40,771 nt of DNA from a virus. The translations under genes were made by a program, and so were the position numbers. This document shows positions 1-40,771 of this stretch, piece by piece. Position 1 is the first letter of the stretch. The number at the start of each line of letters is the position of its first letter. The stretch covers positions 1-40,771 of the IMG/VR virus record IMGVR_UViG_3300010885_027938; one strand, written 5' to 3'. A model generated the notes under the pieces. That model saw only the letters and a program-made list of their open reading frames with translations, was not told the origin of the DNA and did no database searches.

Positions 1-21
1 ACTGGGCGGCGGTGAAGTACT
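1..21. repeat. Terminal direct repeat marking the circle junction (left copy)
   Basis: The first 21 bases are identical to the last 21 bases of the window (40751-40771). Joining the ends restores one open capsid gene across the junction, so the molecule is circular or circularly permuted. A 21-base overlap looks like an assembly overlap rather than a biological terminal repeat. Confidence 0.95.
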
Positions 22-265
22 CAGACGAGATCGTCAAAGCATCGTCCGTTGGGGCGGTGCCTTCCGTCAGGGTTGCCGTGCTTACCGCGAGGTCAGCATA
101 GCGAGCGTAGCGAAGGGTGTTCGTACCCTTAATGAAGCGAGCTGGGACATAAAGTCCTGGCATCGCGTGAACAGCACGAGCGCGCAGTTCCTCTTCGGCA
201 CGGGCTGAAACCAGCTGCGTGACGAGATCAGAAAAGTTCGTCGTGCTGGTAGTCGTGGTAGCCAT
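1..265 (-). CDS. Major capsid protein, N-terminal part (gene spans the junction)
   Basis: This is the first 88 codons of the major capsid protein, the subunit that builds the icosahedral head. The start ATG at 265-263 follows an AAGGAG ribosome site 9 bases upstream. The reading frame continues through base 1 into 40750 on the circle and stops at 40044, giving 323 residues in all. The N-terminal part holds a Thr/Ser-rich start, an arm with RAEEELRARAVHAMPG and a sheet typical of HK97-fold capsids of the N4-gp56 type (family assignment from memory of the pattern). It lies 12 bases after the scaffold gene, the usual scaffold-capsid order. It is split only by where the window was opened. Confidence 0.85.
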   Translation of the reverse strand, partial: MATTTTSTTNFSDLVTQLVSARAEEELRARAVHAMPGLYVPARFIKGTNTLRYARYADLAVSTATLTEGTAPTDDALTISSEYFTAAQ

Positions 266-277
266 TTATGCTACTCC

Positions 278-838
278 TTATCTATCAGCGAATGGATTTC
301 CCAACGCCTTAAGTGCATCAGAGATGCCCTTAGAGGTTGGCTTTTCTACAGGCGCGGCGGTTGCCCGACGCGCATTATTTGGATCCACTGGCGCTGGCTC
401 CGACTCCGTTGCTGGAGAGAGTGAAGATGCCTGCTTGAAGAAGTTCTCCAAGGCGGCTGCCTTCCCTACCTCATCCAGGCCACTAGTGTCCCGAAGGAAC
501 TGGTGTGCGAGTGGGTATTCCCGTGCGAGGCGTTCTTCCTTTGCAGCCTGTTCGGCGGCAACAGCCTTCTGCTCAAGTTCCCGAATCTTGGCTTGCGCCT
601 TCTCAAACTCGGTCATTGAGGATTGCTCCTGCTCTGCCTTCCACTTTGCAAGCTCTTCGGCACGCGAACGGAACTCATCAAGCTCCTTCTTTGTTGCCGT
701 CAACGCCTGATCCTTGCCTGCTAGGCGCTTCTTCCAAGTGGTGACATCCGCCTCGTTCTCAGTGGGCACAGTGGCGACCTCAGGGGTCTCCACCTCAGCC
801 GACTGCACTGGGGCGCTGTTCACGACTTCGTCAGCCAC
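278..838 (-). CDS. Scaffolding protein
   Basis: A 186-residue, highly charged protein with a long predicted coiled coil (about residues 35-105, rich in Glu, Lys, Ala and Gln) and a Pro/Ala-rich low-complexity tail. Phage scaffolds direct assembly of the procapsid and are then released; size, composition and position directly upstream of the capsid gene all fit. The start is GTG at 838, chosen because AAGGAG lies 8 bases before it. No protease domain is fused to it. The function is inferred from position and composition, since scaffold sequences are poorly conserved. Confidence 0.75.
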   Translation of the reverse strand: MADEVVNSAPVQSAEVETPEVATVPTENEADVTTWKKRLAGKDQALTATKKELDEFRSRAEELAKWKAEQEQSSMTEFEKAQAKIRELEQKAVAAEQAAKEERLAREYPLAHQFLRDTSGLDEVGKAAALENFFKQASSLSPATESEPAPVDPNNARRATAAPVEKPTSKGISDALKALGNPFADR

Positions 839-860
839 AGCATTCTCCTTTTTCTACTAC

Positions 861-879
861 CCCCGACACAGTGTCAGGG
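861..879 (-). other. Hairpin between the giant virion gene and the scaffold gene
   Basis: The inverted repeat CCCCGACAC / GTGTCAGGG, with one mismatch, sits over the stop of the 2161-residue gene and just before the scaffold ribosome site. No U-run follows, so it is more likely an RNA processing or stability element than a terminator. Confidence 0.35.
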
Positions 880-3800
880 TTTATTAATCAGATTACGTTG
901 GAGGCCATCTGCGATGGTCTCCCTGAAGTCCTTGATGTCCTGGCTCAGTGGCTTATTGATTGATGCATATGCCTCACCAAAGCTTGCGGCCTGGCCGAGG
1001 ACTGTTCCACCTGCAACTGTCTTGGCAAGCTCCTGAGGGGCCTTATAGAGCTGTGCCCCCTGACCCTGGAGTGCTGGCCTTACAATGGAGTTCTTCATCC
1101 AGGTTGGGGCAGAGAAGCCAAGGCTCTCTGGCATTGCTGGGATCATAATGTTGAGGACCCACCCAAGTTCTGGGGAGTGGAGGACCTCACTAATGAAGTC
1201 CTTGTTCCCCTCGGTGTTCTGCATCACCATCTCCCTGAAGCGCATATAGTTGATGTACCCCATACCTGGGTGTACCCACCCACCAATCCGTGGGGCAAAC
1301 ATCAGCTTCAGGATTGCTGGGATCGCCTTCTGGGTCATATAGGAGTACGGGTAGATCCCAAGGAATGGGTGGTTGATGCTCCGCTCAAACCAGGATCGGT
1401 ATGGGGAGAAGTACTGCATCTTGTCTGCAACCCTGGTCGCACGGACCAGGGAGTCAGACCAGACACCGTAGGCAACTGCAGCAACCTCACGTGCCTTTGA
1501 TGGCTCCATACCAACCTCAAGGAGGGTCCTCTCGTAGAGGCCAGCCGTCTTGGCTGCCTCAGCCCCAAGCCGCGCCTCAAGGACCGCTGGATTGGAGGCC
1601 ACCATTATGTCCTCAAGGAGGGCAGTCACAAGGTCATTTGAGTTGGTGATCCCGTAGTGCTCCGCCATTAGGGGCATATACTCTGGCGCATACTTCCCCA
1701 TCGCCCCAAACCAGGAACGTGTGGCAAGTTGGCCAGCTGTGGCATCACGTGAGATACGCTTGTACTCAAGTGGGTTCACCATATTCCACTTGGCACCACG
1801 GCTATACTTCTGGACCGTGGAGTTGACGTGGGCCACGAAGCCCTCAGCCTCCTTGCCTGCAGCAACGGTGGCATTGACCATCCCCTCTCGGTTGTAGTAA
1901 AGACCATCAGATACCTCGGTGTTCACTGAACGGTTGTCTAGGAACATCTTCCGCATCATCTCTGAGTCCGTGGCCTCAAGCCATTCACGCTTGTACTCAA
2001 GCTTAATGTCGTCAACAAGCTTCATAACCCGTGTCTCAATTGGCTCAAGGAGCCGCTGGAAGATCGGGTTACCCTTACCGAATCGGAACAGCGGGTAGAG
2101 TCGGTTGGTCATTGCCCCAATGATTGGTCGCCAGGCCTTTGCACGGCCAGTGAATCCACTGGTGACCCCAACGGCACTGAAGTCGCCAGCGGCGGCCTCC
2201 ATTATGTCCTTGACTGGGTCATTCTTGATGATGTACTCCTCAAATCGGACGCGGCCAAGGACCTCTTTGTAGATTCCCTCAATGTCGCTGCTCTCAAACC
2301 ATAGGCCCTGGATTGAGGTCTCCTTCTTGTAGGCAAGGTTGGAGACCTTGAGCATAATCTGCTCAGCCTCACGGACGGTGACACCCTTAGGAGTCGTCTT
2401 GGCAATGAAGCGTTGGATGTAGTTGTTCCTGATGACCTCTGGTCCATACTTCCTAAACTTGTCGGCCAGTCGGTCAAAGCTGTTTGGGATGACGCGGCCA
2501 GCTGCAACCTTCTTGTCAATGGCACTGACCTGGATGTGGTCAAGTGTGTCAACAAATGGAGAGGACTGTCGCGTCAGGTAGCGGCTACCGTACTGGTCTG
2601 ATACCCAGCTTAGGCGCTTGATGACCCCGTTCTCTGGGGCGACACCAAACTTGTAGAGGTTGGTTGACCCTAGATGATCAAGGATTGCCTGGAGCTCCTT
2701 TGGCAGGTTGTCCAACTCAATCTGATTCATCTCGCGGGCAGTGACCTCTGGGTGCTGTCGTACCCAGTCAATGACCTGGTCCCAGGTATGTGGCTTCCCA
2801 AAGAACTCTGCAGCTGGTTCATCGTAGTTGTTGACGACGTCCTTGGCGATCTGCTCAAGTTCAGCCAGGGCCTCACCCTTTGGGACAGTGCGGACCTCAA
2901 GCTTCTTGATGCCACTGATCTCTGATGGACTCCTGACAATTTTAGCCTTCTCAAGTGCAGCTGCTGCCACACCCTTGGCGGTGTCCATATAGTAGGTACC
3001 ATAATTGCTGTACGAGAAGATTGACTCCTCACCAAGTGCGGTTGCAGATGCAATTGCCTCCTCAGCGGTGTTGTAGACACGTGAGATGTCAATGTATGCA
3101 AGACCAGTCTTTGGGCTGTCATAGAGGCCAACGTAGAGGCCATCACGCTCAAGGAGCTTGGCATTCTTTGTGACAAATGCCTTCACCTGCTCGGCGAGGA
3201 AGGCCTTGTTGTTGAATAGGAGTTGGCGCTCAGCGCCAGAGAACTTTGCAGCAATCCCTGGGTAGACACCGACACCGAATCCCCTGTCCTTACCAGCCTC
3301 GCGTACTGTCCCCCTGATTGGGTTGTAGGTTGCACCACCACCTTCTGTGAAGGCGTACTTCTCAACGTAGGTTGGGACACTGTCAACGGCATTCTGGAGT
3401 GGGACCTTCTTCCCGCCATCAGACTTACCGTGAAGTGCGTCAATCCTGTCAAGGAGGTCACGGCGTGCGACCTGGGTCAGTGTTCGGTTACTGATGATGG
3501 TTGCCCTTGAATAGAAGTCAAGGGTTGGCTTTGTCACACTCTCATCATTGGTGATGAAGAGCCTGTCAAAGACTTCCTTCATCCGTGGGTCCATCTCTGT
3601 CTTAATTGGCGCCCCAGTCATACCGCTCCATAGCTTGGAGAGCCAGGCACGCATACGGTAGAAGACATCCTCAAGGTCTCGGATTGGTGCCTCACCTGTG
3701 TGGAGGTACTTAGTGAAGTCTTCAGCAAAGCGTTCCTCTGCAGCGACCTCCCACTTCCCGTTCTTGACGCCATAGATGTCAAGGACGAGGGCATTGTCCT

Positions 3801-6800
3801 CTGGGGTCAGCTGTCGTCGTGCGACGTGTCCGATTTCGTGGATGGCAGTCTCAATGTCTGCTCCCTTGAAGAGCTTGATCATAGCACGTCCATCCTTTGC
3901 AAAGGAGGTACTACCGAGGACATCCTCGCCACGCTTCTGAAAGAATTGGGCAATGATCTCTGGATTCACACCGCCGAATCCACCTTGTCGCTGGCCTCCA
4001 GCTGCCGTGATTGCATCAACGGCAGTACCAATCTGCTCTGAGGTTGGTCGCTCCATTGAGTCAACGCCCTTATTGATCCAACTGTGTGGCTCAATGTTGC
4101 CGCGCTTGAGGTCCCAGAGGAACCACTGCTTCTGGGCTCCAGAGAGCTCGCTTATACCTGGATATTCCTTCTCTAAAGACCTAGCAACGTCATCAATCCA
4201 GTCGTTCATAACGTGGGCTACGCTGTTTTCGTAAACATTTGCTGTTGGAACCTTGTTCTTCAGGTACTCTGGCAACTCATTAAAAGCTGAAGTAACAGTA
4301 TCTGGAAGGGCAACGTTCCATCCCTTTCCACGAAGAGTTGACTGAATACCTGGCGCACTCGTTCCAGAGACTTCAGCAAGTCCCTTCCTTGTTCCAATGA
4401 CAACCTCGTCACCAAGCATTGTAAACTTCTGCCCGACTGGAAGTGACTGCTCAAGCATTGTGCGAACGTATTTCTTGACTTCTGCAAGTTGACCAGAACG
4501 TGAAAATATATCAGATACAAGCTGCTCAAGTCGTCCAGACTCAATGGCCTTCTCAAAGATGTATGCTGACATCTGTCGGTCAACGGCACCACGGCTTAGG
4601 GACGGGGTCATCACCTCAACGGCAAATGTACCGACCTTTACACCAGCGCCAGGAATTAGGGTCAGTCGGTCAGCAAGGAGTTCTGGAGTCTCACCAGGTC
4701 GTAGCTTAAACCAAGAAGGATTATCATTGGCAAAGACCAAGGTCTTAATCGCTCGTCCAATGTTTTCCTCAGAGATCTCAATCCCTCGGTAACCCTTTGG
4801 TCCACTGGTTGGAAACTTCTTTTCAACAACACCTGGAATCTCGTTCTTAAACCTAAGGCCAAGATCCTCGGCTGAAACTCCAGCTCGGACATCTGAGCCC
4901 CACTTAGCAGCAAATTCAGCAAGGTCCTCTGGTCCACGGACGCGGAGGAATGTGTAGAGTGCGGCGTTGGGGGTGAGGCCAGTGTTTGCCGAGAGCAAGC
5001 CGAAGACGACGCGGTTGGTTACCTCAATGTTGTTCTGAAAGTCAATCCCCTTTGAGGCCCAGATCTTTTTATAGAGCTTTACGCGAAGTTCTCCAGGCAT
5101 ATTCTTAACAATCCCCTGGGCCTGAATGATTGCCTCATCAATGAGGCCAAATGGCGCTGGGTCATCAAGGCCTGCAATCCCACCTGGGAGTGCAAATGGC
5201 TTCTCTGCCCCAGGGAATGTGATGGTCTCAATTGGGGACTTCTTACCAAGTAGTGCAACACCAGATTCCTTGGCTGCCTGGAGCATCCTTGGAGTTGGCT
5301 GAATCCGTTCAGCAATAGCCAGGATCTCCTCTGGGGTCGCATTCTTGAATTCTGTTGTGGCCGACTTGATTGTCTTATTGAGGGTCTCAGTGATTGCAAT
5401 GGCATCCTCAAATGATGAGACGCCCTCAATGCCAAAGGTGTGCTTGAGGTACCAGTCCTCAATGGTGATCCCCTGATTACGTGCACCAGTGCGTGCGACG
5501 TGGTCTAGGATTGCAGTTAGGTCAGCAGCATCCTTTGGTGCAAACTCTGGGAAGTAGGCCTTGGCAATTGCTCCGCGGCGGAAGATGGTCTCTGGGAGCT
5601 CGCCAAAGGTCTTTGGGTATGAGGAGCGTGCGAGTGCGGACTCACGGACCAGTTTGCCGTATGACTTCATACGGGCAAGGTCAATGACGTCAAGGAGCTC
5701 ACGGGAGCCCTTACCAAGTTCAGCAAAGGCATCGCGGGCGTACTTGTCTGCGGCCTCCTTGGTGAGGCCCCAACCGAACTGCATACTCCGTGAGAGGTAG
5801 TCAGCACCGAGGACCTCATCCTGGGCATAGCGGATGAGTGTGCTCTTGTCTCGGCTCAGTACGTCAACGGCTGCGTCAGTGGCAAACTCTAGGTTGCTTC
5901 CGCCCTGGGCCTCACCGACCTTGAGGAGGAACTGTGGGTCCTTAGAAACCGCAGAATTAGAGAGGGATGAACCAAGTCGTCGCTGCAGGTTGACGGCTTC
6001 CTCCCGTCGGACAAATGTCATATACTCTGGGACGTCTCCGCTAGAGAAGAGCTTGACAAGGTCATCAAACTCCCTGCGTGGGATCTTTGCCTCAGTAAGG
6101 ACCTGGCGGATCGTTGTCCCAGCACTCCACTGAGAGTCAAGGGCCTTCTCAACGGTCCCACCCTCTGTGACAATTGTGTGAAGTTTCTTTAGGATATTTG
6201 CTGCGGCCTCATCAAAGCGTGCGCGGAAGGCCTGGGTTGCAACCTGGACCAACTCTGACTTTGCTGCGCCAGCTGTGGTGAGGACAAGGTCACCAACACC
6301 AGCCTTGACCTCTGATTCACCAATGATTGTACCGAGCTTATCTAGTGCCCAGGTACCACCCTTTGCGGAGACTGTCCTGGTCCAGGCCTGGAGCATATTG
6401 TTTGAGAGGGCTCCAGCAAAGAACTTGTTCTTTGCGTCACCAATCTTTCCAAATGTCTTAGACCAGATCTGTCCTGGGATCTCCCATTTATTGAAGAATG
6501 CGATCTGTTTTGCTGCATCAGCGATGACCTTCTTCTGTGCATCAATGACGACTGTCTCAGCACCAGATGCAACAAGCTCTGCAAGGCGTCGCTCTGCTGC
6601 AGTTGCACCAGCACGTAGCATCTCTGACCCGCCAGCCCTGGAGATCTTGCTTGCAAGTGCGGCGAGCTCAAATGGCTTACCAACTGGGATTAGGTTCAAT
6701 GGATCTGAGAGGGCAGTGAATAGGAAATTGACGATACCATTTGATGAGAATGCGCCGTATGCCTCACCCTTTGGTGACCCAAACTTGTCCACCCAACTCG

Positions 6801-7359
6801 TTGCAATCTCATCAATGGTTGCACCACGTCGGTACTGGTCAATGATTCCCCTCTGGACACTCTCTGGAAGCGTCCCGCCTGGGATGACTGCAGAGACAAG
6901 GCTCACAAGGTCAAACTTGTTTTCAATGACATTCTGGATCTTCGCTCGCGCCACAGCTTCTTGTATACCCTGAGATGGCCCAGTGAGAACCTCCATCGCA
7001 CCATTCACTGGAGCATTGGCAAACTCCTCAACACCAGACATATCAATCTTCTTTGGCACAACCTTACCAATGGTTGAGTCAACGACTCCGCCAACGGCGC
7101 CAATTGCTGGCTGTGCAATGAGTGGCCCAACGACTGGGAGCCCCTCAATACCCTGGACAACGGCCTTAGTTAGGCCAGTCCCAAATGCGGCGACATTGCC
7201 AGCACTCTGGATCATTGTACCAGCTGGGTTACTTAGTCCGACGGAGACGCGACCAACATTAGCTAGGTCCTGACCTCCGCCGCCAGTGTTGATTCCAACT
7301 GATGGAGGAAGACCACCATTGCTTGGGGTACCGCTACCGCCACCTCCAATGAGCGGCAT
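874..7359 (-). CDS. Giant virion (internal/ejection) protein with HExxH metallopeptidase motif
   Basis: A 2161-residue protein, the largest in the genome at 16% of its length. The N-terminus is Gly-rich (residues 3-30), followed by alternating Gly/Ala hydrophobic stretches (about 45-95) that could touch membranes. A zinc-peptidase signature HEIGH lies at residues 1174-1178. Residues about 1330-1480 form a compact alpha/beta region unlike the helical remainder. The C-terminal 500 residues contain aromatic, Pro-rich segments of a kind I recall in very large phage internal proteins. It lies between portal-side genes and the scaffold, where podovirus ejection proteins often sit. I infer an internal virion protein delivered with the DNA, with a possible wall- or protein-cleaving activity. 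A tape-measure role is the main alternative. The start ATG overlaps the preceding stop (TAATG). Confidence 0.6.
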   Translation of the reverse strand: MPLIGGGGSGTPSNGGLPPSVGINTGGGGQDLANVGRVSVGLSNPAGTMIQSAGNVAAFGTGLTKAVVQGIEGLPVVGPLIAQPAIGAVGGVVDSTIGKVVPKKIDMSGVEEFANAPVNGAMEVLTGPSQGIQEAVARAKIQNVIENKFDLVSLVSAVIPGGTLPESVQRGIIDQYRRGATIDEIATSWVDKFGSPKGEAYGAFSSNGIVNFLFTALSDPLNLIPVGKPFELAALASKISRAGGSEMLRAGATAAERRLAELVASGAETVVIDAQKKVIADAAKQIAFFNKWEIPGQIWSKTFGKIGDAKNKFFAGALSNNMLQAWTRTVSAKGGTWALDKLGTIIGESEVKAGVGDLVLTTAGAAKSELVQVATQAFRARFDEAAANILKKLHTIVTEGGTVEKALDSQWSAGTTIRQVLTEAKIPRREFDDLVKLFSSGDVPEYMTFVRREEAVNLQRRLGSSLSNSAVSKDPQFLLKVGEAQGGSNLEFATDAAVDVLSRDKSTLIRYAQDEVLGADYLSRSMQFGWGLTKEAADKYARDAFAELGKGSRELLDVIDLARMKSYGKLVRESALARSSYPKTFGELPETIFRRGAIAKAYFPEFAPKDAADLTAILDHVARTGARNQGITIEDWYLKHTFGIEGVSSFEDAIAITETLNKTIKSATTEFKNATPEEILAIAERIQPTPRMLQAAKESGVALLGKKSPIETITFPGAEKPFALPGGIAGLDDPAPFGLIDEAIIQAQGIVKNMPGELRVKLYKKIWASKGIDFQNNIEVTNRVVFGLLSANTGLTPNAALYTFLRVRGPEDLAEFAAKWGSDVRAGVSAEDLGLRFKNEIPGVVEKKFPTSGPKGYRGIEISEENIGRAIKTLVFANDNPSWFKLRPGETPELLADRLTLIPGAGVKVGTFAVEVMTPSLSRGAVDRQMSAYIFEKAIESGRLEQLVSDIFSRSGQLAEVKKYVRTMLEQSLPVGQKFTMLGDEVVIGTRKGLAEVSGTSAPGIQSTLRGKGWNVALPDTVTSAFNELPEYLKNKVPTANVYENSVAHVMNDWIDDVARSLEKEYPGISELSGAQKQWFLWDLKRGNIEPHSWINKGVDSMERPTSEQIGTAVDAITAAGGQRQGGFGGVNPEIIAQFFQKRGEDVLGSTSFAKDGRAMIKLFKGADIETAIHEIGHVARRQLTPEDNALVLDIYGVKNGKWEVAAEERFAEDFTKYLHTGEAPIRDLEDVFYRMRAWLSKLWSGMTGAPIKTEMDPRMKEVFDRLFITNDESVTKPTLDFYSRATIISNRTLTQVARRDLLDRIDALHGKSDGGKKVPLQNAVDSVPTYVEKYAFTEGGGATYNPIRGTVREAGKDRGFGVGVYPGIAAKFSGAERQLLFNNKAFLAEQVKAFVTKNAKLLERDGLYVGLYDSPKTGLAYIDISRVYNTAEEAIASATALGEESIFSYSNYGTYYMDTAKGVAAAALEKAKIVRSPSEISGIKKLEVRTVPKGEALAELEQIAKDVVNNYDEPAAEFFGKPHTWDQVIDWVRQHPEVTAREMNQIELDNLPKELQAILDHLGSTNLYKFGVAPENGVIKRLSWVSDQYGSRYLTRQSSPFVDTLDHIQVSAIDKKVAAGRVIPNSFDRLADKFRKYGPEVIRNNYIQRFIAKTTPKGVTVREAEQIMLKVSNLAYKKETSIQGLWFESSDIEGIYKEVLGRVRFEEYIIKNDPVKDIMEAAAGDFSAVGVTSGFTGRAKAWRPIIGAMTNRLYPLFRFGKGNPIFQRLLEPIETRVMKLVDDIKLEYKREWLEATDSEMMRKMFLDNRSVNTEVSDGLYYNREGMVNATVAAGKEAEGFVAHVNSTVQKYSRGAKWNMVNPLEYKRISRDATAGQLATRSWFGAMGKYAPEYMPLMAEHYGITNSNDLVTALLEDIMVASNPAVLEARLGAEAAKTAGLYERTLLEVGMEPSKAREVAAVAYGVWSDSLVRATRVADKMQYFSPYRSWFERSINHPFLGIYPYSYMTQKAIPAILKLMFAPRIGGWVHPGMGYINYMRFREMVMQNTEGNKDFISEVLHSPELGWVLNIMIPAMPESLGFSAPTWMKNSIVRPALQGQGAQLYKAPQELAKTVAGGTVLGQAASFGEAYASINKPLSQDIKDFRETIADGLQRNLINKP

Positions 7360-10298
7360 TACTTAGCCACCATAGTAGAATTGCTTCCAGGCAATCTAAT
7401 TATTCTGTCGCGTGCTGCCTCAGCTTTTCCAGCAGCGGTAAGGGCATACGCCTTTGCCATCCTAAGATCGGCAGCATTAACTGTAACCTTAGGGGCAGAT
7501 GGACGTGCAATATCCACTGATGGAAGAACTTTTGCGGATGCAACAACTGTTGGTTTAATGGCTTGCATATTTCTAAAGTAGTCAGATCCAGGTGTTGCCG
7601 CTGCTGGGGACGTGCCGCCAAGGTAATTTGTCCTTGCGGTGGTACCAACTGTCTGGTAGTCTGTTGGCTTGGTTGGGTTAATGTTGATAACATCTGGTAA
7701 TGGGTTATTTCCATTCTGCTGTCCCATACCTTGGGCAAAACCAGCAATTGCTCCGCCAATTGCCCCTGGGATTGCACCAATTCCGCCAGCAGATAGGCCA
7801 GCAAGTCCACCAGCCGCAGCACCGCCAATGATTGGATTCCATATTGAAGCGGCCTGCTGCTGCCTAATCTCTGGCTTAAGTGTCCAAATTCCAGGCTCGG
7901 TCTCGGTATACTTTTCCTTATTCGGTACAACAAAATTTAAGAACTGTGTATTTTTTTCTGCATTGATATTATTATCTTTTGTTCCGAATATAGCTGCCTT
8001 TAGTTCTGAAATTCTAGCATTCATTGATGCTTGCTGGAATGAGTCTGCGACACCAAGTTCACCCATCCTAAATGCTTGTACTTGCAGATTTCCCAACTCA
8101 ATAGTATTTGCCTTTGTAGTAATCTCAGTTATTGCAGCAGATGTTGCATTTGCAAGGTCTTCACCAATAATTTGACTCATATTGAGTATTGCTTGATTTT
8201 TTGGGTCTGCAAGCATTTGTGGAAGATTTTCTGCAAGTTTTCGCAACGCAGTAGGATTACCTGTTCCGCCGATCATAGCGTACAGTGACTTCACATTGAT
8301 TGCTGGAATTGTGCTTGATCCGCTTACTCCAGACTTTATTGAGTCACCCTTAGCTGGAATTAAAATTCCAGTCTCTGAATTCCCAGTCATTACGGAATCA
8401 AATGGGTTCTGGTCGTAAGTCGTACCATCATTCTTAATAAATGTCTCAGAACCGTCTTCCATAATGTATTTCCATCCCCAATTTTCAAGTGCTGGATTGC
8501 CCATAGTGTCAATTCCCTCAACTTGAATTTCATTTGATGCAACAATTGACTGTAGAACTGGGAGGAACTCACCACCAACCTCTTTCCAGGTAATCTGGTT
8601 AAGTCTTCCACTCGTTGCGGCAAGGTTAGTACCAATAACAGTACCCTTTGGACCAATGGACGGTAGATCAACAGTTTTCTTGCTAATGACGCCATCTTTA
8701 ACAGTGACCTCTTGTGCCTTCGTCCCGCTAATGAGTCCAGCAACGTTTGCAAGTGTTGCCCCAATAGATCCATTTGTATAGAACTCTTGGATATTAAAGT
8801 TCTTTCCACCAAGTGTAATGGTGACGTCCATTGCGCCCTCAAAGGTAAGTTGGTCAGCGGATGGAACCATCTGGCCAAGTGCAACGGAGGCTGAATTCAG
8901 GAGGTAACTCATCAGGATTGTCTGGTCCTGTGAGAACTCTGGTGGAACCAGTCGTGAGAGGTCATCCTTTGTAAGAGCGCCGTACTTTGTCATTGTCCCA
9001 TCCTGTCCAGTGAGGATTGGGCTTAGGTAGGCTGCCCACTCATTGAAGGCCTTATTGAGGAGGAAGTCATCCTGTCCAGCGGCCTGGACGTCGCGGGAAA
9101 ACTGGGTTGCAGCGTCAGCAATCTCATCAACCTTGGAAGCACTGCCAGTCCTGTAGTAGACCTTACTTGCCTTCTGGAAGAATGCAAGGTCGTCCTCACT
9201 GCCACTTGAGGCGTAGACCTTACGTGCGTTGTAGACGAGGCTTGTGACCTCCTTGTCGTAGAAGTTCCTCATAGCGAAGCCGCTGTCAAGTCCAGCTGCA
9301 ACGAGGCGTTCGTCAATGCTGATGACACCTGAGTCAACAAGCCGCATATACGATGCAATGACCTCTGGGTTGGCGATGACGTCCTCAATGGTGAATGGGT
9401 CTCCCTTGGAGAGCTTCTCCATTGAGACTGGGTCAACTGGTACACCAGACTGTGTTGCAGCAATTGCGTAGAGGTTGAGGATACTGGCCTTGTCTCCACC
9501 AGATCCCTTCTTTGCTTTGGCAACAGCAGCAGAAGCTGCAGCGGATGATGCACGGCTTGCATTGACTGAGATGGCTGCCTGGATCGCGGTGTCAAGGGTG
9601 CTCCCGCGCTCCACCCCAGAGGCGAGGATTGACTGCCTGAAGTTGCGTGCCCAGTTAGAGTACTCACTGTAGCTGATCTTATTAGCAGTGAGGAGGTTGT
9701 CCTTCTTTGCCTTCTCGGTATTCCACTCCGCAATCTTTGCTGAGTTTAGTGCGCTGCTGTAGGCCTCCGATGATGGGTCAAGTTGTGAGAGTGCAGTCTC
9801 AACGATTCCCCTGAAGTCACCAATGGAGATTCGGTTCTCTGAGAGCTTGTTAGCCAGGAGTGAGACGTAGGAGCTAGTTGTTGACTCAACTGCGGACGAG
9901 AATGTGGCCTTGTCCTGTGCGTCAGTTGACTCCATTGCACGTGTCTTAAGGAAGTTAATGACGTCAGCGTAGTTTGATCCACCAGTGTTGTTGAAGTCCG
10001 TAATCATCCCATTGTAGGTCCGCTTGATGTCAAAGTTGTTTGCTGCTTCAATCTTCTGTGAGATTGCTGTCCACTCAGTTGTACCCTGCTCAATCCCAGA
10101 GAGGTTACCGATCTCTTCGTAGAATGAGATGACGTCTGCCATTGTTGGAATGCTTCCATTAAATTCTGTCCCATTGTAGAAAGCATTCATAAAGACTGAC
10201 TCTTCTTGAGCCTTCTGCTGCTGAACCAGCGAGCGGATGGAATCAGAGAGGTTTGATGACCCAGCTACGATTCTTCCGAACTGACCACGTCGTGCCAT
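7359..10298 (-). CDS. Large virion protein with glycine-zipper segment
   Basis: A 979-residue protein encoded directly after the portal gene (TAATG overlap) and before the giant protein. It is mostly helical, rich in Ala, Ser, Asp and Lys, with no domain I recognise. Near residues 823-858 there is a glycine zipper (GGAAAGGLAGLSAGGIGAIP and onward), a membrane-inserting pattern common in phage ejection and tape-measure proteins. I infer a second internal virion protein that helps DNA cross the cell envelope. Base composition changes inside the gene: the part encoding the C-terminal half (about 7.4-8.8 kb) is clearly AT-richer than the rest, suggesting a recombinant origin. Confidence 0.55.
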   Translation of the reverse strand: MARRGQFGRIVAGSSNLSDSIRSLVQQQKAQEESVFMNAFYNGTEFNGSIPTMADVISFYEEIGNLSGIEQGTTEWTAISQKIEAANNFDIKRTYNGMITDFNNTGGSNYADVINFLKTRAMESTDAQDKATFSSAVESTTSSYVSLLANKLSENRISIGDFRGIVETALSQLDPSSEAYSSALNSAKIAEWNTEKAKKDNLLTANKISYSEYSNWARNFRQSILASGVERGSTLDTAIQAAISVNASRASSAAASAAVAKAKKGSGGDKASILNLYAIAATQSGVPVDPVSMEKLSKGDPFTIEDVIANPEVIASYMRLVDSGVISIDERLVAAGLDSGFAMRNFYDKEVTSLVYNARKVYASSGSEDDLAFFQKASKVYYRTGSASKVDEIADAATQFSRDVQAAGQDDFLLNKAFNEWAAYLSPILTGQDGTMTKYGALTKDDLSRLVPPEFSQDQTILMSYLLNSASVALGQMVPSADQLTFEGAMDVTITLGGKNFNIQEFYTNGSIGATLANVAGLISGTKAQEVTVKDGVISKKTVDLPSIGPKGTVIGTNLAATSGRLNQITWKEVGGEFLPVLQSIVASNEIQVEGIDTMGNPALENWGWKYIMEDGSETFIKNDGTTYDQNPFDSVMTGNSETGILIPAKGDSIKSGVSGSSTIPAINVKSLYAMIGGTGNPTALRKLAENLPQMLADPKNQAILNMSQIIGEDLANATSAAITEITTKANTIELGNLQVQAFRMGELGVADSFQQASMNARISELKAAIFGTKDNNINAEKNTQFLNFVVPNKEKYTETEPGIWTLKPEIRQQQAASIWNPIIGGAAAGGLAGLSAGGIGAIPGAIGGAIAGFAQGMGQQNGNNPLPDVININPTKPTDYQTVGTTARTNYLGGTSPAAATPGSDYFRNMQAIKPTVVASAKVLPSVDIARPSAPKVTVNAADLRMAKAYALTAAGKAEAARDRIIRLPGSNSTMVAK

Positions 10299-12754
10299 TA
10301 TGCAATCACCTCATTAGTGCCCGTTGGGGCTGGGACTAGGTTCTGTGCACCTGGAGCTGGAGCATTTCCAGCATTTGCCTCAGGTGGAAGCTGTGCTTGG
10401 TTCTCAGGCTGATTGAGTGACTGGCTTCCAGCTGCTCCCTGCTGTAGGGTACGCTGTGCGTTGTCTGCCTGTGCCTGGGTCATCTGCATCTGCTGCTGGA
10501 TCTGCTGTTGCTGCGTAGCCTGTGCAGCCTGCTGCTCCTGCATCTGCATCTGCTTGAATGTCCCCATCACATTGGCCATTGTGGCCACGGCTGCTGGGTT
10601 GAGTGTTGCATCGGTCTGCTCGTCTCGGATGAGGTCCTTCTCGCCGATTGGGTCCTCAACACCGACACGGTCCATTGCCCGCTCTGCGCTCCAGATACGG
10701 TTCTGTACCAAATTGATTGCAGTGCTTGCAAGCTCAAGTGTGTCTCGTGGTGTAAGCTCAGGGGCAACGATCTCAATGCGGTACTCACCAGCAATGAGGG
10801 ACTTGACGCCTGGCTCCTTGGCCTCCCAGATCCGTGCGCACATCTCCCATACCTGCTTCATCCAGGAGTAGAAGACCTTGCGCTTAGGGGCAAGGCGTGA
10901 CTCGTAGTTAGCGATGAGTGCCGCAATGGCCCGTGAGGAGCCAAGGACCTGTGCTGGGGCAAGCCCCAGGAGTAGGTCATTAAGTCCAGTTGCTACCGTA
11001 AGCTCACGGTCAATGCGGGCAATGTAGGCCTCAATCTGGAACTGTGGAATGAATGGCTGGATTGCACGGAGCTCGTTGCCAGGTCCAGGTGTCGCAACAC
11101 GGCCAGGCTTTGGCAGAGCATTTGGTGGTACCTCATCAGGTGCCTCGGCACCAACGAGCTGCCACATCTGCCCCCCAACGATGGACTGAATCATCTGTGC
11201 CATAGCGGTAACCCGCTCATCCTTCTCTCGGAGGAGCTGCTCTGGATCATAGAGCGCAGGCTTTCCGTATGGGCTACCTGGGATCTTCCCATTTGGAAGA
11301 TGGATGTACGGGATCTTTCCAGCGTATTCTGGGTGTGCATCATTCTTTACGAGTGTGTTGCCCACATAGATTGCGTTATATACAAGCGGTGCCTCACCTG
11401 GATTGGTTGCAACCTTGTACCAGTAGTCGTAGACTTCAATCTGCATCTGCTCGTAGGCGGTCTCACGCTTAAGTGGGTTCCGCTCAAAGGCGTTGGCCCA
11501 GACATTGCCAATTGGGTCGGCGTGGTCTCCACGGCTTGTGTATGGGTACCACTTCTCACCCTGCTTAACAGGGATCACATTGACGCCCCAGTCCTCCTGG
11601 ATTGCCTGTGGGCTCATACCGTAGGTGTAGAGTGCCCAGTCTAGGCGGTTATAGTCGCTGTTTCCAAATCCAAGGTAAAGGTTCTCTGGTCGCTCAATGA
11701 CGGTGACCTTTGGGATACGCTCAATCGGGTCCCAATAGACCTTGGCCGCCGTGTGTCCGTAGAGCTCCTTGAGGAGTGCAGCCTGCTCGTGGAGTAGGTC
11801 AATGTCATTGGCGTCCCACCAACGGAAGTAGAGCTGCTCACGGAGCTGCGCCGCCGCTCGGTCCTCTGGCTTCTGGCCAGTTGGGACGTAGTTGATGACT
11901 GGACGGACTGCCTGAATTGCGGCAGGGATCTGGACATAGGCGTGGTGGATGTTGACGGAGACGTGTGCGCGACCAGCGAGTCGTGCGCTTGGATCCTCTG
12001 ACCAGTGGTCTGCACCACCAAGGGTCATTGTCTCTGGGTGGTAGAGGTTATCCATTCGGCGGAAGAGGGCCTTGAGGCGGTTCTGCTCTGGGTCAACTAG
12101 CTGCTTACGCCCAAGGATCTCTTGAAGCAGTGTAAAGTCATCGCTGTTCTTTGGGTCAAGCTCTTGAGCAACCAAAGATGACTCAAGCATCTTAAGTGAG
12201 GCAGCCTCAGATGGAAGAAGTTTCTCAACGTTTGGCTGAATGCGGAGTGTCCCACGTCCGCCGCGAAGGCCAGCAGAGAACGGATTTCCAGCACTCTTTG
12301 GTAACTTTGATGTAGCATTAAATCTTGATGGGGAATTAGCAATAGATCCACCAGCACTTGGAGCAGTGCGTGTGTTTCCTACAACTGGTGCATTTCCATT
12401 AGTTATACTATCATTAGATGCAGACGGGTAGAGGGACTGGTTTCCACCGCTTCGGTTTACCTTGCTTGGGCTGGTTACAATGGATCCGCCAACCTGGCCA
12501 TCATTTGGAGTCTGGCGAGATGCTGGACCAGCGCCACGAGTAGCATTAACCTTACTTGGGGAGGTTGCAATCGGCTTGCTATTATTTAGCTGCTCACTAA
12601 TACGCTGACCACGAGCAAGCTTAATGGCCTTGTCAATTGCGGAGCCAATGGATGCAATCTGTTCAGGTGTTGCTACATCTGGGTCAGTTGTATACTGACC
12701 AGGGATGCCACGCGTTCCCTGAAATGCTGCTGGAATCTTTCGTACCTTAGCCAT
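10298..12754 (-). CDS. Portal protein
   Basis: An 818-residue protein that I assign as the portal, the dodecameric ring through which DNA enters and leaves the head. Support comes from its place directly after the large terminase, its length, a central conserved-looking region (about residues 230-640), and a C-terminal Gln/Met-rich helical tail (MQMQEQQAAQATQQQQ) typical of portal barrels. Residues 1-190 are low complexity with repeated SPSKVN/SPSRFN-like motifs. The ATG at 12754 overlaps the terminase stop; a TTG one codon earlier is nearly as well placed relative to GGAG. The N-terminal 190 residues are unusually long for a portal. Confidence 0.75.
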   Translation of the reverse strand: MAKVRKIPAAFQGTRGIPGQYTTDPDVATPEQIASIGSAIDKAIKLARGQRISEQLNNSKPIATSPSKVNATRGAGPASRQTPNDGQVGGSIVTSPSKVNRSGGNQSLYPSASNDSITNGNAPVVGNTRTAPSAGGSIANSPSRFNATSKLPKSAGNPFSAGLRGGRGTLRIQPNVEKLLPSEAASLKMLESSLVAQELDPKNSDDFTLLQEILGRKQLVDPEQNRLKALFRRMDNLYHPETMTLGGADHWSEDPSARLAGRAHVSVNIHHAYVQIPAAIQAVRPVINYVPTGQKPEDRAAAQLREQLYFRWWDANDIDLLHEQAALLKELYGHTAAKVYWDPIERIPKVTVIERPENLYLGFGNSDYNRLDWALYTYGMSPQAIQEDWGVNVIPVKQGEKWYPYTSRGDHADPIGNVWANAFERNPLKRETAYEQMQIEVYDYWYKVATNPGEAPLVYNAIYVGNTLVKNDAHPEYAGKIPYIHLPNGKIPGSPYGKPALYDPEQLLREKDERVTAMAQMIQSIVGGQMWQLVGAEAPDEVPPNALPKPGRVATPGPGNELRAIQPFIPQFQIEAYIARIDRELTVATGLNDLLLGLAPAQVLGSSRAIAALIANYESRLAPKRKVFYSWMKQVWEMCARIWEAKEPGVKSLIAGEYRIEIVAPELTPRDTLELASTAINLVQNRIWSAERAMDRVGVEDPIGEKDLIRDEQTDATLNPAAVATMANVMGTFKQMQMQEQQAAQATQQQQIQQQMQMTQAQADNAQRTLQQGAAGSQSLNQPENQAQLPPEANAGNAPAPGAQNLVPAPTGTNEVIA

Positions 12755-14253
12755 CAATCACTCGCTCCATAATAGGTGAAGGCTGGATTCTCCAGTCCCT
12801 TCTCAGGATTACGCAATGCGTGTCGCACTGCGATTGCTAGTGCCATCACTGCGTCTTGTTCTAGTTTCTTGTCCTCTAGTCTATAGATCAATAATTGTCT
12901 CTTAAGTTCGTCCCAGGCACCGCCAATTGGAAATTCAATCTGCCCCTTGTCAATGACTGCCTTGAGGTCATTAAGGAGTTCAACCTTCTTGGCCTTGGTC
13001 CCACCAAAATCAAATCCACGGAGTGGACGGATGATGGAGAACTCCTGCTGGAATAGGCGACCACCAAGGCCCGTGGAATCCACGATGGTGGTGCAGAATG
13101 CGCCGTCCTGGCTGTAGAGGAGGTGCCCCTCTCGGACCATATTGACAACAGAGGAGATGCTCTGCTTGCCACCGCGCTTCCTAATCCTAACACCTTTCAG
13201 CTTTCCGCGCTGAGTTGTGTCAAGGGTGATGGCCCAGGTCGCGTCGTGGGAGATTCCTGGGTCTACCCCCTGGACATATCGGTGGGCCCTAATGGGGCTG
13301 GACTCATCCTCTGCCGTCTTGTAAGCCGCCAGGATTGACTGGCTCCAGAAGAAAGCGTCCCGTGCCTCAATGAAGTAGCCGTCAATGTTCTGCGGGATCA
13401 GGTAGGCTGCCTGCTGGCGGATGACGTCATCAAAGTTGTCCTGGGTCAGGCCGTATCCGATGTTGTCGCGGGTGGAGAGTCGGAAGGAGATGAACTTGTC
13501 ATCCCTTACTGGGTTCTCTGGGTTACCCTTCTCCCAGAGTTCGGAGTAGTCGTTGATGCCTTCGCTCGGCGTCCCAATGAAGTGGAGTGGACCACCAGTA
13601 GAAAGTCGGCGGAGGTTGAGTACCTCTTGGTAGATCATCACAAGGTGCGGCTCAAAGGCCGCTTCGTCAAATGAGATCCCGTTCATATCCTTACCAAGGA
13701 GTGCTTTGGCTCGGTCCTGCGTGGTTCGGAAGTGGATGCTGGCCCCACCGATGATTGGGTGGAACTTGATCCAGGGGTACTCACCTCGGTACTTCTTGCT
13801 GGTCTCAATGACTTTACCAAGTTCCTTGCTGATCGCACATCCGCGACCCCTCTGGGCTGGGTGTGCACTACCAAGGATGGTCTCAATCTCGCGGAAGACT
13901 AGCTCTGCGGTCTCCTGCTGGATACCTACGTGGTACCACTCGTATGGTGCATCCAGCCACTGTTGATATGAGGACTGGTCCCCAGCGATTGGGTTTTTGA
14001 TCCCTAGTTTATATAGCGCGTGGTGAAGGCAGACCACAGCCATAGCAAGAGTCTTTCCTGCGCGGTTACCTGCGGATACAACCGTTGTAATATACCGTGG
14101 ACGGTATCCATCTGAGCTCCGTTCGGAACAGGCCTTCCACCAGGCTACTTGTCCAGGATTGCCTTGAATACCCAGCCAGCGAAAAGCAAAGAATTCAATG
14201 TCCTCACGTCCGCGAGCCAGATCAGTAGCGATGTCATTGGTTAACTGTCTCAA
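12754..14253 (-). CDS. terL: Terminase large subunit
   Basis: A 499-residue DNA-packaging motor: ATPase plus nuclease that cuts concatemers and pumps DNA into the procapsid through the portal. The Walker A motif GNRAGKT is at residues 62-68, and the Walker B motif GISFDEA at 192-198 has the catalytic Glu. The nuclease domain begins near VQGVDPGISHD (Asp331). Length is normal for the family. The start is TTG at 14253, overlapping the stop of the previous gene (TTGA); the ribosome site is weak, so translation is probably coupled. The portal gene follows immediately, as is standard. Confidence 0.95.
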   Translation of the reverse strand: MRQLTNDIATDLARGREDIEFFAFRWLGIQGNPGQVAWWKACSERSSDGYRPRYITTVVSAGNRAGKTLAMAVVCLHHALYKLGIKNPIAGDQSSYQQWLDAPYEWYHVGIQQETAELVFREIETILGSAHPAQRGRGCAISKELGKVIETSKKYRGEYPWIKFHPIIGGASIHFRTTQDRAKALLGKDMNGISFDEAAFEPHLVMIYQEVLNLRRLSTGGPLHFIGTPSEGINDYSELWEKGNPENPVRDDKFISFRLSTRDNIGYGLTQDNFDDVIRQQAAYLIPQNIDGYFIEARDAFFWSQSILAAYKTAEDESSPIRAHRYVQGVDPGISHDATWAITLDTTQRGKLKGVRIRKRGGKQSISSVVNMVREGHLLYSQDGAFCTTIVDSTGLGGRLFQQEFSIIRPLRGFDFGGTKAKKVELLNDLKAVIDKGQIEFPIGGAWDELKRQLLIYRLEDKKLEQDAVMALAIAVRHALRNPEKGLENPAFTYYGASD

Positions 14254-14555
14254 GACTTCTTCGCCTGTAGGCGAGATGAAATGCTCTTTGCCCTGGAGCG
14301 AGCATCCGCTTTGCTGCTAGAACCCCAGGCCTGAAGCGACAGAAGGAGTCGGGTCGGCTTCCCCTTCGCATCGCGTTCAGGACCTGGAGAATTTCCCATT
14401 CGTGCGAGGAATGATGCGCGTCGCGGATTGTCGCCGCTCTTGACTGGAGCCTTCAGTGTGCCGCCAGTCTGCGCCTTGTATGAAGCCCGACCCTTAGCGT
14501 TGAGACCACCATTTGGGTTCTGTCCCTCTTTACGCTGCCACGCTGATGTCTTCAA
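14250..14555 (-). CDS. Small basic protein, DUF6321-like
   Basis: A 101-residue, very basic protein (many Lys and Arg). The run GQNPNGGLNAKGRASY at about residues 11-26 and the segment NPRRASFLARMG resemble a conserved phage family I know as DUF6321; that match is from memory and no function is established for it. It lies directly before the large terminase and overlaps it by 4 bases, so a nucleic-acid-binding role in packaging is possible. Start TTG at 14555 with GAGG 7 bases upstream, overlapping the stop of the glycosyltransferase gene. Confidence 0.7.
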   Translation of the reverse strand: MKTSAWQRKEGQNPNGGLNAKGRASYKAQTGGTLKAPVKSGDNPRRASFLARMGNSPGPERDAKGKPTRLLLSLQAWGSSSKADARSRAKSISSRLQAKKS

Positions 14556-15088
14556 TCTCTTACCTCATTGTGGAAATATAATACTTCTGCGACCCTTGTG
14601 ATCTTTCCACCGTGACCCGCAAGACCGTTGATGAATGTTCCGTCTGCCTCGTAGTGGCGATCCTTGTATCCAACGCTACGAGCATAAGATGTCTTAACAA
14701 TGTAATTGCCAGAGGTTGAACTTCCAGAACTAAAGTTTGGAGTGGAGGACTTGCTCCATCCGCAGAAGACAACATCGCTGCCTTCCTGCGCCATCATCTT
14801 TTCGATGTAGGTCTTGTCGTACGAGTCGTCGTGGTTGAACCAGCCCGTGTAGTCAGATGTCGCCAGGTCAAGCCCCTTGGCTCGCTTCTCGTGTCCCCAG
14901 TCGTTGCGGTTCGGTTCCGCATAGAATGTAGCGCCAGTGTAGAGTTTTCTCGCAATTTCGCAAGGAGTGTCAGAAGCAAGAACAATGATTTCATCTGGCG
15001 GTCTACTCTGAGCGAGAAGCGCAGCAACCGTCCGAATCATTGCCGCTTCGTTCTCGTGAACAGTCACAACTGCTGTGAACGTCGCCAC
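14552..15088 (-). CDS. GT2-like glycosyltransferase (short GT-A domain)
   Basis: A 178-residue protein with the fold signature of family 2 glycosyltransferases, which move a sugar from a nucleotide-sugar to an acceptor. Visible features are the N-terminal VVTVHENEAAMIRTVAALL strand-helix, PDEIIVLASD, and a DXD-like metal site FNHDD (residues 84-88). It is shorter than usual (220-300 residues) and lacks an obvious acceptor domain. The start GTG at 15088 has a good GGGAGG site. It overlaps the 3' end of the cytidylyltransferase gene by 86 bases in another frame, so the pair is likely to be co-translated and to work on one glycan. Confidence 0.75.
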   Translation of the reverse strand: MATFTAVVTVHENEAAMIRTVAALLAQSRPPDEIIVLASDTPCEIARKLYTGATFYAEPNRNDWGHEKRAKGLDLATSDYTGWFNHDDSYDKTYIEKMMAQEGSDVVFCGWSKSSTPNFSSGSSTSGNYIVKTSYARSVGYKDRHYEADGTFINGLAGHGGKITRVAEVLYFHNEVRD

Positions 15089-15503
15089 GGATCCTCCCGA
15101 TGATGTCGCTTGTTGAGATGCCCTTAGTGTATGGAATGTAGAGCATTGAGATGCCCCTCATATGCAACCATTCGTGGCTGATCCCAAGTTGGTCAATGAG
15201 TGCATCTCCAGTCCAGTCATCACCGTGGGCAATGTACCTGACTTCTTTGTCACGGATTGTGTCAATTGTCAGACCGCTGTCTTCGTCTCCAATGTTTGTG
15301 ATGACATCATCAACCCAGCGGCAGGAACGAACCGACTCAATCCTCTCACCGAGGGTAAGGACTGGCTTACGCTTGTATCGATCACAGAAGTCATCGGTGT
15401 TGATTGCTACAATGACCTTGCCGTGTTGAGCGCATTGCTCAAGGAACCGAGCGTGTCCGTAATGGAATAAGTCAAACGTCCCGCCGACGTAGACCCAGCT
15501 CAC
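15003..15503 (-). CDS. TagD/glycerol-3-phosphate cytidylyltransferase-like nucleotidyltransferase
   Basis: A 166-residue enzyme of the cytidylyltransferase family, which couples CTP to a phosphorylated alcohol or sugar to make an activated CDP precursor. The signature GGTFDLFHYGH is at residues 7-17, with both catalytic His residues (H14, H17). RYKRKP at 42-47 and ISTSDIIGRIR at 129-139 are the other hallmark motifs. The catalytic domain ends near residue 141; the last 25 residues are Ser/Cys/Arg-rich and encoded in the overlap with the glycosyltransferase, so they look like read-on sequence rather than a domain. The start GTG overlaps the preceding stop (GTGA). The substrate is not deducible; glycerol-3-phosphate is the family's best-known one. 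Confidence 0.85.
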   Translation of the reverse strand: MSWVYVGGTFDLFHYGHARFLEQCAQHGKVIVAINTDDFCDRYKRKPVLTLGERIESVRSCRWVDDVITNIGDEDSGLTIDTIRDKEVRYIAHGDDWTGDALIDQLGISHEWLHMRGISMLYIPYTKGISTSDIIGRIRGDVHSSCDCSRERSGNDSDGCCASRSE

Positions 15504-16195
15504 GGAAGGATTGTTGGGGCGTTCTTCTTGGCCTTCAGTCTTGCCCGTGCAGCGACTTGAGTTGCGGTCAATGTTGATCCAGACTTGGCTAGGAGATTAA
15601 GTTTCTGCAGTCTTGCCTTCTGTGCAGTCTTTAGTGGATTTGCCACTGTCTGCTTAAGACCCTTTCCAGTATCAACCCTAAGATTACCATAGGCTGGTGT
15701 AGACGATGAGTCAATGCCAAGTTTATTAAGGATTGTCTGTCGATCACTGTCGCTATATCCGCCAACAAGATTTCCCTGGGCGTCCTCAATCTTAATGCCC
15801 AATGTGGTCAGGATTCTCTCAGCAGGCCTCTGCTCTGGAGTTAGCGCACCATATGCACGCTGGTACTGACGATTCTGCTTATTGGTAATCTTTCCAGCAC
15901 CAGCAACAGGGGCCATATTGTTTACCTTTACAAACGCCCTGTAGTTCTTGATTGCCTCTTCTGGGGTGATCCCCCTCTTGAGAGCAGAGAAGACTGGGTT
16001 TGATGAGATTTCGGTAGATGTATATGGGGTGCTGGTATCTGCAAGCTTATTCTTCCTAACAGCAGTACCATCGGTAGTGCCAGGAGCAGCAGTAGTGTCC
16101 CCAGTTGAGGACATACGGTTAATATCCTTGAGGATATTTGCTCCGTAGCTTGCAGTGTCTGCGGACCGACCGTACTTCCCCTTCTCCCGTGCCAT
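15500..16195 (-). CDS. Hypothetical protein, basic and disordered
   Basis: A 231-residue protein without a fold I recognise. It is basic, rich in Thr, Ala and Lys, and appears disordered at both ends. Residues about 70-160 carry a more ordered helical stretch (KRGITPEEAIKNYRAFVK; LTPEQRPAERILTTLGIKIE). It lies between the holin and the cytidylyltransferase genes. A minor virion protein is possible, given the surrounding structural genes, but nothing in the sequence proves that. The ATG at 16195 follows GGGAG at good spacing. Confidence 0.6.
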   Translation of the reverse strand: MAREKGKYGRSADTASYGANILKDINRMSSTGDTTAAPGTTDGTAVRKNKLADTSTPYTSTEISSNPVFSALKRGITPEEAIKNYRAFVKVNNMAPVAGAGKITNKQNRQYQRAYGALTPEQRPAERILTTLGIKIEDAQGNLVGGYSDSDRQTILNKLGIDSSSTPAYGNLRVDTGKGLKQTVANPLKTAQKARLQKLNLLAKSGSTLTATQVAARARLKAKKNAPTILP

Positions 16196-16196
16196 C

Positions 16197-16409
16197 CTAT
16201 TCTCCCTTGTAGCCGAATGCTACGTCGTTAGGGTTCAGCCATCGGAGGATAACTGGGAATACTGCTGCAATTCCAGCAGATAGGATGCTTTTTACAGCGT
16301 CTCCGTTAAGGTCAAATGCCGACCCGCCGAAGGCGATGAACTGTGCCACGCAGGCAGCAGCAAATGATCGACCCCAAGATGCGAGAAGTGCCTTCTGTTC
16401 CTTATTCAT
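16197..16409 (-). CDS. Holin-like small membrane protein
   Basis: A 70-residue protein with two hydrophobic segments (about residues 10-25 and 36-53) joined by a short polar turn, and a polar C-terminus. Holins form membrane holes that trigger lysis and release the endolysin. The size, topology and position directly after the endolysin gene support the call. The start ATG at 16409 is preferred over an upstream ATG because AGGAG lies 6 bases before it. The hydrophobicity profile is only moderately holin-like, so the call rests partly on context. Confidence 0.7.
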   Translation of the reverse strand: MNKEQKALLASWGRSFAAACVAQFIAFGGSAFDLNGDAVKSILSAGIAAVFPVILRWLNPNDVAFGYKGE

Positions 16410-16417
16410 AGTGTCTC

Positions 16418-16984
16418 CTACTTCTTTACAATGATGCAACGCTTAAACGGTGCGTCACCCTTGCTTGAGGCGATTGCCTTCAGTTCCTTCTCCGTCACCG
16501 TGACGGCAAACTTTTCCTTACCCTTACCGCTGAATGTTGGGTCCGCAAACTGAAACCCGTGGTCCTCGCACCAGGCTGCTGCGGTCATATGACCGTACGT
16601 CGCGCCAGCGTGCCTACCGATGTATCGTTTGTGCCACGCGCTGATGGCCTGTGGTGGGTAGTTCTTTGCTGCCTCTACGTTGATGATGAGTGCGGCGCCA
16701 TTCTTGAGGCTTGCCACGCAATCGTCCCAGTCCCTCGGATATCTGGCGTTGGCGCCAAGTACCTTGCAGGTCTTGATTAGATCCCATAGACTTGAACCAT
16801 TGTCGCTGACACCCTGCTTCTCCTTGAATCCAGTAGCCTTCTCTTTTGCCTTAATACCGTCACCAGCGGTGATCTCCTTGCCAAGGACCCAGGAGGATGC
16901 GCAGGCGGCGCTTGATGGACCGCAGTCGTCAAGTACGCCGCCAGCCTCTACGTGGTCAAGCTGTGACCTAACCTTCAATTGCAT
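16418..16984 (-). CDS. Endolysin, C39-like cysteine peptidase
   Basis: A 188-residue protein with the layout of a C39/papain-like peptidase: DDCGPSSAACASSW with the putative catalytic Cys21, YGHMTAAAW with His132, and FADPT with Asp148. In phages this fold serves as an endolysin that cuts peptidoglycan cross-links. The next gene is holin-like, completing a lysis pair. No signal peptide or separate wall-binding domain is visible. The ATG at 16984 has AGGAG 7 bases upstream and overlaps the preceding gene by 17 bases. A role as a virion-associated or maturation peptidase is less likely given the neighbouring holin. Confidence 0.75.
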   Translation of the reverse strand: MQLKVRSQLDHVEAGGVLDDCGPSSAACASSWVLGKEITAGDGIKAKEKATGFKEKQGVSDNGSSLWDLIKTCKVLGANARYPRDWDDCVASLKNGAALIINVEAAKNYPPQAISAWHKRYIGRHAGATYGHMTAAAWCEDHGFQFADPTFSGKGKEKFAVTVTEKELKAIASSKGDAPFKRCIIVKK

Positions 16985-17453
16985 CAAGCGGCTCCTTAAT
17001 CTCTGTTGCCTCTAGGATCTGGTAGGTTGCCCCACCCCCAAGGATGCCTGCAAGAGTGAGTGCAATCTCTCGATCTGCGCCCTTCTCCTGTCGTCGGTCA
17101 ATCATCTCCTGTGCGCGGAGTCCTTCAGCAAGGGTCGGAGTCATTAGACCCTCTTCAACTGCGGAGTGTACGTAGTCACGGACAAGTCCTGCCAGATCAC
17201 CGCTGCCCTTGATCGTCTTCTGCTGCCTCTGCATTACCTTGACGGCCTGCTGGCGAAGTCTCTCGTGTGGCTCGGTTAGATGTTCACGCTTATGCTTACC
17301 GAGAGTTATTCGGCTAATGTACTGGGCGTTCTCTTCAAGCCATTCGGAGATTCTCTGATCGGGGACTTGGTCCCTCATCTTCTTATTAATTGTCTCGACC
17401 AGGGGTGACCTACAGACGTGGCACCCCGTCAGGACGGGGGCTAGTTCGGTCAC
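16968..17453 (-). CDS. Possible small terminase or DNA-binding protein with zinc-HTH N-terminus
   Basis: A 161-residue protein. The N-terminus has a CHVC pair (Cys11, Cys14) followed by a helix-turn-helix-like region (about residues 18-50; DQRISEWLEENAQYISRITL) and a basic KHKREHL. The middle is a helical oligomerisation-type stretch. This is the plan of several phage small terminases, which recognise the packaging site and load DNA onto the large subunit. No other small-terminase candidate was found in the genome. It is 2.7 kb from terL rather than adjacent, which weakens the call; a transcription regulator is the alternative. The start is GTG at 17453, overlapping the stop before it. Confidence 0.5.
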   Translation of the reverse strand: MTELAPVLTGCHVCRSPLVETINKKMRDQVPDQRISEWLEENAQYISRITLGKHKREHLTEPHERLRQQAVKVMQRQQKTIKGSGDLAGLVRDYVHSAVEEGLMTPTLAEGLRAQEMIDRRQEKGADREIALTLAGILGGGATYQILEATEIKEPLDAIEG

Positions 17454-17635
17454 TCAATGACCTCTGGTGGCTGTGAGAATGTCCCGTCTTCATTACGAAT
17501 GAACTTAGGTCCAACGAAAATGTCCGTGACATCAATGACTTCTGCACCCTCAACGGTGTACCAGGACCCATCGCCCTCAATGGCGATGACGTTCTCAACA
17601 ATATTATTTCGTACAATGGCGTATCGTCTTACCAC
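17450..17635 (-). CDS. Small fibre-associated protein
   Basis: A 61-residue beta-rich protein whose start RRYAIVRNNIVENVIA and later WYTVEG resemble the many small proteins encoded directly after tail-fibre genes in phages. Such proteins often carry the pattern of a 'Y-A-I-V-..-V-x-N-V-I' strand pair, with no settled function (fibre tip or chaperone roles have been proposed for some). The start GTG at 17635 overlaps the fibre stop by 7 bases, so the two are likely co-translated. The assignment rests on the pattern and position. Confidence 0.65.
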   Translation of the reverse strand: MVRRYAIVRNNIVENVIAIEGDGSWYTVEGAEVIDVTDIFVGPKFIRNEDGTFSQPPEVIE

Positions 17636-20175
17636 GAGATCACCAGCGCATATCCATTACCGCCAGTTCCGCCAGTTCCAGTATTTCTTGCGGTACCAGA
17701 TGCGGCCCAGACTGAGCCGCCGCCACCACCGCCGCCGCCGAGGCGACCATTTCCACCAGCTCCACCATTCCCAGAATTAAGGCCAGATAGGGTGTTGTTT
17801 GACCCACCGCCACCACCACCAGTTCCAAATCCAGCGGTTGCACTTCCTCCAGCACCACCAGCAACGGTTGCCGCAGATCCTACGATTGCACCGTTAAAGA
17901 GACCATAACCCTTAAATCCAGGACTTGATGATGTTGCAAGGGCTGCTGCAATGGTGGTGCTGCTTACGCTTCCTGATACACCACCTAATGCCCCCATACT
18001 GTAGAGATCATTATCTTTGTAGGTCTCAAAGTCTTGAGCAGCGTCAAATGTTCCAGATGGATTTGATAGCCAATATGCAGGACTAATTGGAGGTACGCCG
18101 TATGAAACTAGTCCAGTCTTCCCCCCTGCTCCGCCACCAGTTGCAAGGAACTCACTTCCAGCAACACCAAAGTATGTAAATCCACCAGCACTTGCTTGAG
18201 TGCCAGTTCCAGTGGTGGTTGTTGCCGATAGACCTATTCCGCCAGCGCCTCCAGCACCAATGGTTACAGTGACGGTAGAGGGAAGGATTGAGGCATTAAA
18301 GATTCTAGAGTTCTGACCACCGCCAGCTCCCGCTGCACCCGATGCGGCAGTGTTAGCAGCAATTTCTCGGTTTCCACCTTGTCCACCTCCACCAGCGCCA
18401 AGGAGCCAGACGTAGACCGCACTTGCCCCAGCAGGCTTTGTCCAGGTTCCAGTTGCGGTAAACTCAGAGATACTGACCGTTGCCCCAGTTGGGACGGTGG
18501 CAAAGATTGCTGCACCAGACCCATTGGCTTGAAGAAGTTGACCAGAGGTTGCAGCTCCAGAACTAATTGCTGCAGTGCCAACTGAAGCGGCAGAAATATG
18601 TCCGCTTGTAATTGCAGATGCGGCAATCTTGGATGAGATTACAGCATCGGTACCAAGTGCTGCGGTATCTACGGCTCCAGCGGCAATCTTAATCGATGTG
18701 ACTGCTCCTGTGGCAAGAGCGGCTGTTCCAATAGCACCTGCAGCAATATGTCCACTTGTAACGGCAGATGCGGCAATGGCTGCACTCGTAACGGCACCAG
18801 TTGCAAGGGCGGATGTTCCGATGGCACCTGCGGCAATGTGTCCGCTTGTGACGGCAGATGCTGCAATCTTAGCTGAAATAACGGATGCTGTACCTAGTGC
18901 AGCCGTGTCTACTGCTCCAGCAGCAATCTTAGCTGAAATGACTGCACCAGTTCCAAGTGCTGCCGTGTCAACTGCGCCTGCAGCAATCTTAATTGAGGTG
19001 ACAGCACCAGTAGCCAGGGCTGCTGTTCCGACAGCACCTGCCAGAATGTGTCCGCTAGTAACCGCATTTGCGGCAATCTTAATATCTGTAACTGCGCCCG
19101 TGGCTAGTGCGGCAGTCCCTACAGCACCAGCAGAGATTGCCGCAGCAACAACAGCATTGGCGGCAAGTGCAGCAGACCCAACGGCACCAGTAGAGATATG
19201 GCCGCTTGTGACGGCGGATGCACTGATTGATGCGCTACCAATGAGGGCATTCTGCCATACGGATGCTGTGGATGACCAGATAATTGACTGTCCAGTGACT
19301 GGCGAGGTAATGTTAACGTCGTGAATCTCGTCTAGTTCCGAACCATTCTTGATGAGGACGTAGATGGAGCCAGCCCCAGCACTGGTTCCCTTGACAACAA
19401 TGCCGACAAGGACACCGTGGCTTGGTCCAGTAGGCTTTGTAGTGGTAAATGCTCCAGCAATGGTATGTGAAAGCCAGAGAACTGCACCGTCAGCAACGCC
19501 AGTTGTGCTTAGTGGCGACAGGAGTCCCTGGTTAGTGACATATCCATTTGAGTTTGTTGGGATGTCTGCTTCAACAATGCCAAATGTGCGAGATGATGTG
19601 GCATCCGAATTAGCGAGGGCATTTTCAACTGATGGTACAGTCCCATTTGATCCAGTTAGGTATACTACTGAACCCTTAGTAATGGTTGATGCGGTAGTAT
19701 TCCGCACATATGTTCGGATTCTTGTAGCATTTTCTGCTGTAATGATGGATGAGTCAATACTAACCGTCGCAGTTCCAGCAGATGTAATTACAGAGAGCGG
19801 AGAGGTCCCAATGACTGCAGATAGTGCGCCAGATCCTCCTGGTGCTGCCTGGTATGCCTGCCCGCCAGCACCGTCTGCGGTGAGTACATAGCCATTTGTT
19901 GCTGCCCCAGACTTAAGGGAGAGCTGCGTACCAGCAGTTGTGGAGGCAACAGAAATATATGATGACCCAATGATGGTTGATGTGACAACCGAGTTCTGAA
20001 GTGTACTGAACTCATTGGTGTCAATCCAGACAAGGGTAGGCTCTACTGGAGCAATGTCTGCATCAAACTCCTCATAGAGCTGGTCGGGGATGGAGAAGAC
20101 AGTCTCTGCTGGACCCTGGATGTCATATCCATTCCAGTGGAGATCAATTGCTCGCCCAAACTTAAATGTTGCCAT
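17629..20175 (-). CDS. Tail fibre / receptor-binding protein with decapeptide repeats and Gly-rich tip
   Basis: An 848-residue protein. Residues 1-110 form a probable attachment domain (start KFGRAIDLHWNGYDIQGPAE). Residues about 313-543 are a near-perfect array of 10-residue units of the type AAGAVDTAAL-GTGAVISAKI, the trimeric beta-fibre pattern of phage shafts. Residues about 560-848 contain a strand-rich tip interrupted by Gly tracts (GGAGG, GGGGGGG), which resembles Gly-rich receptor-binding tips of other phage adhesins. It should bind the host surface. Length-variable repeats and a recombination-prone tip fit host-range switching. The ATG follows AAGGGG. The small gene after it overlaps by 7 bases. 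Confidence 0.85.
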   Translation of the reverse strand: MATFKFGRAIDLHWNGYDIQGPAETVFSIPDQLYEEFDADIAPVEPTLVWIDTNEFSTLQNSVVTSTIIGSSYISVASTTAGTQLSLKSGAATNGYVLTADGAGGQAYQAAPGGSGALSAVIGTSPLSVITSAGTATVSIDSSIITAENATRIRTYVRNTTASTITKGSVVYLTGSNGTVPSVENALANSDATSSRTFGIVEADIPTNSNGYVTNQGLLSPLSTTGVADGAVLWLSHTIAGAFTTTKPTGPSHGVLVGIVVKGTSAGAGSIYVLIKNGSELDEIHDVNITSPVTGQSIIWSSTASVWQNALIGSASISASAVTSGHISTGAVGSAALAANAVVAAAISAGAVGTAALATGAVTDIKIAANAVTSGHILAGAVGTAALATGAVTSIKIAAGAVDTAALGTGAVISAKIAAGAVDTAALGTASVISAKIAASAVTSGHIAAGAIGTSALATGAVTSAAIAASAVTSGHIAAGAIGTAALATGAVTSIKIAAGAVDTAALGTDAVISSKIAASAITSGHISAASVGTAAISSGAATSGQLLQANGSGAAIFATVPTGATVSISEFTATGTWTKPAGASAVYVWLLGAGGGGQGGNREIAANTAASGAAGAGGGQNSRIFNASILPSTVTVTIGAGGAGGIGLSATTTTGTGTQASAGGFTYFGVAGSEFLATGGGAGGKTGLVSYGVPPISPAYWLSNPSGTFDAAQDFETYKDNDLYSMGALGGVSGSVSSTTIAAALATSSSPGFKGYGLFNGAIVGSAATVAGGAGGSATAGFGTGGGGGGSNNTLSGLNSGNGGAGGNGRLGGGGGGGGSVWAASGTARNTGTGGTGGNGYALVISW
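18546..19239 (-). repeat. Degenerate tandem repeat (about 60-bp period) within the fibre gene
   Basis: About 11-12 diverged copies of a 60-base unit encode paired decapeptides. Third-codon positions vary while the amino acids hold, so selection acts on the protein. Such arrays grow and shrink by recombination and set fibre length. Confidence 0.85.
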
Positions 20176-20199
20176 TACTACCCCTTATGTTTATTAGTA

Positions 20200-20469
20200 T
20201 TAGGAAGCGCCGTACTTCTTGGTCTCAGCGATCTTCTTCTTGCGCGGCTCATCCTTCTCGTGCTTCTTCTGAGCAGCCTTGCTCATTCCGCGCTGATCCT
20301 TGGCGACGCCGTGCTTGACGACGACCTTACCCTTAGTACCCTTTCCTTTTGTCTTTCCAGCAGAGGCAAGTGCCATCGCAATGGCCTGCTTCTGAGGATG
20401 ACCCTTATGAATCTCCATACGAATGTTTTCAGAGATAGTCTTCTGTGATGAACCCTTCTTGAGTGGCAT
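20200..20469 (-). CDS. Small basic phage protein (SQKTISENI family)
   Basis: An 89-residue, strongly basic protein. The N-terminal half ([20 protein letters not shown], then [17 protein letters not shown]) matches a conserved motif seen in many phage proteins of unknown function, in which a short helical domain is followed by a Lys-rich tail. A role in binding DNA or a negatively charged partner is plausible but not shown. It belongs to a run of four small Lys/Arg-rich genes at the start of the leftward unit, overlapping the next by TAATG. Confidence 0.7.
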
Positions 20470-20663
20470 TAGTAGCCTGCTTCCTTATTCATCTTGTTGA
20501 TCTGATTAAGGAACTTGCGTCGGCTCTTACTTGGCTTCTCAAAGCTACCAGTAAACTGGTCTCCAGGCATCCCCTTAGCTTTAGGCTTTGCTGTCTTCTT
20601 CTTTGCAGCAATCTTTAGTCGTTTATTTCCAGCGGCGCTGTCTGGATTGAGCATCTTCGGCAT
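20469..20663 (-). CDS. Small Lys-rich protein
   Basis: A 64-residue protein, about one quarter Lys/Arg, likely disordered in the first 45 residues with a short helix at the end ([19 protein letters not shown]). No family recognised. It overlaps both neighbours by a single shared base in TAATG, so translation is coupled. Its composition would suit DNA condensation or a minor virion part, which is inference only. Confidence 0.65.
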
Positions 20664-21052
20664 TATTTATCTCCAAATGTTGGGAGTGGCAATATCTGTG
20701 CCACAACAGTTGAGAGCGAATCCGCTCCCCGTTCCGACTCTACGTCCCACACGTGGGACAGAATCTCAAACGCCGCACTCCCTAACGGCTTCTCCAGTGT
20801 CTCCACCAGGCGCTCTACCCCTGCGTAGTGGCAGTGGATTAACTCGTGTGCGACGACCCTTCGGATCTCTGTCGCCTTCTCCTTCCAGAGGTCGGGCGAG
20901 AAGCGAATGGTTGCCTGATATAGGTTCTGGCTTACTTCTACGTCGGCCCAAGCGTCCTCCGATGCAGCTTCCTTGGAGACCTTGATCTCCCAGTGGCCAA
21001 GTCCTAATGCCTTAGCACAGCGGTTGACGTATTCACTTACCGCTGTCGGCAT
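20663..21052 (-). CDS. SprT-like/zincin metallopeptidase
   Basis: A 129-residue protein whose core VVAHELIHCHYAG holds the zinc motif HELIH at residues 69-73. A downstream Glu-rich helix (ESERGAD) may supply the third ligand. Small zincins of this kind occur in phages with little known function; proposed roles include processing of virion proteins. Length suits a minimal catalytic domain. No signal peptide is visible, so it should act inside the host or virion. It is one of two HExxH proteins in this genome (the other is the giant virion protein). Confidence 0.7.
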   Translation of the reverse strand: MPTAVSEYVNRCAKALGLGHWEIKVSKEAASEDAWADVEVSQNLYQATIRFSPDLWKEKATEIRRVVAHELIHCHYAGVERLVETLEKPLGSAAFEILSHVWDVESERGADSLSTVVAQILPLPTFGDK

Positions 21053-21085
21053 AGAACCCCCTCTTAAACGGTCATTTTGTAACTT

Positions 21086-21466
21086 TTAGTAGCCCATTCC
21101 CTTTCGGGGATTCACTGGCTGAATGGTGCGTAGGCCTGGCTTCTGGCCACGTGAAACTGGTCGCTTCCGTCGGCCAACCATATCAATTGGGGTCGGCTGC
21201 CCGATCCCCATACCTGGTCCTGGGAACGGCTGAATGGTCCTTCGTGGTGAAGGCTTCAGTAGGTCACCTGGGCCAACAGGAGTCTCTCCCTGTCGTACTG
21301 GGATTGAATTCTCCTGGCCACCAAGCTTTGACTTTGGTGGCTTCCTATACTTTCCAGTGCGCTCATTAAAGTTTGGTGTCCCACCAGTGTACATTCGGCC
21401 GTCACCCCTCCCAATGCTCCCTGGGTCAGTGAGGTCCTTCTCTTTGTCCATCTTAAATTTAGGCAT
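21086..21466 (-). CDS. Hypothetical Pro/Gly/Lys-rich protein
   Basis: A 126-residue protein that looks largely disordered: basic, rich in Pro, Gly and Arg, with repeated short motifs such as RRTIQPFPGPG and LRTIQPVNPRKG (a TIQP motif occurs twice). No family recognised. Its start overlaps the stop of the first gene of the leftward unit (TAATG). A virion-decorating or DNA-binding role would fit its charge, without direct evidence. Confidence 0.6.
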   Translation of the reverse strand: MPKFKMDKEKDLTDPGSIGRGDGRMYTGGTPNFNERTGKYRKPPKSKLGGQENSIPVRQGETPVGPGDLLKPSPRRTIQPFPGPGMGIGQPTPIDMVGRRKRPVSRGQKPGLRTIQPVNPRKGMGY

Positions 21467-21768
21467 TATTGGGCTCGCATCGTGCTTGATGGGGCCTTCT
21501 TTGAGGATGCTCGGATCATAGAAGGGAGGGCAAACTTTGCCTTACTTGGCTTTACTGGGAAGAGGCTCTTGAGCGTCTTGCCAATTGACCCAACCTTTGC
21601 TGACTTAGTCAGCTTCTGCTTCACAACGGTACCATCGGCCTTCTTACGGACAATCGTACCCTTTGGGCCATTGAGCTTAACGACGTTCCCGTTGGAGCGC
21701 TTGATTACAAGGACGCCCTTGGCATTTACCTTGGTCTTGTCGCCCTGGTGTACCTTAACTCGTGCCAT
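21466..21768 (-). CDS. Hypothetical basic protein, first gene of the leftward unit
   Basis: A 100-residue basic protein. The first 55 residues look like two to three short beta hairpins built from alternating Val/Lys (KVNAKGVLVIKRSNGNVVKL; GTIVRKKADGTVVKQK), and the remainder is a Lys/Ser-rich tail. No family recognised. It is the first gene after the control region, with an AGGGAG ribosome site and an A-rich stretch before the ATG. Small beta proteins in this position can be regulators or virion proteins, and the sequence does not decide between them. Confidence 0.6.
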   Translation of the reverse strand: MARVKVHQGDKTKVNAKGVLVIKRSNGNVVKLNGPKGTIVRKKADGTVVKQKLTKSAKVGSIGKTLKSLFPVKPSKAKFALPSMIRASSKKAPSSTMRAQ

Positions 21769-21805
21769 TTTTTTCTTTTCTCCCTTAGGGTCTCCCCCAC
21801 TTAAC

Positions 21806-21821
21806 CTGGCCTAGCGGCCAG
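21806..21821. repeat. Inverted repeat CTGGCC-TAGC-GGCCAG
   Basis: Perfect 6-base arms around a 4-base centre, about 40 bases upstream of the first leftward gene. It lies in its untranslated leader and could be an RNA hairpin or protein site. Confidence 0.5.
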
Positions 21822-21823
21822 TA

Positions 21824-21871
21824 GATCCAGTGTCCTTAAGGTTAATCCCTTGGAGTGGGGGTCACTGGATC
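21824..21871. repeat. Inverted repeat GATCCAGTG / CACTGGATC
   Basis: Perfect 9-base arms separated by 30 bases in the leftward leader. It could form a hairpin in RNA or mark paired protein sites. There is no U-run, so it is not a simple terminator. Confidence 0.5.
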
Positions 21872-21934
21872 GCCCCCTCTTTTATTCTCCCCCATATAAC
21901 CAGGAAAATGGGGGTCTGATGTAGAAAATAACAA

Positions 21935-21952
21935 GGTTAAGGTTCCTTAATT
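21935..21952. promoter_or_regulatory. Putative operator palindrome, copy 1 (leftward leader)
   Basis: GGTTAAG-GTTC-CTTAATT. It matches the consensus GGTTAAG-N4-CTTAACC in one full half-site and most of the second. It is about 170 bases upstream of the first leftward gene. Confidence 0.5.
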
Positions 21953-22107
21953 TTTCTTTTAGGTGCCCCCAGCTGAAAAGGCCTTCTTGTCGGGGGTTTC
22001 CCCGCGCCTTATCAGAGGGGTCGTTCATCGCGGGGGGGTATTCCTCCCCCCGCCGCGCTGACTGTAACAAACGCTGGGGGGGGAGGGGGGCAAAAAATGT
22101 GAGGGAT

Positions 22108-22188
22108 CCTCAGGTCTACCGATACTCCCCCCCAGTATATGCGGGGTGGGGCTGACCAGACCCGATACCTGAGGGGTTCTCAGGTCTG
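22108..22188. repeat. CCTCAGGT repeats in direct and inverted orientation
   Basis: CCTCAGGTCT at 22108-22117 and TCTCAGGTCT at 22178-22187 are direct copies, and ACCTGAGG at 22167-22174 is an inverted one. GATAC occurs beside two of the copies. Clustered short repeats in a non-coding GC-tract region could be origin iterons or regulator sites. Confidence 0.4.
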
Positions 22189-22443
22189 ATGGGGTGGGCT
22201 TGGGGGGTGGGGAGAGGGGGCGTCACCCCTCCCCAGATGGAGCCCTGACCAGCAGATGGTTGCACCTGCAACAAGGTCTGACTTTCGCCCTTCTAAGCCC
22301 CGCTGACCCTCAGACCGTACTAAGTGCCACCTGACCGCCGAACGTGGCTCTCCGACGCTCCTGAGATACGCCACGACGAAGTGAGCACGACCTCCCAGAC
22401 CACCAGCCCAAGCTCCAGACCACCCCTGAGGTGGGGGCTGAAT

Positions 22444-22461
22444 TGTTAACTAATCTTAACC
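22444..22461. promoter_or_regulatory. Putative operator palindrome, copy 2 (rightward early promoter)
   Basis: TGTTAAC-TAAT-CTTAACC, followed by TGACCACG. The same palindrome plus CCACG lies upstream of the promoter at 27.87 kb, which also reads GTATTGACAG. Here the palindrome ends 32 bases before the -35. Confidence 0.6.
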
Positions 22462-22493
22462 TGACCACGAGGTAGTGTTACAGAAATAGTGTA

Positions 22494-22523
22494 TTGACAG
22501 GGGGAGACTGACCACACTAAGCT
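22494..22523 (+). promoter_or_regulatory. Rightward early promoter (sigma70-like)
   Basis: A perfect -35 TTGACA at 22494-22499, an 18-base spacer and a weak -10 TAAGCT at 22518-22523. The -35 sits in GTATTGACAG, shared with the strong promoter at 27.87 kb, which has the same 18-base spacer. It would start the ribozyme-containing transcript near 22530. Confidence 0.55.
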
Positions 22524-22679
22524 TGGGTCAGACAGCTCAGGACGAACCGCCGAACGAAGAAGAGCGGGAGACCTGAGTGGCAGAAGGTCAACTGACCAGC
22601 GGTGAGCTGAGGCAGAAGACCACAAGCCAGCCGCAAGGTCGGTCTCCTTGACAGGTGAATATATGAACAAGACCTCCAA

Positions 22680-22745
22680 CCGAAACGGTGGCGCCGCAAG
22701 GCGTCGCCGTCCACGGAGTAGGAGCTCGCTCCGTGCTGATGAGGC
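22680..22745 (+). ncRNA. Type II hammerhead ribozyme 1
   Basis: GAAA at 22682-22685 and CTGATGA at 22736-22742 form the core. Stem III is C22686-C22695 with G22700-G22709 (10 bp, two wobbles), capped by a GCAA tetraloop. U22710 and C22711 precede the cleavage site. Stem I is CACGGAG (22712-22718) with CTCCGTG (22729-22735). The open stem II is weak here: CC at 22680-22681 with GG at 22743-22744. Cleavage after 22711 would free the leader from the message of the first gene, whose AGGAGG site starts 12 bases after the core. Confidence 0.8.
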
Positions 22746-22764
22746 AATGGGCTCAGGAGGTCAT

Positions 22765-23004
22765 ATGGCGAAGACCAAGTGCTCAACCAAGGTCGGCTGG
22801 CTTAGCAGCGGTGGGTTCACCCCGCCGAAGCCCTGCACCAAGGTGGCAACGGTCATCCAGACACACACGGTTGCACCCTTTGTCAGCCCAGCTGGCAAGG
22901 ACTTCAACCGTGCTGGTGGTACCTACGTCAATGCCTACTGCGACAGGCACAAGAGCAGTGACGCAGACGTCGTCCGCTTCGGGATGACGGTGGAAAAGCT
23001 CTAG
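22765..23004 (+). CDS. Small zinc-binding-type protein, first early gene
   Basis: A 79-residue protein with Cys/His spacing of a small zinc protein: KCSTKV near the start, PCTKVA in the middle, and AYCDRH near the end. The 57-residue protein at 27944-28117 has the same plan (KCKSRV, ACGKAG, MCKEH), so the two look like distant paralogues. The start ATG at 22765 was chosen over upstream ATGs because AGGAGG lies 4 bases before it and the upstream frame would run through the ribozyme. The gene sits between ribozymes 1 and 2 and ends in the TAG that begins ribozyme 2. Function unknown. Confidence 0.8.
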   Translation: MAKTKCSTKVGWLSSGGFTPPKPCTKVATVIQTHTVAPFVSPAGKDFNRAGGTYVNAYCDRHKSSDADVVRFGMTVEKL

Positions 23005-23073
23005 CCGAAACGGATGCATAGGATCCCCTTCAGCATCCGTCCTGCGGGACTGACCGTCCGCAGCTGATGAGGC
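23004..23073 (+). ncRNA. Type II hammerhead ribozyme 2
   Basis: Stem II is GCC (23004-23006) with GGC (23071-23073). GAAA is at 23007-23010. Stem III is CGGATGC (23011-23017) with GCATCCG (23033-23039), 7 perfect pairs. U23040-C23041 precede the cut. Stem I is CTGCGG (23042-23047) with CCGCAG (23058-23063), and CTGATGA is at 23064-23070. Its first G is the last base of the previous gene's TAG stop. All core bases are present. Confidence 0.93.
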
Positions 23074-23096
23074 AGGTCAAAACAAGGAGGTTGGAA

Positions 23097-23411
23097 ATGT
23101 TTAGGACAGAGATTCGCATTGACGGCGAGTGCTTCCGCATCGTGTGCGGCAATCGCGACAAGGCGCTCCAGTTTGCTCACGAGGTGGCAATTGACCACCT
23201 TGGAACCTATGAGGTTACCGAAGCAGGTGCTGAGGATGACATCACGGAGGCACTGATGGACAGCGACGATGTGTCTTGGGTTGACGTTGCGCTCCCAGTG
23301 GTGGCAGCGGACTACCCAAGGTGCCCAGAGTGCGACCTGATGGGATCGTTCAGCTCTGGCGACACCAGTCAGTGGTGCGAGGCTTGCGGATACGATTCAG
23401 AGGAGGCATAG
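23097..23411 (+). CDS. Hypothetical protein with C-terminal zinc ribbon
   Basis: A 104-residue acidic protein. The first 70 residues look like an alpha/beta fold (FRTEIRIDGECFRIVCGN and onward) that I do not recognise. The C-terminus has two CxxC pairs, CPECD and CEACGY, a classic zinc ribbon. The start ATG at 23097 follows AAGGAGGTT; an in-frame ATG at 23067 overlaps the ribozyme core and has no site. Flanked by ribozymes 2 and 3, with its TAG stop fused to ribozyme 3. An early host-takeover role is conceivable, without direct evidence. Confidence 0.8.
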   Translation: MFRTEIRIDGECFRIVCGNRDKALQFAHEVAIDHLGTYEVTEAGAEDDITEALMDSDDVSWVDVALPVVAADYPRCPECDLMGSFSSGDTSQWCEACGYDSEEA

Positions 23412-23463
23412 CCGAAACGCCGTGAGGCGTCTCGCAGAGGAGCCCGACTGCGACTGATGAGGC
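23411..23463 (+). ncRNA. Type II hammerhead ribozyme 3
   Basis: Stem II is GCC (23411-23413) with GGC (23461-23463). GAAA is at 23414-23417. Stem III is CGCC (23418-23421) with GGCG (23426-23429), closed by a GUGA tetraloop. U23430-C23431 precede the cut. Stem I is TCGCAG (23432-23437) with CTGCGA (23448-23453), and CTGATGA is at 23454-23460. It is the most compact of the four and again starts on the G of the TAG stop. Confidence 0.93.
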
Positions 23464-23483
23464 AGGGCACATAGGAGGTTCAG

Positions 23484-23765
23484 ATGGCAACGAAGGTGCT
23501 CAAGTTTGGGAAGCATACGATAAAGCACAGGTCAGCTTCGCTGGCTGGTCGGTTTGCTGTGGCAGACGTGCTCGCGTTCGGTAGCGAGAAGGTCACGTTT
23601 GACCAGCTGGTCGTCGCATTTGCTAGTGGCAGATGGTCTGACGACATAGTGGTCTGCGAGGAGTATGAGTACTACGACAAGGACTCACTGATCAAGAAGT
23701 TGAACGAGCTTAAAGCTGGGTACATCGCATACGCTGATGCCCTGCTCACAGTGAAGGAGGACTGA
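23484..23765 (+). CDS. Hypothetical early protein
   Basis: A 93-residue protein with basic N-terminal (KVLKFGKHTIKHR) and acidic C-terminal parts (EEYEYYDKDS). The Tyr-rich motif and helices at the end suggest a small globular fold, but no family is recognised. The ATG at 23484 follows AGGAGGTT. The next gene (40 residues) begins 1 base after the stop and is not separated by a ribozyme, so these two share one processed message. Confidence 0.75.
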   Translation: MATKVLKFGKHTIKHRSASLAGRFAVADVLAFGSEKVTFDQLVVAFASGRWSDDIVVCEEYEYYDKDSLIKKLNELKAGYIAYADALLTVKED

Positions 23766-23766
23766 C

Positions 23767-23889
23767 GTGAAGTGCGAAGTATGCAAGCTGGCAACGATTA
23801 CGTACGCGGTTTACAAGGGTATGATCCTATGCCAAGATTGCTGGTACTGGGTCAAGTATGAGGACGACGTGAATCCTGAGGAGGAGTAG
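23767..23889 (+). CDS. 40-residue zinc-finger-like microprotein
   Basis: A tiny protein starting at GTG 23767 with AAGGAGG 7 bases upstream. It reads MKCEVCKLATITYAVYKG, then ILCQDCWYWV and an acidic tail: two CxxC pairs about 18 residues apart, a minimal zinc ribbon. It follows the preceding gene by one base and ends in the TAG that opens ribozyme 4. The good ribosome site, the intact Cys pairs and the stop fused to the ribozyme make it a convincing gene. Partner unknown. Confidence 0.75.
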   Translation: MKCEVCKLATITYAVYKGMILCQDCWYWVKYEDDVNPEEE

Positions 23890-23951
23890 CCGAAACTAGG
23901 TGAGTGCGACACCTAGTCAGCTGGGGGTTGTATCCCCAGCTCTGATGAGGC
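23889..23951 (+). ncRNA. Type II hammerhead ribozyme 4
   Basis: Stem II is GCC (23889-23891) with GGC (23949-23951). GAAA is at 23892-23895. Stem III is CTAGGTG (23896-23902) with CACCTAG (23910-23916). U23917-C23918 precede the cut. Stem I is AGCTGGGG (23919-23926) with CCCCAGCT (23934-23941), and CTGATGA is at 23942-23948. All pairs in stems I and III are perfect, and it overlaps the preceding TAG stop by one base. Confidence 0.95.
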
Positions 23952-23980
23952 AGACACCTCGCGCAATAGGAGGTTGGGAA

Positions 23981-24172
23981 ATGAACAAGGAGCTTCTCGC
24001 AACAGTGCTGGCTGGGCTGGCAGGATCAATCGCGGCATTCTTGCTGACGGAGAGCGTCTTCGCAGGGGTGCTCACGTTCTTCGCAACGGCGGGGTTCGTG
24101 GTCTTCTTCGTAGTGATTGCGGACGAGGTGAGTCGTCGCCTCCGCCGCCACTACACAGGGCAGGACTTCTAG
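23981..24172 (+). CDS. Small two-helix membrane protein
   Basis: A 63-residue protein with two likely membrane helices (about residues 5-22 and 26-47; the second is Phe/Val-rich, VLTFFATAGFVVFFVVIAD) and a basic, cytoplasm-facing tail (SRRLRRHY). The ATG at 23981 follows AGGAGGTT, the leader shared with other early genes. It lies directly after ribozyme 4. Candidates include an early membrane or exclusion protein or a second holin; the sequence does not decide. Confidence 0.75.
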   Translation: MNKELLATVLAGLAGSIAAFLLTESVFAGVLTFFATAGFVVFFVVIADEVSRRLRRHYTGQDF

Positions 24173-24178
24173 GGATCA

Positions 24179-24201
24179 GGGGTGGGCATCTCGCCCACCC
24201 C
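24179..24201 (+). other. Strong intergenic RNA hairpin
   Basis: GGGGTGGGC / GCCCACCCC, 9 perfect pairs around a 5-base loop, placed 6 bases after a stop and 10 bases before the next AAGGAGG. It has no U-run, so it looks like a stability or processing hairpin in the place where the earlier genes have a ribozyme. Confidence 0.65.
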
Positions 24202-24225
24202 ACCCCTATCATCAAGGAGGTTGTT

Positions 24226-24405
24226 ATGAATCGGGATCAGAAGACAGCACAGGTTCACCTAACGCAGGAGGTTGCACGTTCACAGCAATCACTGATGCGG
24301 CTGGCTCAGGCGGCTGACCGCGCTGGCGCTGACGTCCTCGCTGAGGCCGTACGCCGTGCAGCCATCATTGCGGTGGCACACATCGGGGCGGTGCGCCGTG
24401 GGTAG
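24226..24405 (+). CDS. Small helical protein
   Basis: A 59-residue, Ala/Arg/Gln-rich protein that should be almost entirely helical (ARSQQSLMRLAQAADRAGAD, then EAVRRAAIIAVAHIG). No family recognised. The start ATG at 24226 follows AAGGAGGTT. It overlaps the following membrane-protein gene by 8 bases, so the two are probably translated together. Confidence 0.65.
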   Translation: MNRDQKTAQVHLTQEVARSQQSLMRLAQAADRAGADVLAEAVRRAAIIAVAHIGAVRRG

Positions 24406-24586
24406 GTGGCAGTGGGTGGCGGTGGCGTGGTTTGCCACGCTGCTGCTCACCATCGGGTTGGGCTTCTACTACATCGTGGGTGGCGACCAGCCGCCCAGCG
24501 ATCTGGTGGCTGCAACCATTTTGCTGACCGTCTCAGGGTCGTGGATTATGATCAAGGCATCAATAGCAGAAGGAGGAGAAAGATGA
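24398..24586 (+). CDS. Small membrane protein
   Basis: A 62-residue protein with two predicted membrane helices (about residues 5-26, VAVAWFATLLLTIGLGFYYI, and 34-52, VAATILLTVSGSWIMIKAS), separated by a polar GGDQPPSD turn. I place the start at GTG 24398, overlapping the previous stop; it lacks a strong ribosome site, so coupling is likely. An ATG 14 codons upstream in the same frame is an alternative. It overlaps the next gene by ATGA. Size and shape would suit a second holin or an early membrane protein. Confidence 0.6.
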   Translation: MGRWQWVAVAWFATLLLTIGLGFYYIVGGDQPPSDLVAATILLTVSGSWIMIKASIAEGGER

Positions 24587-24954
24587 GCACACGGAAGTTG
24601 AATATCCCCGCGCTGGGGTTTGAGGTGGTCGTCGTCGGAGCTTCCGCGAAGACCAACAAGGTGATCGCCGATATGCTGGAGAAGAAGATCGCCACGGAGG
24701 ATGAGCCTCAGTTCAGGGAGTTTCTTCTTGAGGTTGACGTGCGGATCGTGAAGCGCGTCATCGTTGAGGCCTCCAGCCGCGACGAGGCCGTGGACATCGC
24801 GTCCACCATCAGCGTTGAGTCACTCGCCCTAGGTGAGGCCGACAATGCGGTGGTGCTGGGTGACGAGCCCGCTGGCCACGGTTCTGGCTCCGTTGACGTC
24901 CTCGCTGAGGATGGCGACGCGAGGTGGGACTACTACTTCGGCGGTAAGAAGTGA
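24583..24954 (+). CDS. Hypothetical early protein
   Basis: A 123-residue protein. An N-terminal helix-strand region (STRKLNIPALGFEVVVVGAS) leads to a central beta-rich half (FLLEVDVRIVKRVIVEASSR) with an EAVDIASTISVE helix, then an acidic tail. The repeated strand-helix pattern in the middle resembles small ferredoxin-like folds, but no family is recognised. The ATG at 24583 follows AGGAGG and overlaps the membrane-protein stop. Confidence 0.65.
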   Translation: MSTRKLNIPALGFEVVVVGASAKTNKVIADMLEKKIATEDEPQFREFLLEVDVRIVKRVIVEASSRDEAVDIASTISVESLALGEADNAVVLGDEPAGHGSGSVDVLAEDGDARWDYYFGGKK

Positions 24955-25325
24955 GCGGCCTCATCCTTGCGGTGGTACTCCTCTTGGGGGGCGTACCGTC
25001 GCAGGGTAAGGCCACGTGGTACGGAGCAGGGGGGGCCTGCCACGACGGCAGGCCTCGCACCTGCACCCCATACAGCAAGGGTGAGCGTGTGAGATACTGC
25101 GCCGTCGGTAGCTGGAGGTGGGGAGACACCCCGTACAAGGTGCTCGTCACCAGTCTCGTGACTGGAAAGTCAACGATCTGCACGGTGCGGGACTATTGCG
25201 AGGCCTGTGCCAAGCGTACTGGAGGGAGAATAATTGACCTGTCTCCAACCAGTTTCAAGGCCTTGGGGCACACCCTAGGGCGAGGCGTAATTTTGGTCAC
25301 AGTGAAAATTTTAGGAGGACGATGA
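24951..25325 (+). CDS. RlpA-like/expansin-type double-psi beta-barrel, secreted
   Basis: A 124-residue protein. Residues 1-19 form a signal peptide (LILAVVLLLGG and a small-residue cleavage site near Ser-Gln-Gly). The mature part shows the RlpA/barwin-like barrel: ATWYG at 21-25, LVTSLVTGKSTICTVRDYC in the core, and the terminal GGRIIDLSPTSFKALGHTLG with Asp96 at the place of the family's conserved Asp. Six Cys (30, 38, 50, 77, 83, 86) suggest disulfides in the exported form. RlpA-type proteins bind or cleave peptidoglycan. An exported wall protein in an early operon is unusual; wall remodelling or superinfection exclusion are possibilities. The GTG start overlaps the previous stop. Confidence 0.8.
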   Translation: MSGLILAVVLLLGGVPSQGKATWYGAGGACHDGRPRTCTPYSKGERVRYCAVGSWRWGDTPYKVLVTSLVTGKSTICTVRDYCEACAKRTGGRIIDLSPTSFKALGHTLGRGVILVTVKILGGR

Positions 25326-25519
25326 TGACGAACACACTAGGAGGAAACAGGTGTCAGGCCTGTGAGGAGACCATCCTTACGGACTATGAGGAGCACTACA
25401 CGGACGACTTTGGTGACGTATGGCACCACTGGTGCGTAGAGGAAGTATCAAAGAGCGAGGCAAATGACCTCGCCGAAGAGTTGGCCATTGAAGAGGCCAG
25501 AGAGGACGGAGACCTATGA
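25325..25519 (+). CDS. Small zinc-binding protein
   Basis: A 64-residue acidic protein with CQACEE near the start and HHWCVEE about 23 residues later, a CxxC...HxxC zinc site, then a Glu/Asp-rich helix (EANDLAEELAIEEAREDGD). The ATG at 25325 gives a better distance from AGGAGG than the ATG at 25322; either is possible. It overlaps both neighbours by ATGA-type junctions. Function unknown. Confidence 0.75.
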   Translation: MTNTLGGNRCQACEETILTDYEEHYTDDFGDVWHHWCVEEVSKSEANDLAEELAIEEAREDGDL

Positions 25520-25893
25520 GCAACTACAAGTGCTACGACTGCAACAACGAGTGGGAGGGCCCAGCTTACGAGGTAGGCGACGCCCCGCTCCCGTGCCCGA
25601 AGCGTGACGACCACGCCAACAAGATCAGTCAGGAGAAGGCCGTTGAGATCCTCAATGGGTCCAAGGGCCGCTTCCTGACCATTGAGTTCACGAAGCGTAC
25701 GACAGGTGAGACACGCGTGATGACCTGCCGCACTGGAGTCACGAAGCACCTCAAGGGCGGCAAGAAGGCCTATGACCCAGCGAAGCTTGGTCTGGCCATC
25801 GTGTGGGAGGCCAAGTCGGCCGAGTACCGCAGCATCCCAACGGATGCCATCACGGCCATCCGCTTCGGCGGGAAGCGGCTGGTGGTCCGATGA
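25516..25893 (+). CDS. Zinc ribbon fused to SH3/WYL_2-like (DUF2693) domain
   Basis: A 125-residue protein. The N-terminus has CYDCNNEW and a later CPKR, half a zinc ribbon. From about residue 45 there is an SH3-like barrel with the pattern MTCRTGVTKHLKGGKKAYDP, then LAIVWEAKSAEYRSIP and ITAIRFGGK. This matches a small phage/bacterial domain I know as WYL_2 or DUF2693; members are thought to bind nucleic acid or regulate, with little direct evidence. ATGA overlap with the previous gene. Confidence 0.75.
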   Translation: MSNYKCYDCNNEWEGPAYEVGDAPLPCPKRDDHANKISQEKAVEILNGSKGRFLTIEFTKRTTGETRVMTCRTGVTKHLKGGKKAYDPAKLGLAIVWEAKSAEYRSIPTDAITAIRFGGKRLVVR

Positions 25894-25979
25894 GGTGGTT
25901 CACGGCCAACCTCTGGCCACAGATCAAGTTCATCCTCCTGATGTGCATCATCGGGATCGCAGCGGGGGGTGGGAAGTGA
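25890..25979 (+). CDS. 29-residue single-span membrane peptide
   Basis: A tiny frame with the form of a membrane peptide: RWFTANLWPQIKFILLMCII followed by GIAAGGGK. It is bounded by ATGA at its start (overlap with the stop of the SH3-like gene) and GTGA at its end (overlap with the next start), which is how real genes are linked in this operon. Such small hydrophobic peptides often join membrane complexes. Length limits certainty. Confidence 0.5.
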   Translation: MRWFTANLWPQIKFILLMCIIGIAAGGGK

Positions 25980-26479
25980 TTGAGGTTGAGTTCACGGAAA
26001 TGGACGATGAGATTGATGAGTTCTCAGTAGCTAGGCGTATCAAGTACGGCATCAGGACCAATGAGTGGGGAGAGGAGGGCCGCCGATCAGCGGAGGCCCT
26101 CCTCCAGTACGGCCACAAGGCCCTCAGGGTCGTCGTTGACAGCGAGTGGGAGCTAGCCATCGCCTGTGACGACTGCAACCTCTGGGCCTCAATGACGAGG
26201 GAGCTCCCGATGATGAAGATGTCCTACGAGTCAGTCGGCGGGACACTCCTGAAGGTGGTAAACTGTTCGCCCACAGCAGTGGCGGACAACTTCAGGGGCA
26301 AGGTCAGCGAGCGGACCGCGTGGGATGGCTACAGTGGTTGGCAGTTTGATGCTGCCCCAATCACCTCAAGGGTCGGTGAGTACCTATACCCACAGAAGAA
26401 GGGCCGCAAGCACGGACACGAGTACAAGAAAGAAAGGGAGGCACGAGATGCGGCAGCCGCCGAGGAGCAGGGAAGCTGA
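25976..26479 (+). CDS. Hypothetical early protein upstream of helicase
   Basis: A 167-residue protein. It contains a CDDC pair (AIACDDCNLWASM) in the first half and a basic Lys/Glu/Arg helix at the end (KKGRKHGHEYKKEREARDAA). No family recognised. The GTG at 25976 overlaps the previous stop and follows a G-rich segment. Its 3' end overlaps the helicase start by 32 bases, hinting at coupling. A helper in replication, such as a helicase loader, is a thought from position only. Confidence 0.65.
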   Translation: MIEVEFTEMDDEIDEFSVARRIKYGIRTNEWGEEGRRSAEALLQYGHKALRVVVDSEWELAIACDDCNLWASMTRELPMMKMSYESVGGTLLKVVNCSPTAVADNFRGKVSERTAWDGYSGWQFDAAPITSRVGEYLYPQKKGRKHGHEYKKEREARDAAAAEEQGS

Positions 26480-27755
26480 GTCTGGCCTAATCGGGTCAGT
26501 CCTCATTGACGAGAACGCCATCACCTACGCGTCGGACATCACCCCAGAGGACTTTGCCACACCGTCCCACAGGGCGGTATGGCGGGCCGTCCTTGGGGTG
26601 GCATCACGGCGCGAGGCCTTGGACGTGGTCACCATCTCTGATGAGCTGGAGCGGACTGGCCACTTAGACGACGCTGGTGGGCGTACTGGGGTAGTTGACC
26701 TACTTCACACGACACCGACGTCGGCCAACGTGGAGTCATACGCCGAGGCAGTACGACGTACGGCCACCCTCAGGCGCCTCATTGAGGCAGCTGGCAAGGT
26801 GGCCGAGATTGCGTACGAGAATCCAGCCAATGCCGAGGAGGCACTGGATCGGGCTGAGGCGGAGATCTACAGCGTGGCGAGGGCCAGTCGGAGGACAGCC
26901 TTCGTCGGGATGGAGGCACTGGTATCTGAGGCAGTCTCACGTTTGGACTGGACACGCCACAACAGGGGCAACGCCATCGGCGTCGGCTCTGGGCTCCCAG
27001 CACTTGACGCGATGACTGGTGGGTGGCAGCCATCCGACCTCACCATCCTAGCTGCACGCCCCAGTGTCGGTAAGACGGCACTGGCACTCAACATTGCACA
27101 GCACGCCGCCATCAGGGAGGGGAAGAGGGTCGCCATCTTCTCGCTGGAGATGAGCCGCGACCAGCTGGCCACACGCCTGATGTCAGGGGTCTCTGGGGTT
27201 GACATCTTCCGCATCCGTAGGGGTGAGGTTGAGGGGGTGGACCTAGCCCGCATTGCGGGTGCCGTCCACCACCTTGAGGGCTCCAAGATCTTCATTGACG
27301 ACAGCCCAGTGGCGAGCCCCATTGACCTCAGGTCAAAGGCCCGCCGACTAGCAAACGAGGGTGGACTTGACCTCATCATCGTGGACTACCTCCAGCTGAT
27401 GATGCCTGCCAAGGCCACCAAGGACGGCAACCGAGTCACAGAGACCAGCGACATCAGCCGAGGGCTGAAGGCAATGGCAAGGGAGCTAGAGGTCCCAGTG
27501 ATCGCCCTCTCCCAGCTCAGTCGTGCATCCGAGCACCGTGAGGGTGGCCAGCCACGGCTGGCCGACCTCAGGGACTCTGGCGCAATTGAGCAGGACGCTG
27601 ACCTTGTGCTATTGTTGTGGCGACCGAACGGCCAAGAGCACGGTGCTCCAGAGGAGAACGTGAAGCTGGCCTTAGCGAAGCACCGCAACGGTCCCACAGG
27701 GGAGCTGGACCTCGTCTTCCGCAAGGCGACTACGACGTTCGGGGACCCACACTAG
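26448..27755 (+). CDS. dnaB: Replicative DNA helicase, DnaB family
   Basis: A 435-residue hexameric 5'-3' replicative helicase. Residues 1-110 match the DnaB N-terminal domain (REAESGLIGSVLIDENAI). The RecA-like motor has Walker A ARPSVGKTAL (Lys209), the H1a motif IFSLEMS, Walker B IIVDYLQLM (Asp313), the H3 motif ALSQLSR and RDSGAIEQDADLVLLLWR. The start ATG at 26448 follows AAGGGAGG and was chosen because the N-terminal domain begins right there. It is the only replisome enzyme I see; no primase or polymerase is encoded, so host enzymes must complete the fork. Confidence 0.95.
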   Translation: MRQPPRSREAESGLIGSVLIDENAITYASDITPEDFATPSHRAVWRAVLGVASRREALDVVTISDELERTGHLDDAGGRTGVVDLLHTTPTSANVESYAEAVRRTATLRRLIEAAGKVAEIAYENPANAEEALDRAEAEIYSVARASRRTAFVGMEALVSEAVSRLDWTRHNRGNAIGVGSGLPALDAMTGGWQPSDLTILAARPSVGKTALALNIAQHAAIREGKRVAIFSLEMSRDQLATRLMSGVSGVDIFRIRRGEVEGVDLARIAGAVHHLEGSKIFIDDSPVASPIDLRSKARRLANEGGLDLIIVDYLQLMMPAKATKDGNRVTETSDISRGLKAMARELEVPVIALSQLSRASEHREGGQPRLADLRDSGAIEQDADLVLLLWRPNGQEHGAPEENVKLALAKHRNGPTGELDLVFRKATTTFGDPH

Positions 27756-27782
27756 ATACGGGGGTCGCCTCACCCCCACACT

Positions 27783-27821
27783 AAGGCCTGCCAGTCTCCC
27801 AGCTGGCAGGCCTTTCTTTTT
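27783..27821 (+). terminator. Rho-independent terminator after dnaB
   Basis: A 12-pair stem built on AGGCCTGCCAG / CTGGCAGGCCT with an 8-base loop, followed by TTTCTTTTT. It ends the rightward early unit before the next promoter. Confidence 0.93.
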
Positions 27822-27827
27822 CCCAAT

Positions 27828-27845
27828 GGTTAAGGAATCTTAACC
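27828..27845. promoter_or_regulatory. Putative operator palindrome, copy 3 (before the 27.87 kb promoter)
   Basis: GGTTAAG-GAAT-CTTAACC, a perfect palindrome with a 4-base spacer. It is the best copy of the three and is followed by TTACCACGG, matching the CCACG seen after copy 2. It ends 22 bases before the -35. Confidence 0.65.
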
Positions 27846-27867
27846 TTACCACGGTCAACTTGGGGTA

Positions 27868-27897
27868 TTGACAGCCCAAATGTAACAATGTTATAAT
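27868..27897 (+). promoter_or_regulatory. Strong sigma70-like promoter
   Basis: Consensus -35 TTGACA (27868-27873), an 18-base spacer and consensus -10 TATAAT (27892-27897). It drives the single gene at 27944. Two perfect boxes make it the strongest promoter visible in the window. Confidence 0.9.
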
Positions 27898-27943
27898 GGT
27901 GTAGCCAGATGCAGCTAGAGGCCTTCTGGTCAGGAGGTAACAA

Positions 27944-28117
27944 ATGGACAAGAAGTGCAAGTCAAGGGTCTACCAGATGGGTGGAAACGTCGCCTGCGGC
28001 AAGGCTGGGGCCTTTGCCACCAAGGCCAACCCAAGGAGCTGGATGTGCAAGGAGCACTTTGACCAGCACATCAGACTCCTTGGCCTTCGGGTCAAGACGG
28101 TGGTCATCGGGATCTAG
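27944..28117 (+). CDS. 57-residue zinc-binding-type protein with its own strong promoter
   Basis: A small basic protein, too short for routine gene calls: MDKKCKSRVYQMGGNVACG, then WMCKEHFDQHIRLLGLRVKT. Its Cys/His pattern (C, C, C, H, H) follows that of the first early gene (22765-23004), suggesting a common origin. The ATG at 27944 has AGGAGG 7 bases upstream. It forms a one-gene unit between a consensus promoter and a terminator, so it should be abundantly made. This suggests a protein needed early and in quantity, possibly a host inhibitor or regulator; this is inference. Confidence 0.8.
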   Translation: MDKKCKSRVYQMGGNVACGKAGAFATKANPRSWMCKEHFDQHIRLLGLRVKTVVIGI

Positions 28118-28138
28118 TCACTCTCTCCGACATAGCGT

Positions 28139-28173
28139 AGGGGCCCTGCCAGCTGGGAGCTGGTGGGGCCTCT
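28139..28173. terminator. Long hairpin between converging units (bidirectional terminator)
   Basis: A stem of about 16 pairs with a GGG loop (for example CCAGCT / AGCTGG in the upper part and GGCCC / GGGCC lower down). It sits between a plus-strand stop at 28117 and a minus-strand stop at 28179. The U-runs on both sides are weak, so termination may be partial. Confidence 0.7.
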
Positions 28174-28178
28174 TACTA

Positions 28179-28385
28179 TCATCGGACGTCGCAGACTGGG
28201 CAGGACCCAAAGAGCTTCCCATCGTGGTCGTGGACCGCCGAGAGCGGGATCGGGCTGGGGATCGGCTTATTGACCAGCGTCTCATAGATGATGCCGTTGT
28301 CCCGACACCACTGGCGGAGGCCCTTACCCTCCTTGGCTGCTGCCTCCATGAAGAGGTCCCTTGTTGCCTTGTCTAGCTCGCTCAT
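28179..28385 (-). CDS. Hypothetical small protein
   Basis: A 68-residue protein: a charged helical N-terminus (SELDKATRDLFMEAAAKEGK), a possible HTH-like middle (LRQWCRDNGIIYETLVNK) and a C-terminal CPVC pair. It is the last gene of the leftward unit, next to the terminator. No family recognised. It overlaps the gene before it by 62 bases in another frame, which is long for this genome; the ribosome site before its ATG (GGTAAGGG) is moderate. Confidence 0.6.
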   Translation of the reverse strand: MSELDKATRDLFMEAAAKEGKGLRQWCRDNGIIYETLVNKPIPSPIPLSAVHDHDGKLFGSCPVCDVR

Positions 28386-28548
28386 CCCTTACCTTCTTCA
28401 ATGCCAAATAGACGCCATAGGAGACCAGCCGAAGCTCGCTGGGTGTCAGTAGTGGCAGGACGCTGGGGTCGGGCCTCTGGGAGGCTCCTAGATACTCCTC
28501 CAGCGATTCTAGGGAGCTCTCTAGGGCCTGCCAGTCACCCTTCGTCAT
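28324..28548 (-). CDS. Hypothetical small protein
   Basis: A 74-residue protein with a helical core (QALESSLESLEEYLGASQ and SELRLVSYGVYLALKKVRDE) and a Gly/Ser-rich end lying in the overlap with the next gene. The ATG at 28548 is inside the last codons of the preceding gene (overlap 14 bases). No family recognised. The long overlap with the following gene makes the last third of this protein doubtful as a functional part. Confidence 0.5.
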   Translation of the reverse strand: MTKGDWQALESSLESLEEYLGASQRPDPSVLPLLTPSELRLVSYGVYLALKKVRDERARQGNKGPLHGGSSQGG

Positions 28549-28885
28549 TGGCCAACTCAAGGTTGGACCACTCGTGCTCAATGAGGGAGATCAGGATGAG
28601 CGCATAGTTGGCTGAGTCAATGAGGGCGTCTCGGACCGATGGGTGCTGGAGCTCCTTGAGGGACTCCTGCGAGAGGACGACCCGCCCCTTGATGACCTCA
28701 CCGTTGAGGGCCTTCTTGATGCGGCTCATCTTGTCGTCGGAGAGTCGGGAGAAGACCCCAGGGATGGCGAGGGACTCAATGTTGGCTGGACCGTACTGGG
28801 CCTGACGCTGGACAAGGATGTCGCGGGCCTCGTTGTAGAGGCCTTGGAAGTATCCCTCAAAGTCTTTCTTCGTTGTGTTCTTCAT
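28535..28885 (-). CDS. DUF1599-like protein (nucleotide-modification-associated domain)
   Basis: A 116-residue helical protein. The pattern EARDILVQRQAQYGPANIES, then FSRLSDDKMSRIKKAL and HPSVRDALIDSANYALILIS matches a phage domain I know as DUF1599 (nucleotide modification associated domain 1), related in fold to all-alpha NTP pyrophosphatases. The family is thought to act on nucleotides; activity is not firmly established. Length is normal. The ATG at 28885 follows GGAG and overlaps the previous gene. No base-modification enzyme was found beside it. Confidence 0.8.
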   Translation of the reverse strand: MKNTTKKDFEGYFQGLYNEARDILVQRQAQYGPANIESLAIPGVFSRLSDDKMSRIKKALNGEVIKGRVVLSQESLKELQHPSVRDALIDSANYALILISLIEHEWSNLELANDEG

Positions 28886-29063
28886 AGATCTTCTCCAGCC
28901 ATCTTGCTTTCCCTGCCGTCACAATCGTTGAGGCCACGATGAGGAGCTTCCTGCAGTTCTGGCAGATGAAGCCCCTCAGACGATACTCCCGCAGCATATA
29001 GGGCGGGCGTCGGTCTGGCTTGATTGCCCCACCGCAGCGGGGGCAGTCAAAGCCGATGTTCAC
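28857..29063 (-). CDS. Small zinc-ribbon protein
   Basis: A 68-residue protein with two CxxC pairs, DCPRCGGA near the N-terminus and FICQNCRKL about 28 residues later, a typical zinc ribbon, followed by a basic helix. The start GTG overlaps the stop of the small membrane-protein gene (GTGA). Zinc ribbons of this size often bind nucleic acid or a host enzyme; the target is unknown. Confidence 0.75.
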   Translation of the reverse strand: MNIGFDCPRCGGAIKPDRRPPYMLREYRLRGFICQNCRKLLIVASTIVTAGKARWLEKIYEEHNEERL

Positions 29064-29263
29064 TTCTTCCGTTCAGCTGCGAGTGCTGCAATGAGTCCAG
29101 CAGCGAGCGGACCGAACGGTGCTGGGGCGAATGCCCCAAGGGCAGCTGCTGCGGCGTAGAGCAAGACGATCCGAGAGTTCTGTGTCGCCACTGGTGCCGT
29201 GATGATTTGGCGGATCGTCTGTGGGACGATCTGCTCGCTCTCTTCGTTAGGCTGCGTAGCCAA
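29060..29263 (-). CDS. Small Ala-rich membrane protein
   Basis: A 67-residue protein with a polar first half (NEESEQIVPQTIRQIITAPV) and an Ala-rich hydrophobic second half (about residues 31-62, LLYAAAAALGAFAPAP onward) forming one or two helices, ending in RKK. The start is TTG at 29263 with AAGGAGG 7 bases before it, the strongest site nearby. A late holin/antiholin or membrane anchor are options; no family recognised. Confidence 0.65.
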   Translation of the reverse strand: MATQPNEESEQIVPQTIRQIITAPVATQNSRIVLLYAAAAALGAFAPAPFGPLAAGLIAALAAERKK

Positions 29264-29420
29264 GGTCTACCTCCTTGATGATGGCGTTGGCGGCGTAGGC
29301 TGCCAACTGTTCTTTGTTGGGCTGGCCCTCAAGGCCATCCAGTAGGAGCTTAAAGATGTGGAGCCAGATCTGTGAGATGAGGACCGCGTCTGGCTTCCGC
29401 CGATGGGATGGGACCGCCAT
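29247..29420 (-). CDS. 57-residue hypothetical protein
   Basis: A short protein beginning MAVPSHRRKPDAVLISQIWL and ending in an Ala-rich helix (LAAYAANAIIKEV). It starts at ATG 29420 in the TAATG overlap with the stop of the RmlC-like gene and overlaps the membrane-protein start by 17 bases, so it fits the coupled gene chain exactly and fills an otherwise empty gap. No family recognised. Confidence 0.65.
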   Translation of the reverse strand: MAVPSHRRKPDAVLISQIWLHIFKLLLDGLEGQPNKEQLAAYAANAIIKEVDLGYAA

Positions 29421-29971
29421 TACTCTTCGCCAACCGTTCGGAGGAGGTCGTCGCCAGCACGCTTCCAGTTTGCGAGGGTCTCGCTCGTGCCGTCCGTCTT
29501 CACGGATGGCGCAGCCTTGTCCTTCTCGCTGATGATGAGCTGGGCTCGGATCTTCTCAAGGTCGGCCTCAATGTCTGGTAGGCCAAGGTAGGAGATCCCG
29601 ATCTCGTGCTCTGCTCGGTAGATGTCTGTCGTGGCGTAGGTGACGGTGGTGTCCTCAAGTGCGAGGAAGCCACGGCCCCACCACCAGGGGGCAAAGAAGA
29701 CCTTACCGTCCCCAGCCTCCATCGTCTCGGAGATGACCTTGCCGTAGAGGATTGACGCTGGGTCAAGGTTGACGGCGTAGATGATGGCCTTCCCGCTGGC
29801 AACCCACATCGCCTTGCTCATAAGGCGCTGGGCGTGGATGCCACGGAAGGTGCCGCCCAGGGACCACGACATATTGATCTGGGCAAAGCCGTAGTCCTTG
29901 AGGACCTCGCTGAAGTATCCGCGATTGTCCTTGAATACGTTTGCCTTAATAATCTTCGGCTCAAAGCTCAT
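29420..29971 (-). CDS. RmlC-like dTDP-4-dehydrorhamnose 3,5-epimerase family protein
   Basis: A 183-residue cupin of the RmlC family, which epimerises a dTDP-keto-sugar on the way to dTDP-rhamnose and related sugars. TFRGIHAQ carries the catalytic-type His46, and YATTDIY the Tyr118 at the family's acid site. The usual AHGF motif reads GRGF here (Arg100 in place of His), which may change its activity or substrate. The start ATG at 29971 follows AAAGGAG; an upstream in-frame ATG is rejected. It overlaps the Hjc-like nuclease gene by 11 bases. It probably acts with the RmlD-like and epimerase genes at 32.6-34.4 kb. Confidence 0.8.
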   Translation of the reverse strand: MSFEPKIIKANVFKDNRGYFSEVLKDYGFAQINMSWSLGGTFRGIHAQRLMSKAMWVASGKAIIYAVNLDPASILYGKVISETMEAGDGKVFFAPWWWGRGFLALEDTTVTYATTDIYRAEHEIGISYLGLPDIEADLEKIRAQLIISEKDKAAPSVKTDGTSETLANWKRAGDDLLRTVGEE

Positions 29972-30332
29972 CTTTTTCTCCTTTACCAAACCACTGCACA
30001 AAGTCCTCAAAGTCTATGACGGCCAGCGCGGACCTTCTAACGCCAGCCCCAGGGGAGTCACCGACCACGAGGACGGCCAGCTGGTCAGCCTTCGGGGTCA
30101 ACTCCCTCAACCACTTGTCCAGCCTGGTGGGGTAGCTGAGTCCGACCTTGCACTGGATGACAAACATCTCAGTCTCCACGTCAGTCTTCCCGCCATACTG
30201 GCCAGTACGCTTTCCATTCAGACGTGAGGCGACCTCACGTTCAAAGCTGTTGCCCCTCTGGCGGGCACGCTTGCCACGTGAGGACTTCTCAGCATTTGCC
30301 TGGTCAATTGCCAGGTCCTTCATCTTACCCAT
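29961..30332 (-). CDS. PD-(D/E)XK nuclease, Hjc-like Holliday junction resolvase
   Basis: A 123-residue basic protein with GNSFEREVASRLNG (Glu31/Glu33), TDVE (Asp51) and VIQCKVG (Gln60, Lys62), the layout of archaeal/phage Hjc-type resolvases. Such enzymes cut branched DNA before packaging. The usual ExK is QxK here. The gene belongs with the recombination set upstream (exonuclease, annealase, SSB-like). A restriction-like nuclease is the alternative. The ATG at 30332 follows GAGGGTGAAG. Confidence 0.7.
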   Translation of the reverse strand: MGKMKDLAIDQANAEKSSRGKRARQRGNSFEREVASRLNGKRTGQYGGKTDVETEMFVIQCKVGLSYPTRLDKWLRELTPKADQLAVLVVGDSPGAGVRRSALAVIDFEDFVQWFGKGEKDEL

Positions 30333-30615
30333 TCTTCACCCTCGCTAACTGTGCTACACGGTTACCGACATCCTGCTTCTCACCGTACTCAATGAGGCCA
30401 GCGGCAAGGAGCTCCTTGTTGAGTACTCGGTTCTCTGGGATCTCGCGGAGGAAGAACCAGCCCTCTAAGGCCCTCTGGTTCTCGTACCGTCGGGAGACCC
30501 AGGCCCAGTTCCTACCAAGGTTCTGGTCCAGGAGGTAGCAGACGTCGCCGTTCTGGACGATGGCAAGGCCATCATCAATGGCCCGTGCGTCGCGGTTTAC
30601 TTCGTATCCAGACAT
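30325..30615 (-). CDS. Hypothetical protein
   Basis: A 96-residue protein: SGYEVNRDARAIDDGLAIVQ, then CYLLDQNLGRNWAWVSRRYE and a helical C-terminus. The Trp-rich centre is well ordered, but no family is recognised. The start is uncertain: ATG 30615 is used here, and a TTG at 30636 would add 7 residues. Neither has a good ribosome site, so translation is probably coupled to the upstream gene, which ends at 30597. Confidence 0.6.
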   Translation of the reverse strand: MSGYEVNRDARAIDDGLAIVQNGDVCYLLDQNLGRNWAWVSRRYENQRALEGWFFLREIPENRVLNKELLAAGLIEYGEKQDVGNRVAQLARVKNG

Positions 30616-30782
30616 CTTCGGTGCGACCACTCCCAAAGGCTTGAGCGGTGTGCCCCGCTGTACGCAAGGATGCGCACTGGGGTACCGTCAGCTGCCTTGG
30701 TGATCTGCTGCGAGCAGCGACCGCAAGGGCGCGGTACAAAGACCTGCGCCTTCTTGCCGTCCTGCTGCTTCTTTACTGCCAC
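30597..30782 (-). CDS. Small zinc-binding protein
   Basis: A 61-residue basic protein with PCGRC near residue 20 and HRRCLD at the end, giving a CxxC...HxxC zinc site, and Lys/Gln-rich flanks. The GTG at 30782 is preceded by GGAG at 5 bases and overlaps the previous gene. It belongs to the set of small Cys-pair proteins of this genome. Function unknown. Confidence 0.7.
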   Translation of the reverse strand: MAVKKQQDGKKAQVFVPRPCGRCSQQITKAADGTPVRILAYSGAHRSSLWEWSHRRCLDTK

Positions 30783-31003
30783 ATTGACTCCATCGTCTTC
30801 TGTGCTGCCTGCGTCTCGTAGAGTCGGATGGAGGCCGAGTTTGCAGAATCATCCATAAACTCGGCCACCATACGACATAGGTCTCGCGGGTCCTGTTTGC
30901 ACCACGAGCAGTCTTCGCGGTGACCCGTCGTGGACCTGAAGGTGGAGATCCGTGCCAGGGCGCAGCTCGCTGCGTTCACGGCGTCGGAGATGTCCTTGAT
31001 CAC
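30773..31003 (-). CDS. Small helical Cys-containing protein
   Basis: A 76-residue protein. A helix (SDAVNAASCALARISTFRS) is followed by HREDCSWCKQDPRDLCRMVA, which holds a CxxC and a third Cys 8 residues on, and a second acidic helix. It could bind zinc. No family recognised. The GTG start overlaps the stop of the SSB-like gene (GTGA). Confidence 0.6.
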   Translation of the reverse strand: MIKDISDAVNAASCALARISTFRSTTGHREDCSWCKQDPRDLCRMVAEFMDDSANSASIRLYETQAAQKTMESMWQ

Positions 31004-31419
31004 CTAGGCTCCAGGGGGGTCCAGATCAGTGGGCTTGCGTCCCTGACCGTGACGTCCTCGTAGTTCTTGCCGTCGTACTCGCGGGCATTGCGAAGCTCGC
31101 CAGTGACGTGCACGTTGGGACGCTTCTCCGTTGAAGCGTTTGCGCGTGCCTCGGTGACCTTGTAGTAGATCTTGTAGAGGTGCTCCTGCAGCTTCTTGTC
31201 AAAGGCTGTCAGGGTCACGTAGACGTAGCGGTTGGCAGGGGCCTCGCCCTTGCCCTCCTTTGGACCAGACTTCCACTCAGAGTATTCCTGGGTGGATCGG
31301 CTGGCAAAGAACTCAATGGCCGTCGTGCCAGTTTGGAAGGTCTTCTCCTTTGGCTCCTTCTTGTCTGAGAGCCAGAGGTCGTATGCGACCTGCGGGCCGC
31401 GTGGCTTTACTTCAGTCAT
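31000..31419 (-). CDS. Putative single-stranded DNA-binding protein
   Basis: A 139-residue protein with a beta-rich core: ANRYVYVTLTAFDKKLQEHL and, near the end, RPNVHVTGELRNAREYDGK followed by YEDVTVRDASPLIW. This is similar to the strand order of OB-fold SSBs. Position directly after an ERF annealase gene, where phages often place an SSB, supports it. It protects and hands over ssDNA in recombination or replication. It lacks the acidic C-terminal tail of bacterial SSBs. The ATG at 31419 follows GGAG at 8 bases. Confidence 0.6.
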   Translation of the reverse strand: MTEVKPRGPQVAYDLWLSDKKEPKEKTFQTGTTAIEFFASRSTQEYSEWKSGPKEGKGEAPANRYVYVTLTAFDKKLQEHLYKIYYKVTEARANASTEKRPNVHVTGELRNAREYDGKNYEDVTVRDASPLIWTPLEPR

Positions 31420-31420
31420 C

Positions 31421-31936
31421 TTAGAACTCCAAATCATCTAGGTTGGACTTCTTCGCTGGGGCTGGAGCAACCTTCTCCGTGTCCCCGAAGATCTTCTTTG
31501 CGCTCTCAGCTACGCGGTCCGTAGCCAGGTCGGCCTCTGGGTCATCACCCGTTGGGATGAGGAAGCCAGTGAGTAGGGCATACTTCAGTGCGCCAGTGGC
31601 TGCCTTATATGCTGCCTTGTCGCCTGAGTCTGCCCCTGTACCGATTGACTGGAAGGAGATGGTCTCACCCGACTCTCCGTCGGTGAGTGTCCACGTAAAG
31701 CGTAGGGTCAGGAGGGCCTGCTTCCCGCTTGGGGTGAGTCCCTCACTGATGACGTCAATCGCGGTTGGCGTCATTGAGATGTTGTACTTGACCAGCTGCT
31801 CGCGGACCTTGTCGGCAACCGCTGAGGCCTGCACGAACTTGTACCCCTGTGCTGAGTTGGTTCCCGTCTTAGCTACATACCCAACCGCTTCCATCACCTT
31901 GGCGATCTTCGCGGCGAGGCGGACTGACTGCGTCAT
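31421..31936 (-). CDS. erf: ERF family single-strand annealing recombinase
   Basis: A 171-residue protein with the ERF signature: YKFVQASAVADKVREQLVKY near the start, then SIGTGADSGDKAAYKAATGA followed by LKYALLTGFLIPTGDDPE. ERF proteins anneal complementary single strands in phage recombination and genome circularisation. The C-terminus is a flexible Ala/Pro/Lys tail ending LDDLEF, acidic as in some SSB-interacting tails. The exonuclease gene lies immediately upstream (ATGA overlap) and the SSB-like gene downstream, forming a complete recombination module. Confidence 0.9.
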   Translation of the reverse strand: MTQSVRLAAKIAKVMEAVGYVAKTGTNSAQGYKFVQASAVADKVREQLVKYNISMTPTAIDVISEGLTPSGKQALLTLRFTWTLTDGESGETISFQSIGTGADSGDKAAYKAATGALKYALLTGFLIPTGDDPEADLATDRVAESAKKIFGDTEKVAPAPAKKSNLDDLEF

Positions 31937-32610
31937 CCTCTACACTCCTTTAGCCATTGGCAGCCCTTGCAGGGCCACTCCGCCTTCATATCCTTCCCCC
32001 TTCGGGACGGCAAGCGAGGCGGCTTGCGCTTGCCAAAGTATTGTAGCACCTTTAGGACGCGGATGGAGCGGTCCCGCCAACCACGGTCCAACTTGAACTC
32101 AAGGAGCTTGAAGTCCTCGGCCGCTGCGTAGATCACACGGGCCTCCACTGGGACACCGAGCTCAGCCTCAAGGATGAGGGCGTAGATGGAGGCCTGGACC
32201 GCGTGCTCTGGCTTGACCTCACGGATGTACTGCATCCCTCGGTTGGTTGTGGATTTGTACTCCCAGACCTCGTGCCTCCCGTCAGGCCACTGGACCAGGG
32301 CATCCACGTTGCCAGAGAAGTCGTACTCTGGAAGGAGGACTGGTACCTCTTCCTGGAAGCTGAGGAGCTCCCCAGCCTCAAGGGCATCCTTACCAGCCTT
32401 ATTGAGGACCTCAGCCACCGCGTGGCCCCGCTCAAAGATGCGGTAGAGATTGTCTGGGAAGGGGTTACTTGGCTCCACCTTCTCAGCGGCATACCACTGC
32501 TGGCGGACGCAGGCCCCAAGGAGGGAGCCGCGCCAGCGGGCAATGGCGGGCCGCCCCACCGCAGCCTTGCGGGAGAGGTAGCCGTCAAGGATGCCAGAGA
32601 AGTTGCTCAC
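31933..32610 (-). CDS. PD-(D/E)XK exonuclease, Cas4/RecB-like with four Cys
   Basis: A 225-residue nuclease. Core motifs are FSGNVDAL (Asp103), EVWEYKST (Glu117 and Lys119) and the QASIYAL motif (Gln139) of RecB/Cas4 nucleases. One N-terminal Cys (34) and three C-terminal Cys (CKGCQWLKEC, about 213-222) match the iron-sulfur cluster arrangement of Cas4 and AddB. It should resect DNA ends to give ssDNA for the ERF annealase encoded next. No CRISPR genes are nearby, so it is a phage recombination enzyme rather than an adaptation factor. The start GTG overlaps the stop of the epimerase gene. Confidence 0.85.
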   Translation of the reverse strand: MSNFSGILDGYLSRKAAVGRPAIARWRGSLLGACVRQQWYAAEKVEPSNPFPDNLYRIFERGHAVAEVLNKAGKDALEAGELLSFQEEVPVLLPEYDFSGNVDALVQWPDGRHEVWEYKSTTNRGMQYIREVKPEHAVQASIYALILEAELGVPVEARVIYAAAEDFKLLEFKLDRGWRDRSIRVLKVLQYFGKRKPPRLPSRRGKDMKAEWPCKGCQWLKECRG

Positions 32611-33563
32611 TTCTCCAACTGTTCTTTGTAGATCTCGGTGCGAGTGCGGAGGTTGCCGTTGTATGAGATCAGGGCCTGCTCCACATCAATGAGTTCCAGT
32701 CGGTCAGTGGTCTTCACCAGCTCACTGTCTCGGATCTCAAAGTGGTAGAGGAGTCGCCCGTTGTCCATCCAGTAGTCCCTCTTGTCTCCGTCGTCGCCAA
32801 CGTATGGGGAGACATCAACGCCGAGGGTAAGTGCAACACGTTCAGCAATCTGAGTGACCGTCACATTCTCAGCACAGGCATTGTAGATACCCTGGACCGT
32901 TGGGAGGATACAGGCCAGGGAGATGATCCAGCCAGCGTCATCAACGTGGAGGATTGGCCGCTTGGCAGCTGACTGCGGGTGGATGTGCTTCTTTTGGATG
33001 GCCTCCCAGGTAAAGGCGTTGACCACGAGGTCACGCCGCATATTGGGTGCCGCACCCCAGAGGGTGCCAAGTCGGAGGGAGACCCAGGAGCGTTCCTGCT
33101 GCCAGAGCCACTCGTCCATCTTGACCTTACTTTTGGAGTAGGCCGTCAGTGGGTCGGTTGCTGTGGACTCCTTGGCAATGTCTCCGTTGGCACCGTAGAC
33201 CGATGCTGAGGAGATGTAGACAAAGCGGCCGTTAGGGTTCCTCTCCCAGAAGTCCTGGGCCTTCAGCTTTGGTAGCTCGTAGTTGGACCAGAAGGTGTCA
33301 AACTCGTCTAGGTTCCCCATATGGTCATTGCTAACAGCGGCAAGCCAGACGATGGTGTCGTAGGTGCCGAGTGGGTCAATGTCAGAGAAGCGTGAGTTCT
33401 TCCCGTTCCGCTCTGAGTGTGGGATATGCTCGCCGTCAAGGCCACTGATGCTCTCGTCGTACCATCCCTCGTCAATCCCGTGGACCGTCGCCCCACTACG
33501 CTTGAGGTGTTTGACCAGCATTGGGCCAATGAAGCCACGGTGTCCGACTACTAATACTTTCAT
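32607..33563 (-). CDS. NAD-dependent epimerase/dehydratase (extended SDR)
   Basis: A 318-residue nucleotide-sugar enzyme. The NAD-binding motif VVGHRGFIG has Gly7, Gly10 and Gly13. The catalytic set is SSAS (about 118-121), Tyr142 and Lys146 (YSKSK). Length matches extended SDRs such as UDP-glucose 4-epimerase and GDP/dTDP-sugar dehydratases; the exact substrate is not deducible. It is translationally coupled to the RmlD-like gene (ATGA overlap) and probably serves the same sugar pathway. Confidence 0.85.
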   Translation of the reverse strand: MKVLVVGHRGFIGPMLVKHLKRSGATVHGIDEGWYDESISGLDGEHIPHSERNGKNSRFSDIDPLGTYDTIVWLAAVSNDHMGNLDEFDTFWSNYELPKLKAQDFWERNPNGRFVYISSASVYGANGDIAKESTATDPLTAYSKSKVKMDEWLWQQERSWVSLRLGTLWGAAPNMRRDLVVNAFTWEAIQKKHIHPQSAAKRPILHVDDAGWIISLACILPTVQGIYNACAENVTVTQIAERVALTLGVDVSPYVGDDGDKRDYWMDNGRLLYHFEIRDSELVKTTDRLELIDVEQALISYNGNLRTRTEIYKEQLEK

Positions 33564-34402
33564 CGTTTGATCCTTTCTTCGGCACGGGGGCCGCTGATGT
33601 ATTCCTGCATTGCCTCAGCCCACGTGCGGAAGCGCGGGAGCCGCGTATTAATGAGTGCCCCATACTTTGGGCGGGTCTGGTCAAAGCGGAAGGAGCCAGT
33701 TATGCGGCCCTTGTTGCGTGCCATCTGTCGGGCTACGCGGGCAAACTCCATCCAGTTGGTGACACCCTGATTGACAAGGTGGTAGACGCCGCGAGACTGA
33801 GCACCAGCTAAATCAACCAAGTGCTCCGCCACATCTGGTAGGTAGGTCGGGCTGAAGAACTGGTCAGTCGGTAGGTCAATCTTGTTCTTCGTTGAGGTGA
33901 TCATATCTACAAAGCTTGGCTTCATCGGAGAGGGGTAGACGCCCCAGGGGCTGCTGATGCGGGCCACGATTCCGCCGCGCTCCAGGGTCTTCTCTTCACC
34001 CATAAGCTTTGTCTGGCCGTAGATGCTGAGGCCGCCTCGGCTTACGGCCTCCTCATTAAGGGGTCGGTCCTCCTCATTGAGGTCAAAGACGTAGTCGGTG
34101 GAGATGTAGACCTGCTTGGCCACGTTACCAATGATCTCTGGGAGGAGGACGTTGGCAACCAGTGCCCCCCTCTGGTCTTTCTCGCAGAGGTTGATGTCCC
34201 TCAGTGCGCCGCAGTTGATAACCCCAGTGATGTCGTCGTCCTTGAGCTGCTGTGCAAGGCTTGCCATATCGTAGGACACAAAAACGCCCGCCTCAGCGTC
34301 TAGCTGAAGCGAGCGTGTGTAGACCTTGAATCGCGCCTTACGGCGGCGCAGTTCGGCAATGACGTGCTGCGCTACTTGTCCCGACCCAATGACCCCGTAC
34401 AT
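33560..34402 (-). CDS. RmlD-like dTDP-4-dehydrorhamnose reductase family protein
   Basis: A 280-residue SDR of the RmlD type: an N-terminal GVIGSGQVAQ nucleotide-binding turn, INCGALRDINLCE, STDYVFD at 101-107 and YGQTK (Tyr128, Lys132). RmlD reduces dTDP-4-dehydrorhamnose to dTDP-rhamnose. The glycine motif is GxGxxA rather than the usual GxxGxxG. The start ATG follows AGGAGGGTCGG; the same 15 bases including the ATG stand before the glycosyltransferase at 39875, suggesting shared origin or matched translation. It is probably part of a rhamnose-like sugar route with the RmlC-like and epimerase genes. Confidence 0.85.
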   Translation of the reverse strand: MYGVIGSGQVAQHVIAELRRRKARFKVYTRSLQLDAEAGVFVSYDMASLAQQLKDDDITGVINCGALRDINLCEKDQRGALVANVLLPEIIGNVAKQVYISTDYVFDLNEEDRPLNEEAVSRGGLSIYGQTKLMGEEKTLERGGIVARISSPWGVYPSPMKPSFVDMITSTKNKIDLPTDQFFSPTYLPDVAEHLVDLAGAQSRGVYHLVNQGVTNWMEFARVARQMARNKGRITGSFRFDQTRPKYGALINTRLPRFRTWAEAMQEYISGPRAEERIKR

Positions 34403-34424
34403 CCGACCCTCCTGTTTATGTTGA

Positions 34425-35558
34425 CTACTTTATAACACTCTTTGGCGCGTAACGCTTACCTCTCCAGGCAAGTTCTGATCCAGTCCAGGATGCAAAGTCT
34501 GGCTGCCACTCACCAGCCTGGTCGCCCCAGAGTTCAATGACCGCAAAACCTGCTGACCAGCGGCTGACCTGGTGCTGGGCCAGGTACCCAAGCTCCGTCC
34601 TTCGGCACATCATCCCCGTGGAGATGGCTGCTGTTCGCTTCTCGTCAATCCCAGCAAAGCCACCGATAATTCGGAAGGCGACGCCCTGTGAGTGGTCGTG
34701 CCCACCGACGACGGAGACACCAGAGGCGTCAACGATTGGGATGATGCTGGCCCCGCCGCCAGTGCTTCGGGAGTAGGTCCCGTGTGTTGCAATGAGGTCC
34801 TCTGTGATCTGGTAGTAGGATCGGAGGTGCTCAGGGCCAGCGTAGCCGACGCCCTCTGAGATGCAGGACTGAATGTTTAACTCCTTGAGGCGGAGTAGGT
34901 TTTCCAGTGAGAGGACTTCGCGGCCCTCGGCGTCTGCAAGGCCAACCAGCTCTGGGGCCTTCTTCGCCAACCACTTGGAGAAGCGGGCCTCGTGGTTGCC
35001 ATAGAGGAAGAAGATCTGAGCCTCCTCACCAGCCGATGCGCGGATCTCCGCAAGACGTCGGTGGGTGTGTGCAAGCTCCTCCTGGACTGGCATCCCCAGC
35101 CGTGGGTCCTTGTCGTAGGCGCTGACCGCTGTGAGGTCAAGGATGTCCCCAGTGAGGACAATGCGGTCTGGGCGCTCTGCTGCAAGGAATGTTAAGAAAG
35201 ATGAATAAACCTCAGGGTCCTCAAAGGGGAACTGAAAGTCACCAGCAGCAACCACCAGCTCGTTCTTTGTTTCTCTAGGCTTGCCAATCCTCTTAATGTA
35301 ATCCAGTTTGACAAAGTCTGGCTTAAGCGTATACTGCTGATCCGCTGGGGGGGTAGGGGGGGTTAAATCTTTCTTAACTGGACCCCCACTGAATAACCTG
35401 TCCCCCTCTGGGGAGGGGGTATGGGGGAGGGGATTCTCAAGGAGATACTTGCGGTACCTCTTCTGGGCCTGGTCCTTGGTGATGTTGAGGATCTCGCCAA
35501 TCGCCGCAAAGGATAAGCCCTTGGAACGATAGTTCTTGATCTCAATCTCTAAGCTCAC
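34425..35558 (-). CDS. HTH-linked calcineurin-type metallophosphoesterase
   Basis: A 377-residue protein. Residues 1-40 form an HTH-like unit (YRSKGLSFAAIGEILNITKD), then a Pro-rich linker (about 43-75), then the phosphoesterase: GDFQF at 106, GDILD at 137-141, GNHE at 187-190, THG at 258-260 and GHDHS at 286-290, all metal ligands present. Phage members with an HTH are often annotated as DNA repair exonuclease-like phosphoesterases. The start is GTG at 35558 with GGAGG upstream, overlapping the previous stop; the long upstream extension is rejected. The linker DNA is full of G-tracts like those in the control region. Confidence 0.8.
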   Translation of the reverse strand: MSLEIEIKNYRSKGLSFAAIGEILNITKDQAQKRYRKYLLENPLPHTPSPEGDRLFSGGPVKKDLTPPTPPADQQYTLKPDFVKLDYIKRIGKPRETKNELVVAAGDFQFPFEDPEVYSSFLTFLAAERPDRIVLTGDILDLTAVSAYDKDPRLGMPVQEELAHTHRRLAEIRASAGEEAQIFFLYGNHEARFSKWLAKKAPELVGLADAEGREVLSLENLLRLKELNIQSCISEGVGYAGPEHLRSYYQITEDLIATHGTYSRSTGGGASIIPIVDASGVSVVGGHDHSQGVAFRIIGGFAGIDEKRTAAISTGMMCRRTELGYLAQHQVSRWSAGFAVIELWGDQAGEWQPDFASWTGSELAWRGKRYAPKSVIK

Positions 35559-35797
35559 AGTGCCTCCAAGATCTTCACGAATAAGGAGATCAGGATGCCC
35601 ACAGCGGACACCAGGATTCCTACCTTCCATCTTACCGCAATCCCAGCTTCCCTGCTGATCTCTTCTGCCGTGGATGCCTTTGCGATGTCCACCTCAACGG
35701 CCCTTAGGCGGTCGTCAATGGCATCAAGGCGTGCAGCAATCTCAGTCCGAACCTCCTGGATGGACTTGAGAATACTTGAGAACTGGCTACCCGTCAC
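35555..35797 (-). CDS. Small membrane protein with coiled coil (holin-like or tail-associated)
   Basis: An 80-residue protein: a helical coiled coil (about residues 8-45, heptad pattern ILKSIQEVRTEIAARLDAID) and one C-terminal membrane helix (about 57-77, WKVGILVSAVGILISLFVKI). This topology is common for phage proteins called holin-like or hemolysin XhlA-like, lying after tail genes. It may aid lysis together with the holin at 16.2 kb. The GTG start overlaps the tail protein stop. Confidence 0.65.
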   Translation of the reverse strand: MTGSQFSSILKSIQEVRTEIAARLDAIDDRLRAVEVDIAKASTAEEISREAGIAVRWKVGILVSAVGILISLFVKILEAL

Positions 35798-37047
35798 GGC
35801 TTCTTGGGTTTATCAGAAAGGTGATTGTCACCACTCTGCTTCCCAGGGCGTGCCCGACCCTTCTTACCAGCCTGCGCAATGGAGGAGTCAGACTTGTAGG
35901 GACTGACCTCACTGTTGGCTTGGTTGCGGTTGTAGAAGTCAAATGTTAAGGACTCTGAACCATCCTCGCGTCCAACCCACTGCTGGCCACGCAGTGTTAG
36001 GTTGGTGTTAATGGAGACTGGCCCACGGTTGATGATGACGCGGATGTCGTCGCCGAGCTGGTAGTCTTTGTAGGGGACAACTGAGTCGTCAACGAGGGAG
36101 AGGGTGATCTCCTTCAACTTCTCTGGGCTGGACTCGTAGAGGTTCTGTGCAGCCTTCTTGGTGGCGGAGGCCGAGGAGACCACGTCCTGCTGGATGTCAA
36201 GGCGCTCAATGACCCCATAGGTTGGGATCAGGGTTGAGGTCGCAGTGGAAGACCAAACCCGTGAAGATGCGGCAAGGAACTGGTTTGTGGAGATGAGGAG
36301 GGCCTTGGTCCGCAGGCTCTTAAAGTTTGGGGTATAGGAGAACCGCTTAATGTTGGCGCCGTATGAAAGGGTCAGCTTGTTGTTGATTGCGGTTGAGTAG
36401 TTCTGGTCAACAAAGAACTTGTTGTAGCTAGTGGAGTCGGTCTCAATGCGGTTACCGAAAACGACCTTGGTGGTCAGGCCCTCCTGGGCAATGGCGCAGA
36501 CATTTCTAAGGAAGTCTGTCCTCGGTTCTCCAGCGGTGAAGATGTCGTAGGTCGTCGCGGATCCATTGATAGTTGCCTCAACGCTAATGAACCCAAGGCG
36601 GGAGTTGGTTGCAGTCCGTGCCGAACTCAACTCCGCCTGGACAATGTAGCCAAGTGTCTTGTTGTCGTAGGTCACAGTCGCACCACCAAGGGCCGCCGTT
36701 GGGTCGGTGAGTGTCTGGTTGAGGACCGTCATATAGTCAATCCCATAGAATACGACCTCGTCGTCGGTGGCAACGTAGTCCTGGAGGATCCCATTTCCAA
36801 TGGTTCGGTAGATGAGGTCATCCTCATCAAATCGCTCAACACTATAGTGCCGTTCTAGTGGCAGGCACTCTGCAATTTGCGGGTGGTTGTATGGCAAAGT
36901 AAAGAACATCTCCCCACCCTCATTTAGGTAGGAGGAGACACCAATATACTTTGGGTCCTTGATGGTTGCCTTTAGGGATCCCCGCCCACGGCCAGTTGCA
37001 GTGGTGTCCCAGAGGGAGATACGGAACTCTGACTGGGTGTAGGACAT
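35794..37047 (-). CDS. Tail/baseplate protein, ReqiPepy6 Gp37-like
   Basis: A 417-residue protein whose N-terminal region (FRISLWDTTATGRGRGSLKA) and the segment with YRTIGNGILQDYVATDDEVV and FYGIDYMTVLN resemble a family of siphovirus tail proteins named after ReqiPepy6 Gp37 (from memory). Such proteins form the hub or distal tail beside Dit. The C-terminus is basic and disordered. Its gene follows the Dit-like gene (TAATG). The protein is part of the tail; its exact position is inferred. Confidence 0.65.
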   Translation of the reverse strand: MSYTQSEFRISLWDTTATGRGRGSLKATIKDPKYIGVSSYLNEGGEMFFTLPYNHPQIAECLPLERHYSVERFDEDDLIYRTIGNGILQDYVATDDEVVFYGIDYMTVLNQTLTDPTAALGGATVTYDNKTLGYIVQAELSSARTATNSRLGFISVEATINGSATTYDIFTAGEPRTDFLRNVCAIAQEGLTTKVVFGNRIETDSTSYNKFFVDQNYSTAINNKLTLSYGANIKRFSYTPNFKSLRTKALLISTNQFLAASSRVWSSTATSTLIPTYGVIERLDIQQDVVSSASATKKAAQNLYESSPEKLKEITLSLVDDSVVPYKDYQLGDDIRVIINRGPVSINTNLTLRGQQWVGREDGSESLTFDFYNRNQANSEVSPYKSDSSIAQAGKKGRARPGKQSGDNHLSDKPKKP

Positions 37048-38018
37048 TAGTACCAGGCCTCAGTGTAGGAGACCAGGATCTGTGCTGGGATGCTTGCCCC
37101 AGTGTATGTTGTTGTCATTGAAGTTGTAGAATCGTCCGTTGGCGGGATTGCGCCAAAGAGGTAGGTCGTGGTGTCAATGACATCTTGACGCAGGCTCTTC
37201 ACGTAGGCCCCGCCCACACTTGAGCGGACACCTCGGTAGACGGTCTGATTGTCAAAGTCTATGTACCAGCGGACCTCGCTACTTGCCGTCTTGGCTGGGA
37301 AGTCCAGGCTGTTCAGCTTGAGGGACGAACCGTCAAAGGTAAAGGTTACTGAGGTAATTGTTGCCGACGAGTAGGTTGACGACGTGGAGAAGACGATCTC
37401 AAAGGATGGGTAAACAATGGCCGACCCAAGGTTTGGGAATGAAGTCGTCGCCGACGACGCAGAGATCGTGATGGACTGACTTGTCTGTCGGAACTTGTAT
37501 GGCTTCTTTGCCATAAAGGTGAGCTGTACATTGGCTGCAAAGCCCTTTGCGGATACACCGATTGACTGGACAGAGGTCAGCTGAATTCCAGGGATCGTTG
37601 TCGGCCGCACCTTCATTGCCATTGGGATATAGCCAGTGGGGAAGTTTGCGGTGTCAGCCGTAGCCTGCGAGAAGCAGAGATCACGGAAACCGTAGTTGTC
37701 CTGGTACTCCCTTGGGACTGGGCGTGCAGAATCCATTAGGGCCTGGACCCTGTCGTGGAAGTCGGCGATGGAGGACCCAAAGACGCCGCAAACAATGGAG
37801 AGCTGTTTCGTTGCAAGGTAGGCGTCAGCTGCGTCCACCCCGTCGTGGAGTGCACGCTTGTCTACATAGCCAGTCATTGTGACGTCACCAAAGCTTGCAG
37901 AGAGGACCTTGTACCCACTTAGGGGTGATGAGGTCGTGACCTCCGAGGCTGCAATGCTGTTGAGATTGATCGTGCTGGAGCCAGCAATCTGGTAGGTAAT
38001 CGGAAGATTAAAGTCCAT
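37047..38018 (-). CDS. Distal tail (Dit)-like protein
   Basis: A 323-residue protein. The N-terminal half shows a Dit-type pattern: SFGDVTMTGYVDKRALHDGV, then LSIVCGVFGSSIADFHDRVQ and ALMDSARPVPRE, where a beta barrel is followed by a helix counting off ring subunits. The C-terminal half is a Ser/Thr-rich jelly-roll-like domain. Dit proteins form a hexameric ring linking tail tube and fibre. The ATG at 38018 overlaps the adaptor stop. Without a recognisable major tail or tape-measure gene, its use in a long tail is uncertain. Confidence 0.6.
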   Translation of the reverse strand: MDFNLPITYQIAGSSTINLNSIAASEVTTSSPLSGYKVLSASFGDVTMTGYVDKRALHDGVDAADAYLATKQLSIVCGVFGSSIADFHDRVQALMDSARPVPREYQDNYGFRDLCFSQATADTANFPTGYIPMAMKVRPTTIPGIQLTSVQSIGVSAKGFAANVQLTFMAKKPYKFRQTSQSITISASSATTSFPNLGSAIVYPSFEIVFSTSSTYSSATITSVTFTFDGSSLKLNSLDFPAKTASSEVRWYIDFDNQTVYRGVRSSVGGAYVKSLRQDVIDTTTYLFGAIPPTDDSTTSMTTTYTGASIPAQILVSYTEAWY

Positions 38019-38656
38019 TATCCGAGCCTCCGAATGCGACGAAGCCGTGCCTCCTCGCGTCGGACCCTCGCCTGGTTGGAGAGGGCGATCTGGTTCATTG
38101 AGAGTGCGGAGACGTCCGAGTTCCCTGACTGGACCTGCCACTGCTGGAAGGCCACGCGGTCAGAGAGGAGTCGGTTGAAGGCCTCTGCCTGGGCCCAGAC
38201 GCGGACGGAGGCAATGGCAGAGACATCCATATCCGTGGTTGCCGTGCTGGAGGAGAGCTGGACAAATCCAGAGTACCCAAAGATCTTGAGGGTCCCTGGG
38301 GACGGGAGTGTGTAGTGTGGCGGGAAGAAGATGATCCCGCTGTGGACCTCCCAACCTGAGTCTGGGCCGTCACCACTGGATGGGTGGAGGCTCTCTCGGT
38401 ACTGGCCACTACTATCATAAACGTCCACGCGGAAGGGCCAGCTCACAGTGCTCAGTGCAACGGAGTTGACGGCACCAGATACTGGTTGCGTATATGCAAC
38501 TGACTGGATTGCCTCCTTTGGGTAGAATCCATTGACCCAGTCAATCCCTGAATTGATGAGGTCGTTGACCTCCGTGTCGCTCCACGTTGCCCCGTTGGGG
38601 TCGCGGAGATCTGATCGTACCGATGTCCTAAGTGCTGAGAGTGTCTCTCCTGCCAT
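38018..38656 (-). CDS. Head-tail adaptor protein
   Basis: A 212-residue protein. The start ETLSALRTSVRSDLRDPNGA, then WSDTEVNDLINSGIDWVNGF, is the characteristic N-terminal helix-turn of phage adaptor proteins that join portal to tail. A beta-sandwich middle follows and a basic helical tail (RVRREEARLRRIRRLG) closes the chain. It is encoded between the capsid side and the tail genes, as expected. The gene overlaps the glycosyltransferase by 29 bases. Confidence 0.7.
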   Translation of the reverse strand: MAGETLSALRTSVRSDLRDPNGATWSDTEVNDLINSGIDWVNGFYPKEAIQSVAYTQPVSGAVNSVALSTVSWPFRVDVYDSSGQYRESLHPSSGDGPDSGWEVHSGIIFFPPHYTLPSPGTLKIFGYSGFVQLSSSTATTDMDVSAIASVRVWAQAEAFNRLLSDRVAFQQWQVQSGNSDVSALSMNQIALSNQARVRREEARLRRIRRLG

Positions 38657-39875
38657 TCTTCCAAATCCCCTTATGCTCTACTGCCCACTTGAAGGCATCG
38701 GCCCATTCCTTGGCGCGATCCTTATAATCGTATTCCTTGAGTACCCGCTCCTTGGCGGCACCTGCGAGTTGTTCTCGTAGGTCCTTGCTTCTGACTAGAC
38801 TCTTGACTGCGTCAAACCACTGCTGCCGACCACGGACCACGAGTCCGTCAACGCCGTGGTTGACCACTGAGTACGGAGCATCTCCATACTTGAAGCCTTC
38901 ACCGATAAATGCTGCTCCCACCATTGCATATTCCAGCCAATGGAGTTCTGATTTGCAGCGGTCAAAGTCATCGCCGCCGAGTGGCGCGATTCCAATGTCG
39001 CCGTGGCTAGCTGCGAGGGTCTCCGCAAACTGGCGAATGTTCTCAACGTAGGGATATGCTTCATCAAAGAACGGTGCAATGACGTGTTCTGTTCCTGGGT
39101 TTACTCCGATAAAGACGTTCCAGAGTTCCTTTCGGAGGTCCTGGATTCCTTTTCCAGCGTATCCACCCTCCCACTTTCCACGCTCGTCTGGGTAGCCGCC
39201 GTAGTCGCGCATACGTGCCGTGCTGCCGTAATAGACCACACGTGGCTTGTCACCGCCGTGTTCTGGGCGAGTACGATCTGTCGTATAAATTGACGGATCA
39301 ATTGCATTCTTAATTACCTTAATGTTCTCGTTGAGATGTGAATACGCATCCTTAATAGGATTCGTGCTGACGGTAACGAGGTCAGCCCTCCGTGCCATCC
39401 GCTCAATGAGCGGGATTTCAGCCTGGACGTCTGGCCAGTAGCCATTCCATTTACGGATCTGGAAGTGGTTGTCATCGGTCTCATAGACCATTGCCTTATT
39501 AAACATCTCGGACTCAAATGCTGGCCACATCCACTCAGTGACCGAGTCGCGCAGCTCCATCCTGTGTGGGTGGATCAGGATCTTTACCTTATCCTTCGTA
39601 GCGTCACCACACTCATTACACTTTGCAGAACAATTGTAGTAACGACGAAACATCACGACGTCTGCCCACTCAATGTCGCTGGTATCTACGGAGAGTAGAC
39701 CCTTCCGCATTGCCTCTTCCTGTGTCAGGCCCTGAGCACCATCCTTAGCGATGAAGTTGATCTTGTCAATGTGCCTAACGTTGATCCCCATCTTCTTCCA
39801 CTCTTCGTCATACATATGACCACGGAAGTAGGCACAGGGCCCCTGCTCGGCAGTACCCCACACAAGAACGTTCAT
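38628..39875 (-). CDS. GT4-like glycosyltransferase
   Basis: A 415-residue protein with two Rossmann halves. The N-terminal half is NVLVWGTAEQGPCAYFRGHM; the centre has ADLVTVSTNPIKDAYSHLNE and the linker NAIDPSIYTTDR; the C-terminal half has HGDIGIAPLGGDDFDRCKSE followed by LHWLEYAMVGAAFIGEG, typical of GT-B family 4 enzymes. A CNECG pair near residue 103 is an unusual insertion. It lies between capsid and adaptor genes, an odd place for an enzyme, so the target may be a virion protein or the host surface. The ATG at 39875 follows AGGAGGGTCGG, matching that of the RmlD-like gene. Confidence 0.8.
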   Translation of the reverse strand: MNVLVWGTAEQGPCAYFRGHMYDEEWKKMGINVRHIDKINFIAKDGAQGLTQEEAMRKGLLSVDTSDIEWADVVMFRRYYNCSAKCNECGDATKDKVKILIHPHRMELRDSVTEWMWPAFESEMFNKAMVYETDDNHFQIRKWNGYWPDVQAEIPLIERMARRADLVTVSTNPIKDAYSHLNENIKVIKNAIDPSIYTTDRTRPEHGGDKPRVVYYGSTARMRDYGGYPDERGKWEGGYAGKGIQDLRKELWNVFIGVNPGTEHVIAPFFDEAYPYVENIRQFAETLAASHGDIGIAPLGGDDFDRCKSELHWLEYAMVGAAFIGEGFKYGDAPYSVVNHGVDGLVVRGRQQWFDAVKSLVRSKDLREQLAGAAKERVLKEYDYKDRAKEWADAFKWAVEHKGIWKNGRRDTLST

Positions 39876-39887
39876 CCGACCCTCCTG

Positions 39888-39907
39888 AGCGAGCATAGGG
39901 GCTCGCT
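39888..39907 (-). other. Hairpin directly upstream of the GT4 ribosome site
   Basis: Perfect 7-base arms AGCGAGC / GCTCGCT with a 6-base loop. On the minus strand it lies just before the AGGAGGG site of the glycosyltransferase gene. On the plus strand it is followed by TTTTGTTT and so resembles a terminator, but no plus-strand transcript is expected here. Confidence 0.5.
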
Positions 39908-40000
39908 TTTTGTTTGGTGTCACTAAGTGCCACCGTTAGTATTATCGGGCCTCTACGCGCTCTGGGGAGGCCTTTACGTTGATTCTAGCAGGTCCTACTC

Positions 40001-40024
40001 CCCCCCGCCCCGAAGGGCGAGGGG
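40001..40024 (-). terminator. UUCG-capped GC-rich hairpin after the capsid gene
   Basis: On the minus strand CCCCTCGCCC-TTCG-GGGCGGGGGG forms a 10-pair stem with a UUCG tetraloop, 19 bases after the capsid stop. No U-run follows, so it may act as a partial terminator or a 3' stabiliser of abundant capsid mRNA. Confidence 0.6.
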
Positions 40025-40031
40025 TTTCGGC

Positions 40032-40045
40032 AATCCCGAAGGATT
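40032..40045 (-). other. Second UUCG hairpin overlapping the capsid stop
   Basis: AATCC-TTCG-GGATT on the minus strand: 5 pairs with a UUCG tetraloop, sharing bases with the TAA stop. It stands in tandem with the stronger hairpin downstream. Confidence 0.5.
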
Positions 40046-40771
40046 AGACGGAGACCGTGGCCTGCGTCTTCAGGATGCGGTAACGGGCGCCAGCCTCATC
40101 GAGGTTCAGCACGCCGAAGCGCATCTTGTAGCCCACGATTGCGCGCTGCGCGAGTGGGTCAGAGTGATCGCCACCTGGAGCCACGAAGTAGCTCTGAAGG
40201 GTCTGCGAGTCACCAATCGTGTAAGCGTCTGGTCCGAGGAACAGCGCGTTGTACACGTTGCCTGCCGAGGCGCCTGCGGTCGCGTAGACCTTGGCGTCGG
40301 ACGAGACAATGAAGCGTACGCCAGCAAACTGACCAATCTCACCTGTGAGAAGTGGCGTGTTGTTTACGTACTTGTTGGCCTCGATCCAGCCGTTGACCGT
40401 GGTGTCTGACACGAGGTCATACTCCTGGGCAGGGTGGATGATGCAGCGGTACGTGCCGTCAGCGAACTGAGGAACGTTTGCACCCTTAAGGCGTGCAACC
40501 ATCTGCTTCACGAACGAACCCGTCAACACACCAGCGACGGCAACAGCCGAGTTAGCAGTGTTGTTGGTAAGCGTCGCGGAGCCAGTGGCACCAAAGATAG
40601 CGGTCGTCAGCGCGTTGCTGTGGACGCTATCTCGGACAAGCGTGTCCATTGAGCGAACGGCCTTGTACGCAACACGCTCAGCAGCAATGCTGATGAGGTC
40701 GTGTGGCGAGTCAAGGTTGGCGAGGTCAGAGACCGCAACCGTCGCGCCGTACTGGGCGGCGGTGAAGTACT
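40044..40771 (-). CDS. Major capsid protein, C-terminal part (continues at 265-1)
   Basis: The remaining 235 codons (after removing the 21-base end repeat) of the major capsid protein, of 323 residues in all. The sequence shows the N4-gp56/HK97-type core: FADGTYRCIIHPAQEYDLVS, then GEIGQFAGVRFIVSSDAKVY and AYTIGDSQTLQSYFVAPGGD, ending KTQATVSV. The first codons here follow from EYFTAAQYGATVAV across the junction. Upstream lies the scaffold, downstream two UUCG hairpins. A start inside this part (ATG at 40649) would be a truncated protein and is rejected. Confidence 0.85.
   Translation of the reverse strand, partial: YFTAAQYGATVAVSDLANLDSPHDLISIAAERVAYKAVRSMDTLVRDSVHSNALTTAIFGATGSATLTNNTANSAVAVAGVLTGSFVKQMVARLKGANVPQFADGTYRCIIHPAQEYDLVSDTTVNGWIEANKYVNNTPLLTGEIGQFAGVRFIVSSDAKVYATAGASAGNVYNALFLGPDAYTIGDSQTLQSYFVAPGGDHSDPLAQRAIVGYKMRFGVLNLDEAGARYRILKTQATVSV
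40751..40771. repeat. Terminal direct repeat marking the circle junction (right copy)
   Basis: Second copy of the 21-base end repeat. It lies inside the capsid gene, which is an arbitrary place for a real phage end, so it supports a circularised assembly of a complete genome of 40,750 bp. Confidence 0.95.

Follow-up and report, generated by a model that had tools for sequence, protein, structure and literature searches.

Clustered hammerhead ribozymes flanking genes were reported in 2011 by Perreault et al. in prophages of Clostridium scindens, Azorhizobium caulinodans and Agrobacterium tumefaciens, with the proposal that they process transcripts into single-gene mRNAs, and cleavage was demonstrated in vitro for three native arrays and in E. 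coli for one (PMC3088659). A further source summarizes an enrichment of hammerhead and twister ribozymes close to one another and to Mu-like phage genes, and the reason for the clustering is stated there as unknown (PMC10085705). Hammerheads go unmentioned in a paper on theta ribozymes in phages. The purpose of bacterial and phage hammerheads is still an open question, and it is on this question that the array described here bears.

The window, by which we mean the whole 40,771-base phage record analysed, carries four type II hammerheads on the plus strand, with GAAA motifs at 22682, 23007, 23414 and 23892. Copy 1 is located in a leader and copies 2–4 behind the genes gA, gB and gD, all four within 1.3 kb; the array separates gA, gB, gC–gD and gE on the same strand, which fits the clustered phage hammerhead arrays of Perreault et al. 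2011. Very probably, these are genuine type II hammerheads, one in the leader and the others among the first genes of the early/replication operon of an uncultured phage of approximately 40.8 kb, where they would cut the transcript into discrete, end-protected mRNAs; the sequence and structure of the elements, their covariation and placement and their conservation in array carriers are observed, and cleavage in the cell, protection of the ends and an effect on expression are the predicted parts of this reading. The array is not new in kind, because clustered phage hammerheads, together with the processing idea and cleavage, were published in 2011. An earlier note on this DNA had called a run of four unusual, which holds only mildly in view of those arrays and of the 8 of 100 viral records, in a sample chosen for having a hammerhead pattern, that carried at least four copies and up to ten.

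The record ends carry a 21-base direct repeat, and the record is therefore probably a complete circular map. Its predicted transcription unit with the ribozymes comprises the following features:

22494–22523, plus strand: predicted promoter by consensus match (TTGACA, 18-nt spacer, TAAGCT, a TANNNT-type −10)
22530–22677, plus strand: predicted 5′ leader RNA upstream of ribozyme 1, with the conserved stretch GGTGARCKGAGGCAG; start placed from the predicted promoter
22680–22745, plus strand: hammerhead 1 (5′ leader copy), predicted cut after C22711; RF02276, 34.9 bits; counterparts at the same place in relatives G013 and G035
22765–23004, plus strand: gA, 79 aa, no confident Pfam or PHROG match; its final UAG is common to ribozyme 2
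23004–23073, plus strand: hammerhead 2, predicted cut after C23041; RF02276, 39.7 bits
23097–23411, plus strand: gB, 104 aa, two CxxC pairs; its final UAG is common to ribozyme 3
23411–23463, plus strand: hammerhead 3, predicted cut after C23431; RF02276, 34.6 bits
23484–23765, plus strand: gC, 93 aa, no confident match
23767–23889, plus strand: gD, 40 aa, GTG start, two CxxC pairs; its final UAG is common to ribozyme 4
23889–23951, plus strand: hammerhead 4, predicted cut after C23918; RF02276, 43.0 bits; G013 and G003 have counterparts immediately 5′ of their gE homologues
23981–24172, plus strand: gE, 63 aa, membrane-like; weak holin-like Pfam match below the cut-off (E 0.028)
26448–27755, plus strand: DnaB-like replicative helicase (PF03796, E 1.7e-91), last large gene of the unit
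27783–27814, plus strand: predicted intrinsic terminator just 3′ of dnaB, closing the early unit

We infer that the unit is early because DnaB is encoded in it. An element similar to the promoter at 22494 occurs at the same place in G013; the promoter is absent from the list of a stricter scan. The G013 homologue of gA (52% identity) has a hammerhead before and after it, and that of gC (61%) has one directly upstream, as here. The gB protein gave zero Pfam or PHROG matches, and gD matched phrog_15572, of unknown function (E 2e-4). At copies 2–4, the distance from the stop codon to the next ATG is 75–95 nt, with AGGAGG immediately before the ATG. Elsewhere in the record, a promoter of perfect TTGACA-18-TATAAT form, its −10 preceded by TG (27868–27897), follows the terminator and precedes a lone 57-aa cysteine-containing gene (27944–28117), which has the DnaB unit on one side and convergent opposite-strand genes on the other. 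The minus strand also bears sugar and glycosyltransferase genes (14552–15503, 29420–30010, 32607–34402 and 38628–39923); these comprise glycosyl transferases, a cytidylyltransferase, a dTDP-sugar epimerase, an RmlD-like gene and an NAD-dependent epimerase, and their presence suggests that the phage carries surface-sugar modification genes.

All four copies match the Rfam covariance model of the type II hammerhead (RF02276) across its whole 66 positions, at 22678–22753, 23003–23081, 23410–23471 and 23888–23959, with E-values of at most 2.7e-4 in a targeted search and at most 4.6e-7 in a search of the record itself. Copies 2 and 4 exceed the gathering score of 37 bits, and copies 1 and 3 fall below it by 2.1–2.4 bits. 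The covariance search that the earlier note had proposed thus finds every copy, two on each side of that threshold. Each copy runs in the order GAAA, stem III hairpin, GUC, stem I hairpin, CTGATGA and the 3′ strand of a stem II of 2–3 bp; stems I and III are loop-closed and stem II is open in all four, which is the type II permutation, and the GAAA, the CTGATGA (CUGANGA) and GTC as the NUH triplet are invariant. Stem II has 2 bp in copy 1 (CC/GG) and 3 bp in each of copies 2–4 (GCC/GGC). The predicted cut follows the H of the GUC triplet that separates stem III from stem I, at C22711, C23041, C23431 and C23918, exactly where the earlier note had placed it. The three-stem motif occurs four times on the plus strand of the record, zero times on its minus strand and zero times in 300 order-1 Markov windows; chance origin of the four motifs was a candidate that the 0 of 300 simulated windows ruled out. 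Among other Rfam families, the early unit yielded just a weak ftsZ-DE match (27760–27816), far below its gathering score, which corresponds to the terminator hairpin. The minimum-energy folds of copies 1 and 2 in isolation do not show the complete hammerhead, which may reflect the inability of the program to model the pseudoknot.

The earlier note had also claimed that stems I and III pair in every copy while their sequences differ, and this is borne out in all four copies and, beyond them, in a family set of 15 distinct hammerhead copies from four related phages. Counting pairs from the stem ends, as loop lengths differ among copies, the first four pairs of stem III were paired in 60 of 60 cells (mean of 35 with shuffled partners) and the first six pairs of stem I in 89 of 90 (mean of 54), with up to five pair types per stem position across the 15 copies. 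These are the compensatory changes in related phages for which the note had suggested looking: the structure is conserved and the sequence is not. RNAalifold recovers stem I unaided, with double changes at six of nine pairs. Type II hammerheads have been described as forming a pseudoknot of loop I with the tail that follows stem II (PMC3088659), and its counterparts here are 6 bp in copy 1 (AGCTCG/TGGGCT, with two wobble pairs), 5 bp in copy 2 (TGACC/GGTCA) and 4 bp in copy 3 (GCCC/GGGC); that of copy 4 is weak, with the lowest score among the four copies of the record. The complementarity of each loop to its own tail lay above 300 of 300 shuffles both in the family (10.8 versus 8.1) and in 135 other viral copies among the matches listed (8.7 versus 6.6). 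Because this complementarity is weak in copy 4 and in the copies of G035, the speed of their cleavage is uncertain. Taken together, the Rfam matches, the covariation, the pseudoknot and the conserved place in relatives strongly support the identification as four tandem type II hammerheads that the earlier note had made from the letters, with cleavage as the predicted activity.

The three copies located at gene ends in this phage share a placement: in all three, stem II takes its first base from the UAG stop codon that ends the gene before it. The earlier description of stem II as GCC or CC paired with GG or GGC therefore stands with the amendment that in copies 2–4 its 5′ strand shares sequence with the stop codon that closes the previous gene. 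UAG is the stop at 11 of 12 gene-end copies of the family; among the remaining genes of this phage it ends 10 of 53. A pattern scan of viral contigs returned at least 119 stretches, and 135 distinct type II hammerheads were parsed among the matches listed; 88 of these (65%) had a stop codon 12 to 3 bases before the GAAA, scored as a stop at −12 to −3 that closes an upstream frame of 40 codons or more. The corresponding values were 5.1% at random positions, 2.2% on the antisense strand and 4 of 39 at the 5′ ends of tRNAs in the same contigs. The register of type I copies was weaker, 40% abutting or containing a stop at −8 to +1, with a further peak at +7 that is probably the TGA of the CTGATGA core in copies with a 6-bp stem I; 20 type III copies were not in register above chance. 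On the other side of the ribozyme, the distance from its end to a start codon preceded by a Shine–Dalgarno sequence (SD) had a median of 26 nt (141 type II copies among the matches listed). We found no statement of a stop-codon register rule in a limited search of open-licence papers, and this tight placement appears to be an unreported general rule, part of which may be an effect of genome compaction.

Some of the viral pattern matches merit description in their own right. In the type I matches (L260–L378), the upstream stop often begins at ribozyme position +7. A 67.6-kb viral contig (G064; L019 reverse strand, about 3100–8000) has ten RF02276 matches in about 5 kb, several of its upstream genes end inside the ribozyme with the C-terminal residues ...AETAR encoded by the GCCGAAAC core, and two of its adjacent gene–ribozyme units resemble tandem duplicates.

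Relatives with terminases 81–88% identical to that of this phage carry arrays at the same locus, namely G013 and its near copy G012 (five copies), G035 (four) and G003 (two). They are 4 of 45 terminase relatives; the other 41 gave no match, many records being fragments and five of the 41 being 40–41 kb long, and on this count the array is dispensable within the lineage. The five 40–41 kb array-less relatives have no detectable gA–gE, nor have the other array-less records examined; the loss of the ribozyme cores with retention of the flanking genes, which the earlier note had named as evidence against its reading, was thus not seen. Other self-cleaving ribozymes at the gathering threshold numbered zero in 140 kb of array-less relatives. 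Three array-less relatives (G030, G040 and G014) have GC-rich hairpins, mostly 9–39 nt 3′ of several stop codons, and some intergenic promoters, and G035 is mixed, with hammerheads at its first four genes and hairpin-plus-TTGACA spacers later; these arrangements suggest that the two kinds of element may fill the same slot. No cultured phage with the same terminase was found, nor was a host via the terminase in GTDB genomes. DnaB had distant matches only, of at most 42% identity among the matches listed and across many hosts, and no DnaB relative was found in eight unrelated array-bearing records. In the array-less stretches L229, L232 and L243, small early genes are parted by similar GC-rich hairpins, for example GGGGGGCGGC-loop-GCCGCCCCCT, located shortly past stop codons and followed by an SD; it is possible that they are functional counterparts of the ribozymes.

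The earlier note had proposed that the array splits an early polycistronic RNA. The anatomy fits, in that a single promoter (22494) and a single terminator (27783) are predicted for the unit and the ribozymes occupy precisely the gaps from gene ends to the following Shine–Dalgarno sequence; the proposal is partly supported overall, and splitting of one early transcript is plausible, though not new. In our model, polymerase would transcribe 22.5–27.8 kb, and each ribozyme would fold and cut itself, to give a leader (to 22711), a gA mRNA (22712–23041), a gB mRNA (23042–23431), a gC–gD mRNA (23432–23918) and a gE-to-dnaB mRNA from 23919. With stem II open, the predicted cut falls between two closed hairpins, and therefore stem III would stay on the upstream mRNA as a 3′-terminal hairpin 20–37 nt past the stop codon, and stem I on the downstream mRNA as a 5′-terminal hairpin with a 5′-OH. 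Terminal hairpins and non-triphosphate 5′ ends slow exonucleases and the entry of RppH and RNase E in model bacteria. The likeliest use would be the production of discrete, end-protected early mRNAs in amounts that can differ, RNA cleavage doing what relatives may do via intergenic GC hairpins and extra promoters.

Ribozyme 1 would also release the leader as a separate RNA of roughly 180 nt. The leader, whose conserved part lies at 22590–22677, is about 90% identical over 119 nt to G013/G012, whereas the adjacent gA protein is only 52% identical to that of G013; between G013 and G035, leader identity is 84% over 37 nt. Outside this record, the motif GGTGARCKGAGGCAG was found only in three array-carrying relatives (G013, G012 and G035), with the leader at about 12760–12880 on the minus strand of L220 in G013 and at L224:6960–7075 in G035. 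The fold of the leader has a z-score of −3.4 in this record versus −1.5 in G013, and the leader gave zero Rfam matches.

Several other readings of the locus have to be weighed. The ribozymes could be real and their stop-codon register merely the product of compaction between tightly packed phage genes, a serious contender that we nevertheless think falls short of probable. The short distance to the downstream start codon, and the stops that type I copies likewise abut or contain, are what compaction would lead one to expect; it accounts less well for the rarity of tRNAs in register within the same contigs, for the GC hairpins of array-less relatives, which mostly begin well past the stop, and for the excess of UAG at family copies over the rest of the phage. 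A point against the splitting reading itself is that ribosomes terminating at the embedded UAG could cover the GAAA strand and slow cleavage. We offer, tentatively and as a somewhat doubtful extension, the idea that phage hammerheads, type II above all, are stop-codon-coupled elements forming mRNA 3′ ends: the stop would lie inside the open stem, terminating ribosomes would compete with ribozyme folding, and the cuts would leave a hairpin on both new mRNA ends, in place of terminator–promoter pairs, copy 1 also freeing the conserved structured leader as a small RNA.

It is likewise conceivable, if rather unlikely, that the ribozymes are chiefly cis-regulators in the 5′ UTR of the downstream gene, setting its 5′ end and stability, and not operon splitters. 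An SD and a start codon follow each ribozyme, the leader copy, which has no gene before it, is conserved in both G013 and G035, and the hammerheads preceding gC and gE are conserved together with those genes; however, the ribozymes are tied in position most closely to the upstream stop and not to the downstream start, and a ligand-binding element is not evident. Ends with 5′-OH and 2′,3′-cyclic phosphate are substrates of RtcB, and the short units flanked by successive copies could in principle be joined by an RtcB-type ligase into circular or spliced RNAs. We consider this very improbable, as RNA ligase and kinase families were absent among the 30 record proteins scanned with Pfam, and Perreault et al. 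sought circular or spliced products and found none (PMC3088659). Scarcely credible, finally, is that copy 1 is coding sequence: an open frame does run from ATG 22663 through copy 1 into gA, within a 118-aa frame at 22648–23004, but orthologous copies vary in length yet keep the core and stems, and a strong SD (AGGAGG) stands just before ATG 22765. The splitting of the early transcript by genuine ribozymes is the reading that we retain as the most probable.

Compared with known systems, the array shares with RF02276 (Hammerhead_II) the core, the permutation, the short open stem II and the loop I–tail pseudoknot, and shows no difference in kind, two of its copies being below the gathering score. 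As in the account of hammerhead and twister loci (PMC10085705), self-cleaving ribozymes cluster here in a phage-associated locus. As in the prophage arrays of Perreault et al. 2011, several hammerheads flank single genes or short blocks in phage DNA; the present array differs in being all type II, in having a leader copy first, in its location within the early unit of a group of uncultured phages, and in having UAG stops embedded in stem II, and the term ‘stop codon’ is absent from the 2011 paper (PMC3088659). The placement on the upstream stop codon and the hairpin that cleavage would leave at each new RNA end go further than the earlier note, and the array owes its usefulness to the stop-codon register and to its being present in some relatives and absent from others. 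Together, the register rule and the relatives with and without ribozymes turn ‘some kind of processing’ into a testable proposal, namely that of ribozyme-made mRNA ends directly behind stop codons.
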